A DNA stretch of 63,686 nucleotides, taken from contig CACKFO010000009.1 in assembly GCA_902599405.1 (NCBI GenBank), positions 1 through 63,686 on the forward strand, read 5' to 3'. Source of the stretch: an uncultured Alphaproteobacteria bacterium (GTDB lineage Bacteria; Pseudomonadota; Alphaproteobacteria; HIMB59). Below, in pieces: positions 1 to 63,686 of the stretch. Made by a program: the position numbers and the translations under genes. Below the pieces are notes generated by a model. That model saw only the letters and a list, made by a program, of their open reading frames with translations. It was not told where the DNA came from and made no database searches. Numbering within the stretch: the stretch's first letter is position 1; each line of letters starts with the position of its first letter.

Positions 1-181
1 CCATTCCAAATACGTGAGTTCTAAATTTTTTATTTTTAAATATACTTAGATCATAATTATTAAAATAATTTTTTTGTAATATTGGATTAAACATATCTAA
101 TGAAAAGAATTCATTAATTGAATAGTTGATATTTCTTTGTTTAATAAATCTTAAGTTTTTAGAATTATTTTTTATTTTCAT
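1..181 (-). CDS. Unidentified protein, 5' end only (partial)
   Basis: An open frame of 60 codons starts at an ATG at 181 and runs off the window edge, so only the N-terminus is visible. It begins MKIKNNSKNLRFIKQ and is Lys/Asn/Phe-rich, with no signal peptide or membrane segment. It lies 34 bases downstream of the lipoprotein gene on the same strand, so it is probably the next gene of the ribF-ileS-lspA run. In many alphaproteobacteria M16 peptidases follow here, but nothing visible supports that family. Confidence 0.5.
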   Translation of the reverse strand, partial: MKIKNNSKNLRFIKQRNINYSINEFFSLDMFNPILQKNYFNNYDLSIFKNKKFRTHVFGM

Positions 182-215
182 GAAATAATTGACTCAATAA
201 TAAAAATTCTTGTAA

Positions 216-548
216 CTACTTTTTTTTACCCTTAAAAAGCCTCTGGAAAAAATTTCTCTCTTCCTCTTCAGAATCGTTTTCCTCTATTATAATCTCGTTT
301 CCATTATCAATTTGTTCAATAATATTTGGATTTGCTTCAATGGCATTTGTCTGGTTAAGTATTGACTCTATCACTGGATTATTTGAGATTTCAGAATTCT
401 TTGTGTTTTCATCTGCACTATTTGGCAGGGGTAAATCATTTGTTGGAGGTATAATAAGCTCTTTATTATATCCGACGCCAACTTCGTTTCTTATTTCTCT
501 CTGGCAAGATACCAAAAGAACTAATAAGACTAAAAATATACTTTTCAT
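216..548 (-). CDS. Small lipoprotein, possible BamF/DUF3035 relative
   Basis: A 110-residue protein with a lipoprotein signal: a hydrophobic stretch at residues 4-13 ends in the lipobox LVSC, with Cys15 as the lipidated residue. After it comes GVGYNKELIIPPTNDLPLP, which resembles the short Pro-rich stretch of DUF3035 lipoproteins (BamF, an accessory of the outer-membrane assembly complex), then an acidic low-complexity region and a basic C-terminus. The start overlaps the end of lspA by 4 bases. DUF3035 genes commonly follow lspA in alphaproteobacteria, which supports the guess. The lipoprotein call is firm; the family call is tentative. Confidence 0.7.
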   Translation of the reverse strand: MKSIFLVLLVLLVSCQREIRNEVGVGYNKELIIPPTNDLPLPNSADENTKNSEISNNPVIESILNQTNAIEANPNIIEQIDNGNEIIIEENDSEEEERNFFQRLFKGKKK

Positions 549-1033
549 AATTTTTTATTCAAAAACAAGATATTCATCATCAAAATAACAAAGCCAACAG
601 TAATACAGCTATCAGCAATATTAAATGCTGGCCAGTGATATTCCCCTATGTATATGTCAATAAAGTCAATAACAAAACCCCTAAATATTCGGTCTATAAA
701 ATTGCCCAGTGCACCAGACAAAATCAAGGTCAAAGTAAATTGAAAAACCTTATCTTGTGTTTTTATGAGTAAATATAAAAAATATGAAATAATTAGCAAT
801 ATTACTATTGAAACTACTATTTGATTAAGAGATGGATTATTCAATAGTCCAAATGCAAAACCGTAATTTACAACAAATGTTAAATTTATAATTGGGAATA
901 AAGACACTGACTCATAAAGATCAAAGAAATTGATAACTAAAGCCTTAGTGATTTGGTCCAAAGTAACAAAGAATAAAAATAAAAAAAATAAATTTAAGTT
1001 AAACTTATTTTTGAAAAGTTTTCCAAACATCAT
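545..1033 (-). CDS. lspA: Lipoprotein signal peptidase (signal peptidase II)
   Basis: Inner-membrane aspartyl protease that removes the signal peptide from diacylglyceryl-modified prolipoproteins. The frame is open further upstream into ileS, but the tandem ATGs at 1033 and 1030 give a normal protein of about 160 residues starting MMFGKLF. Four membrane segments are visible. The two catalytic Asp motifs are present: GNFIDR in the third quarter and FNIADS near the C-terminus. Its first bases overlap the last 29 bases of ileS, so it is probably translationally coupled to it. The next gene downstream encodes a lipoprotein, a likely substrate. Confidence 0.93.
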   Translation of the reverse strand: MMFGKLFKNKFNLNLFFLFLFFVTLDQITKALVINFFDLYESVSLFPIINLTFVVNYGFAFGLLNNPSLNQIVVSIVILLIISYFLYLLIKTQDKVFQFTLTLILSGALGNFIDRIFRGFVIDFIDIYIGEYHWPAFNIADSCITVGFVILMMNILFLNKKL

Positions 1034-3785
1034 CACATCGATTGCATAAATTATTTTTACTAGATGATACTTCTTGCAACACAGCCCAGCATCGCTCACA
1101 TTTTTTTCCATCAGCTAATTTTATATCAACATATATTTCCTCATCTTCAATACTGATTGATTCCTTTGACCTATTTAAAATATCGTGTGTTTCAACATTG
1201 CTGACAATGCACATTTCAGCCAAATCTAAATCTGCAATTATTTTTTGTATATCTTTAGATAAAAATAAAATTACTTTGGCTTGAAGGCTTGAGCCAATTA
1301 ATTTATCATTTCTTTTTAGCTCTAAGGCGGAGGTAACACTTTTTCTTACTCTTTTTAGTTCTTCAAAAACTTTTTCAAGCGAAATATCCTTATAAGTAAA
1401 TTCATCATCTTTAACATTTTGTAATAAAATACTTTCTTCGTTACTATAGCTCCTAGACTTCCATGCTTCTTCACATGTAAATGAAACTATGGGTGAAAGC
1501 CATTTTGTTAAAAATTCAAATATTATATGTAAACATGTTGAAGTTGATCTTCTTTTTATACTTTTTATATCATCACAATATAAGGAGTCCTTTCTAATAT
1601 CAAAATAAAATGCTGATAGCTCAAGAGTGCAGAAATTTAGTAAAGCAGTGTAAATCGCATGGTAATCATGTTTTGAAACTAATTCTTTAAGTTTTTCATT
1701 AAGGCTTGAAATTCGTGTTAAGAGATACCTTTCTAATTCAGGCATTTCTTCTGGGTCAACTAAATTTTGTTTATTGAAGTTATAAAGATTTCCTAAAAGG
1801 AATCTTAGTGTGTTTCTTATTTTTCTGTAAGAGTCAATTTGGTAGTTGATAATCTTATTATCAATTTTTAAATCCTCAGAATAATCTGATGCAACAACCC
1901 AAATACGCAATATATCTGCGCCGTATTTATTGATTATTTCATCTGGAGAAATAACGTTTCCGACTGACTTAGACATTTTTCTACCTTTACCATCCACAAC
2001 AAAACCATGTGATAAAATACTTTCAAAAGGTGCCTTATCTCTTGTTCCACACGACTCAAGTAATGAGGAGTGAAACCAGCCTCTATGTTGGTCTGAGCCC
2101 TCTAAATACATCGATGCTGGCCAGTGAAGATCTTCTCTAGCCTCTAATACATAAGAATGAGTTGAACCACTATCAAACCAAACTTCAACGACATCTTTTA
2201 CTTGTTCAAAATCATTTGGGTCATACTCAGGTGATAAAAATCTTGAGGGTTCGGAATTAAACCAGGCATCGCCTCCCTCTAATTCATAAATCTTTGCAAT
2301 TTTTTCAATAATATTTTGATCGCGTAGAGGTTCACCTGTTTTTTTATTGACAAATATTGGTAAAGGCACTCCCCAAACTCTTTGTCTCGACACGCACCAA
2401 TCTGGACGGTCCTGTATCATACTTCTTAATCTTTTTTGTCCTTGTTTTGGGAAAAAATCAGTTTCATCAATAGCTTTAAGTGCTTTTGTTCTTAAATCGT
2501 TTGTGTCCATTGATATAAACCATTGTGATGTATTTTTATATACCAAGGGGGCTTTAGATCTCCAAGAATGAGGATAGCTATGAACTAAAATACCTTGTGA
2601 TATAAGGTTATTGTTTTTTTTTATTTCATCACAAACATTTTGATCAACTTTAAAAATGTGTTGGCCATTAAATACAGGAATATGATCATAATATATTCCA
2701 CTTTCATTTATTGTCATGGGCAATTCTAAATCATGTTGTTTACCCAAAATAAAATCATCCATCCCATGTACTGGACAAATATGAACAATGCCTGTGCCTT
2801 GTTCAGTAGTTACAAAATCACCATGAAGTATAGGAACTTCAAAATTATATCCAGAGTCGTATAAAGTGTGTTTACAAAAAGTATTTGTTAATTCATGACC
2901 TTTAATAGAAAAATTAACTTTGTATTTTTCAATTTTATTTTCTTTAATAAATGACTCAACCAAATCGCTAGCTATAATAACGTTCTTGTTCCCATCATTT
3001 ATTTTTAAATTTAAAGATTTGTATTCAATTTCGTTATGAACTGCCAGAGCTCTATTACCTGGTATTGTCCAAGGAGTAGTTGTCCAAATAACAATAGAGT
3101 GCTCTATTAATTTATCGTTATTAGTTTTTGAAATTGGAAAACAAGCATATATTGTTGTTGATTTATGATCATGATATTCAACCTCTGCATCTGCAAGTGC
3201 TGTTTTTTCTATAACTGACCATAAAACTGGTCTGTGTCCTTTATAAATACCACCATTTTTGAGAAACTTTCCTAATTCTCTTACTATTTGTGCTTCTGCA
3301 TGAAAATGCATAGTTGTGTATGGGTTGTCCCAATCGCCAATTACTCCCAATCTTTGGAATTCTTTTTTTTGAATAGATATCCACTTATTAGCAAAATCTC
3401 TACACTGTTTTCTAAATTCAATCACAGGTACGTCGTCTTTATTTTTCTTTTTAGCTCTGTATTCCTCCTCTATTTTCCATTCAATAGGTAGTCCGTGACA
3501 ATCCCATCCTGGAACATAAATGGAGTTTTTATTAAGAAGTTGTTGATATTTTACAATTATATCTTTTAAAATTTTATTAAGGGCATGACCCATATGAAGA
3601 TGACCATTTGCATAAGGAGGTCCGTCGTGAAGGATAAATTTTTCTTTAGAATTGGATTGTTCTCTTAATTTTTTATATATGTCATTTTTAAGCCATTCAT
3701 CTAGAATTCCAGGCTCTTTTTTAGGCAAGTCAGCTTTCATAGAAAATCCAGTCTTTGGAAGAGTAATAGAGTCTTTAATTTCCAT
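1005..3785 (-). CDS. ileS: Isoleucyl-tRNA synthetase
   Basis: Class I aminoacyl-tRNA synthetase of 926 residues, the usual bacterial length; it charges tRNA-Ile in the cytoplasm. The HIGH-class motif is HLHMGH at residues 62-67, preceded by the typical DGPPYANG. The KMSKS loop appears intact as GRKMSKSVG near residue 600. An editing domain lies between them. The C-terminal zinc finger is complete, with Cys896, Cys899, Cys914 and Cys917. The start overlaps the 3' end of ribF by 11 bases and the end overlaps lspA. The ribF-ileS-lspA order is classical in proteobacteria. Confidence 0.98.
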   Translation of the reverse strand: MEIKDSITLPKTGFSMKADLPKKEPGILDEWLKNDIYKKLREQSNSKEKFILHDGPPYANGHLHMGHALNKILKDIIVKYQQLLNKNSIYVPGWDCHGLPIEWKIEEEYRAKKKNKDDVPVIEFRKQCRDFANKWISIQKKEFQRLGVIGDWDNPYTTMHFHAEAQIVRELGKFLKNGGIYKGHRPVLWSVIEKTALADAEVEYHDHKSTTIYACFPISKTNNDKLIEHSIVIWTTTPWTIPGNRALAVHNEIEYKSLNLKINDGNKNVIIASDLVESFIKENKIEKYKVNFSIKGHELTNTFCKHTLYDSGYNFEVPILHGDFVTTEQGTGIVHICPVHGMDDFILGKQHDLELPMTINESGIYYDHIPVFNGQHIFKVDQNVCDEIKKNNNLISQGILVHSYPHSWRSKAPLVYKNTSQWFISMDTNDLRTKALKAIDETDFFPKQGQKRLRSMIQDRPDWCVSRQRVWGVPLPIFVNKKTGEPLRDQNIIEKIAKIYELEGGDAWFNSEPSRFLSPEYDPNDFEQVKDVVEVWFDSGSTHSYVLEAREDLHWPASMYLEGSDQHRGWFHSSLLESCGTRDKAPFESILSHGFVVDGKGRKMSKSVGNVISPDEIINKYGADILRIWVVASDYSEDLKIDNKIINYQIDSYRKIRNTLRFLLGNLYNFNKQNLVDPEEMPELERYLLTRISSLNEKLKELVSKHDYHAIYTALLNFCTLELSAFYFDIRKDSLYCDDIKSIKRRSTSTCLHIIFEFLTKWLSPIVSFTCEEAWKSRSYSNEESILLQNVKDDEFTYKDISLEKVFEELKRVRKSVTSALELKRNDKLIGSSLQAKVILFLSKDIQKIIADLDLAEMCIVSNVETHDILNRSKESISIEDEEIYVDIKLADGKKCERCWAVLQEVSSSKNNLCNRCDDVWKTFQK

Positions 3786-4710
3786 AATTTAATATTTTTT
3801 TTGCTTCAGCGATATCTAAATTGATTTGATTTAATAATTCTTTTATACCATTAAATTTTTTCTCTTGTCGAATTTGTTTATAAAAAAATAATTCTATATT
3901 TTTATCATAAATATTATTGTCAAAATCAAACAAATAAGCCTCAACTATTGGCTTTTCTTTATTAAAGGTTGGTCTTATACCAAAATTAACAATACCAAAA
4001 TAGGTATTTCCATCAATTGTGGTCTCTACAGCATAGACACCATATGGAATAATAATTGTATTGAGAGGGTACTCAATATTGGCTGTGGGAATACCAATTG
4101 AACGACCTCTCTGATCGCCTTTAATAACTTTACCAGAAATACTAAATTTTCTTTTCAAATCTTTATTTGCTAATTCAATATTTCCTAAATTAAGATTTTC
4201 TCTTATTTTACTTGAAGAAATTTTGTTATTATTTTGCTCATCGACAATGAGATCAATTTCGTTTAGTTGAATATTATTTTTCTCACAAAATATTCTTAAT
4301 GTCTCTATGTTTCCTTTTCTTTGATTCCCATACTGGAAGTCTCTTCCTATTAAAATTTTTTTGGCATTAAGTTTTCCTAATAAAATTTTATCTTCGAATT
4401 CTAAATGATTTAGTTGAGTAAATTTTTTATTAAAGTGTAAGTCAATTAAATAGTCTAAACCTAAGCTCTCTAAAATCTCTTTTTTTTTTAATTGAGAATT
4501 AATCATAAAATTATTTTGTTTTTTAAAATAAATTTTTGGATGTGGAGTGAATGATAAAATAGCAGATTTAAATTTTGATATTTTAGTTTTTTGTATTAAG
4601 TTTTTTATTATCTCTCTATGGCCTTTGTGAATACCATCAAAGTTACCTATAGTTAAACACAGCTTTTCATCGATATTAATTTCTTCAAAACTACTATTGA
4701 TATATTTCAT
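3775..4710 (-). CDS. ribF: Bifunctional riboflavin kinase / FAD synthetase
   Basis: Cytoplasmic enzyme that phosphorylates riboflavin to FMN and adenylylates FMN to FAD. The N-terminal nucleotidyltransferase domain carries NFDGIHKGH at residues 23-31, and a second nucleotide motif, SSKIRENL, follows near residue 167. The C-terminal kinase domain starts around residue 190 and carries GRSIGIPTANI. The length of 311 residues is normal. It is first in the ileS-lspA transcription unit and lies just after a flavin-reductase-like gene, an FMN-related neighbour. Confidence 0.96.
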   Translation of the reverse strand: MKYINSSFEEINIDEKLCLTIGNFDGIHKGHREIIKNLIQKTKISKFKSAILSFTPHPKIYFKKQNNFMINSQLKKKEILESLGLDYLIDLHFNKKFTQLNHLEFEDKILLGKLNAKKILIGRDFQYGNQRKGNIETLRIFCEKNNIQLNEIDLIVDEQNNNKISSSKIRENLNLGNIELANKDLKRKFSISGKVIKGDQRGRSIGIPTANIEYPLNTIIIPYGVYAVETTIDGNTYFGIVNFGIRPTFNKEKPIVEAYLFDFDNNIYDKNIELFFYKQIRQEKKFNGIKELLNQINLDIAEAKKILNYGN

Positions 4711-4718
4711 AGAAAAAA

Positions 4719-5189
4719 TTAAACGGTATGATATTTGCTCTTATAATAAATAAGGGGTTTTTTGGTGTTTAACTTTATGCAGTTTGTTATTAAACATATG
4801 ATTATTGTATGATCGCCTGATATGACTTTTTTTTCAACTTTTGCCTCTAATAGCCCCAAAGACTCCGGAAAGAAAGGAACCTTATTATTAGCAATTTTAT
4901 ATTTTGTATTCACCCACCTCTTCTCTAATGATCCAGCAAATTTATTAGATAAATTAAGTTGAGATTTAGCTAAAAAATTTACATTTAAAGGACTATTAAA
5001 TTTAAAACTTTTTAAATTTAAATTTTCATTTCCAAGACAAAATAAAAACTTTGGAGGAACAAGAGAAAGGCTTGAGAAAGAATTGACTGTACAACCAAAA
5101 AATTGTTTTCTATTTGTTCCATTTGTAACAATCGTAATACCAGTGGAAAATAATGAGAAAACGGCCGTTAAATTTTTAATATTTTTCAT
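4719..5189 (-). CDS. Flavin reductase-like FMN-binding protein
   Basis: A 156-residue protein resembling the split-barrel flavin reductase domain: the TAVFSLFSTGITIVTNG opening, GCTVNSFSSLSLVPP (flavin contact region), and a GDHTIIICLI stretch near the C-terminus where the family usually has DH. Such proteins reduce FMN with NAD(P)H or serve as the reductase partner of two-component monooxygenases. The frame is open upstream through the tRNA-Leu gene; the ATG at 5189 (MKNIKNLTAVF) is the sensible start because translation cannot begin inside the tRNA. It lies 8 bases before ribF. Confidence 0.8.
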   Translation of the reverse strand: MKNIKNLTAVFSLFSTGITIVTNGTNRKQFFGCTVNSFSSLSLVPPKFLFCLGNENLNLKSFKFNSPLNVNFLAKSQLNLSNKFAGSLEKRWVNTKYKIANNKVPFFPESLGLLEAKVEKKVISGDHTIIICLITNCIKLNTKKPLIYYKSKYHTV

Positions 5190-5204
5190 AATTTTATTTT
5201 TTGT

Positions 5205-5290
5205 TGGTAGCGCTGGAGAGACTCGAACTCTCACGAGGTTACCCTCACCGGATTTTGAATCCGGCGCGTCTACCATTCCGCCACAACGCC
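5205..5290 (-). tRNA. tRNA-Leu (anticodon CAA)
   Basis: On the minus strand the 86-base gene folds as a class II tRNA. The acceptor GGCGTTG pairs with CAGCGCT (one G-U), the anticodon stem CCGGA/TCCGG holds the loop TTCAAAA (anticodon CAA, reading UUG), there is a long variable arm, and the T-arm is GAGAG TTCGAGT CTCTC. A 3' CCA is encoded at 5207-5205. No second copy is visible. Confidence 0.96.
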
Positions 5291-5298
5291 TTAAAATA

Positions 5299-5326
5299 AT
5301 CTTATTTACTTATATTATTAAGACAA
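5299..5326 (-). promoter_or_regulatory. Candidate promoter of tRNA-Leu
   Basis: On the minus strand TTGTCT (5326-5321) and TAAGAT (5304-5299) are separated by 16 bases. Initiation would fall only about two bases before the mature tRNA 5' end. The flanks are AT-rich enough that other -10 choices exist. Confidence 0.35.
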
Positions 5327-5405
5327 ATTAGGCAAATTGATAACTAATTGTATATTTATTTAAATTTAAGAATAATATCTCGATACTTTGGAATACATTT
5401 ACTTT

Positions 5406-5984
5406 ATGGCACCCATACTCACTTTTGCAATGACTGCTTCCATTACACCGGGACCTAATAATATAATTCTTTCAACAAACGCTGTTAATTATGGTTTTAA
5501 AGCAACAATTCCATTAATGTTAGGTGTCTTTTTTGGATTTTTATCAGTTTTAACTCTTTGCTTATTAGGAATAGGAGAGATTTATGAAAACTATCCAAAT
5601 TTTAAGAATTTTATAAAAATAGTAGCCACGATCTTTTTAACTTATCTGGCTTATAAAATTTTTATTTCAACTAAATTTTCAGACAATAATAAAAAAAGAA
5701 GATTTACATTTAGAGATATTTATTTTTTTCAATTAATAAATCCTAAAGCTGTAAGTGTTTCCATGTCTAGTTCTGCAATTTTTATACAAAATAAATTCTC
5801 ATATTTAGAGGAATTTATTTTAATCTTTATTTGTTTTATAATTTCAACATCAACTAGTGCTGTAGTTTGGGCCGCTATTGGACACTCATTTAGAAAATAT
5901 CTTAATGATAAAAGAAAAATTATTTATTTTAATAGAGTTATGGCTCTATTATTACTAGGCTGTGTTTTTTATATAATTTTATGA
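5406..5984 (+). CDS. LysE/RhtB family amino-acid exporter
   Basis: Inner-membrane exporter of the LysE/RhtB superfamily, about 192 residues and six hydrophobic segments. The family signature is the N-terminal ASITPGPNNI, followed by a second half with NPKAVSVSMSS, equivalent to the usual NPK motif. The substrate cannot be told from sequence. The ATG at 5406 gives the standard N-terminus; a TTG at 5388 would add six residues and is less likely. Its stop overlaps the next start by 4 bases, so it is cotranscribed with the iron-type permease. Confidence 0.88.
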   Translation: MAPILTFAMTASITPGPNNIILSTNAVNYGFKATIPLMLGVFFGFLSVLTLCLLGIGEIYENYPNFKNFIKIVATIFLTYLAYKIFISTKFSDNNKKRRFTFRDIYFFQLINPKAVSVSMSSSAIFIQNKFSYLEEFILIFICFIISTSTSAVVWAAIGHSFRKYLNDKRKIIYFNRVMALLLLGCVFYIIL

Positions 5985-7549
5985 CAGTAAATTTATTTAA
6001 ATTATTTTTCTTTTTATTAATTAGCTTCTTACTACTTACCCCTATAGCCTTAGTTATAACAAATGGTTTGAGTGCAATTTTTTTAACCAATGAGCTTTAC
6101 ATTAATAGATATTTAATTGGGTCTACTAAACTCATAGTAATGGTAAGTATTTTTACAACAATCATCAGTGTGCCATTAGCATGGATAAATACAATGACCG
6201 AATTTTGGGGGCGAAAATTTCTACAAATATTTGCAATACTACCTTTAGCAGTTCCAGCCTATATTTCAGCATATACTTATGCCGAAATTTTGGAGCCAGG
6301 TGGTTTTATAACTCTCAAATTTTTGTTTTATGATGGTTTCTCAATAAGAAATAGTATCGCGGCTTCGCTAATAATTTCTTTATCTTTTTTTCCATATGTT
6401 TATATCCTAACTAGGATTGCAATCATAAATTTCTCCACAAGATATATAGAGGCTGCAAAAACTCTTGGTAAAAATCCCTATCAATGTTTTTTTAAAATTG
6501 GTTTACCCATGGCCCTACCTGGAATAGCTGCAGGACTAGCATTAGTTTTGATGGAAACAGTCAATGATTTTGGTGTTGCAGATTTTTTTGGTTTACAAAC
6601 ACTTTCAGTAGGAGTTTTTCATTATATAGCAATATTAAATGATCTACCCTTAGCTTTCCTATTGGCCTTAATTATTATTTTAGTAATGGTTTTGTTATAT
6701 TTTTTTGAGCAAAAATTAAGAGGTAAAAGGAAATTCAATAATAATACCTATGAAAATATTCAGTGGTCAAAATATAAATTAGGAAAGTTCATTGGAATAA
6801 TTGCATTAATCTTAGGGATCTTACCTATTTTGTTTGGCTTTATTCTGCCTCTTATTTTTGTAATTTATACATTTTTTAATAATTTAAATTTTATTGATTT
6901 TAGTAACTATTTTACCTCACTATATAATTCAATTTTGCTTGGAGTTATTGCTGGAATTGGATGTGCTATCATCTCAGTATTTATTAGTTTTTACTCAAGA
7001 TTCACTACTAAAAATCACATTACATATTACAAAAAAATAATAAACATTGGGTATGCAATACCAGGTGTAGTAATAGCTTTAGGAGTGCTTTTCTTTTTAT
7101 TTTATTTTGATCGATTAACAACATTATCTTTGTCTACCACTTTATTGGGCTTGTCCTTAGCTCTAATAATTAGATTAATTGCCCTATCAAATAATTCTTT
7201 AGACTCAGGGATGGAAAAAATTGGAAAGTCAATTGATGATGCCTCAAGATTAATTGGAAGAAGATCGTCAACAACATATTTTCGAATAATTTTACCTCAG
7301 GTAAAGTTAAGTATAATAGCAGGATTTTTTCTAGTATTTGTCGATACTGTAAAAGAGTTACCTATTACTTTACTACTAAGACCTTTTAATTTTGATACAC
7401 TTGCTACTAGCCTATATGAATATTCATCAAATGAAATGTTTGAATATGGAAGTTTGCATGCTTTAACAATTATTTGTTTTCTTTCTATCGTTATTTATTT
7501 ATTCGATAACGTTCTAGAAAAAAGAATGTTGTCAAAGACGAAAAAATAA
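5981..7549 (+). CDS. Iron(III)-type ABC transporter permease (fused two-domain)
   Basis: A 522-residue inner-membrane protein built from two homologous six-helix permease halves, as in FbpB/SfuB/ThiP. Each half carries an EAA-type cytoplasmic loop: EAAKTLGKNPYQCFFKIGLP near residue 157 and the DASRLIGRRS loop near residue 420. The family imports ferric iron (or thiamine) with a periplasmic binding protein and an ATPase. Neither partner is encoded nearby, so it must work with components located elsewhere. It is convergent with mntR, with no base between the stops. Confidence 0.85.
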   Translation: MTVNLFKLFFFLLISFLLLTPIALVITNGLSAIFLTNELYINRYLIGSTKLIVMVSIFTTIISVPLAWINTMTEFWGRKFLQIFAILPLAVPAYISAYTYAEILEPGGFITLKFLFYDGFSIRNSIAASLIISLSFFPYVYILTRIAIINFSTRYIEAAKTLGKNPYQCFFKIGLPMALPGIAAGLALVLMETVNDFGVADFFGLQTLSVGVFHYIAILNDLPLAFLLALIIILVMVLLYFFEQKLRGKRKFNNNTYENIQWSKYKLGKFIGIIALILGILPILFGFILPLIFVIYTFFNNLNFIDFSNYFTSLYNSILLGVIAGIGCAIISVFISFYSRFTTKNHITYYKKIINIGYAIPGVVIALGVLFFLFYFDRLTTLSLSTTLLGLSLALIIRLIALSNNSLDSGMEKIGKSIDDASRLIGRRSSTTYFRIILPQVKLSIIAGFFLVFVDTVKELPITLLLRPFNFDTLATSLYEYSSNEMFEYGSLHALTIICFLSIVIYLFDNVLEKRMLSKTKK

Positions 7550-7957
7550 TTATTTAAATTTTTTCATTAACTTTAATGTTTCATCACTAACGTGATGCTC
7601 AATACCTTCACTGTCATTTTCTGCAGTCTTTCTGGAAACACCTAACTTAATTAAAAAATTATAAACAATTTCATGCTTTTGTTTTGATTGTGTGGCTAAT
7701 TTTTCTCCCTTTTCTGTCAAAAAAATCGAACGGTATGGTTCAGATTTTGCTAAATTAAAACTTATTAAACGCTTCAAATTTTTATTAACAGTAGCTTGTG
7801 ACACACCAAAATGTTGAGCTAAATCAGCATTTTTAACATCACCTTTATTTTGTAAAATTTCTTGAATAGCCTCAACATAATCCTCTAGTATTTCATTCTT
7901 ATTTTGGCTTCTGATATTTGAAAATTGATATGGCTCACTAGATCTAGTGTTTTTCAT
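7550..7957 (-). CDS. mntR: MntR-type metal-dependent transcriptional regulator
   Basis: DtxR/MntR family repressor, 135 residues, probably sensing Mn(II). An N-terminal winged helix (residues about 22-85, recognition region VSQATVNKNLKRL) is followed by the dimerisation helix. By alignment from memory to Bacillus MntR all metal ligands are kept: Asp26, Glu29, His95, Glu117, Glu120 and His121 (in SEGIEHH). There is no SH3 domain, as is usual for MntR. It is transcribed divergently from a putative manganese exporter; the 93-base gap holds a perfect palindrome that is the probable operator. Confidence 0.9.
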   Translation of the reverse strand: MKNTRSSEPYQFSNIRSQNKNEILEDYVEAIQEILQNKGDVKNADLAQHFGVSQATVNKNLKRLISFNLAKSEPYRSIFLTEKGEKLATQSKQKHEIVYNFLIKLGVSRKTAENDSEGIEHHVSDETLKLMKKFK

Positions 7958-8001
7958 AGCTGCTTCAATCTATTTTGTTAACAATTAAATGTAAAGAATT
8001 G

Positions 8002-8030
8002 TTTGACTAATATTTAGTTATATCTATATT
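8002..8030 (+). promoter_or_regulatory. Candidate sigma-70 promoter of the manganese exporter operon
   Basis: TTTGAC at 8002-8007 and TATATT at 8025-8030 with a 17-base spacer. Transcription would start near 8037, inside the adjacent palindrome and about 14 bases before the ATG at 8051, leaving little room for a leader. Confidence 0.55.
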
Positions 8031-8031
8031 G

Positions 8032-8047
8032 TTTAGCCTAGGCTAAA
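8032..8047. promoter_or_regulatory. Palindromic operator, probable MntR box
   Basis: Perfect 16-base palindrome TTTAGCCTAGGCTAAA. It resembles the core of DtxR-family boxes (TTAG..TAGGCTAA) and sits between divergent mntR and a predicted Mn exporter, overlapping the expected transcription start of the latter. Repression by steric block is the simplest reading; the binding factor is inferred from position only. Confidence 0.65.
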
Positions 8048-8050
8048 AAT

Positions 8051-9178
8051 ATGACAGAATTAGTATTAGAATTAAGTAGAAAATTTCAATATTTAAGATT
8101 TTCAAAAATTTTCCTCTTTATATGTATTCTCCTTCTTTTATTTTCTGAGCAGACTAGAAGTATTTTAATTTCATCATCGAGCGACGCCTACATAGCTGTA
8201 TCTAGCTTTGTTGGAGTAACACTTCTTCTATTCGTTATTCTTGAAAAGAGAAATTTTAATTTACAAAAATTAATTTTACAAAATAAGAAATTTGAAATTC
8301 CCATTTGCTCTATGTTAGGAGTTATACCTGGCTGTGGTGGAGCAATAATGGTAATGAGCTTATTCACTAGAAAAGTAGTTTCTTTTGGAGGTGTGCTCGC
8401 AGCGCTTATTAGTACTATGGGCGATGCAGCTTTTCTTCTCATTGCAACAAAACCCCAGGCTGCTTTAATCATACTACCAGTAACTTTTATAGTTGGCATA
8501 ACATCTGGATATGTTGCTCAACCTTTTACAAAAAATTTTTTACAAAATAAAATTAATAAGAATATAAATACAACCCATTTACCTAAAAACAAAATATCAA
8601 ATAAGTTTTATTATATTTGGTTTTTATTTTTAGCTCCTGGATTTATTTTGGGAATATTAAATGCTTTTAACACTGATCTTAACTTTAATTTTATTGGAAT
8701 TAATGTAGTTGAAGTAATGGCATTTATTTTGGCAATATACTGTGTATTGTTGTGGGTTTTAAATCCATTAACAGATATTCAAATGGCTTCAATACACGAA
8801 AACTCCTATAGAAAAGTTGTAGATACAACTTGCTTTGTTACTGTTTGGGTCATTATTTCATTTGTTGTCTACGAATTAATAGATCTATCAACTAATGGTT
8901 TAATATTTGAGTCATTAATACTATTTGGTCCATTTATTCCTCTTATGGCTATATTAATTGGTTTTATTCCTGGCTGTGGTCCTCAAATTATGATCACATC
9001 CATGTATGTGAGTGGTCAAATTCCTATGTCCGCACAAATAGGAAACTCTATATCTAACGACGGTGATGCACTTTTTCCTGCGATAGCTATATCTGCAAAA
9101 GCAGCAATAGTTGCTACACTCTACAGTGCGATCCCAGCTATTATAATTGCTTATCTCTGGTATTACCTTATAGGTTAA
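8051..9178 (+). CDS. Putative manganese/heavy-metal exporter (10-TM, ArsP_2-like)
   Basis: A 375-residue polytopic membrane protein with about ten helices and an internal repeat: GVIPGCGGAIMV near residue 92 with MGDAAFL some 30 residues later, and GFIPGCGPQIMI near residue 305 with NDGDALFPA some 30 residues later. These paired PGCG and GDA motifs are typical of the family annotated as putative manganese transporter (10TM heavy-metal exporter). The link to manganese is supported by divergent mntR and the palindrome directly upstream. It heads a run with the YqaA-like gene, dsbB and coq7. Export rather than import is inferred from the family. Confidence 0.75.
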   Translation: MTELVLELSRKFQYLRFSKIFLFICILLLLFSEQTRSILISSSSDAYIAVSSFVGVTLLLFVILEKRNFNLQKLILQNKKFEIPICSMLGVIPGCGGAIMVMSLFTRKVVSFGGVLAALISTMGDAAFLLIATKPQAALIILPVTFIVGITSGYVAQPFTKNFLQNKINKNINTTHLPKNKISNKFYYIWFLFLAPGFILGILNAFNTDLNFNFIGINVVEVMAFILAIYCVLLWVLNPLTDIQMASIHENSYRKVVDTTCFVTVWVIISFVVYELIDLSTNGLIFESLILFGPFIPLMAILIGFIPGCGPQIMITSMYVSGQIPMSAQIGNSISNDGDALFPAIAISAKAAIVATLYSAIPAIIIAYLWYYLIG

Positions 9179-9201
9179 ATACTAAATATTAATTAATTGT
9201 T

Positions 9202-9771
9202 ATGATTTGGAAGAATTTACATATATATGTTGAAAAAAAATCTAAATCAAAATATTCACAATATTTTTTATCTTTAGTTGCTTTTATAGAAAGTATTTTT
9301 TTTCCAATTCCCCCAGATTTAATTTTAATACCAATTGTTTATTTTAACCCAAAAAAGTTTGTAGTAACTGCCCTGAACTGTACGATATTTTCAGTCATTG
9401 GTGGCGCTTTTGGATATATCATAGGGTATTTCATTTTTGATATCGCCCAATCTTATTTTGATATAAGCAAGCAGGGTGCATTTATGAATTTTTATAATGA
9501 TTGGGGTATTTTTGCAGTTTTTTTGGGTGGTTTTACACCTATACCTTTCAAAGTTATAGCTTTAACAAGTGGATATGCTCAATTTAATTTTATCTATTTT
9601 ATACTCCTTTCATTGTTATCTAGGGGGTTGAGGTTTTTTATTATTGCTTTTATCATTAAACAATTTGGGAAATTAGGTATGGAAATTTTACAAAGAAATA
9701 AACTATTAATTTTTATAATCATACCTCTTGGAATAGTCCTTTTTATTTATTTATTTTTTTATCATGATTAA
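9202..9771 (+). CDS. YqaA/DedA-like SNARE-associated membrane protein
   Basis: A 189-residue inner-membrane protein of the VTT/DedA superfamily, YqaA branch. The opening FIESIFFPIPPDLILIP and the later FLGGFTPIPFKVIALTSG are the two conserved re-entrant segments, with Pro-rich turns and a conserved Arg-containing stretch (LLSRGLRFFIIAFII). The family is linked to membrane homeostasis and lipid or proton-coupled transport; a specific role is not established. It lies 23 bases after the metal exporter and overlaps dsbB by 8 bases. Confidence 0.85.
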   Translation: MIWKNLHIYVEKKSKSKYSQYFLSLVAFIESIFFPIPPDLILIPIVYFNPKKFVVTALNCTIFSVIGGAFGYIIGYFIFDIAQSYFDISKQGAFMNFYNDWGIFAVFLGGFTPIPFKVIALTSGYAQFNFIYFILLSLLSRGLRFFIIAFIIKQFGKLGMEILQRNKLLIFIIIPLGIVLFIYLFFYHD

Positions 9772-10234
9772 ACAAACTAATATTTTATTTCTTGTTTTCT
9801 TGTTTTCGCTGGTAGCTATGTCTTTTGCTTTAATATTACAATATGCATATGGTCATAGCCCATGTAAATTGTGTGTATATCAACGAGTTCCATATTATTC
9901 AATTTTGATATTGGGTGTATTTTATTTTTTAATGAAAAGATTTTTCAATTTAATTTATATATTACTAACTATCTTGCTTCTTGTTGAATTAGGAATTTCC
10001 GGTTATCATTCTCTTACAACATTTGGAATAATTGAGTACACCGGATGTGAAGCTGCCACGCTTCCAAATGATATTACAAAATTAAAAGAAGAATTAATGT
10101 CTAATACATTAATTACCACATGCTCAGATGCAAACTTACCTTACTTTGGTATTCCATTATCAGTTTATAACTTCTTGTTTTCAATGACTTTTCTGATATT
10201 AATTATTTTTAATGCCTACAAAAAAGAAAAATAA
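9764..10234 (+). CDS. dsbB: Disulfide bond formation protein B
   Basis: Inner-membrane quinone reductase that reoxidises DsbA and passes electrons to ubiquinone. It has 156 residues with four helices. Both redox pairs are visible: Cys34/Cys37 in SPCKLCVYQR (first periplasmic loop) and Cys95/Cys120 in the second loop. The conserved Arg after the first CXXC is present. Its 3' end overlaps coq7, which makes ubiquinone, its electron acceptor. No dsbA is in the window. Confidence 0.93.
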   Translation: MIKQTNILFLVFLFSLVAMSFALILQYAYGHSPCKLCVYQRVPYYSILILGVFYFLMKRFFNLIYILLTILLLVELGISGYHSLTTFGIIEYTGCEAATLPNDITKLKEELMSNTLITTCSDANLPYFGIPLSVYNFLFSMTFLILIIFNAYKKEK

Positions 10235-10769
10235 ATCACTGAGCGGTGAAGATAAAAAATTAATTGAAGAAATTATCAGAGTTGATCATGCAGGTGAGCA
10301 TGGAGCAACGCAAATATATCGAGGACAATTAGCTATTTTTAAAGAAAACACAGAATTTGGAAAAGAAATTAAGGAGATGGCTGACCAAGAGGAAATTCAT
10401 AAATCAACTTTTGATGAATACATAGTAAAAGAGAACGTAAAACCAACCGCTTTATTTCCATTTTGGAATTTAGCAGGTTATGCCCTTGGATTAGGAACTG
10501 CATTACTGGGGAAAAAAGCTGCAATGGCATGCACCGTTGCTGTTGAGGAGGTTATTGGTCAACACTATGAGGAACAAGCCAAGGAACTATCAAAAAGAAA
10601 ATTAAAACCAGACTTATTGAAGACTGTAAAAAAGTTTAGAGAAGATGAGCTAGAACATCATGATACAGGCGTCGAACACCAGGCAGAAATGACAACTGGG
10701 TATGTTCTTTTGTCTAAAACTATAAAACAGCTATGCTATACTGCAATAAAAATAACTAAAAAATATTAA
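10212..10769 (+). CDS. coq7: Demethoxyubiquinone hydroxylase (Coq7)
   Basis: Di-iron monooxygenase of ubiquinone biosynthesis, hydroxylating 2-polyprenyl-3-methyl-6-methoxy-1,4-benzoquinol. The 185-residue protein has the ferritin-like iron-ligand motifs: IIRVDHAGEHGA (residues about 21-32), ADQEEIHKSTF, VAVEEVIGQHY and EDELEHHDTG. The start overlaps dsbB by 23 bases, so the two are probably coupled. The stop overlaps that of the convergent HNH gene by 4 bases. Confidence 0.95.
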   Translation: MPTKKKNKSLSGEDKKLIEEIIRVDHAGEHGATQIYRGQLAIFKENTEFGKEIKEMADQEEIHKSTFDEYIVKENVKPTALFPFWNLAGYALGLGTALLGKKAAMACTVAVEEVIGQHYEEQAKELSKRKLKPDLLKTVKKFREDELEHHDTGVEHQAEMTTGYVLLSKTIKQLCYTAIKITKKY

Positions 10770-11326
10770 TCCTTCTCTAAGACACTATCCCAATATAAAT
10801 AATCTCTCCAACTTGAATGAAGATAATCAGAAGGAAAATTTTTACTTTTTAATCTTAAAGAATATTGAGAGGGTTCTTTAGGTTTTCTAAGCAATTTAAA
10901 ACCAACTTGACTTAAATCCCTACTTCCTTTGGTCCAATTACATTTTGAACATGCAGTCACAACATTCTCCCAATTTGTCAGTCCACCTTTTGAACGAGGT
11001 ATCAAATGATCGAAAGTTAATTCTTTTGTTGAAAATTTATCATTGCAATATTGACATGTGAAATCATCTCTCAAAAAAACATTAAATCTTGTAAATGCAG
11101 GTTTATGACTATGTGGTATGTAATCTTTGAGTGCGATAATGCTAGGGAGTTTTATTTCAAAAGATGGAGATGAAACCTTTTGATCATATTCTTCAACTAT
11201 ATTAACTCTATCAAGAAAAACTGCTTTTACCGTATCTTTCCAACTCCATATGGATAAGGGGAAATAGCTAAGAGGCCGGTAGTCTGCATTTAATACTAAA
11301 GATGGACAATGATTCGAGTTAATCAT
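10766..11326 (-). CDS. HNH endonuclease family protein
   Basis: A 186-residue protein of the HNH family common in alphaproteobacteria. The N-terminal half (LVLNADYRPLSYFPLSIWSW) is characteristic of this subgroup. The nuclease core follows: CQYCNDKFSTKELTFDHLIPRSKGG, then NVVTACSKCNWTKGSRDL, giving two CXXC zinc pairs around the DH and N catalytic positions. The natural substrate is unknown; it is a chromosomal gene with no intron, phage or toxin context here. Confidence 0.9.
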   Translation of the reverse strand: MINSNHCPSLVLNADYRPLSYFPLSIWSWKDTVKAVFLDRVNIVEEYDQKVSSPSFEIKLPSIIALKDYIPHSHKPAFTRFNVFLRDDFTCQYCNDKFSTKELTFDHLIPRSKGGLTNWENVVTACSKCNWTKGSRDLSQVGFKLLRKPKEPSQYSLRLKSKNFPSDYLHSSWRDYLYWDSVLEKD

Positions 11327-11371
11327 GGTTAAATATTAACATATCCAAAAAAGAGTATGATTAATAGTTTA

Positions 11372-11977
11372 TTAATTCCAGTGTTCATACAGCTTGTTAA
11401 TCTCATCTAAAGCAATTGGGCTAATTGAATGTGCACAGTTATCATCTAAAACCAGTTTACTAGAAAATTTTTTTGATTCCAAAAACGAATTTGTCTCAAC
11501 TGCCCTATTAAATGGTACGACATCATCCATTTTTCCATGAAAAATTAAAAAACTAGATTTGATTTCAGATATTTTTAAATCATTTAAAATTTCTTTTGGT
11601 AATGATCCTGATAATGAAATGATACTGTGAAAATTTAAATTTTTTTGTAGAGCATAATATGTCGCCAACATAGAGCCCTGAGAGAAACCAATGATAGAAA
11701 TCTGAGTTTCATCAACTGAGTGTTCATGAATTATATTTTCAATTATTTTTTCAAGATGAAAGAAGGCTGTTTTTAGGCCTTCTTTTAATTCTTCAATAGA
11801 TCTTTCTTTTAATGGAAACCACTGATACCCAAAATAATTGAATTCACAGGGCTCCGGGGCATTAGGAGATATAAACTCAGTTTCTTCTTTTTCCAAAGAT
11901 ATATAATCTTTTAAGGAAATTAGGTCATTTCCATTAGACCCATAACCATGCAAAAATAATACAATTTTCTTCATCAA
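11372..11977 (-). CDS. Phospholipase/carboxylesterase family serine hydrolase
   Basis: Alpha/beta hydrolase of 201 residues in the LPL/carboxylesterase family. It has the oxyanion segment LHGYGSNGNDL, the nucleophile elbow GFSQGS in the middle of the protein, the acid in GKMDDVVPF and the catalytic His in CAHSISP. No signal peptide is seen, so it is likely cytoplasmic. Substrates in this family are short-chain esters or lysophospholipids; the real one is unknown. It is divergent from the HIG1 gene. Confidence 0.9.
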   Translation of the reverse strand: MMKKIVLFLHGYGSNGNDLISLKDYISLEKEETEFISPNAPEPCEFNYFGYQWFPLKERSIEELKEGLKTAFFHLEKIIENIIHEHSVDETQISIIGFSQGSMLATYYALQKNLNFHSIISLSGSLPKEILNDLKISEIKSSFLIFHGKMDDVVPFNRAVETNSFLESKKFSSKLVLDDNCAHSISPIALDEINKLYEHWN

Positions 11978-12031
11978 TTCTTCTTAAATTTAATAATTAG
12001 ACATTTATAGATAATTTGATAACTATTTACC

Positions 12032-12232
12032 ATGTTTTCATCTACTGTATTGCCTTTTGTTTTAGTTGTATCCATGATTTTAGCTCTTCTCATGGTTGTA
12101 ATTGGTGTAATAGCTATGGCTAAAAATGGAAGTTTTAATAAAAAACACAGTAACAAACTTATGCGAATGAGAGTATTGTTTCAAGGTATTGCTGTTTTAG
12201 TATTCGCTGCGATAATATATTTATCAAGATAA
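12032..12232 (+). CDS. HIG1-domain twin-transmembrane protein
   Basis: A 66-residue membrane protein with two helices separated by a basic loop (KKHSNKLMRMRVLFQG), matching the HIG_1_N family found in alphaproteobacteria and mitochondria. Relatives associate with respiratory supercomplexes or cytochrome oxidase assembly; that role is inferred from family knowledge only. It lies 16 bases upstream of argH on the same strand. Confidence 0.88.
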   Translation: MFSSTVLPFVLVVSMILALLMVVIGVIAMAKNGSFNKKHSNKLMRMRVLFQGIAVLVFAAIIYLSR

Positions 12233-12248
12233 TTTAATTACTAAAATC

Positions 12249-13640
12249 ATGAATAAGAAAAGTAAAATACTATCAACCCCAATTAATAAAAGCACTTCCA
12301 GTTTAATGGATGATTTTAATAGCTCAATTGATGTTGATAAAAGATTAATTGAAGAGGATATTGCTGTTACAAGTGCACATGTAAAAGCTTTAGTAAAACT
12401 AAAAGTTATTTCAAAAAAAGAAGCTCTTACTATTCAAAAAGGATTAAATTCAATATTGAATGATCATAAAAAAGGTAGACTAAAATTTTCAAAAAAAAAT
12501 GAGGATATTCACATGAATGTAGAGTCTTACCTCAATAAAAAAATAGGTAATGTAGCTAATAAAATACATACTGGAAGGTCTCGTAATGATCAGGTAGCAA
12601 CTGATACTAGATTATGGACAATTAAAGCCTCCAAAAATTTACAAGAAGAAATCAAGAATTTAATGAAGTCTATTTTAAATCAAGCTCGTGGAAATGAAAA
12701 AACTATTATTCCTGGATTTACACATTTGCAAGTGGCACAACCTGTATCTTTGGCTCATCACTTAATTGCATATTTAGAGATGTTTAAAAGAGACTTAAAT
12801 TATTTTGATTTTTGTATAAATAACAGCGATGAAAATGTATTAGGCAGTGCTGCTTTAGCAGGTAGTAATTATAACTTAGATATAGGTTTACTAAATAAAA
12901 GTTTACATTTTTCAAAATCTAAAAATAATTCTATGGATGGTGTGAGTGATCGTGATTTTTGCATATATTTTCTACATGCTAGTTCTTTAACTGCGACGCA
13001 TTTAAGTAAATTATCATCTGAGCTAATTTTATGGTCAAGTAATTTCATGAAGTTATTTAATATAAGTAGTGAATATTCTACAGGTAGTTCCATAATGCCT
13101 CAAAAAAGAAATCCCGACTCATTAGAACTTGTAAGATCAAAAACGAATAGCATTAGAATTAAGTCAATAGAACTCTCAAATATCGTTTCAAACCTTCCTT
13201 TAACTTATTTTAAAGATTTTCAGGAGGATAAAAGGATAATATTTGATTGTTATGATGAGTTAATAAGCTGTATTAAAATTATGGAAGAAGTTATAAAAAA
13301 ATCTAATTTTGAAAAATCTATTGGAAGAGATTTATGCAATAATTATTTCGCTACAGCTACAGATTTAGCAGACTATCTAGTTATAGAAAAGAAAATACCT
13401 TTCAGAGACTCTTATAAAATTATTGCTGATATAGTAAATTATGCGCAGAAAAAAAATAAAAATCTCTCACAAATAAAAATTGATGAATACCAAAAATTTC
13501 AAAAATCAATTGATAAAAATATTTATAAATATGTTGATATAAATAAAAGTCTATCAAGAAAAAAAACACCCATGAGCTCTAATCCAAAAGAGGTTTCTAA
13601 AGTGATTAGAAAATATATTAAATTTCTTAGAATAAGATGA
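12249..13640 (+). CDS. argH: Argininosuccinate lyase
   Basis: Last step of arginine synthesis, splitting argininosuccinate into arginine and fumarate in the cytoplasm. The 463-residue fumarase/aspartase-superfamily protein carries the signature GSSIMPQKRNPD near residue 280, TGRSRNDQVATD near residue 110 and the catalytic His region PGFTHLQVAQP. The C-terminal third is unusually Lys/Asn-rich, in keeping with the AT bias. The stop overlaps the start of the small lipoprotein gene. Confidence 0.97.
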   Translation: MNKKSKILSTPINKSTSSLMDDFNSSIDVDKRLIEEDIAVTSAHVKALVKLKVISKKEALTIQKGLNSILNDHKKGRLKFSKKNEDIHMNVESYLNKKIGNVANKIHTGRSRNDQVATDTRLWTIKASKNLQEEIKNLMKSILNQARGNEKTIIPGFTHLQVAQPVSLAHHLIAYLEMFKRDLNYFDFCINNSDENVLGSAALAGSNYNLDIGLLNKSLHFSKSKNNSMDGVSDRDFCIYFLHASSLTATHLSKLSSELILWSSNFMKLFNISSEYSTGSSIMPQKRNPDSLELVRSKTNSIRIKSIELSNIVSNLPLTYFKDFQEDKRIIFDCYDELISCIKIMEEVIKKSNFEKSIGRDLCNNYFATATDLADYLVIEKKIPFRDSYKIIADIVNYAQKKNKNLSQIKIDEYQKFQKSIDKNIYKYVDINKSLSRKKTPMSSNPKEVSKVIRKYIKFLRIR

Positions 13641-13786
13641 TCAAGTTTTTATTAATAATATTATTGCCCATATTTATCATTGGCTGTGGAAACCAAAAAC
13701 CTAATAAATTACCAGAAGGTGTTGTAGATAAATCTCAATATCCATTTCCTCCTAATGATGACTATGATTACCCTGAGAGCGAATAA
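13637..13786 (+). CDS. LptM-like small lipoprotein
   Basis: A 49-residue lipoprotein, short enough to be missed by length cut-offs. MIKFLLIILLPIFIIGC is a compact lipoprotein signal with Cys17 as lipidation site, followed by GNQKP and a Pro/Asp/Tyr-rich tail. Start and stop both overlap neighbours (argH stop; lysA start within TAATG), so the triplet is clearly coupled. In alphaproteobacteria an LptM (YifL-like) lipoprotein, which helps LptD mature, typically lies between argH and lysA; the family call rests on this position and the signal, since the tail is divergent. Confidence 0.8.
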   Translation: MIKFLLIILLPIFIIGCGNQKPNKLPEGVVDKSQYPFPPNDDYDYPESE

Positions 13787-14973
13787 TGCTGGATAAAATA
13801 TTAAAAGAGTTTTCTAGTCCTTTTTATCTTTATGATGAGGATAAAATTAAAAATAAGATAAATTTTCTAAATAATTTAGAATTAGACTTTCCAAGAAAAT
13901 TTAATTTTGCCGTCAAAGCTAATCCTAACCTTGCAATTTTAAACCTTATTCATCGTTGTGGTTTTGGTGCTGAAGTTGTCTCTGCTGGTGAACTATTTAA
14001 ATCATTGAAAGCCGGATTTGAACCTGAGGATATTATATTTGATGGGCCAGGAAAAACTGATTTTGATTTAAAGTACGCTATCACGCAGAAGATTCACTCT
14101 ATAAATGTTGAAAATATTGAGGAAGTTGAATTCATTAATGATTACTCTTTAAGTAAGGGGCTAAAAACAAATATTGGTATCAGAATAAACCCCGATATTG
14201 ATGGGTCGACCATGGATAAGATTACTACTGGTTTATCAGGAGGTAAATTTGGTATTTCAATTGATCAAATTGACTTCGATACAATCTCTAATTTAGAGGG
14301 GGTGAACTTAAAAACACTTTCTGTTCATATAGGAAGTCAAATAACTGATTATCACAAGTTACTTGGTTCATATGAAAATCTAATCAAAATTGCAGATGAG
14401 CAAAATCTTAAAAATAATATAAATATTGATACTTTAGATTTTGGTGGAGGATTTGCTGTTCTTGATCACTCAGATAAAGAAATCAATTTTGATAGTTGGA
14501 AAAATAATTGTAACAAAATACTTAGTGGAAAAAATTATAATATTATTTTTGAACCTGGAAGATTTATAGTAGCTGATAGCTGTGAACTTATCAGTAAAGT
14601 TTTATATATAAAAAATAGTGGCAATAAGAAAATTGCTATTATTGACTGTTCATTTTCTGAATACATTCGTCCAGCTTTGTATGACATAAAGCCTCCAATA
14701 AAAGTTTCAAACAATTCAAAAGATGTTGAAATTTATGATATCGCAGGTGGAATTTGTGAGTCTACTGATTATTTTGTAAAAGATATTGAACTACCTAAGA
14801 TAAAAGTTGGAGATAATTTAATATTTATGAATGTTGGTGCTTATGGATCCTCTATGTCCTCAACTTATAATAGTCGACCTCGACCTCTAGAGGTATTATT
14901 CAACAAAGATGAGTATCGTGTAATCCGATCTCGTGATACCTTAGAAGATCTATGTAAAAATGAGATCATGTAA
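13786..14973 (+). CDS. lysA: Diaminopimelate decarboxylase
   Basis: PLP enzyme that makes lysine from meso-diaminopimelate. The 395-residue protein starts directly with the alanine-racemase-like barrel. The PLP lysine is Lys44 in FAVKANPN; HIGSQ and the glycine loop DFGGGF bind phosphate. The C-terminal barrel has EPGRFIVA, CSFSEYIRPALYD and GSSMSSTYNSRPRP. It is slightly shorter than typical (about 420), consistent with streamlining. It overlaps the next gene by one base. Confidence 0.96.
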   Translation: MLDKILKEFSSPFYLYDEDKIKNKINFLNNLELDFPRKFNFAVKANPNLAILNLIHRCGFGAEVVSAGELFKSLKAGFEPEDIIFDGPGKTDFDLKYAITQKIHSINVENIEEVEFINDYSLSKGLKTNIGIRINPDIDGSTMDKITTGLSGGKFGISIDQIDFDTISNLEGVNLKTLSVHIGSQITDYHKLLGSYENLIKIADEQNLKNNINIDTLDFGGGFAVLDHSDKEINFDSWKNNCNKILSGKNYNIIFEPGRFIVADSCELISKVLYIKNSGNKKIAIIDCSFSEYIRPALYDIKPPIKVSNNSKDVEIYDIAGGICESTDYFVKDIELPKIKVGDNLIFMNVGAYGSSMSSTYNSRPRPLEVLFNKDEYRVIRSRDTLEDLCKNEIM

Positions 14974-15539
14974 TGATAATATTTTTAAAGCGTGTAAATA
15001 TTATAATCGCCTTAATTTTATTATTTTTAACTCTTGGTTTAATTAAATTTAAAAATAATTTATCTCATGATCCTGTAAGTAACTTTAATGTTGATGCGAT
15101 TGTTGTATTAACAGGAGGGAAAGGAGAGAGAATTATTGAGGGTTATAAACAAATTGAAAAATCTAATCAAAATAAGTTGTTTATTTCTGGTGTTGATAAT
15201 ACCTTTAATTCAGAAGTTGTATTAGTGAATATTCTTAACTTTGATCAAAACATTGTTGAATGTTGTATTGAGGTTGGATATTTATCAAAAAATACATATG
15301 AAAATGCGTTAGAAACAAGATATTGGGCCTTAGAAAAAAAAATAAAATCGATTTTATTAATTACTTCAGATTTACATATGCAACGTGCAGAATTTTTATT
15401 TAATCAACTATCAGGTTTGAAAGTAACTCCTTATTCTGTGAGCAATAGTGATATAGTTATTCCTTTTGAAAAATTGGTAGAGGAGTACATTAAGTTAATT
15501 GTCTCAAAATTAGTTTTTATAAAAAAATATGAAATTTAG
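14973..15539 (+). CDS. YdcF-like (DUF218) membrane protein
   Basis: A 188-residue protein with one N-terminal membrane helix and a DUF218/ElyC-type domain beginning VDAIVVLTGGKGERI near residue 40 and continuing through LLITSDLHMQRAEFLF. This family has a Rossmann-like fold; some members act in cell-envelope polysaccharide metabolism, but most have no proven activity. It lies between lysA and plsC with overlaps on both sides, an order common in alphaproteobacteria. Confidence 0.82.
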   Translation: MIIFLKRVNIIIALILLFLTLGLIKFKNNLSHDPVSNFNVDAIVVLTGGKGERIIEGYKQIEKSNQNKLFISGVDNTFNSEVVLVNILNFDQNIVECCIEVGYLSKNTYENALETRYWALEKKIKSILLITSDLHMQRAEFLFNQLSGLKVTPYSVSNSDIVIPFEKLVEEYIKLIVSKLVFIKKYEI

Positions 15540-16200
15540 TTTTTTAATAACATTTTATTTTACAACAGCTATTGTATTAATTATTTCTTTGTTAGGCCTT
15601 CCCTTCAAATATACAAAATTTAGATTTTTTGTGCTTTTCTTTACAAGGAACATGGCAGTAATTTTAAAACTGTTTGGAATTAATATAGAAGTAATTAATT
15701 CTGATATTGCTCACAAAAAGGGTTATCTCTATGCGAGTAAACATCAGTCAATGTTTGAAACAATATACTTTAATGAACTTTTTTATAATCCTGCATATAT
15801 TTTAAAAAAAGAATTATTGAATATTCCACTATTTGGGACCTACCTTAAAAAATTGGGAATGATTGCTATTGATAGAAAACAAGGAATCCATAGTCTTCGT
15901 TATGTAAATCAGCAAACAGCTGAATATTTAGATCATAGACCTGTAATAATTTTTCCCGAGGGAACCAGAACAACCTTTAAAGATCAACCTGATTTAAAAC
16001 CTGGAATTTATTCTATGTACAAGTCTTTGAACAAGCCAGTTGTACCTATTGCTTTAAATTCTGGAAAATTTTGGCCTAAAAATAATCAGATTCATAAAGG
16101 CTCCATAACAGTAGAGTTTAAACAGCCGATACCTCCTGGGTTGAGCAAGCAAGAATTTTTAAATAAACTCAAAATTGAGATAAATAGCCTTAATCATTAG
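15529..16200 (+). CDS. plsC: 1-acyl-sn-glycerol-3-phosphate acyltransferase
   Basis: Membrane-bound acyltransferase producing phosphatidic acid in phospholipid synthesis. The 223-residue protein has an N-terminal hydrophobic segment, the acceptor motif KHQSMFE (an HX4E form of the usual HX4D), the glycerophosphate-binding IIFPEGTR and the later PVVPIALNSG. The Glu in place of Asp in the first motif is worth noting but may be normal in this clade. It overlaps the YdcF-like gene by 11 bases and is convergent with tyrA (11-base overlap). Confidence 0.92.
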   Translation: MKFSFLITFYFTTAIVLIISLLGLPFKYTKFRFFVLFFTRNMAVILKLFGINIEVINSDIAHKKGYLYASKHQSMFETIYFNELFYNPAYILKKELLNIPLFGTYLKKLGMIAIDRKQGIHSLRYVNQQTAEYLDHRPVIIFPEGTRTTFKDQPDLKPGIYSMYKSLNKPVVPIALNSGKFWPKNNQIHKGSITVEFKQPIPPGLSKQEFLNKLKIEINSLNH

Positions 16201-17086
16201 GAATAAATTTTCCTGCCTGTCTTGCTTTAACAATTCTATCTCTTACATTTTTGGTCTTCTTTAATTTTGTTAATAAATTCTTAGAATTTCCCTGATTGAG
16301 GGTTTTAGAAAAATTTTTTAATTCACTTATGAAATTATTAGTTAATTTTAGAATTTGGGAATTATTTGCTAAAAATATATCCCTCCACATTTCTGGATCA
16401 CTTCCTGCTACTCTAGTAAAGTCTCTAAATCCACCAGCAGAAAATTTTACAAGCTTTGAATTTAGTGAAGATTCTTTTTTCATTGCCGTCAAAACTAATG
16501 AATAGGAAATTAAATGAGGCAAGTGTGAAGTCAAACTAAGCACTTTATCATGCTCTTTTGCAGACATAATTTCAATTTTCATATTTAGTGACTTCCAAAA
16601 CCTAACAATCTTATTAATGTTTGTCTTGGAAGATTTTTTTAAAGGACAAATAATATTATATCTATTTGTAAATAGTCCATCAAATCCATGTTCCAGTCCA
16701 GCTTTTTCAATACCCGCTATTGGATGTGAGGGAATAAAATTAAATTTATACTTTTTTTGATTATATAATTTTTCTATGTTTAGTTTTGTTGAGCCCACAT
16801 CTGTAACAATTGTTTTATCTAAATTAATGTTGCTAAGTTTTTTGAATATAGATTGATACTGGAGCATAGGTACACAAATAATTATGAGATCAATGTTTAA
16901 TTTGTTGATTTCTTGAAGTGATTTCAAAACTATTACATTGTTTAATTTTGATTTTTTAATTCTAATTTTAAGGTTATTGGATTTATCAAAGGCAAAAATA
17001 TTAACATTTTTGTATTTTTTAATTACTGATCTTGCTATTGATGATCCAATCATTCCAAAACCAATTATGAGAATATTTTTAAACAT
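16190..17086 (-). CDS. tyrA: Prephenate/arogenate dehydrogenase
   Basis: Tyrosine pathway dehydrogenase of 298 residues. The N-terminal Rossmann fold starts ILIIGFGMIGSSIA; the catalytic His lies in IPSHPIAGIEKAG; the dimerising C-terminal helical domain carries SLTSHLPHLISYSL and GFRDFTRVAGSDPEMWRD. Whether it prefers prephenate or arogenate cannot be read from sequence. The start overlaps hisC by 8 bases; a HisC-like aminotransferase beside TyrA could also serve aromatic transamination. Confidence 0.93.
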   Translation of the reverse strand: MFKNILIIGFGMIGSSIARSVIKKYKNVNIFAFDKSNNLKIRIKKSKLNNVIVLKSLQEINKLNIDLIIICVPMLQYQSIFKKLSNINLDKTIVTDVGSTKLNIEKLYNQKKYKFNFIPSHPIAGIEKAGLEHGFDGLFTNRYNIICPLKKSSKTNINKIVRFWKSLNMKIEIMSAKEHDKVLSLTSHLPHLISYSLVLTAMKKESSLNSKLVKFSAGGFRDFTRVAGSDPEMWRDIFLANNSQILKLTNNFISELKNFSKTLNQGNSKNLLTKLKKTKNVRDRIVKARQAGKFIPND

Positions 17087-18134
17087 TAAATTTATTCGCT
17101 GTTTTTACTGCCTTTTTCATGTCACTTTTTGTTCCAATGGTCATCCTAACAAAATTATGTAATCCATATGATGACAATGATCTGACTGTAATTTTATTGT
17201 AGTGTAAAAAATCAACAAATTTTTGAGTTATTGATGAACTTTTAAACTTTAAAAGGATAAAATTGGCCTGAGTATCAATAGTTTCAAATAATTTGTTATT
17301 TAAGCCTCTGCAAGTAAGAGATTTGTTTACAAAATTATTTTTTACAGAGTCATTAATCCATTTTTTATTTTTCAAAGACTCTTGAGCTGCAATACATGAT
17401 AATCTAGATACATTAAAAGGCTTTTTATATTGATAGAGTTGAGAAATAAGCTTTGAATTAGCATATCCCCAACCTACTCTTAAGCCGCCTAGAGCAAATA
17501 TTTTTGAAAAAGACCTTGTTATAATCAAATTAGAATATTTTTTAACTAATTGCATTCCATCATCATATTTTTTATCTCTAATGTATTCACAGTATGCTGA
17601 GTCTAATACAACAATTGTTTTTTTACTTATTTTATTTAAAAATTTAATTAATTCATTTTTGTAAAAAATAGACCCTGTAGGATTATTAGGGTTAGCTAAA
17701 AAAACAATTTTTGTTTTTGAGCTGATAATTTTACTAAAATTTTCTAATTTAAATTGAAACTCTTTATCATCATATTTTTTTACTTTGCATCTAAAGTGTT
17801 TTGCATAGATTGAATACATAGCAAAAGCATATTTAGTAAAAACGACTTCATCATTGGGTTTTGAAAAAGTAGCATATATCATTTGGAGAACTTCATCTGA
17901 GCCTGCGCCTAATATAATTTGTTTATTATTTATTTTATAAGTTTTAGCAATTTGATTAATTAAACTCTCTCCATCAAGCTCAGGATAGATATTTGAAAAT
18001 TTAATATTTTTTTTTATTAATGACTTTACAGATTTAGCTGGGCCATAGTTGTTCTCATTTGATGAAAGCCTTACATACCCTTTAAATACTTCTGCTCCAC
18101 CCTTGTAGGTATTTTTTGGTTGGCTATTTTTCAT
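17079..18134 (-). CDS. hisC: Histidinol-phosphate / aromatic aminotransferase
   Basis: PLP fold-type I aminotransferase, 351 residues. The PLP lysine sits in SFSKIFALGGLRVGW; other family motifs are VRLSSNENNYGP at the N-terminus, GAGSDEVLQMI, NPNNPTGS and the C-terminal FVRMTIG. HisC makes histidinol phosphate and often also acts on phenylpyruvate; the overlap with tyrA suggests a role in tyrosine/phenylalanine synthesis too. It is transcribed divergently from the riboswitch-led metX. Confidence 0.92.
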   Translation of the reverse strand: MKNSQPKNTYKGGAEVFKGYVRLSSNENNYGPAKSVKSLIKKNIKFSNIYPELDGESLINQIAKTYKINNKQIILGAGSDEVLQMIYATFSKPNDEVVFTKYAFAMYSIYAKHFRCKVKKYDDKEFQFKLENFSKIISSKTKIVFLANPNNPTGSIFYKNELIKFLNKISKKTIVVLDSAYCEYIRDKKYDDGMQLVKKYSNLIITRSFSKIFALGGLRVGWGYANSKLISQLYQYKKPFNVSRLSCIAAQESLKNKKWINDSVKNNFVNKSLTCRGLNNKLFETIDTQANFILLKFKSSSITQKFVDFLHYNKITVRSLSSYGLHNFVRMTIGTKSDMKKAVKTANKFNV

Positions 18135-18214
18135 AATTTTTTGATAATAAATAAACTATATAAAGAAAATATCATCATTTTATATTGAAAATTAATCCAA
18201 AAAGCCTTAAATTC

Positions 18215-18264
18215 CAGTTTCACCGATTTGATAGCAGCTTGCGGGTGTAAAACAGCTAAAGCGT
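18215..18264 (+). promoter_or_regulatory. SAM-II/SAM-V type riboswitch ahead of metX
   Basis: The leader has the conserved elements of this pseudoknot aptamer in order: CACC (18221-18224) followed by GATTTG, then GCTTGC and GGTG (18244-18247) closing P1, and downstream TAAAACAGCTAAAGCG. The AGCTAAA block forms the pseudoknot and ligand site in SAM-II and SAM-V RNAs. The gene behind it, metX, is a classic target. TGCGGG (18240-18245) can alternatively pair with CCCGCA (18269-18274), which would break P1. Confidence 0.82.
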
Positions 18265-18298
18265 ATCCCCCGCAGTTATCTTTCGAACAGGTTTAAAA

Positions 18299-19420
18299 AT
18301 GAGAGAAATAATTGCAAATACTGAATATCCAGGTTTCTTACTGAAATGCCAAGAAGAACTACAATTGGACTCTGGTAAAAAAATTAAGAATTTTCAAATC
18401 GCTTATCAAACATATGGAAGTCTTAATGCTCAAAAAAATAATGCAATTTTGGTTTGTCATGCATTAACTGGTGATCAATTCCCTGCAGAGGAAAATCCTA
18501 TAACTAAAAAAAATGGTTGGTGGGAATTAATGATTGGACCCGATAAGCCTATTGATACGAATAAATACTTTGTTATCTGCTCGAATGTTCTTGGGGGCTG
18601 TGTTGGAACGACAGGTCCTAATGATATTAATCCTGATACCTCAAAAATATATGGTTTAGATTTTCCTACCATAACGATTAGAGATATGGTGAAAGTACAA
18701 AAAATACTTGTTGATGAGCTTGGAATATCCAAATTGCTTTCTGTAGCAGGTGGTTCAATGGGTGCAATGCAAGTTCTACAATGGGCTGCTACTTATCCGG
18801 AGAGTGTAAGGTCTATTATGAGTATAGCAGGTTCATTGAAACACTCTGCGCAAAATATTGCATTTGACGAAGCAGGAAGACAATCCATTATGTTGGATCC
18901 TAATTGGCAAAATGGAAGATATTTGGAGAGTAATGAAAAACCTGAGAATGGTCTCTCTGTTGCAAGAATGATAGCTCATATTACTTACTTATCTGAGAAA
19001 GCTTTTCAAAATAAATTTGGTCGAAATTTACAAGAAAAAAATGATTTATCTTTTGGCTTTGGAATAGACTTTCAGGTCGAAAGTTATCTTCGTTATCAAG
19101 GTAGATCTTTTGTTGATCGATTTGATGCTAATAGCTATCTATATATGACTCGAGCAATGGATTATTTTGATGTGAAAGATGAAATTATTGCAAATAAAAA
19201 AACTATAATTGATAATTCGATCCGATTTCTAGTTTTATCATTTACCAGTGATTGGCTATTTCCAACAAAAGAGTCAAGAGAGATAGTATCTTTATTAAAT
19301 TCTATTGGGTCCAATGTTAGTTTTGCTGAAGTCGTATCAGATAGAGGTCACGATAGTTTTTTATTAGATGAGCCACAATTTTTTAAAGTTGCTCAGGGAT
19401 TTTTAAAGGGAATAAAATGA
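18299..19420 (+). CDS. metX: Homoserine O-acetyltransferase
   Basis: Alpha/beta hydrolase-fold acyltransferase activating homoserine for methionine synthesis. The 373-residue protein has the nucleophile elbow AGGSMGAMQ (Ser153), the acid in TSDWLFP and the catalytic His in [10 protein letters not shown]. Succinyl rather than acetyl specificity cannot be excluded from sequence alone. It is preceded by a SAM-II/SAM-V type riboswitch, so expression should fall when S-adenosylmethionine is high. The stop overlaps metW by 4 bases; metX-metW is a conserved pair. Confidence 0.96.
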
Positions 19421-20013
19421 GAAAAGACTATGAGATCATTTTAAATTTAATTCCAGAAAACTCAAAGGTGTTGGATATTGGTTGTTCTGATGGAGAGCTA
19501 ATCACTTACTTAGAAAATAAAGGAATAAGTGCTCAAGGTGTGGAATTAAATCAAGAAAAAGTAATTAAATGTTTGGAAAAAGGATTAGATGTAATACACG
19601 GTGATATAAATTTAATAGTTGAAGATTTTCCATTTAATCAATTCGATTATTGTCTTTTGACTCAGACAATTCAGGCAGTTCAAGAACCAGACCAATTATT
19701 AAACACCCTCAAAAAAGTAAGTAAAAATATCATTGTGAGCTTTAATAATTCAGCACGTCTGAGTAAAATTTCAAATTTTCTTTTAACAGGAAGTTTTGAC
19801 TCACTTTTAAAAAAAGCAAATAGTGATCACTGGTATAATACTGATTATATTCACCCATGTAGCATCAAAGATTTTAAAAAATTAGCAACAGATTTAAATC
19901 TAAAAATAATTTCAACTTTTGATGTCCTTTCTCAAAAGAAATTTGAAAACGGTAAAATTCCCTCAAATTTATTTTGTAAAGAAGTTCTCTTCCATATTAC
20001 TAATGAACAATAA
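19417..20013 (+). CDS. metW: Methionine biosynthesis protein MetW
   Basis: A class I methyltransferase-like protein of 198 residues with the SAM-binding motif [15 protein letters not shown] and a following acidic VELN. MetW is required together with MetX for homoserine acylation in several proteobacteria, probably by stabilising it, rather than as a proven methyltransferase. It overlaps metX by 4 bases and the next gene by 11. Confidence 0.93.
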
Positions 20014-20359
20014 AAATATAATTTTTGTCTATAACGCCAAAGGTGGTAAATGGAACTATATTCTTGATACAGTCCATAAATATGCCTCCCCCAGCACCTA
20101 TGATTGCAATTTATGTAAAATTACTCACGACCTGAAAATGCGCGAGTCGTGGAAGAAATTTATAGAGAGCTCACCACATAATTTTAAGTTTTTACATTCA
20201 GAAGAATTGGAAGAATTTAATCTTCTAAATTACAAAGATGAACTGCCTATATGTCTTGAGGAAAAAGAAGGTAAATACAAATTATTGATAGATAAGAAAC
20301 AAATGAATGAATTTAAAAATGAATTTGAATTAATCAATATTTTAGAAAAGATATTATAA
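20003..20359 (+). CDS. Conserved hypothetical protein
   Basis: A 118-residue soluble protein starting [18 protein letters not shown]; the ATG at 20003 is preferred over an upstream start at 19919 that lies deep inside metW. It has a CNLCKITH motif (CXXC) in an N-terminal alpha/beta-looking segment and an acidic, helical C-terminus. Homologues I recall carry only generic names, so no function is claimed. It probably belongs to the metX-metW unit by overlap. The stop overlaps that of the convergent TauE gene by 6 bases. Confidence 0.75.
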   Translation: MNNKNIIFVYNAKGGKWNYILDTVHKYASPSTYDCNLCKITHDLKMRESWKKFIESSPHNFKFLHSEELEEFNLLNYKDELPICLEEKEGKYKLLIDKKQMNEFKNEFELINILEKIL

Positions 20360-21106
20360 ACCGACTAAACCCAAATAAATTAATCGAAGCGAACCTATCA
20401 CTACAAAAATATTAATAATGGTAAAAAAAGAATTATCTGAAAGTTTACTATTCATCCAGTGTCCCAAAATTACTCCTATTATTGCAATTGGTGAAAAAAT
20501 TAAATAACTATATAACTTCTCAAAGTTTAATATTTCCAAATAGAAATACGGGATTAATTTAAATAAATTTATTAAAGCAATAGAAAAAACTACGCCTGCA
20601 ACAAACTGCACTTTTTTATTATAAATTGACATAAAATATATATTTAATGGCAATCCTCCAGAGTGGAGTACAAAACTAGTAAACCCCGCTAGTGCTCCCC
20701 AAAAAGATTTACTTCCATAAAAGGGTATTTTTTTTAAATTTCTGTTGTCTGCGATTAAGTAATTAAGCAAAACATATAGTAAGGAAATTGATCCAATAAA
20801 AATACTTATCATTGATAAATTGATAAATTTAAACAAGATTGTTCCAATAATAACCCCCAATAAAGAATATGGTGCAATTGACCATAAAATTTTATATTCA
20901 AAATGTTTTCTATTTAAAAACAAAGCAATTACATCACATACAATTAACATTGGCATTAATATAGCTATTGCAGTTAAAGGACCATAAGTTATGGATAATA
21001 GGGTTACTGAAATTAAAGCCAATCCACCCCCGGAAAAACCTGATTTTGAAATTGCAAATAAAAGAATAGAAAAAGAAACTATTAAGTAATAACTAATATC
21101 TAACAA
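20354..21106 (-). CDS. TauE/SafE family transporter
   Basis: Inner-membrane permease of 250 residues with about eight helices. The N-terminal repeat SGFSGGGLALISVTLL and the second-half HSGGLPLNIYFMS match the duplicated TauE/SafE signature. Members export sulfite, sulfoacetate or similar small anions; the substrate here is not predictable. It is convergent with the metX-metW cluster, so a sulfur role is possible but unproven. Confidence 0.88.
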   Translation of the reverse strand: MLDISYYLIVSFSILLFAISKSGFSGGGLALISVTLLSITYGPLTAIAILMPMLIVCDVIALFLNRKHFEYKILWSIAPYSLLGVIIGTILFKFINLSMISIFIGSISLLYVLLNYLIADNRNLKKIPFYGSKSFWGALAGFTSFVLHSGGLPLNIYFMSIYNKKVQFVAGVVFSIALINLFKLIPYFYLEILNFEKLYSYLIFSPIAIIGVILGHWMNSKLSDNSFFTIINIFVVIGSLRLIYLGLVGL

Positions 21107-21146
21107 TAATTTATCCTATATTTTAAAATCTCAATATAAATTAATA

Positions 21147-21854
21147 TTAAGTTGGCACAAAATTTTTAATAGGTATTTTTTTTTGTTTTTTTGAACTCTT
21201 TGCGTAAACAATCTTTTTACATACGCAAATCATTAGTCCTCCCATATAAGGAAAAAATAATTTACCTATTTTTTCAATTGTTCGATGTGATTTGTAATTT
21301 AAATAATGACTCCATGGAGGAAAGTGCAAAAATGTTTTTCTATAATCTAGAACCAAAAAGTCTTGTATTAGTGATTTAAATTGCTTGTTTGAGTATGATC
21401 GACCAAACCCAAAAGGATTGTTATCATACCGAGTCCATATACCTGACCTTCTGGGAATAATTGATAAAAATAAACCGTTTGGCTTAAGTATTCTCCATAT
21501 TTCTTCAATACTACTCTGGGGCTTATCAACGAACTCAAGTAAATGAGTAGATATTACAACATCAACTGAACTTGGATCCAAAGGTAAGAAATATTCATGT
21601 ATTATTTGGTGTTCGAAATCGTATTTCTCTTTAACATTACCATCTAAAAATTCTGGCTGCATAGAGGATATTTGTAAATTTTTATTTTGCTTACTAAGAA
21701 AAGAGAGAAAAGGGTTTGTATAACCATATCCACAAATAACACTATCGTTTACAGAATTTAAATGGGTGTTTAATTGATGACGTATGTTGCGTTTAACAAT
21801 AGTGCCTAGTCTTGAATTATAAAAACTACAAATATCGGATGCGTTGATATCCAT
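21147..21854 (-). CDS. SAM-dependent methyltransferase (type 11)
   Basis: A 235-residue class I methyltransferase lacking a clean first glycine motif (the region reads VICGYGYTNPFL), with a good post-motif region VDVVISTHLLEFVDKP and EIWRILKPNGLFLSIIPR. A short basic C-terminus follows (KKQKKIPIK). In alphaproteobacteria this methyltransferase commonly sits divergent from gloB, as here; its substrate is unknown. The upstream gap of 40 bases must hold both promoters. Confidence 0.85.
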   Translation of the reverse strand: MDINASDICSFYNSRLGTIVKRNIRHQLNTHLNSVNDSVICGYGYTNPFLSFLSKQNKNLQISSMQPEFLDGNVKEKYDFEHQIIHEYFLPLDPSSVDVVISTHLLEFVDKPQSSIEEIWRILKPNGLFLSIIPRRSGIWTRYDNNPFGFGRSYSNKQFKSLIQDFLVLDYRKTFLHFPPWSHYLNYKSHRTIEKIGKLFFPYMGGLMICVCKKIVYAKSSKKQKKIPIKNFVPT

Positions 21855-21894
21855 AGTTGTATTTTAACGAGATTTACATAACATTCTATTTCTT

Positions 21895-22656
21895 ATGCAA
21901 AAACCTAATGTGTATTTGTTTCCCCAATTAGATGATAACTATGGATATTTAATTAAAAATCCTCATGAAACAAAAGGAGTGCTAGTTGATCCCTCAGATC
22001 TAGATATGTGTTTGAAGATACTTGAGCTAAATGATTGTAGTGCTTCTCACATAATCATTACACATCATCACGATGATCACATTAGTGCTGTTGATGAAAT
22101 TAAATCAAGATTTAAATCTTTAGTCATAGGGTACAAAAATGACTCCAAAATACCAAAACCAGATAAAGAAGTTGAAGATCAGGAAATTTTTGAAATACAT
22201 GGAAATGAATATAAAGTCATTCATACTCCTGGGCATACGCTTCAACACATAAATTATTTTATGCTAAAACATAATATTTTATTTTCTGGGGATACTCTAT
22301 TTAGCATTGGATGTGGAAGAATGTTTGAGGGAAATCCTGAAGTTTTTTGGAACAGTTTGTCTAAGTTAAAACAATTACCTGAAGATACAAAAGTATATTG
22401 CGGGCATGAATATACGATGGCTAATTTAAAATTTGCCCTAAACATAGACCCTGATAATGAAAAGCTTAATGAATATTATAAATGGGCCTCACACCAAGAA
22501 AAAGAGCATCGACCAACAATTCCAACAACTCTCTCAGACCAATTGCTATGTAATCCATTTTTGAGATGTGACACAGATCAATTTATGAAATTTTTTGACA
22601 CGCAAGATGCAACAGAGGTATTTGCTAAAATGCGCTCTGCAAAGGATAATTTCTAG
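21895..22656 (+). CDS. gloB: Hydroxyacylglutathione hydrolase (glyoxalase II)
   Basis: Metallo-beta-lactamase-fold enzyme that hydrolyses S-lactoylglutathione in methylglyoxal detoxification. It has 253 residues with the binuclear metal motif THHHDDH at residues 56-62, HTPGHT, FSGDTLFSIGCGRMFEG, and CGHEYT. The C-terminal glutathione-binding region has FLRCD and the terminal FAKMRSAKDNF, typical of GloB. No gloA is in the window. Confidence 0.94.
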   Translation: MQKPNVYLFPQLDDNYGYLIKNPHETKGVLVDPSDLDMCLKILELNDCSASHIIITHHHDDHISAVDEIKSRFKSLVIGYKNDSKIPKPDKEVEDQEIFEIHGNEYKVIHTPGHTLQHINYFMLKHNILFSGDTLFSIGCGRMFEGNPEVFWNSLSKLKQLPEDTKVYCGHEYTMANLKFALNIDPDNEKLNEYYKWASHQEKEHRPTIPTTLSDQLLCNPFLRCDTDQFMKFFDTQDATEVFAKMRSAKDNF

Positions 22657-22682
22657 AAAATTATTTTAATCTTGGTGTTTTA

Positions 22683-22955
22683 ATGAAATGTGCTAGTTTC
22701 AGAATACTTATGAAAGACACTTTTCAATTAGATAGCGATATTGTTGATGCTTTTCAAAAAAAGCAAATGGATAAAGTATGTTCTCTCTACTATGAAGCAG
22801 CAAATTACTTCGAAGATAAGGCTGATATTGAAGCAGCATGTTTTTTCTATACACAAGCCTTAGCCATGGCTTTAGAAGAAAATCATGAACTTAAGGAAAA
22901 GATTATTTACAAGCTTGAAAAATACGGCAGAAGTAAAGACGCAACTTTAAATTAA
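22683..22955 (+). CDS. Small helical protein of unknown function
   Basis: A 90-residue, all-helical, acidic protein with TPR-like character (YYEAANYFEDKADIEAACFFYTQALAMALEEN). The start is uncertain: ATG 22683 gives 90 residues; ATG 22710 (MKDTFQLDSD) gives 81 and a cleaner N-terminus. It lies between gloB and ung on the same strand. The function is unknown; a protein-protein adaptor is only a guess from the helical repeats. Confidence 0.7.
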   Translation: MKCASFRILMKDTFQLDSDIVDAFQKKQMDKVCSLYYEAANYFEDKADIEAACFFYTQALAMALEENHELKEKIIYKLEKYGRSKDATLN

Positions 22956-22966
22956 CTAAAATCTGA

Positions 22967-23644
22967 ATGGAAAAATCTACCATTCAACTTCCTGATACTT
23001 GGCTTGAACATTTAAAAGACGAATTTAATCAAGATTATATGATTAAACTCAAAAGCAAACTTTTAGAATTAAAAAAAAATAAAATTATTTTTTATCCTCC
23101 AGGAAAAGAAATTTTTAATGCATTTAATTTAACTCCTTTAGACAAGTTGAAGGTAGTTATATTAGGTCAAGATCCCTACCATGGACCTGGCCAAGCTCAT
23201 GGGCTCAGTTTTTCTGTACCAGAAAATATAAAACCACCGCCCTCACTGTTGAATATTTATAAAGAACTTCAAGATGACTTAAAAAAAGAGGTGAATTACA
23301 ACAATGGTAATTTAGATAAGTGGGCTAAGCAGGGAGTATTTCTTTTAAACACAACTCTTACAGTAGAAAAATCAAAACCCCTCTCACATCAAAAGTTTGG
23401 TTGGGATATTTTCACAGACAAAGTTATCTCAGTTATCAGTAATGAATTAGAAAATATTGTTTTTATATTATGGGGTTCGTTTGCTCAATCAAAGAAAGAG
23501 ATAATTGATTCGAATAAACATCTTATTTTATCAGCACCGCACCCTTCCCCATTATCGGCTCACCGCGGTTTTTTTGGGAGTAAGCCTTTTTCTAAGACAA
23601 ATACCTTTCTAAAATCAAAACAAATTGATATGGTTGAATGGTAA
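22967..23644 (+). CDS. ung: Uracil-DNA glycosylase, family 1
   Basis: Removes uracil from DNA to start base excision repair. The 225-residue protein has the water-activating motif GQDPYHGPGQAHGLSFSV (catalytic Asp69), the GVFLLNTTLTV region, LWGSFAQ, and the Leu-loop HPSPLSAHRGFFG with the catalytic His. The stop overlaps the following gene (TAATG). Confidence 0.97.
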   Translation: MEKSTIQLPDTWLEHLKDEFNQDYMIKLKSKLLELKKNKIIFYPPGKEIFNAFNLTPLDKLKVVILGQDPYHGPGQAHGLSFSVPENIKPPPSLLNIYKELQDDLKKEVNYNNGNLDKWAKQGVFLLNTTLTVEKSKPLSHQKFGWDIFTDKVISVISNELENIVFILWGSFAQSKKEIIDSNKHLILSAPHPSPLSAHRGFFGSKPFSKTNTFLKSKQIDMVEW

Positions 23645-24060
23645 TGAAGACTGATGTTGAAAATCTCGTAGGGTTTATTGAAAAAGCAGTTATTGCAATA
23701 ATATTAGTAGCTACTATTACAGCCATTATGTTTGAGATAATGAGAATGATAGAAGTTCAGTATGTAGAGTTAGCTGATCTACTCCTCTTGTTTATTTATG
23801 TTGAGGTTATTGGAATGGTTCGAGTCTACTATGTTTCCAATCGTGTTAGAATGACATATCCCTTATTTATTGCTATTACCGCTTTATCTCGTCTTATTAT
23901 ACTTCAAGGTAAAGACTCAAACCCAGAGCTTCTTCTTTACGAAGCAGGAGCAATAGTCTTAGTTGCGATTGCAGTCATCATTCTTCGACTTAGGTATGTC
24001 CCAATACTTCGTCCTATTGAAGATGTTGATGAAATTAAACCTAGAAGCACAAAAAAGTAA
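23644..24060 (+). CDS. psiE: PsiE family phosphate-starvation-inducible membrane protein
   Basis: A membrane protein of about 138 residues with four helices, matching the PsiE family (FIEKAVIAIILVATITAI; VEVIGMVRVYY; ALSRLIIL). In E. coli psiE is induced by phosphate starvation, but its biochemical role is unknown. An ATG at 23638 is also in frame; the one at 23644 overlaps the ung stop in the TAATG arrangement used elsewhere in this window. Confidence 0.85.
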   Translation: MKTDVENLVGFIEKAVIAIILVATITAIMFEIMRMIEVQYVELADLLLLFIYVEVIGMVRVYYVSNRVRMTYPLFIAITALSRLIILQGKDSNPELLLYEAGAIVLVAIAVIILRLRYVPILRPIEDVDEIKPRSTKK

Positions 24061-24065
24061 TAAAA

Positions 24066-25046
24066 TTGAAAAAAATTGCAGTCATTGGAACTGGGCTTAG
24101 TGCGCTTTCTTTAGCATATCACTTGCCTGCACTTGATATTACATTTTTTGAAAAATCCTGGAGACCAGGTGGAAGAATAAGCACAAGAAAACATGAGCAA
24201 TATGCTTTTGATCATGGTGCTCACTATTTGAAATTAGATCATGGTGTTATTGGCTTAAATGAATTTTTAAAAAAAATTGATGCTATTAAAATTTTAAAAG
24301 GTCAATTTTGTTCAAATATCTCACAAAATTCTCCAATTGAAGATAAAGAGGTCATTGTTGGTAAAGATGGAAATGAAACAATTCCTATAAAGATACATAA
24401 ATCACTGCACTACCCTACGCATTTTTCAAAACAGATAACTAACATTGAAAGCCATAATAATGAATATTTCTTAATCGCAGCAGATGAGAAATTTGGACCT
24501 TATGATTATGTTTTTTGTAGCATGCCCTATGAACAATCAAAAAAATTGTTAGATCAATTTATAGATTATAGTGATATTCCTGAAATAGAGTTTGACTCCA
24601 TTTGGACAGTCATGATTGCATTTAATAAAAGATTGGGGGCTCCGTTTCAATTTGGATATCACTTAACACCTGAAATTAGTTTCTTAATGAATCAAAATTT
24701 TAAACACGAATTTTTTAATGAAGAGTGCTGGGTTGTAAATATGAGAGCTGATTGGACAAAAGAGTATTACAACATAGAAAATTATGTTTTAGAGGACTAT
24801 GTGGTAAATCAAATGAAAAAGTCTTTTCAATCAAAAGCTGATGCTGTTTTTAAGAAGTCACATAGATGGAGATACTCTTATACAAAGAAAAGTCTAAGAG
24901 ATCAAAACTCTAAAAGATTCATTGAGTCCATAGATCAGCGTCTATATGCTTTTGGAGATTGGTGTGAAGGTCCAAGTATGCAAGATGCTTGGTTATCTGG
25001 TAAGAAATTAGCACAGCATTTCAGTGAAATGAGACTAAAAAATTAA
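24066..25046 (+). CDS. FAD-dependent amine oxidase/renalase-like protein
   Basis: A 326-residue flavoprotein. The N-terminal dinucleotide fold is MKKIAVIGTGLSALSLAYHL, followed by FEKSWRPGGRIST and FDHGAHYLK, which are the FAD and RISTR motifs of renalase-like NAD(P)-binding oxidoreductases. The C-terminal FGDWCEGPSMQDAWLSGKKLA closes the FAD site. The start codon is TTG (24066); the family-typical MKKIAVIG N-terminus supports it. The substrate is unknown; renalases oxidise aberrant dihydro forms of NAD(P)H. Confidence 0.85.
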   Translation: MKKIAVIGTGLSALSLAYHLPALDITFFEKSWRPGGRISTRKHEQYAFDHGAHYLKLDHGVIGLNEFLKKIDAIKILKGQFCSNISQNSPIEDKEVIVGKDGNETIPIKIHKSLHYPTHFSKQITNIESHNNEYFLIAADEKFGPYDYVFCSMPYEQSKKLLDQFIDYSDIPEIEFDSIWTVMIAFNKRLGAPFQFGYHLTPEISFLMNQNFKHEFFNEECWVVNMRADWTKEYYNIENYVLEDYVVNQMKKSFQSKADAVFKKSHRWRYSYTKKSLRDQNSKRFIESIDQRLYAFGDWCEGPSMQDAWLSGKKLAQHFSEMRLKN

Positions 25047-25059
25047 ATAAAGATTGTGA

Positions 25060-25098
25060 ATAATAAAATTTAGGAAGTTCCTCAATGCGTTTTATTAT
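25060..25098. terminator. AT-only inverted repeat between convergent genes
   Basis: ATAATAAAA (25060-25068) is the exact reverse complement of TTTTATTAT (25090-25098), with AGGAAGTTCCT in the loop and a T-run (ATTTTTTT) downstream on the plus strand. It could end transcription from the oxidoreductase gene. The stem has no G-C pair and enters the next coding region, so support is weak. Confidence 0.3.
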
Positions 25099-25288
25099 AA
25101 ATTTTTTTCCAATTTAAATAGTCTTGGTCATTTAACATAAATCTCATCAAGTTTTTTACATCATTTTTATTAATATTATATTGAGAATTTATTATTTGGT
25201 ATGGTATCTCGTCGTTATGTGCCAAGAACTTAATATGATCTAATTCATAGGGCGTTAAATATTTCATTAAACTATAAACGTTGGACAT
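25082..25288 (-). CDS. DUF2805/TIGR03643-like small protein
   Basis: A 68-residue protein. The pattern LTPYELDHIKFLAHNDEIPY, then NINKNDVKNLMRFML and a final WKKIYNKTH mirrors the DUF2805 (TIGR03643) family, which reads roughly LSPEDLDRIIEMAWEDRTPF..FGLSE..VI.LMR..L...S...WR. It looks like a helix-turn-helix-like fold; the function is unknown. It is the last of a run of small minus-strand genes. Confidence 0.7.
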   Translation of the reverse strand: MSNVYSLMKYLTPYELDHIKFLAHNDEIPYQIINSQYNINKNDVKNLMRFMLNDQDYLNWKKIYNKTH

Positions 25289-25376
25289 ATAGAAAAACTA
25301 TACAAAAAATAGTATTTAAGTCTAGTTTGTGAAAATGTATTTCCTAAAAATTAATAAAAGGTGATTTTTCTGTATT

Positions 25377-25769
25377 CTATTTCAAAGCAGCAAAAAAACT
25401 GTCTGATTTATTGCAATCGCCGTAATAAGTTTTTTTCAAATTTACACTATCAGGATAAAATATGTTTCTCTCATATCTAAGGATTTTTTTATATAGAATT
25501 AGGGTGTTAAAGGAGAAGTCAGTTTCAATTCTAAAATGATAACTTACGTCATCTTCTCCCATGTACTCATATTGTAAATCTTGAAATCTCTCCTTTAATA
25601 CAAAGAGGTTTTGGTCAAATGAGTATTCAAATTCATTTATATCCTCATTTTTAAATTTAATAATTTGTACTTTTGAGTAATCAATAAGAGATGTTTCTTG
25701 ACAAGCTAATTTTATACTCTGGCCGAAAGATAAAGTTGGAATAAAAAATAATATAAATAAAAACCTCAT
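25377..25769 (-). CDS. Secreted hypothetical protein
   Basis: A 130-residue protein with a clear Sec signal peptide (MRFLFILFFIPTLSFG, cleavage near residue 16-17) and a mature region rich in beta-prone and aromatic residues with two Cys (one near the N-terminus, one in YGDCNKSD near the end) that could form a disulfide. No family is recognised. It starts 3 bases after the preceding small gene. Confidence 0.65.
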   Translation of the reverse strand: MRFLFILFFIPTLSFGQSIKLACQETSLIDYSKVQIIKFKNEDINEFEYSFDQNLFVLKERFQDLQYEYMGEDDVSYHFRIETDFSFNTLILYKKILRYERNIFYPDSVNLKKTYYGDCNKSDSFFAALK

Positions 25770-25772
25770 AAT

Positions 25773-26147
25773 TTAATCCATTATGCTTGCTTTAAATCCA
25801 TACTCTGAGATAGCTTTTTTTCGAAAAAAGCCCTCAATTTTTATCATCGTTACAAAATTGTTTGAACATTTAAGAAGAGCTTTAAAAGGTTTAGCAGATC
25901 CTTTACAACTTACATCTTTACCATTGGCATCATGTGTTTCACCACAGGCACATTCGTAATTAATAGAACCATATCCATTGAGTCTGAGTAAATGGGCAGC
26001 TTGTAAGGGGTTGTTTTTGAGTTTTTCTCTTACTTCCTCTTTGTTGGTTAATATTTCCATTAAGGAATTAATTTTATTTAATCCCCCCTCATTATCCACA
26101 TAAAAAAAGTAGCTAAAAGTATGAGCGAAATAGTTAAATCTACCCAA
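25773..26147 (-). CDS. Hypothetical protein with Cys-rich segment
   Basis: A frame of up to 124 residues; the ATG at 26060 (MEILTNKEEVREKLKNN) would give 95 residues and may be the true start, as the upstream part is aromatic and low in family-like character. The middle contains YECACGETHDANGKDVSC and a later LLKCSN, four Cys that could bind a metal. No family is recognised. It is closely followed by the secreted protein gene. Confidence 0.55.
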   Translation of the reverse strand: MGRFNYFAHTFSYFFYVDNEGGLNKINSLMEILTNKEEVREKLKNNPLQAAHLLRLNGYGSINYECACGETHDANGKDVSCKGSAKPFKALLKCSNNFVTMIKIEGFFRKKAISEYGFKASIMD

Positions 26148-26170
26148 AGAGTACCAGTGAACATATAATT

Positions 26171-26362
26171 TTAATTTTCACTTGGGATGGCGTTTTCTTC
26201 CCTCATCAGAATAGGTCGACCATCATGTGCAGTGTTTAAAGGTATAATTTTACCTTTATACCTGACACATAAAGTTGGGGCGTTTCTTACTTCTTTCCCC
26301 AAATTTACCTCTAAGTCTACAAGAATTAATTCTGCATCATCCAAAATTTTTAATATTTTCAT
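26171..26362 (-). CDS. Small hypothetical protein
   Basis: A 63-residue soluble protein beginning MKILKILDDAELILVDLEV, with a compact hydrophobic first half and a polar tail. No signal, helix pair or metal motif is seen. It lies 23 bases before the next minus-strand gene. The function is unknown. Confidence 0.55.
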   Translation of the reverse strand: MKILKILDDAELILVDLEVNLGKEVRNAPTLCVRYKGKIIPLNTAHDGRPILMREENAIPSEN

Positions 26363-26454
26363 TAATTATATCTCCGATACTACTTTTTAGTCTAATAGTA
26401 ATCTTTGGATCTTAACAGACTGATTAAAGCTATAGTGTCAGTTAAAAGTGAGGA

Positions 26455-26640
26455 CTAATTTTCCGCGCAGATATCTTTAATAACTGGAGTATTAGTGCAT
26501 TCAACACATTTTGTGATTTGAACTACACATCCATCAGCTAATTGAGATACCTCTACTTCTTTGTTACACTTAGAACAAATAGAAGAAACAGATAAGTCAC
26601 ACTTCGGACAAGATATTGTTTGTGCGTTTTCCATTGTCAT
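26455..26640 (-). CDS. Small double zinc-ribbon protein
   Basis: A 61-residue protein with three CXXC-type pairs: SCPKCDL, SICSKCNK and KCVECTN. Their spacing fits one or two zinc ribbons. MTMENAQ has two possible starts (26640 and 26634). Such mini-ribbons often bind nucleic acid or protein partners; there is no further evidence of role. Confidence 0.6.
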   Translation of the reverse strand: MTMENAQTISCPKCDLSVSSICSKCNKEVEVSQLADGCVVQITKCVECTNTPVIKDICAEN

Positions 26641-26776
26641 GTATTACTTCTAATATACCTTTTTAGATGAAGAATGGAATAGATTACGAAAAACAATTAA
26701 TAATCAATAAATTCAGTATTTTTGCTTTATAAGTTTCTATTTTGATTGAACGAAATAAAAATGTACTTTTAGTTCA

Positions 26777-27184
26777 ATGGATACAATTAAATTCCTTATA
26801 AAAAGTCATAAAATGATACCTCATCCTGAAGGTGGTCATTACGTCGAAGTTTACAAAAATAAGGATGTTAGTCACATATACTATTTGTTAGAAAAAGGGC
26901 AATATTCGCATTGGCATCGCATTAAAAAGAACGAAACAATACACTTTTATACTGGTAGTCCTTTGAGAATATATACATCGAAAAATGGTGAAGAATATGA
27001 AATAAATGAGATAGGATCTAAAAATAGATTTATTTACAGCGTCGAAAGTAATATATGGTTTTCTTTGGAGTCTACTGGATTATTTAGTTTAGTTGGTTGT
27101 ACAGTTGCTCCAGCTTTTGAATTTGAGGATTTAGAAATTGCTCCCAAAAATTGGAAACCTAGTAAATTTAAGGGTTATCTCTGA
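26777..27184 (+). CDS. Cupin_5 (DUF985) family protein
   Basis: A 135-residue beta-barrel protein matching DUF985: IPHPEGGHYVEVY at the N-terminus, IYYLLEKGQYSHWHRIKKNE in the middle, WFSLES and LVGCTVAPAFEFEDLEIA at the C-terminus. The conserved His and Glu positions suggest a small-molecule sugar-type cupin, but no activity is established for most members. It stands alone between the accessory minus-strand genes and the repeat region. Confidence 0.9.
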   Translation: MDTIKFLIKSHKMIPHPEGGHYVEVYKNKDVSHIYYLLEKGQYSHWHRIKKNETIHFYTGSPLRIYTSKNGEEYEINEIGSKNRFIYSVESNIWFSLESTGLFSLVGCTVAPAFEFEDLEIAPKNWKPSKFKGYL

Positions 27185-27493
27185 CAAAATTAAATATTTA
27201 GAAGTAATTAGAAGTGTTTTTTTTATTTTGTAAATTACACACATAAATTATGAAATTGTGTGTAATAAAATATACAAAAATCACATAAAAATCTTTAAAA
27301 TGGAAATCAAGAGTTTAAAAAAATTAATTATGATTTTTTTTAAATTTACCTTAAATTTGAAATTTTTTCTAATTTTTCGATTTTATTGAAAAATTGTTGA
27401 TTTTATTGATAATTTTTCTATTTTTATCATAAATTACACATAAATTACATAATAGTTTGTGTATAAATTGAAAATAATATAAGTTCAATAGCA
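27185..27493. repeat. AT-rich repeat region upstream of an unknown operon
   Basis: This 309-base gene-free stretch holds ordered repeats. An inverted repeat ATTACACACA (27234-27243) / TGTGTGTAAT (27257-27266); two copies of GATTTTATTGA exactly 20 bases apart (27379-27389, 27399-27409); two copies of ATAATTACA-like ATAAATTACA 11 bases apart (27429-27438, 27440-27449); and a long-range echo of TAAATTACACA at 27231 and 27430. The helical-turn spacing suggests protein binding. It is too short and irregular for CRISPR. Confidence 0.65.
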
Positions 27494-28147
27494 GTGCAAG
27501 ATATAAAAATCAAACCTTGGGAAGAATTAAAACAAATTCATAAGGAAAAATTTAAAAATGAGTCAGATTACTTATCTTTTTTCCGGGATGTAGTTTTACA
27601 TGACACCTCAACTAGAGAAAAGTACACCTCTCAAACTAAAGATAGGGTAGTTGAGGGAGTAACTTGGGCTAAAGAATTCTCAAAGTTTCATCAAAGATAT
27701 AAAGACGGCTACTCTTACAAGTTTTCAGAAAATAATACAATTTTGAATATTGGGCACCAAACCACATATTTAATTAAACCACAATTTGCAGCTTATCATG
27801 CGGTTAGAAAAATAATGAGAAATTGGTTAATAAAGAGACTCAAAGATGAGTATGTCAAAAAAAAGCCAGTAATCTACAATCCTCCTAAAAGTCTCAACCA
27901 AGGCGAAAGTAACTTTATTACAAGGCGGACAAAAGTTGCTTATTTAGTATATATGGGTGACTTAGCTGTTAGAGATAATTTACTTTACTCTATTAGAGAT
28001 AATAAAACTCTAGTGCCCAAACCAGCTTCGCTATCTTGGTGTGTGTCACAATTTGATGATAAATATATATCTGATGGTATACTAACCTACCCTAAAAATT
28101 TAGGCCCCTTGAATGAAAACTTATTGTCAGAATCATTGTCTTTTTAA
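27494..28147 (+). CDS. Unknown basic protein, first gene of accessory operon
   Basis: A 217-residue, Lys/Arg/Tyr-rich soluble protein with a GTG start (27494); no Shine-Dalgarno is visible, and an AT-rich -10-like TATAAG lies close upstream, so the transcript may be nearly leaderless. A basic central part (KIMRNWLIKRLKDEYVKKK) and a conserved-looking tail (PASLSWCVSQFDDKY) are visible. I recognise no domain; the basic charge and upstream repeats allow, but do not show, DNA binding. The stop abuts the next start. Confidence 0.65.
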   Translation: MQDIKIKPWEELKQIHKEKFKNESDYLSFFRDVVLHDTSTREKYTSQTKDRVVEGVTWAKEFSKFHQRYKDGYSYKFSENNTILNIGHQTTYLIKPQFAAYHAVRKIMRNWLIKRLKDEYVKKKPVIYNPPKSLNQGESNFITRRTKVAYLVYMGDLAVRDNLLYSIRDNKTLVPKPASLSWCVSQFDDKYISDGILTYPKNLGPLNENLLSESLSF

Positions 28148-28357
28148 ATGTCAGAAGTAATTAAAGTATTATTATCATCATACGGCTTTGCAATTTTACT
28201 ATGGGCAGCTTTTATCTATACTCAAAAAAGATTTGGTAAATTAACAAAAAATGTTAGTTCCAAAAGAATATATATTAAATATTTTATTATAATCGTTTTA
28301 GGGTACGGGACTTTCTCGCTAGTATTAATCAGTGTTTATAGCGATTGGTTTAAATAA
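28148..28357 (+). CDS. Small two-helix membrane protein
   Basis: A 69-residue protein with two membrane helices (about residues 6-23 and 44-65) joined by a basic loop (KRFGKLTKNVSSKRIYIK). It starts directly after the stop of the previous gene, so it is translated from the same transcript. No family is recognised. Confidence 0.6.
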   Translation: MSEVIKVLLSSYGFAILLWAAFIYTQKRFGKLTKNVSSKRIYIKYFIIIVLGYGTFSLVLISVYSDWFK

Positions 28358-28366
28358 TCAAAGTTT

Positions 28367-28708
28367 ATGAATAGTGATGATATTGAAACTCAGGATTACA
28401 TATTTATGAAGTGTCTCCAGGAAAAAATATGTAAAAGACATGTCACATTAAAAACAACAGATAAACAGATAAACGATGAGTCTTTAATTTCGAAAAATGT
28501 GATTAATGCTTTTGACTTGGATGAAATTTCATTTCTGACGGGATTAAATTTCAATATTGTGAGTGATACAGGGGCAAAACTTATAAGAATGAATCTAGCA
28601 AATAAAATTATGTGGGAAGATGATCAAAATAATGAAAAGCGATATCTTTGGTATTTGTCTGAGAACGGTGAAAAATATTTAGAGAGAAATTCATACAAGA
28701 GCACATGA
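28367..28708 (+). CDS. Putative winged-helix-like protein
   Basis: A 113-residue soluble protein. The middle reads like a helix-turn-helix (ALDxISFLTG-type segment DLDEISFLTGLNFNIVSDTG) and ends with YLWYLSENGEKYLER, similar to the wing and final helix of MarR/PadR-like winged helices. This is a fold-level impression only. It lies 9 bases after the first small membrane protein and overlaps the next gene by 4 bases. Confidence 0.5.
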   Translation: MNSDDIETQDYIFMKCLQEKICKRHVTLKTTDKQINDESLISKNVINAFDLDEISFLTGLNFNIVSDTGAKLIRMNLANKIMWEDDQNNEKRYLWYLSENGEKYLERNSYKST

Positions 28709-28893
28709 ACATAGAATTAGTGATAAATACATTTTGGTTTTTTTCGATTTTTACAGCAGCTATTTACATCATTAAAAAGAGGTATGTTGGTAAAAAGGAA
28801 TATTCTATTATAGATAAAGCTTTTAAATTGGGTTTATCTGTATCAATTTTTTTAATTTTTTTAAGCTTGTATTTCTTACTTACACAATCTTAG
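28705..28893 (+). CDS. Second small two-helix membrane protein
   Basis: A 62-residue protein with two helices (about residues 5-22 and 42-60) and a basic loop (KKRYVGKKEY). It overlaps the winged-helix-like gene by 4 bases. It has the same architecture as the other small membrane protein of this operon, with little sequence identity by eye. Confidence 0.55.
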   Translation: MNIELVINTFWFFSIFTAAIYIIKKRYVGKKEYSIIDKAFKLGLSVSIFLIFLSLYFLLTQS

Positions 28894-28972
28894 TTCCCAC
28901 CCTCAAGTAAAATAAATTTTTGTGTATCTAGATCAACTCCATTTTTTGTCTCATGTATTTATAATATGCTTT

Positions 28973-29983
28973 CTATTGTGACTGTGTGTTGTATTGAGGG
29001 TGTTTAGATTCAGGTCGATTCTTGTGTTTAACAACTATTGAGCCATCTACTACCTCTATGTCATAACCCCAATTATCCCATCCATTTAGAGATAAAGGCT
29101 CATTTAATTCATCTTCAAGAGTTCGTGGATATACATAACATCCTTCATTATCTCCATATTGAGATTTGGCTTTCTCCATCTTTTTTTTCACTTCCATATG
29201 TAAATCTAATGGAATTTTTAAATGCTCACCTAATAAATAACATAACCTCATATCTTTACATGCTAAGTCCATTGTGAACCCCGCTTCATATTTTTGATTA
29301 AAAATATGTGGCACAACAGTTTCCCATGCAAATGAATTACCAGCGGAAACTCTGATGGCATCAAAAAAGTTTTCTAAGTCTAAGCCTGCTTTTTTTGCAA
29401 TCATCATACATTCCGAAGCTGCCACCATATTAGTGAAAGCAAGCATGTTAGAAACTACCTTCGCAATCGCACCTGCTCCGATATCTCCACAAAGTACAAC
29501 AACCTCACCAATTGCATCTTGTATTAATTCTTTCCACTCATTAAAAATCTCTTTATTACCTCCTGCTAAACTTACCATATTATTATTTTGCAATGCATGA
29601 ACCCCTCCTGTCAAAGTAGCTTCTAACATAGATACATTATTGGTTAATGCTTTTTTTTCTAATTCTTGAGATTGCTTAAAGTCAGTAGTAGAAGTATCAA
29701 TCCAAACCATTCCTGGTGAGGCATTTTCCAATAACCCTTCTTTTCCTTCAACAGCTTGCAAGACGTGTTCAGGTTTTGGCAAACAAGTTATGGTGGCATG
29801 ACATTTTTGAGCTAACTCTTTAATAGAAGATGCTCTTGTAATATTTTCAGGAAGAAGATTTAGTTTATGTTCATCAATATCATAAGCAATCAATTGATAT
29901 TTTTTTGTTTTATTTAAATTATTTAAGATTGGTAATCCGGCATTCCCTAAGCCGATTACTCCTATGACTTTTGAATTTGTCAT
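28973..29983 (-). CDS. NAD-binding beta-hydroxyacid dehydrogenase (HIBADH family)
   Basis: A protein of about 336 residues from the 3-hydroxyisobutyrate / 2-hydroxy-3-oxopropionate reductase family. It has the Rossmann motif VIGVIGLGNAGLPILNNL at the N-terminus, the substrate motif TLTGGVHALQNNNM (usual form SGG), and the catalytic Lys in GAIAKVVSNMLAFTN. The C-terminus is about 40 residues longer than usual and polar. ATG 29983 (MTNSKVIG) is preferred over 29998. The substrate is unknown; nothing nearby fixes a pathway. Confidence 0.85.
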   Translation of the reverse strand: MTNSKVIGVIGLGNAGLPILNNLNKTKKYQLIAYDIDEHKLNLLPENITRASSIKELAQKCHATITCLPKPEHVLQAVEGKEGLLENASPGMVWIDTSTTDFKQSQELEKKALTNNVSMLEATLTGGVHALQNNNMVSLAGGNKEIFNEWKELIQDAIGEVVVLCGDIGAGAIAKVVSNMLAFTNMVAASECMMIAKKAGLDLENFFDAIRVSAGNSFAWETVVPHIFNQKYEAGFTMDLACKDMRLCYLLGEHLKIPLDLHMEVKKKMEKAKSQYGDNEGCYVYPRTLEDELNEPLSLNGWDNWGYDIEVVDGSIVVKHKNRPESKHPQYNTQSQ

Positions 29984-29984
29984 T

Positions 29985-30095
29985 TTAGCTTCCCCCACCT
30001 ATCAGGCATATTGATTTTTGATTTATTGAAAAAAAAGGACGAATAGATAAGAACCATTCGTTAATGATATTAACTAGAGCTTTTAATAAACTCAT
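29985..30095 (-). CDS. Possible 36-residue leader peptide
   Basis: An ATG at 30095, 8 bases after AAAGGGG, opens 36 codons beginning MSLLKALVNIINEWFLSI and ending IGGGS just before the dehydrogenase ATG at 29983. The last codons supply the G-rich Shine-Dalgarno of that gene, so the ORF could couple to it. There is no homologue in mind; it may be fortuitous. Confidence 0.3.
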   Translation of the reverse strand: MSLLKALVNIINEWFLSIRPFFSINQKSICLIGGGS

Positions 30096-30180
30096 ATTAC
30101 TAACCCCTTTTTTTCACTTTTAAACTAGAATTTCAAAGATTTCCATATTAGAGTTTTGAGAAATTTGGAGGGATTTTAAG

Positions 30181-30249
30181 ATGAATTTAGTTGAATTTTA
30201 TTCACTTTTTGACTCGTTTCGAAATAGACTTTTGGACTTCTTTCTCTAG
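30181..30249 (+). CDS. Micro-ORF with strong Shine-Dalgarno
   Basis: The 22-codon frame MNLVEFYSLFDSFRNRLLDF plus FL starts at ATG 30181, 7 bases after GGAGGGA (30167-30173), the best ribosome site in this gene-poor stretch. It is amphipathic and hydrophobic. Its stop lies inside a hairpin followed by a T-rich tract. It could be a small membrane peptide; coding is not proven. The remainder of 29984-30352 shows nothing else. Confidence 0.4.
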   Translation: MNLVEFYSLFDSFRNRLLDFFL

Positions 30250-30278
30250 CCATAGCGAAAAGTTAGAGATTTTCTTTT
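30244..30278 (+). terminator. Rho-independent-like terminator after the micro-ORF
   Basis: CTCTAGC (30244-30250) pairs with GTTAGAG (30262-30268), seven pairs with one G-U, over an 11-base loop, and is followed by ATTTTCTTTT. The stem is short, but position directly at the micro-ORF stop supports it. Confidence 0.45.
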
Positions 30279-30352
30279 GACCAATTTTTTCATGCGGTAT
30301 ATCAAGCCAAGACGTATATAAATTGGAAAAAATGTAGCAATACCCAAATTGA

Positions 30353-30676
30353 TCAATGGATATTTTCACGACAATTTTTTAAGATTGGTGGTAAAAAATC
30401 AAAATTAGCAGTCCATGCATAATGAATTTCAAGAATATAAAATTCTATATCCTCCTGAGGGAAGTGACCCTCATCGTATTTATCCAATAGAGCTTGTTTT
30501 CTTTTATTCATTTCTTCAGAAGTGTTAGGGTCCTTCATTTGTAAAAAAAAATCTTCGGCTAACTCATAGGTTGCAATACAGATTATTTCCTCTTCATCAT
30601 AAGTTATATCTTTTTCATGATAGCTATGAGAGGAAATAGAAATTAATGAGAATATAAATATCAGAACTAGTCTCAT
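30353..30676 (-). CDS. Secreted hypothetical protein
   Basis: A 107-residue protein with a Sec signal peptide (MRLVLIFIFSLISISSHS) and an acidic mature part with two Cys (CIATYEL near residue 32 and KNCRENIH at the end), possibly a disulfide. Helical, EEMNKRKQALLDKYDEG in the centre. No family is recognised. It stands alone upstream of tRNA-Ala on the opposite strand. Confidence 0.6.
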   Translation of the reverse strand: MRLVLIFIFSLISISSHSYHEKDITYDEEEIICIATYELAEDFFLQMKDPNTSEEMNKRKQALLDKYDEGHFPQEDIEFYILEIHYAWTANFDFLPPILKNCRENIH

Positions 30677-30742
30677 AATTTTAACTTATCAAATAGTTCC
30701 CTTTCTTGGTATTTTTTCTCGGAAACTTTTAGGAAATACGAT

Positions 30743-30770
30743 TTGAACTAACTACCAAATACTCTATTAT
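30743..30770 (+). promoter_or_regulatory. Promoter of tRNA-Ala
   Basis: TTGAAC (30743-30748) and TATTAT (30765-30770), spacer 16 bases, place the start about 13 bases ahead of the mature tRNA. Confidence 0.6.
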
Positions 30771-30789
30771 GCTTATTCTACGCATGATT

Positions 30790-30865
30790 GGGGCCATAGC
30801 TCAGCTGGGAGAGCGCTACGCTGGCAGCGTAGAGGTCAGGGGTTCGATCCCCCTTGGCTCCACCA
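30790..30865 (+). tRNA. tRNA-Ala (anticodon GGC)
   Basis: A 76-base cloverleaf with encoded CCA. The acceptor GGGGCCA pairs with TGGCTCC (one G-U); the D-arm is GCTCAGCTGGGAGAGC; the anticodon stem-loop CTACG CTGGCAG CGTAG has anticodon GGC; the T-arm is GGGGTTCGATCCCC. It borders the accessory region, but no duplicated 3' end (att-like) is visible. Confidence 0.97.
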
Positions 30866-30880
30866 AAATAGAATAAAAAT

Positions 30881-31087
30881 ATGGAACAAAACTTAGATAA
30901 ACTTTTTTCAATTAATTTTTTGGGAACATGGCTTGTTACTCTTGCTGTAATAGCTCTCGTAATTTTTGCTAGCTATAAAATATTTAATATTTTATTTAAA
31001 TCAGAGATTTATTTTAAAAAATCAGCAATCAGTTATTTTTTAATTTTTATTTTTATTTTCGGCTTCTTAATATACTTCTATAGTTAA
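30881..31087 (+). CDS. Small two-helix membrane protein
   Basis: A 68-residue protein with two membrane helices (residues about 13-37 and 47-67) and a short charged loop. The start ATG follows tRNA-Ala by 15 bases and has no obvious Shine-Dalgarno, so it may be read from the tRNA transcript. No family is recognised. Confidence 0.5.
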   Translation: MEQNLDKLFSINFLGTWLVTLAVIALVIFASYKIFNILFKSEIYFKKSAISYFLIFIFIFGFLIYFYS

Positions 31088-31230
31088 TTAGCTCACGAAG
31101 ATAATTTTATCTGTCGATATGCAAAATAGTCAGGTTAATTAGCCTATAAAATATTTAATTTTATTGTTAATAGAGTGTAATGTTGACTAATAAACTAAGT
31201 TATTTAAGTCACAATTAAGGAGGTTAATAT

Positions 31231-31518
31231 ATGAGTATAGCAAGAGTAACAACAGTAAAAATGGACTCAAAGGAGGCAGCTGACGAACAAACACAAGGGT
31301 ACGTACAAAGTGCTCCATCAGAATTCCCACAAGCAAGTCAGTTAATTGGCATTAGAATTGATGATGTTACATTAATGGCAGTTACAATTTATCCTGATGC
31401 TGAAACTATGAAGGCTGCAGATACAGCACGAGAAAAAAGATTAAATACTAATATAGAAAATAGGGTCTCAGTCGAGACAATAGTTGGCGAGGTTACATTA
31501 GATCATCATAACCACTAA
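31231..31518 (+). CDS. Conserved hypothetical, possible dimeric alpha-beta barrel
   Basis: A 95-residue soluble protein preceded by a strong AAGGAGG 7 bases before the ATG. The layout (strand ARVTTVKMD, helix region, strand LIGIRIDDVTLMAVTIYPD, helix AETMKAADTAREKR, strand VETIVGEVTLDHHNH) fits the antibiotic-monooxygenase-like ferredoxin-fold dimers, as a fold-level guess. The His-rich end DHHNH is notable. A strong hairpin terminator follows. Confidence 0.7.
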   Translation: MSIARVTTVKMDSKEAADEQTQGYVQSAPSEFPQASQLIGIRIDDVTLMAVTIYPDAETMKAADTAREKRLNTNIENRVSVETIVGEVTLDHHNH

Positions 31519-31543
31519 TGATGAGGGTAATCAGACAAATATA

Positions 31544-31571
31544 AAAGCCTTTAGATCAGTCTAAAGGCTTT
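31544..31571. terminator. Bidirectional terminator between convergent genes
   Basis: Perfect 12-base stem AAAGCCTTTAGA (31544-31555) / TCTAAAGGCTTT (31560-31571) with a TCAG loop, lying between the plus-strand 31231 gene and the end of dhaK. T-rich sequence flanks it on the plus side (ATGATTTTT) and the A-rich left arm gives U on the other strand. Confidence 0.85.
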
Positions 31572-31578
31572 ATGATTT

Positions 31579-32571
31579 TTAGACACCCCATCTCATAGCT
31601 GCTGTGTGAACAGATGAGTCCCAATGCTTTAAAAGCTCTTCGTCAAGCTTTGTAAGAGTAATTGAAGCGCCCTGCATTTCAAGAGAAGTGCAATAATTTC
31701 CAACAAGAGACCTTGATATCTTTATATTTTTTTTGTCTAACATGTTTTTAGCGTTATCATAAATTAGGTATAGCTCTGTTAAAGGAGTGCCTCCCATACC
31801 ATTGACAAATAAAAGAATTTCTTCGTTTGCCTCAGGCTTTAAGTCCTCGTTAATTGCCTCTAATAACTCGTTTGTAATCTCTTGTGCAGATTTCATTTTA
31901 TCTCTTCTTCTTCCAGGCTCACCATGAATTCCAACACCAAATTCCATTTCATCATCGCCTATATCAAAATTTGGTTTTCCTGCAGCTGGGACAGTGCAGC
32001 TTGAAAATGCAACTCCCATTGAACCTGAATTTTTATTTACCTTATCCCCTAATGCTTTACATTCTTGTAGGCTACCCCCATGCTCAGCTAAAGAACCAAC
32101 TATTTTTTCAACAACAACAGTAGCAGCAACACCTCTTCTACCAGTTGTAAATGAAGAGTCCTCCACAGCAACATCATCATTTGTCAATACAGACTCATTT
32201 GGGCCTTGCATCATCTCAGCTGCCATTTGGAAATTCATTACATCTCCAGAATAGTTTTTAACGATAAATAAAACTCCTGCTCCACTGTCTACTTTTTCAG
32301 CAGCAGCTAACATTTGATCAGGTGTGGGTGATGAAAAAACAAATCCAGGGCAGGCTGCATCCAGCATACCGTAGCCGACTAAGCCGCCATGCATTGGTTC
32401 GTGTCCACTCCCCCCTCCACTGATGAGAGCTACTTTTCCCTCTTTTGTGGGAGTGGCTCTGGTGATGAAGTTGGGGTCGTAGTGGCAGTTAACAATATCT
32501 TGATGCGCAGCACCAAAACCTTGCAGACTCTCCTTTAGAAAATCATCCGCTGAATTCATAAATTTTTTCAT
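31579..32571 (-). CDS. dhaK: Dihydroxyacetone kinase subunit DhaK-like
   Basis: Substrate-binding kinase subunit of 330 residues. It has the family motifs SGGGSGHEPMHGGLVG near residues 51-66, KNYSGDVMNF, and GIHGEPG with His216, the residue that covalently binds the ketose carbonyl. In the PTS-type enzyme DhaK-DhaL takes phosphate from DhaM; in others an ATP-binding DhaL domain acts directly. It is the last gene of the CUT1 ABC operon, 9 bases after dhaL. The substrate may be dihydroxyacetone or a related C3-C4 ketose. Confidence 0.92.
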   Translation of the reverse strand: MKKFMNSADDFLKESLQGFGAAHQDIVNCHYDPNFITRATPTKEGKVALISGGGSGHEPMHGGLVGYGMLDAACPGFVFSSPTPDQMLAAAEKVDSGAGVLFIVKNYSGDVMNFQMAAEMMQGPNESVLTNDDVAVEDSSFTTGRRGVAATVVVEKIVGSLAEHGGSLQECKALGDKVNKNSGSMGVAFSSCTVPAAGKPNFDIGDDEMEFGVGIHGEPGRRRDKMKSAQEITNELLEAINEDLKPEANEEILLFVNGMGGTPLTELYLIYDNAKNMLDKKNIKISRSLVGNYCTSLEMQGASITLTKLDEELLKHWDSSVHTAAMRWGV

Positions 32572-32580
32572 AGTATCCTC

Positions 32581-33210
32581 CTAACTATTTAACACTGACT
32601 CACAGACAGTTTTTATCATTAATTGTGAAGACCTGGCTCCAGGATCGATATGACCTTTCGCTCGCTCTCCTAAAAAAGAAGCTCTCCCTTTTGTGGCTAA
32701 AAGATCTTTTGTTGAAAACATCGCTTTTTCCGCCACTTCTATAGCTTCTTTAAGTATCTCTTTGACATCTTTGTTATCCTCGACACCTTTTTTAAGGCAG
32801 TTAGATACAGGTATGAGAACATCCATCATTGTTTTTTCACCTACATCTGCTTTACCTCTTTGTTTTACAGCTTCCACGCCATCTGCAAAAATTTCAATTG
32901 CCTTTTTATAGTCAACACCATTATCGATATCGTTTCCTTTGGCCATGGTCATAAACAATGTACCAAACAGGGCTCCAGATGAGCCTCCGATACCAGATAA
33001 AACTTTCATTGCTATTTGGTTTAGAGCTTTAGACATTGGCAAATCTTTAATTACAGCTTCTAATTCTATAACAAGCTTGATCCCTCTTTGGACATTAAAA
33101 ATATGATCACCATCTCCTATTTCTTGGTCCAATTTTTCTATTTCACTTGCATTTGCATCAATTACAGCTTGAATTTCTTTTGCACTATGGATTAAAAAAT
33201 TAACACTCAT
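32581..33210 (-). CDS. dhaL: Dihydroxyacetone kinase ADP/ATP-binding subunit DhaL-like
   Basis: Helical-barrel nucleotide subunit of 209 residues. The Mg-binding Asp set is present in LDQEIGDGDHIFN (Asp28, Asp33, Asp35), as is GGSSGALFGTLFM and the C-terminal DPGARSSQLM. It overlaps the ATPase gene upstream by one base. No dhaM is found in the window, so the phosphate source is undecided. Confidence 0.92.
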   Translation of the reverse strand: MSVNFLIHSAKEIQAVIDANASEIEKLDQEIGDGDHIFNVQRGIKLVIELEAVIKDLPMSKALNQIAMKVLSGIGGSSGALFGTLFMTMAKGNDIDNGVDYKKAIEIFADGVEAVKQRGKADVGEKTMMDVLIPVSNCLKKGVEDNKDVKEILKEAIEVAEKAMFSTKDLLATKGRASFLGERAKGHIDPGARSSQLMIKTVCESVLNS

Positions 33211-34217
33211 TACACGCTCATTCCTTTTTCGTCAAAAAATAAAATTTTATTTTGATCTATTGCAAAATTTACTTTGTCCCCTTTTTGTCCTTGGAATGTT
33301 CCTTGATATAAGGATAAAATTTCTGCTCCATTAAAGTCTAACTCTACCACAGTTTCTGCACCGAGAGATTCAACAGTTTTAATTGAGCCTGAAAGTTCAC
33401 CTTCTCCTATCTTAATGTGCTCAGGTCTTAGACCAAGTTGACTTGCTTTATCTGGTGATGAAGTATTTAAATAAGCTCTGTTGAGAATATTAATTTTTGG
33501 TGAGCCTAATCTATTTGCAACATAAATAGATTTTGGATTATTATATATATCTTCTGGTTTATCAATTTGAGCGATCCTACCATTTTCTAATACTCCGATA
33601 CGATCTGCCATAGTTGTAGCTTCAGCTTGATCATGTGTGACGTAGAGAATTGTGGAACCTAAATTTAATTGGATTTTTTTCAGTTCGACTCTCAAACTTT
33701 CCCTTAATTTTGCATCAAGGGATGAAAGTGGCTCATCCATTAAATATATACTTGGGTCTCTAACTAGAGCACGACCTATCGCAACTCTTTGCATTTCTCC
33801 CCCTGATAATTCAGTAGCTTTGTTGTTTAATTTAGCTGAAATCTTCAACATTTCCGCTATTTTTTTGACTTTTTCTCTAATCTTTTCTTCTGGGATTTTT
33901 CTAAGAGGGGATCGAAGAGGAAAAGCTAAATTGTCGTAAACCTTATAATGAGGGTATAAAGAGTATTGTTGAAAAACAAACGCTGTGTCTCTTGCTGCAG
34001 GTTGTGCTTGTGAGAAATCTTCATCATCAAAAAGAATCTTTCCTTTATCAATTTTTTCTAAACCTGCTATTGATCTTAATGTTGTAGTTTTACCTGCACC
34101 GGTTGGACCCAATAATACAAAAAACTCTCCATCATTTACTGTAAAGCTAATATCATCTAAAGCCTTTATAGTTTTATCATATATTTTTGTAATATTTTGT
34201 AGTTCTACTTTAGACAT
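33210..34217 (-). CDS. CUT1 sugar ABC transporter ATPase (second copy)
   Basis: Cytoplasmic MalK/UgpC-type ATPase, 335 residues. Walker A GPTGAGKTT near residue 38, Q-loop FVFQQYSLYPH, signature LSGGEMQR, Walker B IYLMDEPLSSLD and switch His in YVTHDQAEA are all intact. A C-terminal regulatory (TOBE-like) region with GLRPEHIKIGEG follows. It overlaps its neighbours by one base on each side; with the other ATPase it probably forms a heterodimer, as in GlpS/GlpT-type glycerol importers. Confidence 0.93.
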   Translation of the reverse strand: MSKVELQNITKIYDKTIKALDDISFTVNDGEFFVLLGPTGAGKTTTLRSIAGLEKIDKGKILFDDEDFSQAQPAARDTAFVFQQYSLYPHYKVYDNLAFPLRSPLRKIPEEKIREKVKKIAEMLKISAKLNNKATELSGGEMQRVAIGRALVRDPSIYLMDEPLSSLDAKLRESLRVELKKIQLNLGSTILYVTHDQAEATTMADRIGVLENGRIAQIDKPEDIYNNPKSIYVANRLGSPKINILNRAYLNTSSPDKASQLGLRPEHIKIGEGELSGSIKTVESLGAETVVELDFNGAEILSLYQGTFQGQKGDKVNFAIDQNKILFFDEKGMSV

Positions 34218-35299
34218 TAACTCATAAACTCACTTTGAAGTGCCTTATCATTTGAACCATCAAAAATTATTTGATTATTATTAAGAGTATCAAATTGAAT
34301 TTGCTCATTAATATTAACTTGTGTGTCACTATCAACTCTAATTTTTATATTTCCAAGTTGAGTTTCAATTGTAAGAATTTTTCTTGAACCTAAATATTCA
34401 ACACCAAACACATTGCCTTTTACGCCATTTTCAGAAACTAATTTTAAATTCTCCGGCCTTACACCTAAAAAATTTTCATTGGAGTCTGTTCCTTCTTTTT
34501 GTTCAGGAATATTTAATGATGAGTCTAATAATTTAATACTTGATTGACTTGGAGAAATTTTTTCATTTATTGGTATAAAGTTCATTCCTGGGGATCCAAT
34601 AAAATTGGCTACAAATTTTGTTTTAGGTTTATTATAAATTACTTTTGGTGAGTCTGCCTGCAACACCACTCCCTCATTCATTACTGCTATTCGATCAGCC
34701 ATCGACATTGCCTCTTGTTGATCGTGTGTTACATAAACTGTCGTTGCATCAATATCATCGTGAAGTTTTCTTAATTCCAAACACATCAATTCTCTAAATT
34801 CTGCATCAAGTGTGCCCAAAGGCTCATCCATTAAAAATGCTTTAGGTCTTCTGACTAGTGCTCTTCCAAGTGCAACACGTTGACGATCACCTCCTGCTAA
34901 AGAGGACACTTTTGATTTTAATAAGTGATCAATTCTGAGAAGCTTTGCAGCTTCCAGAACTTTAGCATCTACTTCGCTTCGTGAGAGCTTTTGCATTTTC
35001 AGTGGGAAAGCCAGATTATTTCTTACATTCATATGCGGATAGAGTGCAAAAAGCTGAAAAACAAAGGCTATATCTCGCTGAGAGGCCCTTAGATAGCCCA
35101 CATCTTCCTTATCCAAATAAATATTTCCAGAAGTTGGTAGCTCCAAACCAGCGATCATTCTCAAAGTGGTAGTTTTTCCACAACCTGAAGGGCCGAGTAA
35201 AACGAAGAATTCTTTATTTTCAATAATAAGATTGGAGTTTTTTACTGCTACGAAATCTCCAAAAGATTTATGTAAATTTTTAATTTCTATTTCTGCCAT
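34217..35299 (-). CDS. CUT1 sugar ABC transporter ATPase (first copy)
   Basis: MalK-type ATPase of 360 residues. Walker A GPSGCGKTT, Q-loop FVFQLFALYPH, Walker B AFLMDEPLGTLD and switch YVTHDQQEA are present; the signature loop is LAGGDRQR instead of LSGGQ, a mild deviation. The frame is open upstream, but ATG 35299 (MAEIEIKNLHKSFG) is the family start and lies 2 bases after the small membrane gene. The C-terminal part is a TOBE-like regulatory domain (GVRPENLKLV). Confidence 0.92.
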   Translation of the reverse strand: MAEIEIKNLHKSFGDFVAVKNSNLIIENKEFFVLLGPSGCGKTTTLRMIAGLELPTSGNIYLDKEDVGYLRASQRDIAFVFQLFALYPHMNVRNNLAFPLKMQKLSRSEVDAKVLEAAKLLRIDHLLKSKVSSLAGGDRQRVALGRALVRRPKAFLMDEPLGTLDAEFRELMCLELRKLHDDIDATTVYVTHDQQEAMSMADRIAVMNEGVVLQADSPKVIYNKPKTKFVANFIGSPGMNFIPINEKISPSQSSIKLLDSSLNIPEQKEGTDSNENFLGVRPENLKLVSENGVKGNVFGVEYLGSRKILTIETQLGNIKIRVDSDTQVNINEQIQFDTLNNNQIIFDGSNDKALQSEFMS

Positions 35300-35301
35300 G
35301 G

Positions 35302-35493
35302 CTAATCTGGGAAATGACTTGTGATCACAAATCCGATAGTTCCCACCAATATAACGATAAAGGAATATGTATACATCCACATAGCAAAAGGCTGCATCAA
35401 CATAAATACGCCCAATAAAATTAAAACAGTTGAAGCATTTTCCCAAATGGATCTTCTAAAAATTCTTCTCAATAAACTTTTTTTCTCAGCCAT
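35302..35493 (-). CDS. Small two-helix membrane protein of the ABC operon
   Basis: A 63-residue protein starting MAEKKSLLRRIFRRS, with a basic N-terminus and two helices (about residues 19-36 and 40-59). A longer frame reaching 35607 lies inside the permease gene and is not used. It shares one base with the permease stop and sits 2 bases before the ATPase. The position resembles the small membrane subunit of glycerol (GlpU-type) ABC operons, though the sequence is not clearly the same family. Confidence 0.75.
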   Translation of the reverse strand: MAEKKSLLRRIFRRSIWENASTVLILLGVFMLMQPFAMWMYTYSFIVILVGTIGFVITSHFPD

Positions 35494-36437
35494 TATTTTC
35501 TTACCGCTCCAAATGTTATTCCCCTTAGAAGATGCTTTCTCAATACAACTGTAAATATCATCACTGGTATTAAAAATAATGTTGTCCCTGCTCCAATAGC
35601 AGGCCAATCAAGACCACCCTCTCCTATAATTGTTGGGATAAATGGTGGTGCAGTTTGCGCATTAAATTGTGTTAGTAAAACAGCGAATGCATATTCATTC
35701 CAAGAGAATATCATGCAGAAAATTGCTGTTGCAGCAATACCTGTAGTTGCTTGCGGAAGAACTACTTTAAAAAATGCTTGCATTCTAGAGTAACCATCTA
35801 TCATCGCAGCCTCCTCATACTCTCTCGGTATCTCATCCATAAACCCTTTTAACAGCCAAACTGATAAACTTAAATTTACAACAGTATACAAAATAATCAT
35901 GCCAACGTGAGTATCACCGAGACCAAGTTTTCTGTACATAATAAATATAGGTACTGCCACTGCTATTGGTGGGAACATTCTCGTAGATAAAATAAAAAAT
36001 AATAAATCATCTTTCAGTGGGACTTTAAATCTTGAAAGAGCGTAGGCAGCTAAGGAGCCTAAAAATACCGAAAAGAACGTTGCACCAAATCCAATTATCA
36101 AAGAATTGGAATACCTCGGTAAAAATTTTGATGGTCCTGTTATGACCATTTCTCTACTGCGAACTAACTCCTCATACCATGTATCTGGTGGTGGAAGAGA
36201 GTCCAAATAATCCTTGGGTTGTCTTGATCGATTTGTAAATAAATTCACATAGCCCTCTAAAGATGGTTCAAAAAAGACCTCTGGAGGGTAAGAAATAGCA
36301 CTATCAACACTTTTAAAGCTTGTAGCAACCATCCATGTGATCGGTATAAGGGTTACGATCATGTAAACGATGATGATAGTGGCAGCTAATTTCCTTGAAA
36401 ATCCTGTTGCCTCTAGTGGTGATCTTGAAGTGTCCAT
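35493..36437 (-). CDS. CUT1 sugar ABC transporter permease (MalG type)
   Basis: Inner-membrane permease of 314 residues with six helices. The EAA loop EYEEAAMIDGYSRMQAFFKVVLP near residue 220 contacts the ATPase. An unusually long periplasmic segment lies between helix 1 and 2 (about residues 35-105). It overlaps the other permease by one base. Substrate specificity is set by the binding protein and is not known. Confidence 0.93.
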   Translation of the reverse strand: MDTSRSPLEATGFSRKLAATIIIVYMIVTLIPITWMVATSFKSVDSAISYPPEVFFEPSLEGYVNLFTNRSRQPKDYLDSLPPPDTWYEELVRSREMVITGPSKFLPRYSNSLIIGFGATFFSVFLGSLAAYALSRFKVPLKDDLLFFILSTRMFPPIAVAVPIFIMYRKLGLGDTHVGMIILYTVVNLSLSVWLLKGFMDEIPREYEEAAMIDGYSRMQAFFKVVLPQATTGIAATAIFCMIFSWNEYAFAVLLTQFNAQTAPPFIPTIIGEGGLDWPAIGAGTTLFLIPVMIFTVVLRKHLLRGITFGAVRK

Positions 36438-37339
36438 TATCGCTCTTTAATTTTGTTCATAACTTTTACATACACATTTCCAAAGCCGAATATGGTGACA
36501 AATAATATTACAGCAAAAGCAGAGCTGTAACCTGTTTTCCATTTTTCAAATGCTTCGCGTTTTAAATTGATTGATGCTAGTTCAGTCGCCGATCCTGGCC
36601 CCCCTGAAGTAAGCTCAGCGACCAGATCAAACATTTTGAAATTCTCGATCCCTCTAAATAATAATGCAAGAAGTAGAAAAGGAAGGACAGATGGCAATGT
36701 TATATGGATAAATTGCTGCCACTTACTAGCCCTGTCAACTTCTGCAGCCTCGTACAAATAATTTGGGATTGATCTTAATCCTGCTAAACAAATTAACATG
36801 GTAAAAGGTGTCCACATCCATGTATCGACAATCACAATTGACCAAGGGGCTAAAGTGCTTGAACCAATCATATCAAAAATACCAAAGTCATAGAAAAAAT
36901 TAACTACGTAATTAAATAAACCTACTTGAGGATTATATAAGTAAGTCCAAAATACACCTACGACTGCAGGTGAAAGCATCATTGGTAAAACTATTAAAGT
37001 AGTGAGTAGTTCATTGCCTTTAAATTTTTTATTTAAAAGAAGAGCAAGACCCAATCCAATTAATGCTTGTAAGACTAATGTCCAACAAACGAAGTGAGCA
37101 GTTATCTGCATCTTTTCCCATATCTCTTCTTTTCCTAAAATCTTTTTATAGTTTTTTAAACCCACAAATTTTACTTCTCTACCTATTTTATTGGCATAAA
37201 AGTTAGTGAATGACATTCTTATGGCATAGATGAGAGGATAAATATTTATAGCAAGTAATAGAATTAAAGTTGGTGCTATAAAAATCCAGGCTATTGCTTT
37301 ATCAGATAAGCCTTTGAACTTTTTAACAGCACTTTTCAT
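36437..37339 (-). CDS. CUT1 sugar ABC transporter permease (MalF type)
   Basis: Inner-membrane permease of 300 residues, six helices starting IAWIFIAPTLILLLAINIYP. The EAA loop is YEAAEVDRASKWQQFIHITLP near residue 195. It is preceded by a hairpin that separates it from the binding-protein gene. It pairs with the adjacent MalG-type permease. Confidence 0.93.
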   Translation of the reverse strand: MKSAVKKFKGLSDKAIAWIFIAPTLILLLAINIYPLIYAIRMSFTNFYANKIGREVKFVGLKNYKKILGKEEIWEKMQITAHFVCWTLVLQALIGLGLALLLNKKFKGNELLTTLIVLPMMLSPAVVGVFWTYLYNPQVGLFNYVVNFFYDFGIFDMIGSSTLAPWSIVIVDTWMWTPFTMLICLAGLRSIPNYLYEAAEVDRASKWQQFIHITLPSVLPFLLLALLFRGIENFKMFDLVAELTSGGPGSATELASINLKREAFEKWKTGYSSAFAVILFVTIFGFGNVYVKVMNKIKER

Positions 37340-37354
37340 ATATGTTTTAGATTG

Positions 37355-37378
37355 AAGGGCGGGATTAATCCCACCCTT
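37355..37378 (-). terminator. Intercistronic hairpin after the binding-protein gene
   Basis: On the minus-strand RNA AAGGGTGGGA pairs with TCCCGCCCTT over a TTAA loop. One pair is G-U on this strand but A-C on the other, which shows which transcript the structure serves. It sits 17 bases after the binding-protein stop with no T-run, so it more likely protects the 3' end or attenuates than fully terminates, giving more binding protein than permease. Confidence 0.7.
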
Positions 37379-37394
37379 TATATTAATTTAGTGA

Positions 37395-38705
37395 TTAAAT
37401 TTTACCGTCGTCTTCGAAGACTTCAGTCCAATCATCAATGATTTTGTCTAATGCGTCTTTTGCAGAGCCTTTTCCATTCACAACGTAGTCATGAATTCTC
37501 TCCTGCATTGGAAGCATTAATTCAACAAATGTAGGCTCTTGCCAAAAGTCTTTGACGATGCCCATTGAGTCAAGGAATCCTTGTGCGTAAACAGCTGAGT
37601 CAACGAAATCAGGTGATCCAAGAACATCCATATGACATGAATATCCTCCTAAATCCCACCATTTTTGTTGAATATCTGGCTTTGCAAACCACTTCATGTA
37701 TTCAAGAGCCAAGTCTTGTTTATCAGAGTAACTCACAACTGAGATACCTTGACCACCAAGAGTAGCTGCACATACGTTTTGACATGGGTTAGCAAAGAAA
37801 CCAGAAACTCTTCCGTCACTGTCTTCTTTAGAAACGCCAGGCCAGAAAGCATACCAGTTCATTTGAAATGCAACCTGTCCTGATTTATATGCATCAAGAT
37901 TTGCGACCATATAAGCATCTGAATGCCCTGGAGGTGCACAATCTTCATACATTTTTCTGTAAAATTCAACAGCTTCTACAGAAGCATCTGAGTTAAAATA
38001 ACCGTCCATCTCGTATGGGTTATCAGGATTTTCGTATTCCATACCCCATGCGTACATGGCTGCTGTTACACCCATGGTAATACCTTCAGATCCACGCTCT
38101 GTATTGATAGCTGCACCGTATCTTACTTGTCCATCAATTTCTCTTCCTTGGAAGAAAGTACACATGTCATATAACTCATCCCAAGTTTTTGGAACACCTA
38201 GATCATATCCATGCTTACTTTTAAATTCAGCTTGAAGCTCTGGTCTATCAAACCAGTCTTTTCGATAAGCCCATGCTAAAGCATCACCCATTGCTGGAAG
38301 AGCGTAATAGTTAGGTGATCCTTTTGGCCATGTTGAATATGCGTAAACAGTTGCTGGGTTAAAATCATCCATTGAAATTCCGTTAGCATCAAAGAAATCA
38401 TTTAACTTAACATAGTGACCATATTCAGCACCTTGTCCAATCCACTGTGAGTCACCAATTAACAAGTCAAAAGTTTTACCTTGGTTATTTAACTCGTTAA
38501 GCATTCTCTCAGCAAAATTTGGCCATGGCACAAATTCGAAGTTCATTTCAACGCCTGTTTCAGCTGTAAATTCTTTACTTAATTCTTGTAATGCATTAGC
38601 AGGATCCCAAGCGGCCCAGCCCAAAGTCAAAGACTCAGATTTAGCATTCAAAGAAAAAAGTAAGGCAAAAACAGGAACTAGAAATACAGATAGTATTTTT
38701 CTCAT
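37395..38705 (-). CDS. CUT1 ABC transporter periplasmic sugar-binding protein
   Basis: Extracellular solute-binding protein family 1, 436 residues. ATG 38705 (MRKILSVFLVPVFALLFSL) gives a Sec signal peptide cut near ALA/NAKSES and is preceded by GGAGGAAT. The mature part begins LTLGWAAWDPANALQELSKEF and has the domain hinge motifs GDALAWAYRKDWF, PKTWDELYDMC and MNWYAFWPG. It has several Cys (FANPCQNVCAA). The ligand is a sugar or polyol; the attached dhaKL hints at a small polyol or ketose, by inference. Confidence 0.93.
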   Translation of the reverse strand: MRKILSVFLVPVFALLFSLNAKSESLTLGWAAWDPANALQELSKEFTAETGVEMNFEFVPWPNFAERMLNELNNQGKTFDLLIGDSQWIGQGAEYGHYVKLNDFFDANGISMDDFNPATVYAYSTWPKGSPNYYALPAMGDALAWAYRKDWFDRPELQAEFKSKHGYDLGVPKTWDELYDMCTFFQGREIDGQVRYGAAINTERGSEGITMGVTAAMYAWGMEYENPDNPYEMDGYFNSDASVEAVEFYRKMYEDCAPPGHSDAYMVANLDAYKSGQVAFQMNWYAFWPGVSKEDSDGRVSGFFANPCQNVCAATLGGQGISVVSYSDKQDLALEYMKWFAKPDIQQKWWDLGGYSCHMDVLGSPDFVDSAVYAQGFLDSMGIVKDFWQEPTFVELMLPMQERIHDYVVNGKGSAKDALDKIIDDWTEVFEDDGKI

Positions 38706-38807
38706 GTTATTATTCCTCCTCTTTAATAACAAAACAGGCTGATTATACAGTCTTTTTACATATTTATAAATGCAGATTATTCATAGTTTTAAAAACATTT
38801 TAAATAG

Positions 38808-38817
38808 CAGTTAACTG
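38808..38817. promoter_or_regulatory. Palindrome between divergent sugar operons
   Basis: CAGTTAACTG is a perfect 10-base palindrome 37 bases ahead of the plus-strand isomerase gene and about 100 bases ahead of the divergent binding-protein gene. It may be an operator for both, but no regulator gene is nearby. Confidence 0.35.
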
Positions 38818-38853
38818 TAATATTATAGTTTGTCGCAGGAGGGGGGTTAAGCG

Positions 38854-39906
38854 ATGTCTATTAAAGGTCCAGCTATATTTTTAGCTCAATTTGCAGGTGA
38901 TGATGCTCCGTTTAACAATTTAGAGAATATCTCAAAATGGGCTAGTGATTTGGGATACTTAGGTATTCAAATACCTAGTTGGGATGAAAGGTTAATTAAT
39001 TTAAAACAGGCATCTGAAAGCAAAGATTACTGTGACGAAATAAAAGGGACTCTTAAAAGTTTTAATTTAAATCTAACTGAGCTATCGACGCATCTCCAAG
39101 GTCAGCTTGTAGCTGTTCATCCTGCATATGACTCAGTATTTGATGGTTTTGCAGCCTCAGAGGTAAGAGGGAATCCATCTGCAAGGCAGCAATGGGCAGT
39201 CGATCAATTAATGATGGCTGCTAAAGCTTCAAAAAATTTTGGATTGACTGAACATGTTACTTTTTCAGGAGCATTGGCTTGGCCATATGTTTATCCATGG
39301 CCTCAAAGACCAGAAGGGTTAGTTGAAACTGCATTTGACGAACTAGCTAAAAGGTGGAAACCAATTCTTAATGAATTTGATGAGTGTGGGGTGAATTTGT
39401 GTTATGAAATTCATCCAGGCGAGGATCTTTTTGATGGAATAACTTTTGAAATGTTTTTAGATAAAGTAGGTAATCATGAGCGCTGCAACATGTTATATGA
39501 TCCAAGCCACTTTGTTTTGCAACATTTAGATTATTTGCAGCATATTGATATTTATCACGAGAAAATAAAAATGTTTCATGTCAAAGATGCAGAACTCAAT
39601 CCCACTGGTAAACAAGGGGTCTATAGTGGATTTCAATCTTGGAAGAACAGAGCAGGTCGATTTAGGTCTTTAGGAGATGGGCAAGTAGATTTCAAGTCAA
39701 TTTTCTCCAAACTTACTACTTACGGCTTTGATGGATGGGCTGTTTTAGAATGGGAGTGTGCTTTGAAACACCCTGGAGACGGAGCTAAAGAGGGTTCTGT
39801 ATTTATTAAAGATCATCTAATTAGAGTGACCGAGAATGCTTTCGATGATTTTGCCGATGCTGGCACTGATCAAGATGCAAACAAAAAAATGCTTGGAATT
39901 GAATGA
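38854..39906 (+). CDS. Sugar phosphate isomerase/epimerase-like TIM barrel protein
   Basis: A 350-residue xylose-isomerase-like barrel (AP endonuclease 2 superfamily). The metal-binding positions fit CYEIHPGEDLFDG, NMLYDPSHFVLQ, KMFHVKDAELNP and WAVLEWECALKHP. It is preceded by a strong GGAGGGGGG-type Shine-Dalgarno. It is paired with the Gfo/Idh/MocA dehydrogenase 4 bases downstream, an arrangement seen in inositol-like and 3-keto-sugar pathways. The substrate is unknown. Confidence 0.9.
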   Translation: MSIKGPAIFLAQFAGDDAPFNNLENISKWASDLGYLGIQIPSWDERLINLKQASESKDYCDEIKGTLKSFNLNLTELSTHLQGQLVAVHPAYDSVFDGFAASEVRGNPSARQQWAVDQLMMAAKASKNFGLTEHVTFSGALAWPYVYPWPQRPEGLVETAFDELAKRWKPILNEFDECGVNLCYEIHPGEDLFDGITFEMFLDKVGNHERCNMLYDPSHFVLQHLDYLQHIDIYHEKIKMFHVKDAELNPTGKQGVYSGFQSWKNRAGRFRSLGDGQVDFKSIFSKLTTYGFDGWAVLEWECALKHPGDGAKEGSVFIKDHLIRVTENAFDDFADAGTDQDANKKMLGIE

Positions 39907-39910
39907 TAAA

Positions 39911-41068
39911 ATGACCAAAAAATTAAAATTAGGAATGGTTGGTGGCGGCTCAGGAGCATTTATTGGAGAGGTTCACCGTATTGCATCTAGAATTGATGAC
40001 CGCTTTGAACTGGTCGCTGGTGCCTTTTCATCTAATCCTGAAAAAGCTCAAGCCTCTGGAAGAGATATTGGAATAGCAGATGAAAGGAATTATAAGGACT
40101 ACCTTGAAATGGTCGAAAAAGAATTGATCAGAGAGGATAAAATAGATGCTGTAGCCATAGTGACACCAAATCATATGCACCATCCGATCGCTAAAGCTTT
40201 CATGGAGAAAGGCTTTAACATAATTTGTGACAAACCCCTCGCCATGAATGTTAATCAATGTGAGGAACTAATAAAATGTAAAAAAGACAATAATGTTCTT
40301 TTTGCTTTAACTCATAACTACACTGGTTATCCCATGATTAGGAATGCCAGAGCTCTTTGTAAGAGAGGTGACTTAGGTGAAATAAGAGTAATTCAAGCAG
40401 AGTATGCTCAAGATTGGCTGACCGAAGATTTAGAAAATAGAATTAATGATGGGGGAAACAAACAGGCCTCTTGGAGAACTGATCCTAATCAATCAGGTGC
40501 TGGTGGATGTATTGGTGACATTGGAACTCATGCTTACAATCTTATTAGGTTTATAACTGATCTTAATACAGAGGAGATATCTGCAGAGTTAACATCTTTT
40601 GTACCTGGGAGAAAATTAGATGATAATGCTCAAATATCGATACGATTTAAAGGAGGAGCAAAAGGTACTATTTGGTCTTCTCAAGTAGCCCCAGGAAATG
40701 AAAATCATTTACAAATAAGAATTTACGGCAACAAGGCCGGACTAGAATGGTGCCAAGAAGATCCAAATTACCTTTACTTTACAAAATTTGGAAAACCCAA
40801 ACAAAAAATTACAAGGGGTGGATCAGGTGCTATGAGCGATGCAGGAGATGTTACTAGAATTCCTGCTGGACACCCCGAGGGATATTTAGAGGGCTTTGCA
40901 AATATATATACAGATGTAGCTAATGCACTAATTGATCAGAAAAATGGCAAATTTAATGAGGAAAATCACCATTTTCCAAGTGTAGAAGATGGACTTGAAG
41001 GTATTAAATTTATCGAAAGGTCAATCGCCTCTAGCTCATCAAATTCAAGCTGGGTAAGTTTCAATTAA
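39911..41068 (+). CDS. Gfo/Idh/MocA family sugar dehydrogenase
   Basis: A 385-residue NAD(P)-dependent oxidoreductase. The ATG at 39911 (MTKKLKLGMVGGGSGAFIG) starts the Rossmann fold; an upstream start inside the previous gene is rejected. The dinucleotide-associated motif is CDKPLAMN (usual EKP), and GDIGTHAYNLIRF holds the catalytic His. Probable oxidation of a sugar or inositol-like ring together with the adjacent isomerase. It overlaps the convergent aldo/keto reductase by 4 bases. Confidence 0.93.
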   Translation: MTKKLKLGMVGGGSGAFIGEVHRIASRIDDRFELVAGAFSSNPEKAQASGRDIGIADERNYKDYLEMVEKELIREDKIDAVAIVTPNHMHHPIAKAFMEKGFNIICDKPLAMNVNQCEELIKCKKDNNVLFALTHNYTGYPMIRNARALCKRGDLGEIRVIQAEYAQDWLTEDLENRINDGGNKQASWRTDPNQSGAGGCIGDIGTHAYNLIRFITDLNTEEISAELTSFVPGRKLDDNAQISIRFKGGAKGTIWSSQVAPGNENHLQIRIYGNKAGLEWCQEDPNYLYFTKFGKPKQKITRGGSGAMSDAGDVTRIPAGHPEGYLEGFANIYTDVANALIDQKNGKFNEENHHFPSVEDGLEGIKFIERSIASSSSNSSWVSFN

Positions 41069-42018
41069 TTCCAACTTAGTTTTTTACGTGTTTCCCAATA
41101 ATCTTGAGTGGACAGGCTAAAAGACTCAAGAGAGGGCAATTCGGTATCTATTTTTTCAAGACAAGTTAAATTTTCATCCAACTGTTTGATTGTTGATGCT
41201 CCTGTTAGACAAATTTTAACAAACGGTAGTTGATAAACCCAGAGATAAGACAATTGCTCCAAAGTTAAATCCATAGATGAGGCAACTGACTTTAATTCTT
41301 TAATTTTATTTTGATGAAATTCTTTATTTGAATTAGTTAGTCTTCCATTTGAGAAAATCTCTTTTGCAATTACATTTATCTTTTTTTCAGATACTTCTTT
41401 TAAAATGGAAATACAAGATTGGTCAAAGATATTAATGGTCGTTTGTAAATAAGAAAATAGATTAAGTTTTTCATTCTTAATTAAAAGGTCATTAATAGTT
41501 TTCTCTTGATCTGGGCCACTTGTTGAGATTCCTATTTCTATTCCATTTTTCTTTATTGTCTCAAGCTCCTTTAGAACATTAATATCATCTAAGACTTTAC
41601 TTTCTGAATTGACAGAATGAATGTGGTAAAGATCAATACTTTTTCCTAAATTAAGTCTTGTCTCCACCCATTGTTGTTTTAAAAATTCAACTGAGTGATC
41701 TTTTCTTTCGTGTTGATCTGCCTGAACTTCCCAATTTGCTAAATATTCATAGCCCCACTTAGACCCCACAAAACCATCAAATTGTTTTTGAGCTCTAATC
41801 CAACTAGATAAAAATTCCTCAGCATCTCCATATACCCTTGCCGCATCGAAATATCGAATACCTCTCTTGTAAGCATGACTAAGTACTTCGTGACAATGAG
41901 ATCTCATAGAATTTTTTGATATGTCGCTGCCTAAATCTGAACTATGACCAATGTTTATATATCCGGGCCTCCCAAGAGAAGCCAATCCTAGGCCTATTTT
42001 ATTGTCTAATTTAAACAA
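41065..42018 (-). CDS. Aldo/keto reductase
   Basis: A 317-residue NAD(P)H-dependent barrel oxidoreductase. The catalytic tetrad is visible as Asp and Tyr in YFDAARVYG, Lys in FVGSKWGYE and His in LYHIHS. The C-terminal cofactor loop ICLTGASTIKQLDENL is typical. It overlaps the HAD gene by 8 bases. Relatives act on sugar aldehydes or lactones such as fucose-pathway or galactose intermediates; which one is not known. Confidence 0.9.
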   Translation of the reverse strand: MFKLDNKIGLGLASLGRPGYINIGHSSDLGSDISKNSMRSHCHEVLSHAYKRGIRYFDAARVYGDAEEFLSSWIRAQKQFDGFVGSKWGYEYLANWEVQADQHERKDHSVEFLKQQWVETRLNLGKSIDLYHIHSVNSESKVLDDINVLKELETIKKNGIEIGISTSGPDQEKTINDLLIKNEKLNLFSYLQTTINIFDQSCISILKEVSEKKINVIAKEIFSNGRLTNSNKEFHQNKIKELKSVASSMDLTLEQLSYLWVYQLPFVKICLTGASTIKQLDENLTCLEKIDTELPSLESFSLSTQDYWETRKKLSWN

Positions 42019-42616
42019 TTATATGATTTGCTATTTGACTTTTTATTGTCAGTGGGTCAGTTAAATGAATAGTTTGAAAGCCAAGTGATTGCGCCGCCTC
42101 AATATTTTCAATACGATCATCAATGAAAAGAGTTTGTTCAGGTGTTAAATTAAATCTTGAAATCGCTAATTTATAAATTTCAGGGTCTGGTTTTACTAAA
42201 AACTCTCTACCAGAGATAATTTTATCATCAAATTCTTTCAAGAATGGGTGTTGATCTTCCATACCCTCATAAGTCTCATCTGACCAGTTTGACAAGACAT
42301 AGCAGGGATAACCACTTGATTTTATTTTTCGAAAAATATCAACTGTATCTTGATAAACCCCGTTAACCATATTCCTGTGATTTGGATAATATTGCTTTAT
42401 TTCATTCTCATAATTAGGGAAGTTTTTTATTGCATCTTTTACTGCGTCATCAATTTTTACTCCAGCATCGCATCTCATATCTAAATGAGGGAACGCGATT
42501 GTATTCATAAAATATTCTCTTTTAGTTTGATCAGGAATGATATTTTTAAATACATAATGTGGATCCCAATCAAAAAAAACATTACCTAAATCAAATAGAA
42601 ATTTTGTAATTTTCAT
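42011..42616 (-). CDS. HAD superfamily phosphatase
   Basis: A 201-residue HAD subfamily IA hydrolase. Motif I is FLFDLGNVFFDWDP with the nucleophile Asp, motif II CYVLSNWSDE, motif III Lys in LVKPDPEIYK and motif IV FIDDRIENIEAA. ATG 42616 (MKITKF), 4 bases after the xylA stop, is preferred over a TTG at 42631. Probably a sugar-phosphate or phosphoglycolate-type phosphatase. Confidence 0.9.
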   Translation of the reverse strand: MKITKFLFDLGNVFFDWDPHYVFKNIIPDQTKREYFMNTIAFPHLDMRCDAGVKIDDAVKDAIKNFPNYENEIKQYYPNHRNMVNGVYQDTVDIFRKIKSSGYPCYVLSNWSDETYEGMEDQHPFLKEFDDKIISGREFLVKPDPEIYKLAISRFNLTPEQTLFIDDRIENIEAAQSLGFQTIHLTDPLTIKSQIANHIIV

Positions 42617-42620
42617 CGAC

Positions 42621-43928
42621 TCAATCGACAAAAGAATTAATTAGATTTTCAAGATATTCTTGGCGACCAGACTTTGGTTGAGGGTTTATATTTTTAGCAA
42701 TTACATTTTTATGAATATCTTCAAGAGACATTGAAGTCATGAGTTGTTTTTCAGATGCCCACTGTTCATATCTTTGTTTTAAAAAATTTTCATAACTACC
42801 ATCATTAATCATTTTTTCAACAGCAATAAGAGTTCTAGCACAAGTATCCATAGAGCCAATATGTGCATAGAATAGATCCTCAGGATCTATTGATTGTCTT
42901 CTAATCTTAGCATCCATGTTAAGACCTCCTGAGGAAAAACCACCATTTTTAAAAATGTAGTAAAAAGGCAAAACTAATTCTTCAACATTGTTTGGGAATT
43001 GGTCTGTGTCCCATCCTACTAAATAGTCTCCTCTGTTAATATCAATACTCCCAAAGATGTCATTGGAAAGTGCATATGCAATCTCGTGCTCGAATGAATG
43101 TTTTGCTAAAATAGCGTGATTTTGTTCGATATTTAGCTTGAATTCTCTTTCTAAACCATATTTTTGAAGAAATGCAAAAACATTAGCAGAGTCAAAATCA
43201 TATTGATGTTTCGTTGGCTCATGGGGTTTAGGCTCAATCAGAAGTAAACCCTTGAAACCAATTTTGTGCTTATGCTCAGCTACCATGTTCAAAAATCTAC
43301 CAAGCTGATCATATTCTTGTTTCATATTAGTATTTAGAATTGTTTCGTAACCCTCTCTGCCTCCCCATAAAACATAATTTTGTCCACCTAAAAACATTGT
43401 ATTTTCCATACACATCTTCACTTGAGCAGCTGCATACTGAAAAACATCAGGATCAGGATTAGTAGCAGCACCAGACATGTACCTGCGATGGCTGAATAAA
43501 TTTGCTGTTCCCCAAAGAAGTTTTACTTTACTTGTTTCAAGTTTTTTTGAAATTTCATCAACAATAGTTTTTTGAATTTTTTCTGTCTCTGAAAAACTTT
43601 CACCCTCTGGAGCAATATCTACATCATGAAAACAGAAATATGGTATTCCTAATTTTTCAAAAAATTCGAATGCATTATTGAGCTTATCTTTTGCTTGTTC
43701 TATTTTATCTCCTGATTCCATCCATGGTCTTAAAAAAGTCTGTCCTCCAAAAGGGTCACCCCCCGGCCAATTAAAGGTGTGCCAGTAACATACTGCCATT
43801 CTCAGATGTTCCTCTAATGTTTTTCCTAAAATTTTTTTATTAGCATCATAAAATTTAAATGAAAGTGGATTTGTGGAGTCTCTACCTTCATATTTAATCG
43901 TAGGTATATCTTTGAAATAGTCAGACAT
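42621..43928 (-). CDS. xylA: Xylose isomerase
   Basis: Class II xylose isomerase of 435 residues, converting D-xylose to D-xylulose with two divalent metals. It has [16 protein letters not shown] near residue 48, the catalytic His in [30 protein letters not shown] with metal-binding Glu, NIEQNHA and [19 protein letters not shown]. No xylulokinase is seen nearby. It is followed directly by the HAD and aldo/keto genes. Confidence 0.96.
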
Positions 43929-43931
43929 AAA

Positions 43932-44885
43932 TTAGTCGTAATAAAACATTGGGGCTTTTTTAAATTCTTCCCAAGCATGCGGGTCATGCCCAGTGACTAC
44001 TGTAGCATTTTTGTCTTTTGCAATTTTTTTGAGTTTTTTTACAGAGTCAACAACGTCAACAGCAGAGCAAACAAGACCTGGTAGTGTTAAATTGTTCCAA
44101 TGATCCATTGTGTAAGCTGCATCTATAGTAAGCAATACATAACCTGAATTTGGTAAATTTACTAAAAAAGACTGATGGCCCGGTGCATGCCCCGGGGTAA
44201 AAATTACAATTATTGATCCGTCGCCATATAAGTCATAAAAGTCATCATTTTTATCTCTTAAAAATTTCCAATTAATTCCGGGTTTATCAAAGTCTTTTCT
44301 AATATATGCGGGCTTCGAGAACCAATCAGGATTAAAGGCATAATCATATTCCTTCTGTTGAACTAGGTGTGTTGCATTAGGAAACCTTCCAACACCACCT
44401 GAGTGATCGAGGTGAAGATGAGAATGTAAGACATATCTTATACCTGCTGGATTAACCCCAATAGAGTTAAGCTGATCAATACAATTTTCTGTTTTTCCCA
44501 TAATTGGATCATAAGCCGCAACAACAGAACCCCAATGAGCATGTTTATCTTCACTGACCTCTTTTGCATTGCCTCCGTCAATGACCACATCCCCTTTTGG
44601 GTGTCTTATCAAAAACCATGGAACAGGTATCTCAAAGTCCTCATTAGATTGATTCATTTTAATATATTTCATTTTCGTTTTTAAAGTTCCAGTCTGGAAC
44701 ATATAGAGCCTCATTTCAGTAGAAACTTGTGAGTTCGTTAAGTGACTATATTCTTTTTTTGACTCTTCAATTGCTTCTTTTATGGAATATTCTTTTACTT
44801 TTTGATCTGTTTGTTTATTTGTAATAATTTTATCAAATTGATCTAAATCAGATTTTTTGTAACTAACACTTAATTTTTTTTCCAT
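43932..44885 (-). CDS. MBL-fold lactonase (AttM/BlcC-like)
   Basis: Metallo-beta-lactamase fold hydrolase of 317 residues resembling N-acyl-homoserine lactone / gamma-butyrolactone lactonases. The metal motif is HSHLHLDH (residues 154-161, with His156, His158, Asp160, His161), followed by FTPGHAPGHQS and TIDAAYTMDH and VTGHDPHAW. The first 55 residues are a charged, helical extension not usual in the family. It lies 3 bases after xylA's start and 0 after the cupin stop, so a sugar-lactone substrate is a reasonable guess. Confidence 0.87.
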   Translation of the reverse strand: MEKKLSVSYKKSDLDQFDKIITNKQTDQKVKEYSIKEAIEESKKEYSHLTNSQVSTEMRLYMFQTGTLKTKMKYIKMNQSNEDFEIPVPWFLIRHPKGDVVIDGGNAKEVSEDKHAHWGSVVAAYDPIMGKTENCIDQLNSIGVNPAGIRYVLHSHLHLDHSGGVGRFPNATHLVQQKEYDYAFNPDWFSKPAYIRKDFDKPGINWKFLRDKNDDFYDLYGDGSIIVIFTPGHAPGHQSFLVNLPNSGYVLLTIDAAYTMDHWNNLTLPGLVCSAVDVVDSVKKLKKIAKDKNATVVTGHDPHAWEEFKKAPMFYYD

Positions 44886-45161
44886 CTACTTAAATTCTAT
44901 CTCAATAAATTTATAAATAAAATCATTGTTATTAAATACATTGTGGTTAACTCCCTTTTCTCTAAAGTAGGATCCACCTTTTGCTAGTTTTGAAATTGTC
45001 TCCTCACCATCATGATTAACAATTTTTAGCTCCCCATCTAACAAGGGCACTACCACATAATCGTATTCATGAATATGCTGGCCAGTTGAGTCCCCAACTT
45101 CAAAAGACCACTCTGTAACTCTAGTTTTTTGATTATCAATCATGACATTGGCTTTAGCCAT
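44886..45161 (-). CDS. Small cupin-domain protein
   Basis: A 91-residue single cupin. GQHIHEYDYVVVPLLDGEL gives the first cupin motif with two His, and GGSYFREKGVNHNVFN the second with His. ATG 45161 (MAKANVMIDNQ) is 4 bases after the previous stop; the longer frame to 45365 would be read inside that gene and is rejected. A metal-bound lyase/isomerase or binding role is possible; not known. Confidence 0.85.
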   Translation of the reverse strand: MAKANVMIDNQKTRVTEWSFEVGDSTGQHIHEYDYVVVPLLDGELKIVNHDGEETISKLAKGGSYFREKGVNHNVFNNNDFIYKFIEIEFK

Positions 45162-45165
45162 GTCG

Positions 45166-45525
45166 TTAGATATTTCTACAGGGTACGCTCTCAGCTTTTT
45201 CAGCCTTAAGAGCTTCGGCAGCTTTTGTTGCTTTTTCAACTGAGTCGAAAACAAGTTCAGGAAAAAGAACAAAAGGTTTTGCTCTATCAGCACTGAGCTG
45301 TCCAACACACCAGGTTTTACCGGGTTCAACACACATGACCATATATGTCCCAGGAATAGGACCATAATGTCTATTATTCAAAGCAAAAAGGCACTCTGCC
45401 ATATCGTTTAATTTATCGATGTCTAGATTTTGAAGTGCTTTTTTTTCTAATTCATTTAACGGAGTATCCAGAGCGCCAAGTGTCTCTTTCCCCCATGGAA
45501 TCTCCTGCATATTTTGTTTTTTCAT
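45166..45525 (-). CDS. Hypothetical protein of the DMFase-like cluster
   Basis: A 119-residue soluble protein. The N-terminus is helical, the centre has GPIPGTYMVMCVEPGKTWCVGQ with two Cys nine residues apart, and the C-terminus is an Ala/Lys/Glu helix. No known domain is recognised. It sits 3 bases after the large amidase-like subunit gene and 4 before the cupin, so it is cotranscribed with them and may serve the same pathway. Confidence 0.75.
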   Translation of the reverse strand: MKKQNMQEIPWGKETLGALDTPLNELEKKALQNLDIDKLNDMAECLFALNNRHYGPIPGTYMVMCVEPGKTWCVGQLSADRAKPFVLFPELVFDSVEKATKAAEALKAEKAESVPCRNI

Positions 45526-45528
45526 AGT

Positions 45529-47883
45529 TTAAGGTAAAGGCCCGTCCTTTAAGAAACCTTTAAGCGTATTTTCCATTATTCTAGAGACATTATTATTGTA
45601 ATTATTATGTGAGAGACTACCACACCAAGCCAAAGACCCTGGTGCAAACATTGCTCCATTGTTAGGTGTTTTATAGTAAATCATATCAGCTCTGACCATT
45701 GGATTTTCATGACCACCACCATAGTAACCACGAACAGCAAAGTGTATTTCCTCGTTAACTTGCAACATCATATTAGAGTGATCCTGCGAGCGAGCCAAAT
45801 AATAAGCATTATGTGGGGTTCCAAATTCTAAATCGTATCTGTCTAACTCCAAACCGGCAGCTCCTCCACCAACTAAACCAAAATCACCAATCACCTCATC
45901 TGCTCCAATCCCCTCAAAGATCCATGAGCATTCAGGTTTAAAACTATCTTCTTCTCTTTTGTAGTATGAGGACACGTCAAATCCATAAGATGTAAAAGTT
46001 AACCCACAAACTTTAGAAGGTATTCTTCCTCGAGCTCTCCACATACCTCCATATTTACCATCAAAAGCATTATTGTATTCACCTGGGTTAGATGTCCATG
46101 CTCTTGTGCCTGCTTCACCTTTTCGAACTTCGGTAATATTAGGGTTGTCAGGATGATACTCACTAATCCAATAAAATCCATCTGATCCTAGATAAAAACA
46201 TCTACCACCCTGCATTTGATATGACTCTAGAGCATCCATATATTTCTCAGATGAATACTCAGGGTGACTTCCAGTCATCACAACTTTATAACGATTTAAT
46301 AAATTTATACCTTCATGTTCCAAATCCTCGTCTGTCAGAACATCAAAATCAAAACCTTTTTCTTCAAGCCAATCAGTAAGATGTAAGTCGGCATTGAGTT
46401 GCCATAATGAAGGAGAAAGCCAATGTCTGTATTTGGGTCTCATATTAAGGATTGGTCTTAGTCTTGATGATATTGATACACCATGTCCGTCTGAGTGAAG
46501 TGAATAAGTTGATAGCCCGTATTCTCTATGTTCATTTAAATATAAATCTGCTGGCTCAAGCACAGGCACTTTACCTGCAAGCAATTGTGCTACCACAGAG
46601 TTGGTTCCAAGATTATCATTGGAGTAAGCCATGTAACTATTAGTAGGCAATAAGAATAAAGTTTTTGCAGTTGCAGTCCCCTTGGGAGGTTTAACACAAA
46701 ATGGAATATAGTCCTCATTTTCTGATTCCTCTCGTCCGTCTACTCTTAGTCTTGCAGCGTAGACACCACTTTTTAATCCCTCAGGTACTTTTAAAGTAAA
46801 GTCTACATCCCATCTTGCATCGTCTATATCGTCGTCATGAAAATGAATTGCACCGTATTCCTCAGGTTTATGATGGAAAACCATTTCATCCGCTGTCCAG
46901 TTATGTCCTGTCATACCTCTGTTTGGCATATTAATAATAAATCCGTGGTGATTATTTGGAGAAGTATCAACAATCTTTGTTGAGGCAATGTTTTTGCCAA
47001 TATTCGCATGAAAATCCCAGGCACCTACGACTGTTGACCTGACAGTGGTATTACACTCATCATAGCTTGATGCAAGTGTTTCAATTTCAGCCTTCGATAG
47101 CGCAATATTAGATAATCTAGGTCTGTCTATCTTTCCATTAAATGTCTTTGTTTGCTCAGGTAATTCAATAGGGTGAGGTACCTCTTTAAAATGTCCGCCA
47201 GAAATATGTCTGCCTGATCTATTGTTGAGTGTTGTGGCAGCAATTAGCAATGGAGCGTCATTAGCAGCAGGTAAAACTGAGCTAGTGGTCTCAATAATAG
47301 CTGAGGTTTCTTCAATTGGATTCAAAATAGCCATACCCAAGCCACCATTTGTAGATGTAACTCTAGGTTCTTGATGAAGGGTAAGCCTTCTCGATTGAGC
47401 ATCAAATGTTGCAATAACCAGATACCAGACCTTTCTTAAAAGCTTTTTTTCTGAGGAGACAGTAACAACCTGAGAGCCATCACCAATTTCTACAGATAAA
47501 CAGCCTTCATCATTAACGAAAAGGCCATAGCCTTTTTTTTCTTCTTCATTAAATTTGGTGAAAATTCCTTGTCTGCCTTTGTCAGGGGTGGTTGGGAAAA
47601 TGTAAGCCTGCATAGTGAAGCTTTCTAAATTTAAATTATCGTGTTGGGGCATGATGATATATGATCCACCATGTATTCTCTGGTTTTTCCCTTGATAGGT
47701 TCCATTGCAACTAGCATCTATTTCGGCCTCTTTATATCCTGGGCCTTCAGGATTTGTATCACCGTGTATTAAGCGGACTAATTGAACTTCATAACTGTCA
47801 TTGTATTCAGCATTAATATAAAATTTAACCTCTTCGCCAGGGTGAGCTGAGTACTTATCACTATAACCTGTTATTTTTAACAT
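45529..47883 (-). CDS. N,N-dimethylformamidase-like large subunit
   Basis: A 784-residue protein resembling the large subunit of N,N-dimethylformamidase, a mononuclear iron amidohydrolase. Residues about 60-290 form a LamG/concanavalin-like domain (ESFTMQAYIFPTT, KVWYLVIATFDAQSRRLTL). The catalytic domain follows: TNSYMAYSND (Tyr417/Tyr420), GLSTYSLHSDGHG (Tyr460), ILNMRPKYRHW and MTGSHPEYSS (His540, Glu542). The spacing of Tyr, Tyr and Glu fits the known Tyr-Tyr-Glu iron site. It shares one base with the small subunit gene. The real amide substrate is unknown. Confidence 0.85.
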   Translation of the reverse strand: MLKITGYSDKYSAHPGEEVKFYINAEYNDSYEVQLVRLIHGDTNPEGPGYKEAEIDASCNGTYQGKNQRIHGGSYIIMPQHDNLNLESFTMQAYIFPTTPDKGRQGIFTKFNEEEKKGYGLFVNDEGCLSVEIGDGSQVVTVSSEKKLLRKVWYLVIATFDAQSRRLTLHQEPRVTSTNGGLGMAILNPIEETSAIIETTSSVLPAANDAPLLIAATTLNNRSGRHISGGHFKEVPHPIELPEQTKTFNGKIDRPRLSNIALSKAEIETLASSYDECNTTVRSTVVGAWDFHANIGKNIASTKIVDTSPNNHHGFIINMPNRGMTGHNWTADEMVFHHKPEEYGAIHFHDDDIDDARWDVDFTLKVPEGLKSGVYAARLRVDGREESENEDYIPFCVKPPKGTATAKTLFLLPTNSYMAYSNDNLGTNSVVAQLLAGKVPVLEPADLYLNEHREYGLSTYSLHSDGHGVSISSRLRPILNMRPKYRHWLSPSLWQLNADLHLTDWLEEKGFDFDVLTDEDLEHEGINLLNRYKVVMTGSHPEYSSEKYMDALESYQMQGGRCFYLGSDGFYWISEYHPDNPNITEVRKGEAGTRAWTSNPGEYNNAFDGKYGGMWRARGRIPSKVCGLTFTSYGFDVSSYYKREEDSFKPECSWIFEGIGADEVIGDFGLVGGGAAGLELDRYDLEFGTPHNAYYLARSQDHSNMMLQVNEEIHFAVRGYYGGGHENPMVRADMIYYKTPNNGAMFAPGSLAWCGSLSHNNYNNNVSRIMENTLKGFLKDGPLP

Positions 47884-48311
47884 TACTCTTCCCCGCTATA
47901 CTCCTCAAGTAGTCTGTTAATTCTTTTTAAAAATATTGCATGTTCACATGCTTCCTCAGATGAATAAGAGTCTTCAGTAATTTTAACTGGCTCACCTCTA
48001 ACTCCTGTTGTTATTCCAACTCTATAATCTTCATGCCTTCTTAAACAAACAGTTACAAAACCATTTTCTTTACTTCCTCTTCTTAACTTATCTAATAATG
48101 TTTGGAGATCTTGACTGTGCTGAATAACACCGTGGTCTCGAGTAGCAGCCCTTCCAATTGGAGTTGCTCTATGCTCTTCAATTAGAGATTTTAATTTTTG
48201 AGGATCTCTCAACATTTTTAATATGTATTTTTTGGTAATAAAATCATCAGTGTGTTTATGCCCTTTATTTAATTGGACGTTTGACGGGTGCTTATAGCTG
48301 TAATCAGACAT
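47883..48311 (-). CDS. N,N-dimethylformamidase-like small subunit
   Basis: A 142-residue protein matching the small (light) subunit of N,N-dimethylformamidase: a His/Pro-rich N-terminus, the motif GFVTVCLRRHEDYRVGITT (family form YIYSEREWDAYRIATI), and the C-terminal SEEACEHAIFLKRINRLLEE close to the family EEEAMHAVFLRRI. It overlaps the large subunit gene, so the pair should form the heteromer. The upstream gap of 105 bases has a Shine-Dalgarno-like GAGGAGGAAT too far from the ATG to be used. Confidence 0.8.
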   Translation of the reverse strand: MSDYSYKHPSNVQLNKGHKHTDDFITKKYILKMLRDPQKLKSLIEEHRATPIGRAATRDHGVIQHSQDLQTLLDKLRRGSKENGFVTVCLRRHEDYRVGITTGVRGEPVKITEDSYSSEEACEHAIFLKRINRLLEEYSGEE

Positions 48312-48416
48312 AATTCTATTTTAGATATAGTTAACCTTTCGCACAGTTTTTTGTTCCAAATAATGAAACACAATACGAAAAATTCTTATTCCTCCTCAGT
48401 TTTAAGTACTTTATCA

Positions 48417-50471
48417 TCATAATGCATAAACGGAAAGTATTACAGTTGCCACAGCCATACCTATTAATATAAGTGGCCAACCATACCCTCCTCCCATTCT
48501 GTCAATATAGTTTCCTTGCTCCTCAACATCGTCAGGTGCCAAATGTTCATCACCATTTAGTATGGGTTTTTTTGGCAAAGTCGATAAGTCCATCTTATTG
48601 GCTAAAAACCAAATTAGAAATATACCCGCTACCCACCAAATTATTTGGTAAGCCCATAGTGAAGGGACTCCCATCACCCAATTATCATAACTTTGATCCG
48701 CACTACCAAATATTAAGTTTCCGAAAATTAACCCTGGGCCGATAGAAAAGAATGCCCAAATTAAAAAGAAGACATAAGCAAGAGATTTTATTTTTTTTCT
48801 TGATGGGTGAATACCCATATGTTCATTTAAAAAATTATGAAATGACGCTCGATGTTCTTTATCTGTATCATTACTTGCAAATATGGAGGATAAAAAACAT
48901 ACAATAACATTAAAGAATAAACCCCATAACCCAGAGTAGATTGTAAGTGGCCATCGCCCCCAAGGAAGAGAATTTCCTGTTAGCTTATGACCAAAAGTTT
49001 CAGCTAAAGTTACAAAACCTAATCCGGTGATGAGTCCAAGAATTGCCCCACCTCTTGTGATCCATTTAAACCAAAGCATTCCAAGTAAAACAGGAAACAA
49101 TTGGAAACCAAAAGCGATTGCTAATCCACCAAGTAGTATTAGAGAAGTTTCAAAAAAAGTTGCAAGATACAGTGCCGCTAAGCTTAATAACAACATCGCT
49201 AACCTAGCAACTAATAACTCCCTTTTCCATGTAGGGTTACTATCGATATATGGTCTATAGAGATCTCTTGCCACCATGCTGCCTGAGGTCATTAAAAAAG
49301 CAGATAATGTAGATTGAAGAGCAGCAATTATGGATATTGCTAAAAATCCAACAATGATTGGTGAGAGATTACTGAAACTTTCAACAAACACATAAATTAA
49401 AGATGATATATTTTGTAGACTTAGCTCAGGGAATATTTGGTTAATGGCAAAACCATTTGAATTAACAATACTATTAGCTCCAAGAAGATGTGCTCCTACA
49501 CCTAATAAAGGGGCGAATATAAATAAAAATATTCCAACAACAGCACCTGAACCCCAAACTTGATAAAAATAAAATGACCTCGGTGATTTTACTGAATAGC
49601 TCCACATCGAAAATGTAGGAGAAAGCACAATACCCATATAAGAGAGAGTAAAGGATAAAATCATAACTGCTGTCCAAGGTCCTCCTAATGGGTTGTTTTT
49701 TCCAATACCTGCAACCCACTGAATTACACCAGGAACGTTGAAATATCCTGAAATATCACCGCCTCCGTAACCTCCAGTAGTTCCCCAAGCTCCGAAAGAT
49801 ATAAAGCTATTCGCCATAGATAGGTCTTCAAAAAAACTTAAACCTCCTAAGTAATTAAATACACCAACACCAAGTGCTAAGAAAAAAACAAAAAATAACC
49901 ATGATTGAACAACGCTTACACTCACCATGGGTTTAAATCCACCAGATACTATATAAAATAAGACAACAGCAGTTAGTGCCCACATTGCAGAGTCTCTAGT
50001 TATTTCACCTCCGCTAATAAACTCTACAACATTACCTGTTGATCCAATAATTATACCAAGAAATGGAACAGCAAAAAATAATCCGATTATTAGTACTACA
50101 ATTCTAAGAGTATTACTTTGATAATATTTATAATACATCTCTCCTGGAGTGATAAAATTAAATTTTCTACTTAGCATCCACTGCCTTTTAAAAAATAGTA
50201 TACTTCCGAGAGGAATTGTTATTACAATTGCAGCAGTAGCTAAAAAAGAGTATCCATCTGCATAAATTAATGATGGAAAAGAAATGATAGTTATGCCTGC
50301 AAATGTAGTTACTGTTGCAGAGAAAAAGAATACCCAAGGAGATACACTTCTATCTGCTAAATAGTAAGCCTCAGGGGTTTTATTTTTTCTAAGAGTTCTA
50401 GCTCCCCAAAAAAGACAAAAGCTTATATATAGGACAAGAAAGAAAAAAAACCAATAAAGATTAGCGACCAT
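48417..50471 (-). CDS. Sodium/solute symporter (SSS family)
   Basis: Inner-membrane Na+-coupled importer of 684 residues with about 14-15 helices, longer than the typical 500-550 because of a C-terminal extension with two or three more helices. The family regions EAYYLADRSVSPWVFFFSATVTTFAG and LAISIIAALQSTLSAFLMTSGSMVARDLYRPY (the Na+-site helix and following loop) are present. It probably imports the substrate of the adjacent DMFase-like enzyme; this is inferred from position. Confidence 0.9.
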   Translation of the reverse strand: MVANLYWFFFFLVLYISFCLFWGARTLRKNKTPEAYYLADRSVSPWVFFFSATVTTFAGITIISFPSLIYADGYSFLATAAIVITIPLGSILFFKRQWMLSRKFNFITPGEMYYKYYQSNTLRIVVLIIGLFFAVPFLGIIIGSTGNVVEFISGGEITRDSAMWALTAVVLFYIVSGGFKPMVSVSVVQSWLFFVFFLALGVGVFNYLGGLSFFEDLSMANSFISFGAWGTTGGYGGGDISGYFNVPGVIQWVAGIGKNNPLGGPWTAVMILSFTLSYMGIVLSPTFSMWSYSVKSPRSFYFYQVWGSGAVVGIFLFIFAPLLGVGAHLLGANSIVNSNGFAINQIFPELSLQNISSLIYVFVESFSNLSPIIVGFLAISIIAALQSTLSAFLMTSGSMVARDLYRPYIDSNPTWKRELLVARLAMLLLSLAALYLATFFETSLILLGGLAIAFGFQLFPVLLGMLWFKWITRGGAILGLITGLGFVTLAETFGHKLTGNSLPWGRWPLTIYSGLWGLFFNVIVCFLSSIFASNDTDKEHRASFHNFLNEHMGIHPSRKKIKSLAYVFFLIWAFFSIGPGLIFGNLIFGSADQSYDNWVMGVPSLWAYQIIWWVAGIFLIWFLANKMDLSTLPKKPILNGDEHLAPDDVEEQGNYIDRMGGGYGWPLILIGMAVATVILSVYAL

Positions 50472-50485
50472 AACTCAAACTTGAA

Positions 50486-51349
50486 TTAAGAGTTGTAATC
50501 AGTCTTTTCCTTAATAATTCTGAGTGCCTCTAATAAATATACTCTAAAGACTTCATGGTTTTCACTCATCGGGAAATGACCAATATCTCTCATTTCAATA
50601 TAAACTCCTCCTTTTATTTGTCTGGCAGTATCTTCTGTTGCTTCGGGAGGGGTTAGGTAGTCATAAGTACCAGTCAGCATGATAACAGGGCACTTGTGAC
50701 CATCGATATTTTGAAGCTCATCTCTTAAATCATGATCAACTGAATAAAAATGAAGGTCTCCTTTAAAAGCCTCTGATCCTTGAGTGTAATAATGCCAAGT
50801 TAACCATCTATCCATATCTGGAGATTGTGGGGCCATTAAATCCCAAACACCACTACCACACACTTGAGCTGCATTGGCATGAGGATGCCTCCACCAATCA
50901 ATATAAAAGCCAGGGGAATAATGCGCAGCCTCTACAGGAATGACAGCTTTAAATTTATTAGGATACTTCAGAGCTAATTGAAGAGCCACGTTTCCTCCAA
51001 AAGAAGAACCCATAAATATAGGGTTTTCAAGGTCTAAGGCCTTACAAAGTTCTACAATAAAATTACAGTAATGCTCTGCTGTTAATTTGTACTCCTCTTT
51101 CCACCATTCTGTATTATGAGGTGGATCTGATTTACCATGTCTTGGAAGGTCGTAAGCGATAACTTGATAGTTTTGAGTAATTTCTTCATCTTCCAGTAAT
51201 CCTCTCCACTGATGATTGTGGCATCCAGCAGTATGCTGACATACTAATGGAGTGCCTTTTCCATTTGAAAGATAAAAGACTTTATACTGTTGACCATCTA
51301 CCTCGATGGTAACGTATCTACCTATTGGGTCATGATGTTTTACTGCCAT
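50486..51349 (-). CDS. Alpha/beta-fold hydrolase
   Basis: A 287-residue hydrolase. The nucleophile elbow is GSSFGG (Ser116), preceded by HTAGCHNHQWRG (oxyanion HG-like position) and DLPRHGKSDPP; the acid lies in TGTYDYLTPPE and the His in DIGHFPMSE. No signal peptide is seen. It might hydrolyse an ester or amide product in the pathway of the neighbouring symporter and DMFase-like enzyme. It lies 14 bases upstream of the symporter gene. Confidence 0.9.
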   Translation of the reverse strand: MAVKHHDPIGRYVTIEVDGQQYKVFYLSNGKGTPLVCQHTAGCHNHQWRGLLEDEEITQNYQVIAYDLPRHGKSDPPHNTEWWKEEYKLTAEHYCNFIVELCKALDLENPIFMGSSFGGNVALQLALKYPNKFKAVIPVEAAHYSPGFYIDWWRHPHANAAQVCGSGVWDLMAPQSPDMDRWLTWHYYTQGSEAFKGDLHFYSVDHDLRDELQNIDGHKCPVIMLTGTYDYLTPPEATEDTARQIKGGVYIEMRDIGHFPMSENHEVFRVYLLEALRIIKEKTDYNS

Positions 51350-51374
51350 AAATTTTTCCTTTCAATTCTCTTGA

Positions 51375-51764
51375 TCATACTGGGACTCCTGATTGTCTTA
51401 GCAATTCAAATTGAACAGTAAAGTTTCTAAGATTTTGCATTAAGACTAAATGATTGCCCTCGATTTTAAGGTCTTCTCTAAATGAGGCTGCATAGATACC
51501 ATGAAACATAGGTTTTGGAACAGGCTTTGCAAACTCTCTCCATGTTTGCTCAGATGCTCTTAAAGCAAAGTCGTATGGATCTAAACCTCCAGGGTTAGTA
51601 TTTATATTTTTAACCTTTCCATCGTGCATCTCGATAATCACTTTCACACTACCCATGTCGAAAAGAAATGAACAAGTATAATATTTTGCCATCGCTTTTA
51701 TGGTTTCATCTTTTTCAGTAAGCTCTTTATATTTTTTTGCCCAGGATTTTACATCTATACTCAT
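51375..51764 (-). CDS. SCP2-like small protein
   Basis: A 129-residue protein. The pattern FLFDMGSVKVIIEMHDGKV, then ALRASEQTWREFAKPVPKP and LKIEGNHLVLMQNLRNFTVQFELLR is like the sterol-carrier-protein-2 fold (a beta sheet with DLxIEGD-type strand and a terminal helix). A lipid or hydrophobic ligand role is possible. It is 25 bases before the hydrolase gene and 9 after flotillin. Confidence 0.65.
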   Translation of the reverse strand: MSIDVKSWAKKYKELTEKDETIKAMAKYYTCSFLFDMGSVKVIIEMHDGKVKNINTNPGGLDPYDFALRASEQTWREFAKPVPKPMFHGIYAASFREDLKIEGNHLVLMQNLRNFTVQFELLRQSGVPV

Positions 51765-51773
51765 GTTTTATAC

Positions 51774-53762
51774 CTATTTCTTTTTCCTGGGTGTCTTTGT
51801 GGCTTGTTCATCAAATCTCATATGCTTGTCCTTCTTAGGATCATCGTAGTCACCTAAAATATTCCTGATATTACTTGCCTCACCGGGCGACATACCAATT
51901 TCTTTTAAAAGACTATCTAAGAACGGCTGTTGTGCTCTATATCTAAGAGCAGAATTCACAACATTATCTGCTAAAGATCCTTTTTTTGAATATCCACCTG
52001 AGGACGCAGAGGGGTTATCAGCGTTGCCGCTTCCTTCAGCACCTCCTCCTTGACTAAATCCAGGTAATCCATTTACATCGACAACTTTAATTGAGTCAAT
52101 GTTTTGCATTGGTCTAACCCATTCTCTAATAATACCCTCAATTTTTTCAGCGAGTTTTTGTCTAAGTGCACTTCTTCTACTTGCATCACTTCTAGCATTT
52201 TCCGCTTCATTAAGGGCTTTTTTGCCAGCTGCTTCAATTTCATATCTAATTTTTGCAGCCATCGATGCTAACTTTTCTCTCTCAGCATTTTTACTAGCGT
52301 CTATTACTCCAAGAGCTTTTGTCTTCTCAGCTTGTTCAACATCTCGAATGGTGTTGACTTTTTCCTCAGCTTCTACAGCCTTAGCGCGAGCATTTTCTTC
52401 TTCCATTTTAGTTTTTAAGACTGACTTAGATTTTTCTAGAACTTCCATTTGTTTTTGCTTTTCTTCAATTTCTATTCTTTTTGCCTTTTCAATATCTAAG
52501 ACTCTTGTCTCTTGCTCAGCAGCAATTTTGAACGCATCAACATTTTTCTGTTGAGCAGTTTTTGCATTTTTAATTTGCTCCTCAGCCATAATATAAGCCT
52601 CTTCAGACTCATACCTTTTTCTAGCTTCTTCTTTTGCTGTTTGAGCTTTTTCCTCAGCAAGTTTGATATCAACTGATCTTTGTTTTTCTAGACGACTGAA
52701 TTCAACATCTCTTTCTAATTCAAGAATAGTTTTTTCTGTCTCAATATCTTTTTGTTTAATCTCGATAGAAGTTTGTTGCTTAAACTCATTTTGTTCTTTT
52801 CTTCTTTTCTCAATTTCTTGGATAAGTTTAGTTTCTTGTAAACTTTTTTCCATCTCAACAAAGTCTTTCTTGCTAATCTTTGCAATCTCAATATCTTTTT
52901 CTGAAGAGATTTCAGCCAGCTCAGACTCTTTGTCTTTCTCAGCTTTTGTTTTTACTGTCTCAGTATTTTCAATAGCTCTTTGTTGTTCGATTTCACGTTT
53001 TTGTTGATACTTTGAAAATTCTTCCTCTTTTTCAATTTCAAGAGTTTGCTTGATAGACTGGAGGTTTTTATTTCGAATACTAACCTCTGTATCTTTCTCA
53101 ATATCATTTCTTTTCTTTTTACGTGACTGAGTAAATTCTGTTATTTGAGTTAAACCCTCAGCATCAAATGTATTAGATGGATCAAATACACCCACAGGTG
53201 CTTGGTTAAGAGATGTCAAGGAAACAGTTTCTAACTCCAAACCAGTGTGCTTGATTGCTTCTTCAACGTGAGCTGCAACATTTTTAATATACTCAGATCT
53301 ATTCTCTTGAATTTCATCAAGGCTCATTTTTGCGGCTACAACACCTAGTCCATCAACAAATCGACCTTGAACAAGCTCCTTTAAATGATCAGGCTCTAAT
53401 GTTCTATTTCCCAATGTTTGCGCGGCTATTGAGACTGCTTCAGTTGTAGGAGCTACTCTTACATAGAATTCAGCCGTTACTTCTGCCCTCATTCTATTTT
53501 TTGTAATAAAAGATTTACTGCCGTTTCGTTGAACCTCTATACAAAGAGTTTTCATACCCACTGAGGTAATGTTATGAATAATAGGTAAAACGAAGGCACC
53601 TCCGCTGATCACAACTTGTTCACCACCCATACCAGTTCTAACAAACGCTATTTCCTTTGAGGAACGCCTGTACAGCCAATGTAGCAAGTAAACTATAATT
53701 GCTATTGCTAACGCTATTAAGATTATTATTGCAATAATATCTGCACCACTAGTAATGTTCAT
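51774..53762 (-). CDS. Flotillin-like SPFH/coiled-coil protein
   Basis: A 662-residue flotillin. An N-terminal membrane helix (residues 8-28) is followed by an SPFH domain (KEIAFVRTGMGGEQVVISGG, TKNRMRAEVTAEFYVRV) to about residue 200, and then a very long charged coiled coil (about 210-540) rich in Glu/Lys/Gln. The C-terminal tail has a Gly/Ser-rich linker and KKTPRKKK-type basic end. Flotillins organise membrane microdomains. It lies 27 bases downstream of the rhodopsin gene on the same strand, an unusual pairing. Confidence 0.92.
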   Translation of the reverse strand: MNITSGADIIAIIILIALAIAIIVYLLHWLYRRSSKEIAFVRTGMGGEQVVISGGAFVLPIIHNITSVGMKTLCIEVQRNGSKSFITKNRMRAEVTAEFYVRVAPTTEAVSIAAQTLGNRTLEPDHLKELVQGRFVDGLGVVAAKMSLDEIQENRSEYIKNVAAHVEEAIKHTGLELETVSLTSLNQAPVGVFDPSNTFDAEGLTQITEFTQSRKKKRNDIEKDTEVSIRNKNLQSIKQTLEIEKEEEFSKYQQKREIEQQRAIENTETVKTKAEKDKESELAEISSEKDIEIAKISKKDFVEMEKSLQETKLIQEIEKRRKEQNEFKQQTSIEIKQKDIETEKTILELERDVEFSRLEKQRSVDIKLAEEKAQTAKEEARKRYESEEAYIMAEEQIKNAKTAQQKNVDAFKIAAEQETRVLDIEKAKRIEIEEKQKQMEVLEKSKSVLKTKMEEENARAKAVEAEEKVNTIRDVEQAEKTKALGVIDASKNAEREKLASMAAKIRYEIEAAGKKALNEAENARSDASRRSALRQKLAEKIEGIIREWVRPMQNIDSIKVVDVNGLPGFSQGGGAEGSGNADNPSASSGGYSKKGSLADNVVNSALRYRAQQPFLDSLLKEIGMSPGEASNIRNILGDYDDPKKDKHMRFDEQATKTPRKKK

Positions 53763-53789
53763 ACCTATTTATCACCTCCTAAGTTGATG

Positions 53790-54491
53790 TTATTGTCCAT
53801 TAACTCTCATGTCTTGTATTGCTGCTTTGTAAATTATTAAACCAAAAACTATTTTATTTAAAAAGTCTGCTAAATTATAAATCACATTAACACTGTTGGG
53901 ATCAATACCCCCACCCAAATGCTCTATGAAATATCCCATTGGATATATAGCCCATCCAATTGTTATAATAAGTCTGTTCGAGAAGAAAACCATTTGTACA
54001 TTTTCGTTTCCGCATCTAGCATTTGCTCTTCCAGCCTCTCCAACATATAGCTCACCAAGGATGTACAACCATCCAGCCAACCAAACAATGAAACCTAATG
54101 TCTTGCTCATATAACCCGCTGCACCTAAGAAACCTGCTACAACAAAAACTAAAGTTCCAACCAATAATCTCCAGAACATGCCTTGTTTAACTTTGACAAC
54201 TGACATAAGCATTGCATAAAAAATAAGTACAAGCATTGGAAAGTTAAGAAACCAATCTATATATCTTAATAAAGTTGGGGCGGTGCCGCTGACTACCCAG
54301 AGATTTTTTACGAAGAAATAATGTATAGAGGACATCAAACATACAACAGCTATCATTGTCATCGGTGTATGAAATCTCGAGCTTACTTTGCTGCGCTCAA
54401 AAAAGAAAAATAAAGTGGCACCAATCATGCCAACAGAAATTAACCAGAAAGACCCCCCTACAATGTCGTAAGGGAGAAGCATTTTATTCAT
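53790..54491 (-). CDS. Proteorhodopsin-like rhodopsin with a DNI motif
   Basis: A seven-helix retinal protein of 233 residues, of the proteorhodopsin family. The retinal Schiff-base lysine is Lys213 (YNLADFLNKIVFG), the counter-ions are Asp79 (RYIDW) and Asp209, and His57 matches the conserved proteorhodopsin His75. At the positions of Thr101 and the proton donor Glu108 there are Asn83 and Ile90, so the usual DTE motif reads D-N-I. The spectral tuning position (105 in proteorhodopsin) is Leu87, typical of green absorption. Lack of a carboxylic donor would slow the photocycle, so sensing or weak pumping is possible. AAGAGGAATAAG precedes the ATG. Confidence 0.93.
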   Translation of the reverse strand: MNKMLLPYDIVGGSFWLISVGMIGATLFFFFERSKVSSRFHTPMTMIAVVCLMSSIHYFFVKNLWVVSGTAPTLLRYIDWFLNFPMLVLIFYAMLMSVVKVKQGMFWRLLVGTLVFVVAGFLGAAGYMSKTLGFIVWLAGWLYILGELYVGEAGRANARCGNENVQMVFFSNRLIITIGWAIYPMGYFIEHLGGGIDPNSVNVIYNLADFLNKIVFGLIIYKAAIQDMRVNGQ

Positions 54492-54516
54492 TAAAACTTA
54501 TTCCTCTTAAGTACAT
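54484..54516 (-). CDS. Possible 10-codon upstream ORF of rhodopsin
   Basis: ATG at 54516, 8 bases after GAGGA (54529-54525), opens MYLRGISFNE and stops at 54484, overlapping the rhodopsin ATG at 54491. The ORF contains the rhodopsin Shine-Dalgarno. It may couple or tune translation. It is not proven. Confidence 0.4.
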   Translation of the reverse strand: MYLRGISFNE

Positions 54517-54615
54517 ATTACCCGTCCTCTTTAATTAATAATAATTTTTGTTTCATATTTTGAAATAAATATTCATTGTAAAAGCGACAAAATCTGTTGA
54601 TTAAACTCATTATTT

Positions 54616-56007
54616 TTATATTTGCTCCCTTATATGGGGTGCTCTTGAATAAAGAGCAACAAGAGGCAGAATAAGAAGACCAAATATAAATTGTTGCCCC
54701 TCAAAACTTAAACCTAGTCCAGCCAAAAATGTACTAATGACTTGAAGTGCAAGAACACCGATTACTGTAAATCCGTATCCTCCATATCCACCTAATAAGG
54801 AAGTTCCTCCTACAGCCACAGCTGCCACTGTTAAAAATAAATATTGATCACCTACACCAATGAATCCTCCACCACTCCAACCCAGTAACATTGCTCCAGT
54901 TGCTGCAGAGGTAAACCCACTAATGACATAAACTCCTACCCAATATGCTCTCTCAGAAATTGACAATCTATCAGCAGATAGTCTTTTTCCACCAACAGCA
55001 TATAAATTCCTTCCCCACTTAGTGTGTCTAAGTCCAACAATTAATAAAATTGAAATCAATATCCAAATTAAAATAACCGGAGGTATTGGGAGACCAAAAA
55101 ATTTTCCATTTAATGACGCTAAGTTCTTTAACCAGTCTGGAACTACACCAAAAACAGTTCCACCTGTAACTGTAGGTAGTGACACCAATATCTGTACTCC
55201 GCCTACTACCATAAACCCAACTCCAAGCGTGACTATTAGTGATTGTCCTTGGAGATTAAAACTTATCAAACCATTGAAAAGCCCGACAATCGTACCAAAA
55301 GCAAGAATAACTATAAACGCAAGCCAAGGAGGGACTCCAAGTGAAATAAGTGACATTAATCCTAAATTAGTTGCGCCAATTAAAAATGGTATTGATAAAT
55401 CTAGTCCGCCTAACATCACAACTAATGTTTGTCCAATAGTTGCAAGCCCTAAAAAAGAAGCAAAAACCAACATAGATTTAATATTCTGCAATGATAAGAA
55501 GCCATCAATAGAAACTGATCCTATTATAAAAAGACCAACTAATACGGCGACTCCTATAATTACGCTTTTGTTAATGTTTAAAAATTTGTATGCAAGAAAT
55601 GCTAAGATTAAGAAACCTAATAGTATGATTGCTGATACGACTGTTCTACCTGAGAAGAACCCTGGTACCAAGAAACACAGTAGTATAAAAAGACCTAAAA
55701 GAAGTAAGAATCCCGTAACAGCTATCCAGTTCTTTGCAATAAGGTCCCAAAAAAGGCTTCTTTTACTTGTGGTTTCAGTAGTTTCGGGAGGTTGAGAACG
55801 ATCTTCCTTTACTAAAGATCGATAAGACCATCTAACTAAGAAAAAATGCCATCCCCAAAGAATAATGGCAACAACAGCTACAGAGTAAAATGCAACCTGT
55901 ATCCAATCAGTTCTATCTACATAACCAAGAACTGCGGTACCTATCCCAGCAGCAACAGCAAAAAGAATTCCAAGTCCTTTTAAAAAATTATGAGTTCTTT
56001 TCTCCAT
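54616..56007 (-). CDS. CUT2 (ribose-type) ABC transporter permease, N-terminally extended
   Basis: Permease of 463 residues. The RbsC-type core begins near residue 145 (SIDGFLSLQNIKSMLVFASF) with GLDLSIPFLIGATNL, FNLQGQSLIVTLG, and VAVGGTSLLGGYGGYGFTVIG. The N-terminal 140 residues add about four more helices with a polar loop (EDRSQPPETTETTSK), not usual in RbsC. It is separated from the other permease by 3 bases. The pair would form the channel of the importer whose binding protein and ATPase are divergently encoded. Confidence 0.88.
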   Translation of the reverse strand: MEKRTHNFLKGLGILFAVAAGIGTAVLGYVDRTDWIQVAFYSVAVVAIILWGWHFFLVRWSYRSLVKEDRSQPPETTETTSKRSLFWDLIAKNWIAVTGFLLLLGLFILLCFLVPGFFSGRTVVSAIILLGFLILAFLAYKFLNINKSVIIGVAVLVGLFIIGSVSIDGFLSLQNIKSMLVFASFLGLATIGQTLVVMLGGLDLSIPFLIGATNLGLMSLISLGVPPWLAFIVILAFGTIVGLFNGLISFNLQGQSLIVTLGVGFMVVGGVQILVSLPTVTGGTVFGVVPDWLKNLASLNGKFFGLPIPPVILIWILISILLIVGLRHTKWGRNLYAVGGKRLSADRLSISERAYWVGVYVISGFTSAATGAMLLGWSGGGFIGVGDQYLFLTVAAVAVGGTSLLGGYGGYGFTVIGVLALQVISTFLAGLGLSFEGQQFIFGLLILPLVALYSRAPHIREQI

Positions 56008-56010
56008 TTA

Positions 56011-58284
56011 CTAAACTTTTCTATCTTCTGATAGACCTCCCCATTTTTCAAGTCCTTCTTGAGATTTTAATTTTATTTTATAAACACCAAACGCTTGCCA
56101 TATCAGAGGCGAAATAGCTATTCCAATTGCAGTAATTAAAATCATTTTCCAATAAGGGTAACCAATTGCGAAGAACATCGCTGACCATGTTAATGCAGCT
56201 ATACTTAAAATAGCAATATAAGGTCTGAACCTAGCAAATGATATTTTTGCCCCCATTGTTAAATATGTAAAAAATTGAAATACAAATATTGCAAATATAA
56301 TTAGAGCTGCTTCTTTAAGCCAAGTTACTTCACTTGTGATAAATTCACCGCGAATAGGTCTTGTATAGTTTATTGATGATGTATCGCCAACAATTAATTC
56401 TGTAATAATTGGAGAGTAAAACTTACTTCCATCATCAGTAATAATTGTTCCAGATGGTGAGGCTAAAAAGTATACAGCGAGTATTGCTAATACACCGAGG
56501 AAAATAATGAAAACATTATTCAAATTGATATTCGAGAAAAGAGTTGGTGCCGTAAGTAAAAAAAGTAAAAATAAAATTAGTATTACAGCGTATCCATCTA
56601 TCCCAAAGAAACTTTGTCTATTTGACTCAATGCCGTAATAAGATATTGCAGCAAATACAATAAATGAAATTGCTATTGCAAATAATACCAATGTTTGTGT
56701 TTTGATTTCTTTTCTAAATCTTGGCATAGCAATTATTACTATCGCAGATGTAAAGAAAACTATTCCTCCTAAAGTTGCGACAGCGTAAGCGAGGCCAACC
56801 AAAGCACTCGAGGAAGATGAAAAATCAGGCAATCCTGCACCAACTCTTAGATATTCAGATGTAAAATACTGAGGAGCATAATTTAAAATATATTGTAAGT
56901 TGGTACCCAAATCAGCGTTAACGAAATAAGCCTCTCTCGTGCCACTCCAAACACAACCGAAGAAAATAACAATTGCGGCAATAATAAAAGACACTGTTGG
57001 GCCATCTCTATGTTTAACAAGCAAATAAACGAGATAAATCAAGGCTGCTATTCCGATAGCAATAAACATCCACACTGTAGAATTTCCACCCTCTGCGCAT
57101 GCCTTACCTGTGATTAAACAATCACTCCCGGACTCAAGTGCTTTTTCAAAAATCTCAGCATCTTTAGATTTACCTCCAAAACCTCCCACAGTCCCTCTAG
57201 TTACTTGATCAAATTTCATATGAATTTGAACAGCAGCAGCACTTAATGTTCCAATAATAAAAAATACAAAAACTGATAAATTTTTGAATGCTTTTTGAAT
57301 ATAAGGAAGTGCAATAAGTATTAAAAGAGAAGCCACCAATACCGCACCGTATGATAAGTCAGTAACGAAACTTTGAAATCTTTCAAACCTAAAAGTTGAT
57401 AGAATAAAATTAATCAAATAAATGTTAACTGAACCTAGAATAGCTCCAAACGCACCGCCTCTTCCACCAATTAAACTTGACCCACCTAATACAAGTGCTG
57501 TAACTGCCATCAATGTATATGTAGTACCTTGAGTTGGGTCTCCAGAACCAATTAAGCCTGTAAATGCAATAGCTGCGAGTGCAGCGTAAACTCCACCGAT
57601 AATATGAGCGCCAATTCTTACAACGTAAATTCTCACTCCACTTGTATAAGCAGACTTTTCATCTGAACCCATTAATTTTAAATGTTGCCAGTAAGCAGTA
57701 TGTGTCAGTGCATACCAAATAAGTGTCGAGAAAATTAAAAGTATTAGTGTGGGCTGTACTACCTCAGTTCCAGCACTCCAAGATAACATCCAATCAGGTG
57801 CTCTTCCTCCTGGTCTTGGTAAAATAACTAAATTTATACCAGAGAAAGCAAGAAACATACTTAAGGCAACTATTATTGGTTGAACTCTAATAAAAATTAC
57901 GATTAAAGCATAAAGAAATTGGTAAATTACTCCTATTGCAAGAGCACATATGAAATACGCAACTGGCGATTGAATATAACCTGCAGCATAAAGTTGTATT
58001 GTCGTTACATTAATAAAACCAATAAGTGGTCCTATTGATAAATCCACTGTTACTCTGCCAGCTAAAGCCAATGCAGTAAGAGCATAAGTAGCAAGAATAA
58101 GAGGTGTTGAAACCATAATTGCGGTTCCAATACCCGAGCCTGAAATAATTTGAGGTCCTCTAATCATCGCAAAAATCATTAGGGCAAAAAATATAAATAT
58201 TGGGACGATTAAGTATTTTGTTGACTGAGGATCAGAACCTGGAATTTGAGAGGGTTTTATTGCTGCTACAAGTTGATTAACCAT
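56011..58284 (-). CDS. CUT2-type ABC permease fused to an extra ten-helix domain
   Basis: A 757-residue membrane protein, about twice normal size. Residues 1-345 form a ribose-type permease (DLSIGPLIGFINVTTI, VQPIIVALSMFLAF, LVLGGSSLIGGRGGAFGAILG). From about 345 there are roughly ten further helices, with a periplasmic loop carrying two Cys (SGSDCLITGKACAEGG) and a second loop near residues 640-665. The extension has no domain I can name. It overlaps none of its neighbours, 5 bases after the biotin carboxylase gene. Confidence 0.87.
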   Translation of the reverse strand: MVNQLVAAIKPSQIPGSDPQSTKYLIVPIFIFFALMIFAMIRGPQIISGSGIGTAIMVSTPLILATYALTALALAGRVTVDLSIGPLIGFINVTTIQLYAAGYIQSPVAYFICALAIGVIYQFLYALIVIFIRVQPIIVALSMFLAFSGINLVILPRPGGRAPDWMLSWSAGTEVVQPTLILLIFSTLIWYALTHTAYWQHLKLMGSDEKSAYTSGVRIYVVRIGAHIIGGVYAALAAIAFTGLIGSGDPTQGTTYTLMAVTALVLGGSSLIGGRGGAFGAILGSVNIYLINFILSTFRFERFQSFVTDLSYGAVLVASLLILIALPYIQKAFKNLSVFVFFIIGTLSAAAVQIHMKFDQVTRGTVGGFGGKSKDAEIFEKALESGSDCLITGKACAEGGNSTVWMFIAIGIAALIYLVYLLVKHRDGPTVSFIIAAIVIFFGCVWSGTREAYFVNADLGTNLQYILNYAPQYFTSEYLRVGAGLPDFSSSSSALVGLAYAVATLGGIVFFTSAIVIIAMPRFRKEIKTQTLVLFAIAISFIVFAAISYYGIESNRQSFFGIDGYAVILILFLLFLLTAPTLFSNINLNNVFIIFLGVLAILAVYFLASPSGTIITDDGSKFYSPIITELIVGDTSSINYTRPIRGEFITSEVTWLKEAALIIFAIFVFQFFTYLTMGAKISFARFRPYIAILSIAALTWSAMFFAIGYPYWKMILITAIGIAISPLIWQAFGVYKIKLKSQEGLEKWGGLSEDRKV

Positions 58285-58289
58285 TATTA

Positions 58290-59792
58290 TTAGTCAAAAT
58301 ATACGACTTTGATACCCCCTCTATCAGACTGCGATCTTCCATGACCTACTTTAAGCTTATCTGTTTCAACAATTTTAATTCTCTTTGAGTCCAAATCAAT
58401 ATTTTTAGTAAAACCATTTTTAAAAGATGTCTTACTAATAAGAGTGTTTAAATTATTTTCGATATATTTTGTGTTGTGTTTACCCTCAATAAAGTTTTTG
58501 TCTTTGAGAAGACAAATTAAAAAGGGGATGTTTGTCTTAATACCTTCAATCTGGGTGCCCTCTAAAAATTTTATTAATTTGGATATAGCATCGTCTCGAA
58601 TTAAGTCGTGAGATATAATTTTTCCAATCATCGGATCATAATAGAAACTAACTTCATCTCTTTCATCATATCCCCAATCTAATCTTATGCCATTTGGTAT
58701 TTTAGGAAATTTTAATTTATTTATTTTTCCTGGAGATGGTAAGAAATTTTGAGAAGGATCCTCTGCATAAACTCTGCACTCAATTGAATGTCCATAAGTT
58801 TTAATTTTACTTTGATTTAAAAATTTATTTTTTCTATTAAAAGCAAAATTTATTTGCATGGAAATTAAATCATTATTTGTAACTAACTCTGTAACAGGAT
58901 GTTCAACTTGAATTCTAGTATTCATCTCAAGAAAATAATATTTCATTTCTTGGACATCATATATAAACTCTACAGTACCTGCTCCTTCGTATTTAACATC
59001 AGAAGATAATTTTACAGCGGCTTGAGCCATATTGTTAATTAATTCCCTGTCTACTTCTGGTGCTGGAGACTCCTCAATTATCTTTTGATATCTTCTTTGC
59101 ATAGAGCAATCTCTTTCGAACAGATGCACAGATCCTTTTGCACCAAATCCAAAAACTTGTATTTCAATATGTCGGGCGTTGGTGATAAATTTCTCAATAA
59201 AAATATCTCCATTACCAAAAGATTTTGCAGCAAGATTACTAGTTTTTTCAATTGCACTAGCAAGGTCTTTAAAGTTTTGGACGACGCTCATGCCTATCCC
59301 CCCACCACCAGCACTTGATTTTACAAGTAAAGGGTAACCTATTGCTTCACATTTTGTCTTAAGTTGTTCATCACTTAATTTATGAACATTATTTATACCT
59401 GGACATATAGGTATATTGGAATTTAGGGCTAATTCACGAGCAATATCCTTATTTCCCATTGATTTTATTGATTTTGGTTTAGGGCCAATCCATGTGATAC
59501 CTCTGTTTATGACCTCTTGAGCAAAAGTGTCGTTTTCTGATAAAAAACCAAAACCAGGATGAATAGCATCCACATTTGATTTTGTAGCTATTTCTAAAAT
59601 CTTAATGTAAGAAAGATAACTTTCCTGAGCTTTACTAGGTCCAATGTAATAAGACTCGTCAGATAATCTTACATGCTTTGAATTCTTATCTGCATCTGAA
59701 TAAACAGCTACAGATTTGTGACCTAATATTTTACAACTTTTTATAATTCTATTTGCTATTTCACCGCGATTAGCAATTAAAATTTTTTTCAT
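58290..59792 (-). CDS. Biotin carboxylase-like ATP-grasp enzyme
   Basis: A 500-residue carboxylase subunit resembling AccC. N-terminal KKILIANRGEIANRIIKS, ATP-grasp Gly-rich loop KSSAGGGGIGMSV, metal/carbonate region FLEMNTRIQVEHPVTE, and C-terminal IECRVYAEDPSQNFLPSPG. It carboxylates biotin on a carrier protein; no carrier or carboxyltransferase is present here. It overlaps pxpA by 4 bases. Biotin carboxylases accompany some 5-oxoprolinase clusters, so it may serve that or another acyl-CoA/urea carboxylase. Confidence 0.88.
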   Translation of the reverse strand: MKKILIANRGEIANRIIKSCKILGHKSVAVYSDADKNSKHVRLSDESYYIGPSKAQESYLSYIKILEIATKSNVDAIHPGFGFLSENDTFAQEVINRGITWIGPKPKSIKSMGNKDIARELALNSNIPICPGINNVHKLSDEQLKTKCEAIGYPLLVKSSAGGGGIGMSVVQNFKDLASAIEKTSNLAAKSFGNGDIFIEKFITNARHIEIQVFGFGAKGSVHLFERDCSMQRRYQKIIEESPAPEVDRELINNMAQAAVKLSSDVKYEGAGTVEFIYDVQEMKYYFLEMNTRIQVEHPVTELVTNNDLISMQINFAFNRKNKFLNQSKIKTYGHSIECRVYAEDPSQNFLPSPGKINKLKFPKIPNGIRLDWGYDERDEVSFYYDPMIGKIISHDLIRDDAISKLIKFLEGTQIEGIKTNIPFLICLLKDKNFIEGKHNTKYIENNLNTLISKTSFKNGFTKNIDLDSKRIKIVETDKLKVGHGRSQSDRGGIKVVYFD

Positions 59793-60574
59793 TTCTTATC
59801 AACGATATAAGGCATTTTGGTATGATTGCCGTTTGAAGTTTTTTGTGGAATTTTTTTATCAGAGGAAATTTTTTCTCTCAGAGCCTTTAAGATTTCTACA
59901 GCATTAGGAGTGTCAGAGTGGACACAAATTGTTTCACATCCTACAACTACATCGTTTCCTTGAACAGTTTTAACTTTATTTTCATTCATTGCTCTTAAAC
60001 AACGCTCCACAGCTCTATCAGTTGGATAATATTTATTTCGACCCTTGGCTATAACCAAATAACCTGTTTCATCATATTCCAAGTCAGAGTAAAATTCTCC
60101 GTAAAATTTTACCCCTCTTTCTTTGTATACTTTTTCGTGAAAGGTATTAACCATTCCGAAAATACCAACATTAAAAATCTCAGCTGCGTCAGCAATTCCA
60201 TGAGCCACATCTTCCTCTTTCGCGGAGACACCATATAAAGATCCATGAGGTTTGATATGGTTTAATGGCATTCCATACTCATCTAGAAAGGCTTTGATGG
60301 CACCAGTTTGATACATTACAAGATTTTTGATTTCATCACGTTTCATTTTCATCGGCCTTCTTCCAAATCCTACTAAGTCAGGATAGGCAGGGTGCGATCC
60401 AACTTTCACATCATATTTTTTTGCAAGCTCTACAGTTTTCCTCATTGTGTTTGGGTCTGAGGCGTGAAACCCACAGGCTACATTAGCAGCATCTATATAA
60501 GGCATTATTTCTTCGTCATCTGCGAAGGAGTAAATACCAAAACCCTCACCCATATCGCAATTCAAATCGACCAT
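59789..60574 (-). CDS. pxpA: 5-oxoprolinase subunit A (LamB/YcsF family)
   Basis: A 261-residue protein of the LamB/YcsF family, subunit A of the ATP-dependent PxpABC 5-oxoprolinase that opens pyroglutamate. It begins VDLNCDMGEGFGIYSFADD and contains ANVACGFHASDP, VKVGSHPAYPDLVGFGRRPM, HIKPHGSLYG and ICVHSDTPNAVEI, all family-typical. PxpB and PxpC are not in the window, so the substrate may differ. It is first in the minus-strand unit of the ABC importer. Confidence 0.92.
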   Translation of the reverse strand: MVDLNCDMGEGFGIYSFADDEEIMPYIDAANVACGFHASDPNTMRKTVELAKKYDVKVGSHPAYPDLVGFGRRPMKMKRDEIKNLVMYQTGAIKAFLDEYGMPLNHIKPHGSLYGVSAKEEDVAHGIADAAEIFNVGIFGMVNTFHEKVYKERGVKFYGEFYSDLEYDETGYLVIAKGRNKYYPTDRAVERCLRAMNENKVKTVQGNDVVVGCETICVHSDTPNAVEILKALREKISSDKKIPQKTSNGNHTKMPYIVDKK

Positions 60575-60634
60575 GAATAATAAATTCCTCTCTTTTATAA
60601 TTTACAGAAAATCAGGCTTTTATGTGAAAATCTT

Positions 60635-60649
60635 TTCCACATGTTGGAA
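60635..60649. promoter_or_regulatory. Inverted repeat between divergent pxpA and ABC units
   Basis: TTCCACATGTTGGAA has arms TTCCA/TGGAA around CATGT and lies 86 bases before the binding-protein ATG and 60 before the pxpA ATG. It is a reasonable operator for joint control of both units; no regulator gene is adjacent. Confidence 0.4.
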
Positions 60650-60721
60650 CAATTTTGCTTATATTTTTCAGAATATAGGTATTATTATAGACACTTATAT
60701 ATAAGTAAGGAGGATAAAACT

Positions 60722-61882
60722 ATGACATTGCTTAAAAAGTTCATAGCTATTTTAGCTGTTAGTTTTGTCGGTGTCGCAGGTAACTTAAATGCTGACATTT
60801 TAGACGAAATTCCAGCTGATATTAGAGACTTCGTTTATAATCCTGACTTTATGGATCCTAACCAACCGCTTGGTGAAAGTGTATACAGAAATTGGAAAAG
60901 TGATAGACCACTACCTTGGACTATCGGTTATGCAAGTTCTTACGCAGGAAATCTATGGAGAAAAGGTGTGATGGAGAGATTGTACGGTGACTATTTGCCA
61001 AAAATGAAAGCAGCAGGTATTCTTAATGATATCGTTGTTACACAATCTAACCTAAAAGACGCGGTTCAAATTCAACAAATGAGACAGTTAACTGATCAAG
61101 GAGTTGATGGATTAATAGTCTGTTGCTCAAATCCTGTTGCATTAAATCCAACTATTGAGTATGCGTACGGAAAAGGTGTTCCTACTGCATCAATGACAGG
61201 ATACTTAACTTCAGAATATGCTATCAGTACATCTGTTAACTATAAATTAACCGGATATTATATTGCACAATGGCTAGCAGAAACTATTGGTGGTGAAGGT
61301 AATGTTGTTATCATGGAAGGAATTCCTGGAACATCTGCATCTGACTCACAGCACCAAGGTATGCTAGATGGATTTGCAGAATATCCAGATATTACCGTTG
61401 TTGCTGAAATTGCACACATGTGGACACCACAAATTGCTCAAGCTGAACTTCAAAAATGGTTATCAGCCAATACAATTGAAGTTGACGGATTTGCTGTTCA
61501 GTCTTCAGGAGAGTCCGGAGCACTTAACGCTCTAGAATCATCTGGAAGACCAATGGTCCCTATGGCTTTGGGTGGAGAAATTGGTGCATTCTGCTATTGG
61601 AGAAATAATCCAGACTTTATTGACAGAGCGGTCTATGCATGGCCTCCTGGAGATGATGCAGAGTTTGCGATGAATGTTCTTTTAAGAACTATGTATGGTC
61701 AGGGTCTTAAAATCCAGTCTATCTTAGTTCCTCCATATGAAGAAGATGTTGAGACTATTCAGTCTTTTGTTCCTGAAGATTGTGACAGAAACTCAAGTGA
61801 GTTTAGAACTGTTGGAATTGAAAACTGGGCTAGTGACGAATACTTAAATAATTTCTTCGATCGTGGAGAAGCATTACTTTAA
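60722..61882 (+). CDS. CUT2 ABC transporter periplasmic sugar-binding protein
   Basis: A 386-residue binding protein of the ribose/xylose-type periplasmic family. ATG 60722 follows AAGGAGG by 7 bases and gives the signal peptide MTLLKKFIAILAVSFVGVAG; a longer upstream frame lacks a ribosome site. The mature part has IGYASSYAGNLWRKGVMER, LTDQGVDGLIVCCSNP and NVVIMEGIPGTSASDSQHQGMLDGF, the two-lobed ligand-site pattern. It is rich in Trp and acidic residues. The ligand is unknown. It is followed by a strong hairpin before the ATPase. Confidence 0.93.
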   Translation: MTLLKKFIAILAVSFVGVAGNLNADILDEIPADIRDFVYNPDFMDPNQPLGESVYRNWKSDRPLPWTIGYASSYAGNLWRKGVMERLYGDYLPKMKAAGILNDIVVTQSNLKDAVQIQQMRQLTDQGVDGLIVCCSNPVALNPTIEYAYGKGVPTASMTGYLTSEYAISTSVNYKLTGYYIAQWLAETIGGEGNVVIMEGIPGTSASDSQHQGMLDGFAEYPDITVVAEIAHMWTPQIAQAELQKWLSANTIEVDGFAVQSSGESGALNALESSGRPMVPMALGGEIGAFCYWRNNPDFIDRAVYAWPPGDDAEFAMNVLLRTMYGQGLKIQSILVPPYEEDVETIQSFVPEDCDRNSSEFRTVGIENWASDEYLNNFFDRGEALL

Positions 61883-61894
61883 TTTAAGTAATTA

Positions 61895-63679
61895 ATGAAT
61901 GAAGAGAAAACTTTGGACAGTGCCCCAAACGGGAATGGGGCACAGTCTAACTCCTCTAAGGTCGGAGGAGATATTTATGTTCAAGATGCATCAAAGTCCT
62001 TTGGTGTTACAAAAGCCCTAAACGGTGTAAATTTCAAAGCTAACTTTGGTGAAATACACGCCATTGTCGGTGGTAATGGATGTGGTAAGAGCACATTGGC
62101 AAAGGTTATTTCAGGAGTTTTACCTTTGGACAAAGGAAAGGTCTCTATTATGGGGCATTCACCCAATTCCCCAATTGAAGCTCAAAGAATTGGTATCGCA
62201 ACAGTTTTTCAAGAAGTGATGATAGCTGAAGAGGCTACTGTTTATGAAAATTTATTTATTGGATATGACTCTTTTTTTGGGAAAAAATTAGCACATCGAG
62301 ATAGGGTCGAAAAAGCTGCCTCTATAATGTTAGAGCTATCCGGTGAATTTGTCGACCCATATACAATAGCAAATCAATTATCGCTTGGTATGAAAGCTTG
62401 GATAACAATTGGTAGAGCATTTTTAAGAAATCCTAAAGTACTAATTTTAGATGAGTCATCAGCCGCTCTCGATTTTGACTCTACAGAAAGACTTTTTGCA
62501 AAAATGAGAACATTAAGAGATCAAGGTGCAGCAATCTTTATTGTAACTCACAGAATTGCAGAGCTAGTTAGAATAAGCGATAGAGCAACAGTTATGAGAG
62601 ATGGGGTTGATGTTGGAGTTTTAGCAGGAGAGGAAATTACTGAAAAAAATCTTCTCGGACTTATGACAGGTGATAAAAAATTTTCTACAGCATCAGAAAT
62701 AAAAGCTACACCTCCAGACTCAATCTCAGATGAAATAGTTTTGTCTGCTAAAGATTTAAAAGTTTGGGAAAATGGAGATGTTATTAACTTTGATCTTCCA
62801 AAAGGTGAGATACTTGGAGTCACAGGACTTGATGGGCAAGGACAAGATAATTTTGTTAAGGCTCTTGCAGGTATCGATCAACCACTTAGCGGAGAAGTAA
62901 TTGTTAAACAGTCTGATGAGGAAAGAGAGAGAACCAAGAAAGATTACACTACTGTGAATAGCTTGTTAGATGCCAAGAAAAGTGGAGTTGGATATGTATC
63001 TGGAGATAGAAAAAAAGAGGGTATTTTTCCTAACATGAGCATATATGAAAATATGGTCATACCTTTATATAAAGGAAAACAAGCTAAAACATCAGGTGGA
63101 TTTATTGGTTTTATTAAATGGATGGAATTAAACGGTATTTTTGATTGGGAAGTAGAAAGATTAAGTATTAAGACAGGTCCAAAGAATAATCTAATTACCT
63201 CATTGAGTGGAGGAAATCAGCAAAAAGTCATGATTGCCAGAGCTTTCACAACAACTCCAAAAATACTAATACTTAATGATCCAGCGAGAGGTATTGATGT
63301 TGGCGCAAAACGAGACTTATATAAACACTTAAGAATTTTCGTAAATGAAGGTGGTACAGCGATATTTCTATCAAGTGAACTCGAGGAATTTATAGGATTA
63401 TGTCATCGAGTTTTAGTTTTTAGAGATGGGAGTATATTTGAGACCTTTGAGAAAGAGGATATTAATCCAAATACTATTCTTGAAGGAATGTTTGGTCATA
63501 CTCAAAAGAAATCTAATGATAATAATTTATCAAGAACGCAAAATTCAAATCAAAAAGCTAATACTAATGCAGAAATTCAAAATAAAATTATTAAACCGAC
63601 TGTGCCTACAAATGTCAAAGTAGTAGATTTTACAGATAAACCTAAGAGCAAAGAAAAAATTAAAGTTAAATATTTTTAA
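61895..63679 (+). CDS. CUT2 ABC transporter double ATPase (RbsA type)
   Basis: A 594-residue protein with two ABC domains. In the first, Walker A is GGNGCGKST near residue 57, the signature loop LSLGMKA (deviates from LSGGQ) and Walker B ILDESSAALD. The second has the degenerate P-loop GLDGQGQDNF and intact LSGGNQQK and LILNDPARGIDVG. A hydrophilic tail of about 70 residues follows, unusual for the family. The first 25 residues (NEEKTLDSAPNGNG...) coincide with a hairpin and may be a non-coding leader; the true start is doubtful. Confidence 0.9.
   Translation: MNEEKTLDSAPNGNGAQSNSSKVGGDIYVQDASKSFGVTKALNGVNFKANFGEIHAIVGGNGCGKSTLAKVISGVLPLDKGKVSIMGHSPNSPIEAQRIGIATVFQEVMIAEEATVYENLFIGYDSFFGKKLAHRDRVEKAASIMLELSGEFVDPYTIANQLSLGMKAWITIGRAFLRNPKVLILDESSAALDFDSTERLFAKMRTLRDQGAAIFIVTHRIAELVRISDRATVMRDGVDVGVLAGEEITEKNLLGLMTGDKKFSTASEIKATPPDSISDEIVLSAKDLKVWENGDVINFDLPKGEILGVTGLDGQGQDNFVKALAGIDQPLSGEVIVKQSDEERERTKKDYTTVNSLLDAKKSGVGYVSGDRKKEGIFPNMSIYENMVIPLYKGKQAKTSGGFIGFIKWMELNGIFDWEVERLSIKTGPKNNLITSLSGGNQQKVMIARAFTTTPKILILNDPARGIDVGAKRDLYKHLRIFVNEGGTAIFLSSELEEFIGLCHRVLVFRDGSIFETFEKEDINPNTILEGMFGHTQKKSNDNNLSRTQNSNQKANTNAEIQNKIIKPTVPTNVKVVDFTDKPKSKEKIKVKYF
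61916..61947 (+). terminator. Intercistronic hairpin after the binding-protein gene
   Basis: GACAGTGCCCCA (61916-61927) pairs with TGGGGCACAGTC (61936-61947): eight perfect pairs, an A-A mismatch, then three more, with an 8-base loop. There is no T-run. The position after a binding-protein gene parallels the 37355 hairpin and suggests differential mRNA stability, yet it lies inside the ATPase ORF as called. Confidence 0.7.
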
Positions 63680-63686
63680 ATTCAAT

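Follow-up and report, generated by a model that had tools for sequence, protein, structure and literature searches.

The reverse strand of the sequence analysed here (a stretch of 63,686 nt, hereafter the window) encodes at 53790..54491, stop codon included, a 233-residue protein that is almost certainly a flotillin-associated rhodopsin (FArhodopsin) of the DNI type, belonging to a known sister clade of proteorhodopsin. We lean towards the view that this protein is a light-independent membrane partner of flotillin and of a transport module, not a pump. Because the pump residue has been lost and relatives in the same gene cluster lack the retinal lysine, pumping is probably not its function, and it may not use light at all. 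The class was named by Haro-Moreno et al. (2023; PMC10308929), who describe DNI in its HIMB59 members, so that an unreported motif was rejected as a reading of the gene; the window protein is itself already published as a class, and there is no reason to call it new. The most useful addition made here is a set of genomes that carry the core of the same operon and no other detected rhodopsin.

Assignment to this class, as its DNI-L subtype, is based on the residues listed below, on a Pfam Bac_rhodopsin match (111.5 bits, against a cut-off of 24.6) and on clade placement, and near-identical or identical proteins occur on other contigs, AG-numbered assemblies among them, a numbering that resembles in style that of the single-cell genomes in PMC10308929. 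We aligned the protein to PDB entry 4jq6, to PsFAR and to bacteriorhodopsin. In this alignment D79, N83 and I90 stand where proton pumps have D-T-E, N83 aligning with T89 of bacteriorhodopsin and I90 with its proton donor D96, positions numbered T101 and E108 in proteorhodopsin; D79, L87, D209, K213 and R76 pair with D85, L93, D212, K216 and R82, and further positions carry H57, F84, F116, G120, A124 and W137. DNI is one of the motifs (DTT, DTL or DNI) found in FArhodopsins. The residue calls of the preliminary description (H57, D79, N83, L87, I90, D209 and K213) were all re-read in the alignment and stand; the strand of the gene, the reverse one, is not given there. No carboxylate occupies the donor position in the alignment to 4jq6 and bacteriorhodopsin, which rules out a carboxylic donor there, as that description had held; its doubt about a normal pump cycle was likewise right, and the protein lies outside the pump clade. 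Compared with proteorhodopsin (4jq6, 7b03), the fold family and the Schiff-base residues are common and identity is 35-49%, whereas the window protein lacks a carboxylic donor, replaces T101 by N and the glutamate at 124 by A, belongs to a separate clade and has a short N-terminus (its residue 9 pairs with residue 28 of 4knf). An antenna site was ruled out as well: position 134, at which we take G versus F as the indicator of such a site, is F in the window protein and G in the xanthorhodopsin-like row L095.

Two trees support the placement. In the first, the DNI proteins, the SAR11 DTT proteins and PsFAR lay apart from the proteorhodopsins (support 96/82), with a DNI clade at 99/95; it was built without rows L064, L093 and L094, L097 and L098 gave no row, and L092 (the lysine-less protein of L139), labelled there as a proteorhodopsin, joined the FArhodopsin side at 99/93. 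The second, of 51 hand-picked rows and including the lysine-less and f146 groups described below, gave 100/99 for the FArhodopsin side and 99/97 for the DNI clade, with a long-branch warning at L153/L154. DNI is sister to SAR11 DTT, PsFAR comes next and the proteorhodopsins lie apart. Inside the FArhodopsin clade of the second tree, the six lysine-less proteins group together (100/99) on long branches. Flotillin lies downstream on the same strand in 59/59 places (two of which, L072 and L138, seem to represent a single contig), and thus the question raised in the preliminary description, whether DNI proteins form a clade of their own with this synteny, is answered in the affirmative.

Within the genus, the gene was found in 38 of the 52 genomes searched and in 8 of 10 with a completeness of 90% or more. 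All copies carry DNI (37) or DNV (1), so the motif is not a product of chance or error, and K213 is present in 38/38. dN/dS was 0.007-0.009 against the three nearest DNI-L copies, for which synonymous sites were unsaturated, and 0.026-0.048 against unsaturated DNI-Q pairs, values that are rough since dS exceeds 1. The window gene is under strong purifying selection, and a sequencing error or a decaying gene is ruled out by its frequency in the genus and by dN/dS of 0.007-0.05 across unsaturated DNI pairs. The wider surveys were based on samples of 398 genomes from the phylum, 385 from the class, 397 from the SAR11 order and 248 from family f3. Seven of the 397 SAR11-order genomes carried a FArhodopsin, separated by a clean gap in score (457-470 bits versus at most 276), and in the viral contigs scanned no relative was confirmed. 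Three copies are unusual. In G062 (L064/L136) the first ~20 codons are out of frame with the remainder, through an assembly error or real damage; the SAR11 protein L075 has E rather than D at the counter-ion position; and L137 (G014:C23), a contig of 8 kb bearing a SAR11-type cluster, was placed in a window-genus bin that has its own FArhodopsin gene and is probably a binning contaminant (4% contamination is listed).

The flotillin gene (51774..53762, reverse strand; 662 residues with Band_7 and Flot domains by Pfam) begins 27 nt downstream of the rhodopsin, with which it is probably co-transcribed; the two further Band_7 genes detected in the host are grouped on contig C10. The same strand continues with a 129-residue protein (51375..51764) that has no Pfam or NCBIfam match and is possibly the sterol-carrier-like protein mentioned in PMC10308929, an alpha/beta hydrolase (50486..51349, Pfam), a sodium:solute symporter of the SSF family (48417..50471, Pfam; homologues in 5/6 f3 loci and in SAR11 locus L138), a 142-residue protein common to the SAR11-type clusters L137 and L138 (47883..48311), an N,N-dimethylformamidase beta-subunit-like protein (45529..47883; Pfam DMFA2_C, 74-77% identical in L137 and L138) and a predicted AttM-family lactonase of the metallo-beta-lactamase fold (43932..44885; NCBIfam AHLLactAttM, 426.7 bits with a cut-off of 390). 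Directly upstream, still on the reverse strand and assigned by Pfam, are a sugar-type ABC permease A (54616..56007, BPD_transp_2), permease B with a long C-terminal extension (56011..58284), a biotin carboxylase-like protein (58290..59792) and a LamB/YcsF (PxpA-like) protein (59789..60574). A periplasmic sugar-type binding protein (60641..61882, Peripla_BP_4) and a sugar-type ABC ATPase (61895..63679) follow on the forward strand, the latter stopping 7 bases short of the window's end; the window comprises contig C9 in full (63686 bases). Permease A lies upstream in 37/37 DNI-type loci and in 8/9 of the f3 and f146 loci; in the available, limited flanks of SAR11 loci it was found in 0/11. The widely shared operon genes are those of the sugar-type ABC system (permeases A and B, ATPase and binding protein), flotillin, the alpha/beta hydrolase and the 129-residue protein. 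The hydrolase is among the best conserved of the cluster proteins, at 77-88% identity in most far relatives (45% in L153), and the 129-residue protein retains 67-79% in most of those where it was seen (32% in L153); both are better conserved than the rhodopsin, the values in f3 and f146 with L153 left out being 77-82% for the hydrolase, 67-79% for the 129-residue protein and 32-56% for the rhodopsin. The HIMB59 FArhodopsins of PMC10308929 share with the window protein the motif, flotillin neighbour, clade, lysine and a co-occurring DTE proteorhodopsin, and their clusters share the PxpA-like, carboxylase, dimethylformamidase, symporter and hydrolase genes; as they are described there, we find no essential difference in the window protein.

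An odd rhodopsin in G265, from the phylum sample, is surrounded by much of the window's gene set. Searches of the 248 f3 and 385 class genomes brought to nine the larger alphaproteobacterial genomes with the FArhodopsin core operon. Six belong to f3 (G265, G953, G1035, G989, G1011 and G977; 2.3-7.5 Mb), and their proteins (L139, L150-L154) have R or L at the K213 position, G or T at D79 and R at 120. The other three belong to f146 (G1417, G1263 and G1348; 4.0-4.5 Mb), and theirs (L188, L189 and L190) retain the lysine with DTT, DTV or DTI and have a pump-like pocket (V84, M116, A120), so that, judging from these residues, they are more likely than any other members of the family to bind retinal. 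In 8/9 genomes the rhodopsin gene stands between those for permease A and flotillin; the G977 contig starts at the rhodopsin, followed by flotillin. Among near lysine-less relatives dN/dS was 0.18-0.21 and 0.035, indicating purifying selection. The f3 genomes are 95-100% complete, so that a second rhodopsin could be looked for, and none was detected in any of the nine, by Pfam PF01036 in f3 (where the FArhodopsin of G1011 itself fell below threshold) and by profile A4 in f146 (one match each). Blh was undetected in 8/9, G989 having a partial match at a contig edge. This absence is weak evidence, since proteorhodopsin genomes used for comparison had Blh in 4/4 cases in f3 and in just 2/4 elsewhere; G1394 and G1340, with DTE-type proteorhodopsins (L167, L170) and no Blh match, are possible retinal scavengers. 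Lysine-less FArhodopsins beside flotillin have been reported from freshwater metagenomes (PMC10308929), and the f3 proteins fit these in having R or L at the lysine site and flotillin adjacent; according to that report, other rhodopsins in the freshwater genomes could not be determined.

The changes in the window protein extend to the retinal pocket. Relative to the aligned pumps, V is replaced by F84, M by F116 and E by A124 in DNI proteins, in addition to N83 and I90 (V90 in one), and these proteins keep K213, D79, D209, R76, H57, W80, W180 and Y183. Conservation of W80, W141 and W180 is no proof of retinal binding, because most lysine-less relatives keep them. Positions 116, 120 and 137 align with M118, G122 and S141 of bacteriorhodopsin, residues that lie around the beta-ionone ring (PMC4479019). 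Two pocket states occur among the 38 genus members, L87/G120/W137 in 33, the window protein included, and Q87/E120/G137 in five, with no intermediate. These two subtypes are added here: in PMC10308929, as far as its account of the HIMB59 and Pseudothioglobus members goes, the difference given is that between Q and L at the tuning position. Position 120 or 137 is occupied by a residue bulkier than glycine in the DNI, SAR11, PsFAR and lysine-less groups (W116 and Q120 in SAR11 members, H84 and E120 in PsFAR, R120 in lysine-less relatives), the mildest pocket being that of f146, with A120 and S or A at 137. Comparison with these outgroups suggests that E120/G137 may have preceded G120/W137 in HIMB59. 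Over a hand-chosen pocket list of 29 sites, losses of proteorhodopsin-invariant residues were not concentrated in the pocket (5/23 pocket versus 18/51 other sites, P 0.93), and fixed differences between DNI-L and DNI-Q were only marginally so (4/13, P 0.06); both results speak against a pocket plugged by such side chains. In the alignment F84, F116 and W137 are bulky residues at pocket positions, the AlphaFold model (built from 18 alignment rows, pLDDT 52.5) being too poor to measure a retinal clash; a Foldseek search with this model served for entry titles and identities only.

Others have targeted the same plug. PsFAR, where Ps presumably denotes Pseudothioglobus, is represented by cryo-EM entries released on 2025-07-23, the wild type (PDB 9r21) and an H84V/E120G variant (9r23) in which these same two sites are set to pump residues; no accompanying paper was found among the literature matches listed. 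PsFAR is 57-58% identical to the window protein in the Foldseek alignments and lies on the same side of the tree, and differs in having F57, H84, M90, E120 and G137 where the window protein has H57, F84, I90, G120 and W137. The SAR11 DTT-T rhodopsins (PMC5864233; PMC10308929) are the sister group, with flotillin alongside and 66-69% identity to the window protein, from which they differ in T83, T90, W116, Q120, F180 and H184. For all three marine FArhodopsin groups, HIMB59 included, side chains are predicted to clash with retinal (PMC10308929).

The light-independent role that we favour starts from direct observations: the residues, the clade, the synteny, the signs of selection, and the occurrence of the same core operon with a lysine-less protein in relatives whose genomes gave no further rhodopsin. 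The seven-helix protein would be made together with flotillin, which may gather it in a membrane patch with the neighbouring ABC and sodium symporters, and the module would import and degrade a small organic molecule, which may be a lactone to judge from the adjacent genes. The chromophore cavity is probably empty or holds a slender acyl-type ligand, with bulky side chains, W137 in the window protein and E, Q or R at position 120 in most groups, occupying the place where the beta-ionone ring would sit. A retinal-free proteoopsin has been reported to hold decanoate, its carboxylate salt-bridged to the lysine (PMC11322631), and could serve as a physical model for such a non-retinal ligand. Against a retinal-free state are the retained Schiff-base residues, Blh in the host, G120 as in pumps, and the upper-photic distribution.

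Another reading is a light sensor with a slow photocycle, in which retinal at K213, with D79 as counter-ion and the donor missing, would signal to flotillin or to the transporters. We regard such a sensor as unlikely. The intact Schiff-base region, the host Blh and the strong purifying selection are all in keeping with it, as are the peak of HIMB59 FArhodopsin genes in the upper photic zone (PMC10308929) and the pump-like pocket of the f146 proteins. However, Pfam identified no transducer in the 20 window proteins scanned, direct neighbours included, bulky residues occupy the pocket positions, the operon is kept in lysine-less relatives, and the SAR11 sister type showed no visible retinal binding and no pH change in E. 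coli, although misfolding there was a possible cause (Olson et al., 2018; PMC5864233).

Alternatively, FArhodopsin might be auxiliary to a pump. The authors of PMC10308929 favour the idea that it helps the proton pump, and in such a scheme it would form hetero-oligomers with the host DTE proteorhodopsin in flotillin patches and so tune it. A potential partner is present: in the host genome (G000; 1.26 Mb, 89% complete) another rhodopsin, with DTE and a tuning-site Q, is encoded at G000:C1:106210-106875, and a Blh-family gene lies ~3.6 kb from it on the same contig. The host thus likely has a pump and probably makes retinal, and the window protein is a second rhodopsin. A proteorhodopsin match also occurs in 31 of the 38 genus genomes with FArhodopsin, the other seven being 50-94% complete, and the PsFAR and PsPR entries contain five chains each, so that both can be oligomers. 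Yet the host proteorhodopsin and Blh lie together on C1, away from the FArhodopsin cluster on C9, and the nine larger genomes with the core operon and no other detected rhodopsin make assistance to a co-resident proteorhodopsin unlikely as a general function. For the window protein we consider this role quite improbable.

A carboxylic donor is absent from some known pumps (DTK, DTG and the like), which counts, along with the retained D79 and K213, for a light-driven pump that uses another donor or direct proton uptake, or that moves another ion. A SAR11 DTQ-Q rhodopsin from 770 m did pump in E. coli, but the DTT-T type gave no pH change, a pump changed to DTT-T lost its pumping (PMC5864233) and the T101 equivalent is also altered, to N, in the window protein, so that a pump is the least likely reading and a very remote one. 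Taken as a whole, the interpretation in the preliminary description is partly supported. Its slow photosensor and its alternative-donor pump both assume bound retinal and are left unsupported by the clash predicted in PMC10308929 and by the same-operon relatives without the lysine, and its deduction of green light from Leu87 matters only if retinal binds.

To the FArhodopsin family as a whole we tentatively extend the light-independent reading, in a form that we would not yet call probable. The fold would now be a light-independent part of a flotillin-organised operon for uptake and catabolism, perhaps of lactones; some lineages would have dropped the lysine, the counter-ion, all other rhodopsins and retinal synthesis, and in other lineages the lysine would persist, either as a relic or to hold a carboxylate ligand. 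In HIMB59 the beta-ionone plug would have passed from E120 on helix D to W137 on helix E, a shift implying that filling of the retinal site is itself under selection.

The genes around several of these rhodopsins hint at lactone catabolism as the role of the operon. Agrobacterium attKLM/blcABC degrade gamma-butyrolactone by a lactonase, an aldehyde dehydrogenase and an alcohol dehydrogenase. The L139 cluster contains an AttM-family lactonase (447.4), a succinate-semialdehyde dehydrogenase (705.5, with a subfamily cut-off of 646) and an iron alcohol dehydrogenase that scores under every cut-off, with ErcA the best model and 4-hydroxybutyrate dehydrogenase fifth. Within the limited flanks available, the lactonase occurs in 3/6 f3 loci (L139, L150 and L151), the aldehyde dehydrogenase in two (L139 and L151) and the iron alcohol dehydrogenase in three f3 loci and SAR11 locus L138; f146 has a distant lactonase only (32-36%), SAR11 L137 and L138 have none, and the window has the lactonase alone. 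Given this patchy pattern, the substrate is best treated as hypothetical.

Rfam at gathering scores identified two tRNAs. Promoter-like sites were at chance level (5 found, 4.7 expected). In the 1-kb region scanned, two terminator-like hairpins, against 0.6 expected, lie inside the rhodopsin reading frame on its own strand, at 54416-54476. Next to the lactonase, at 42621-43928, is a xylose isomerase that scores over its curated cut-off, with HAD, aldo/keto reductase and sugar-binding genes nearby at 37-43 kb.
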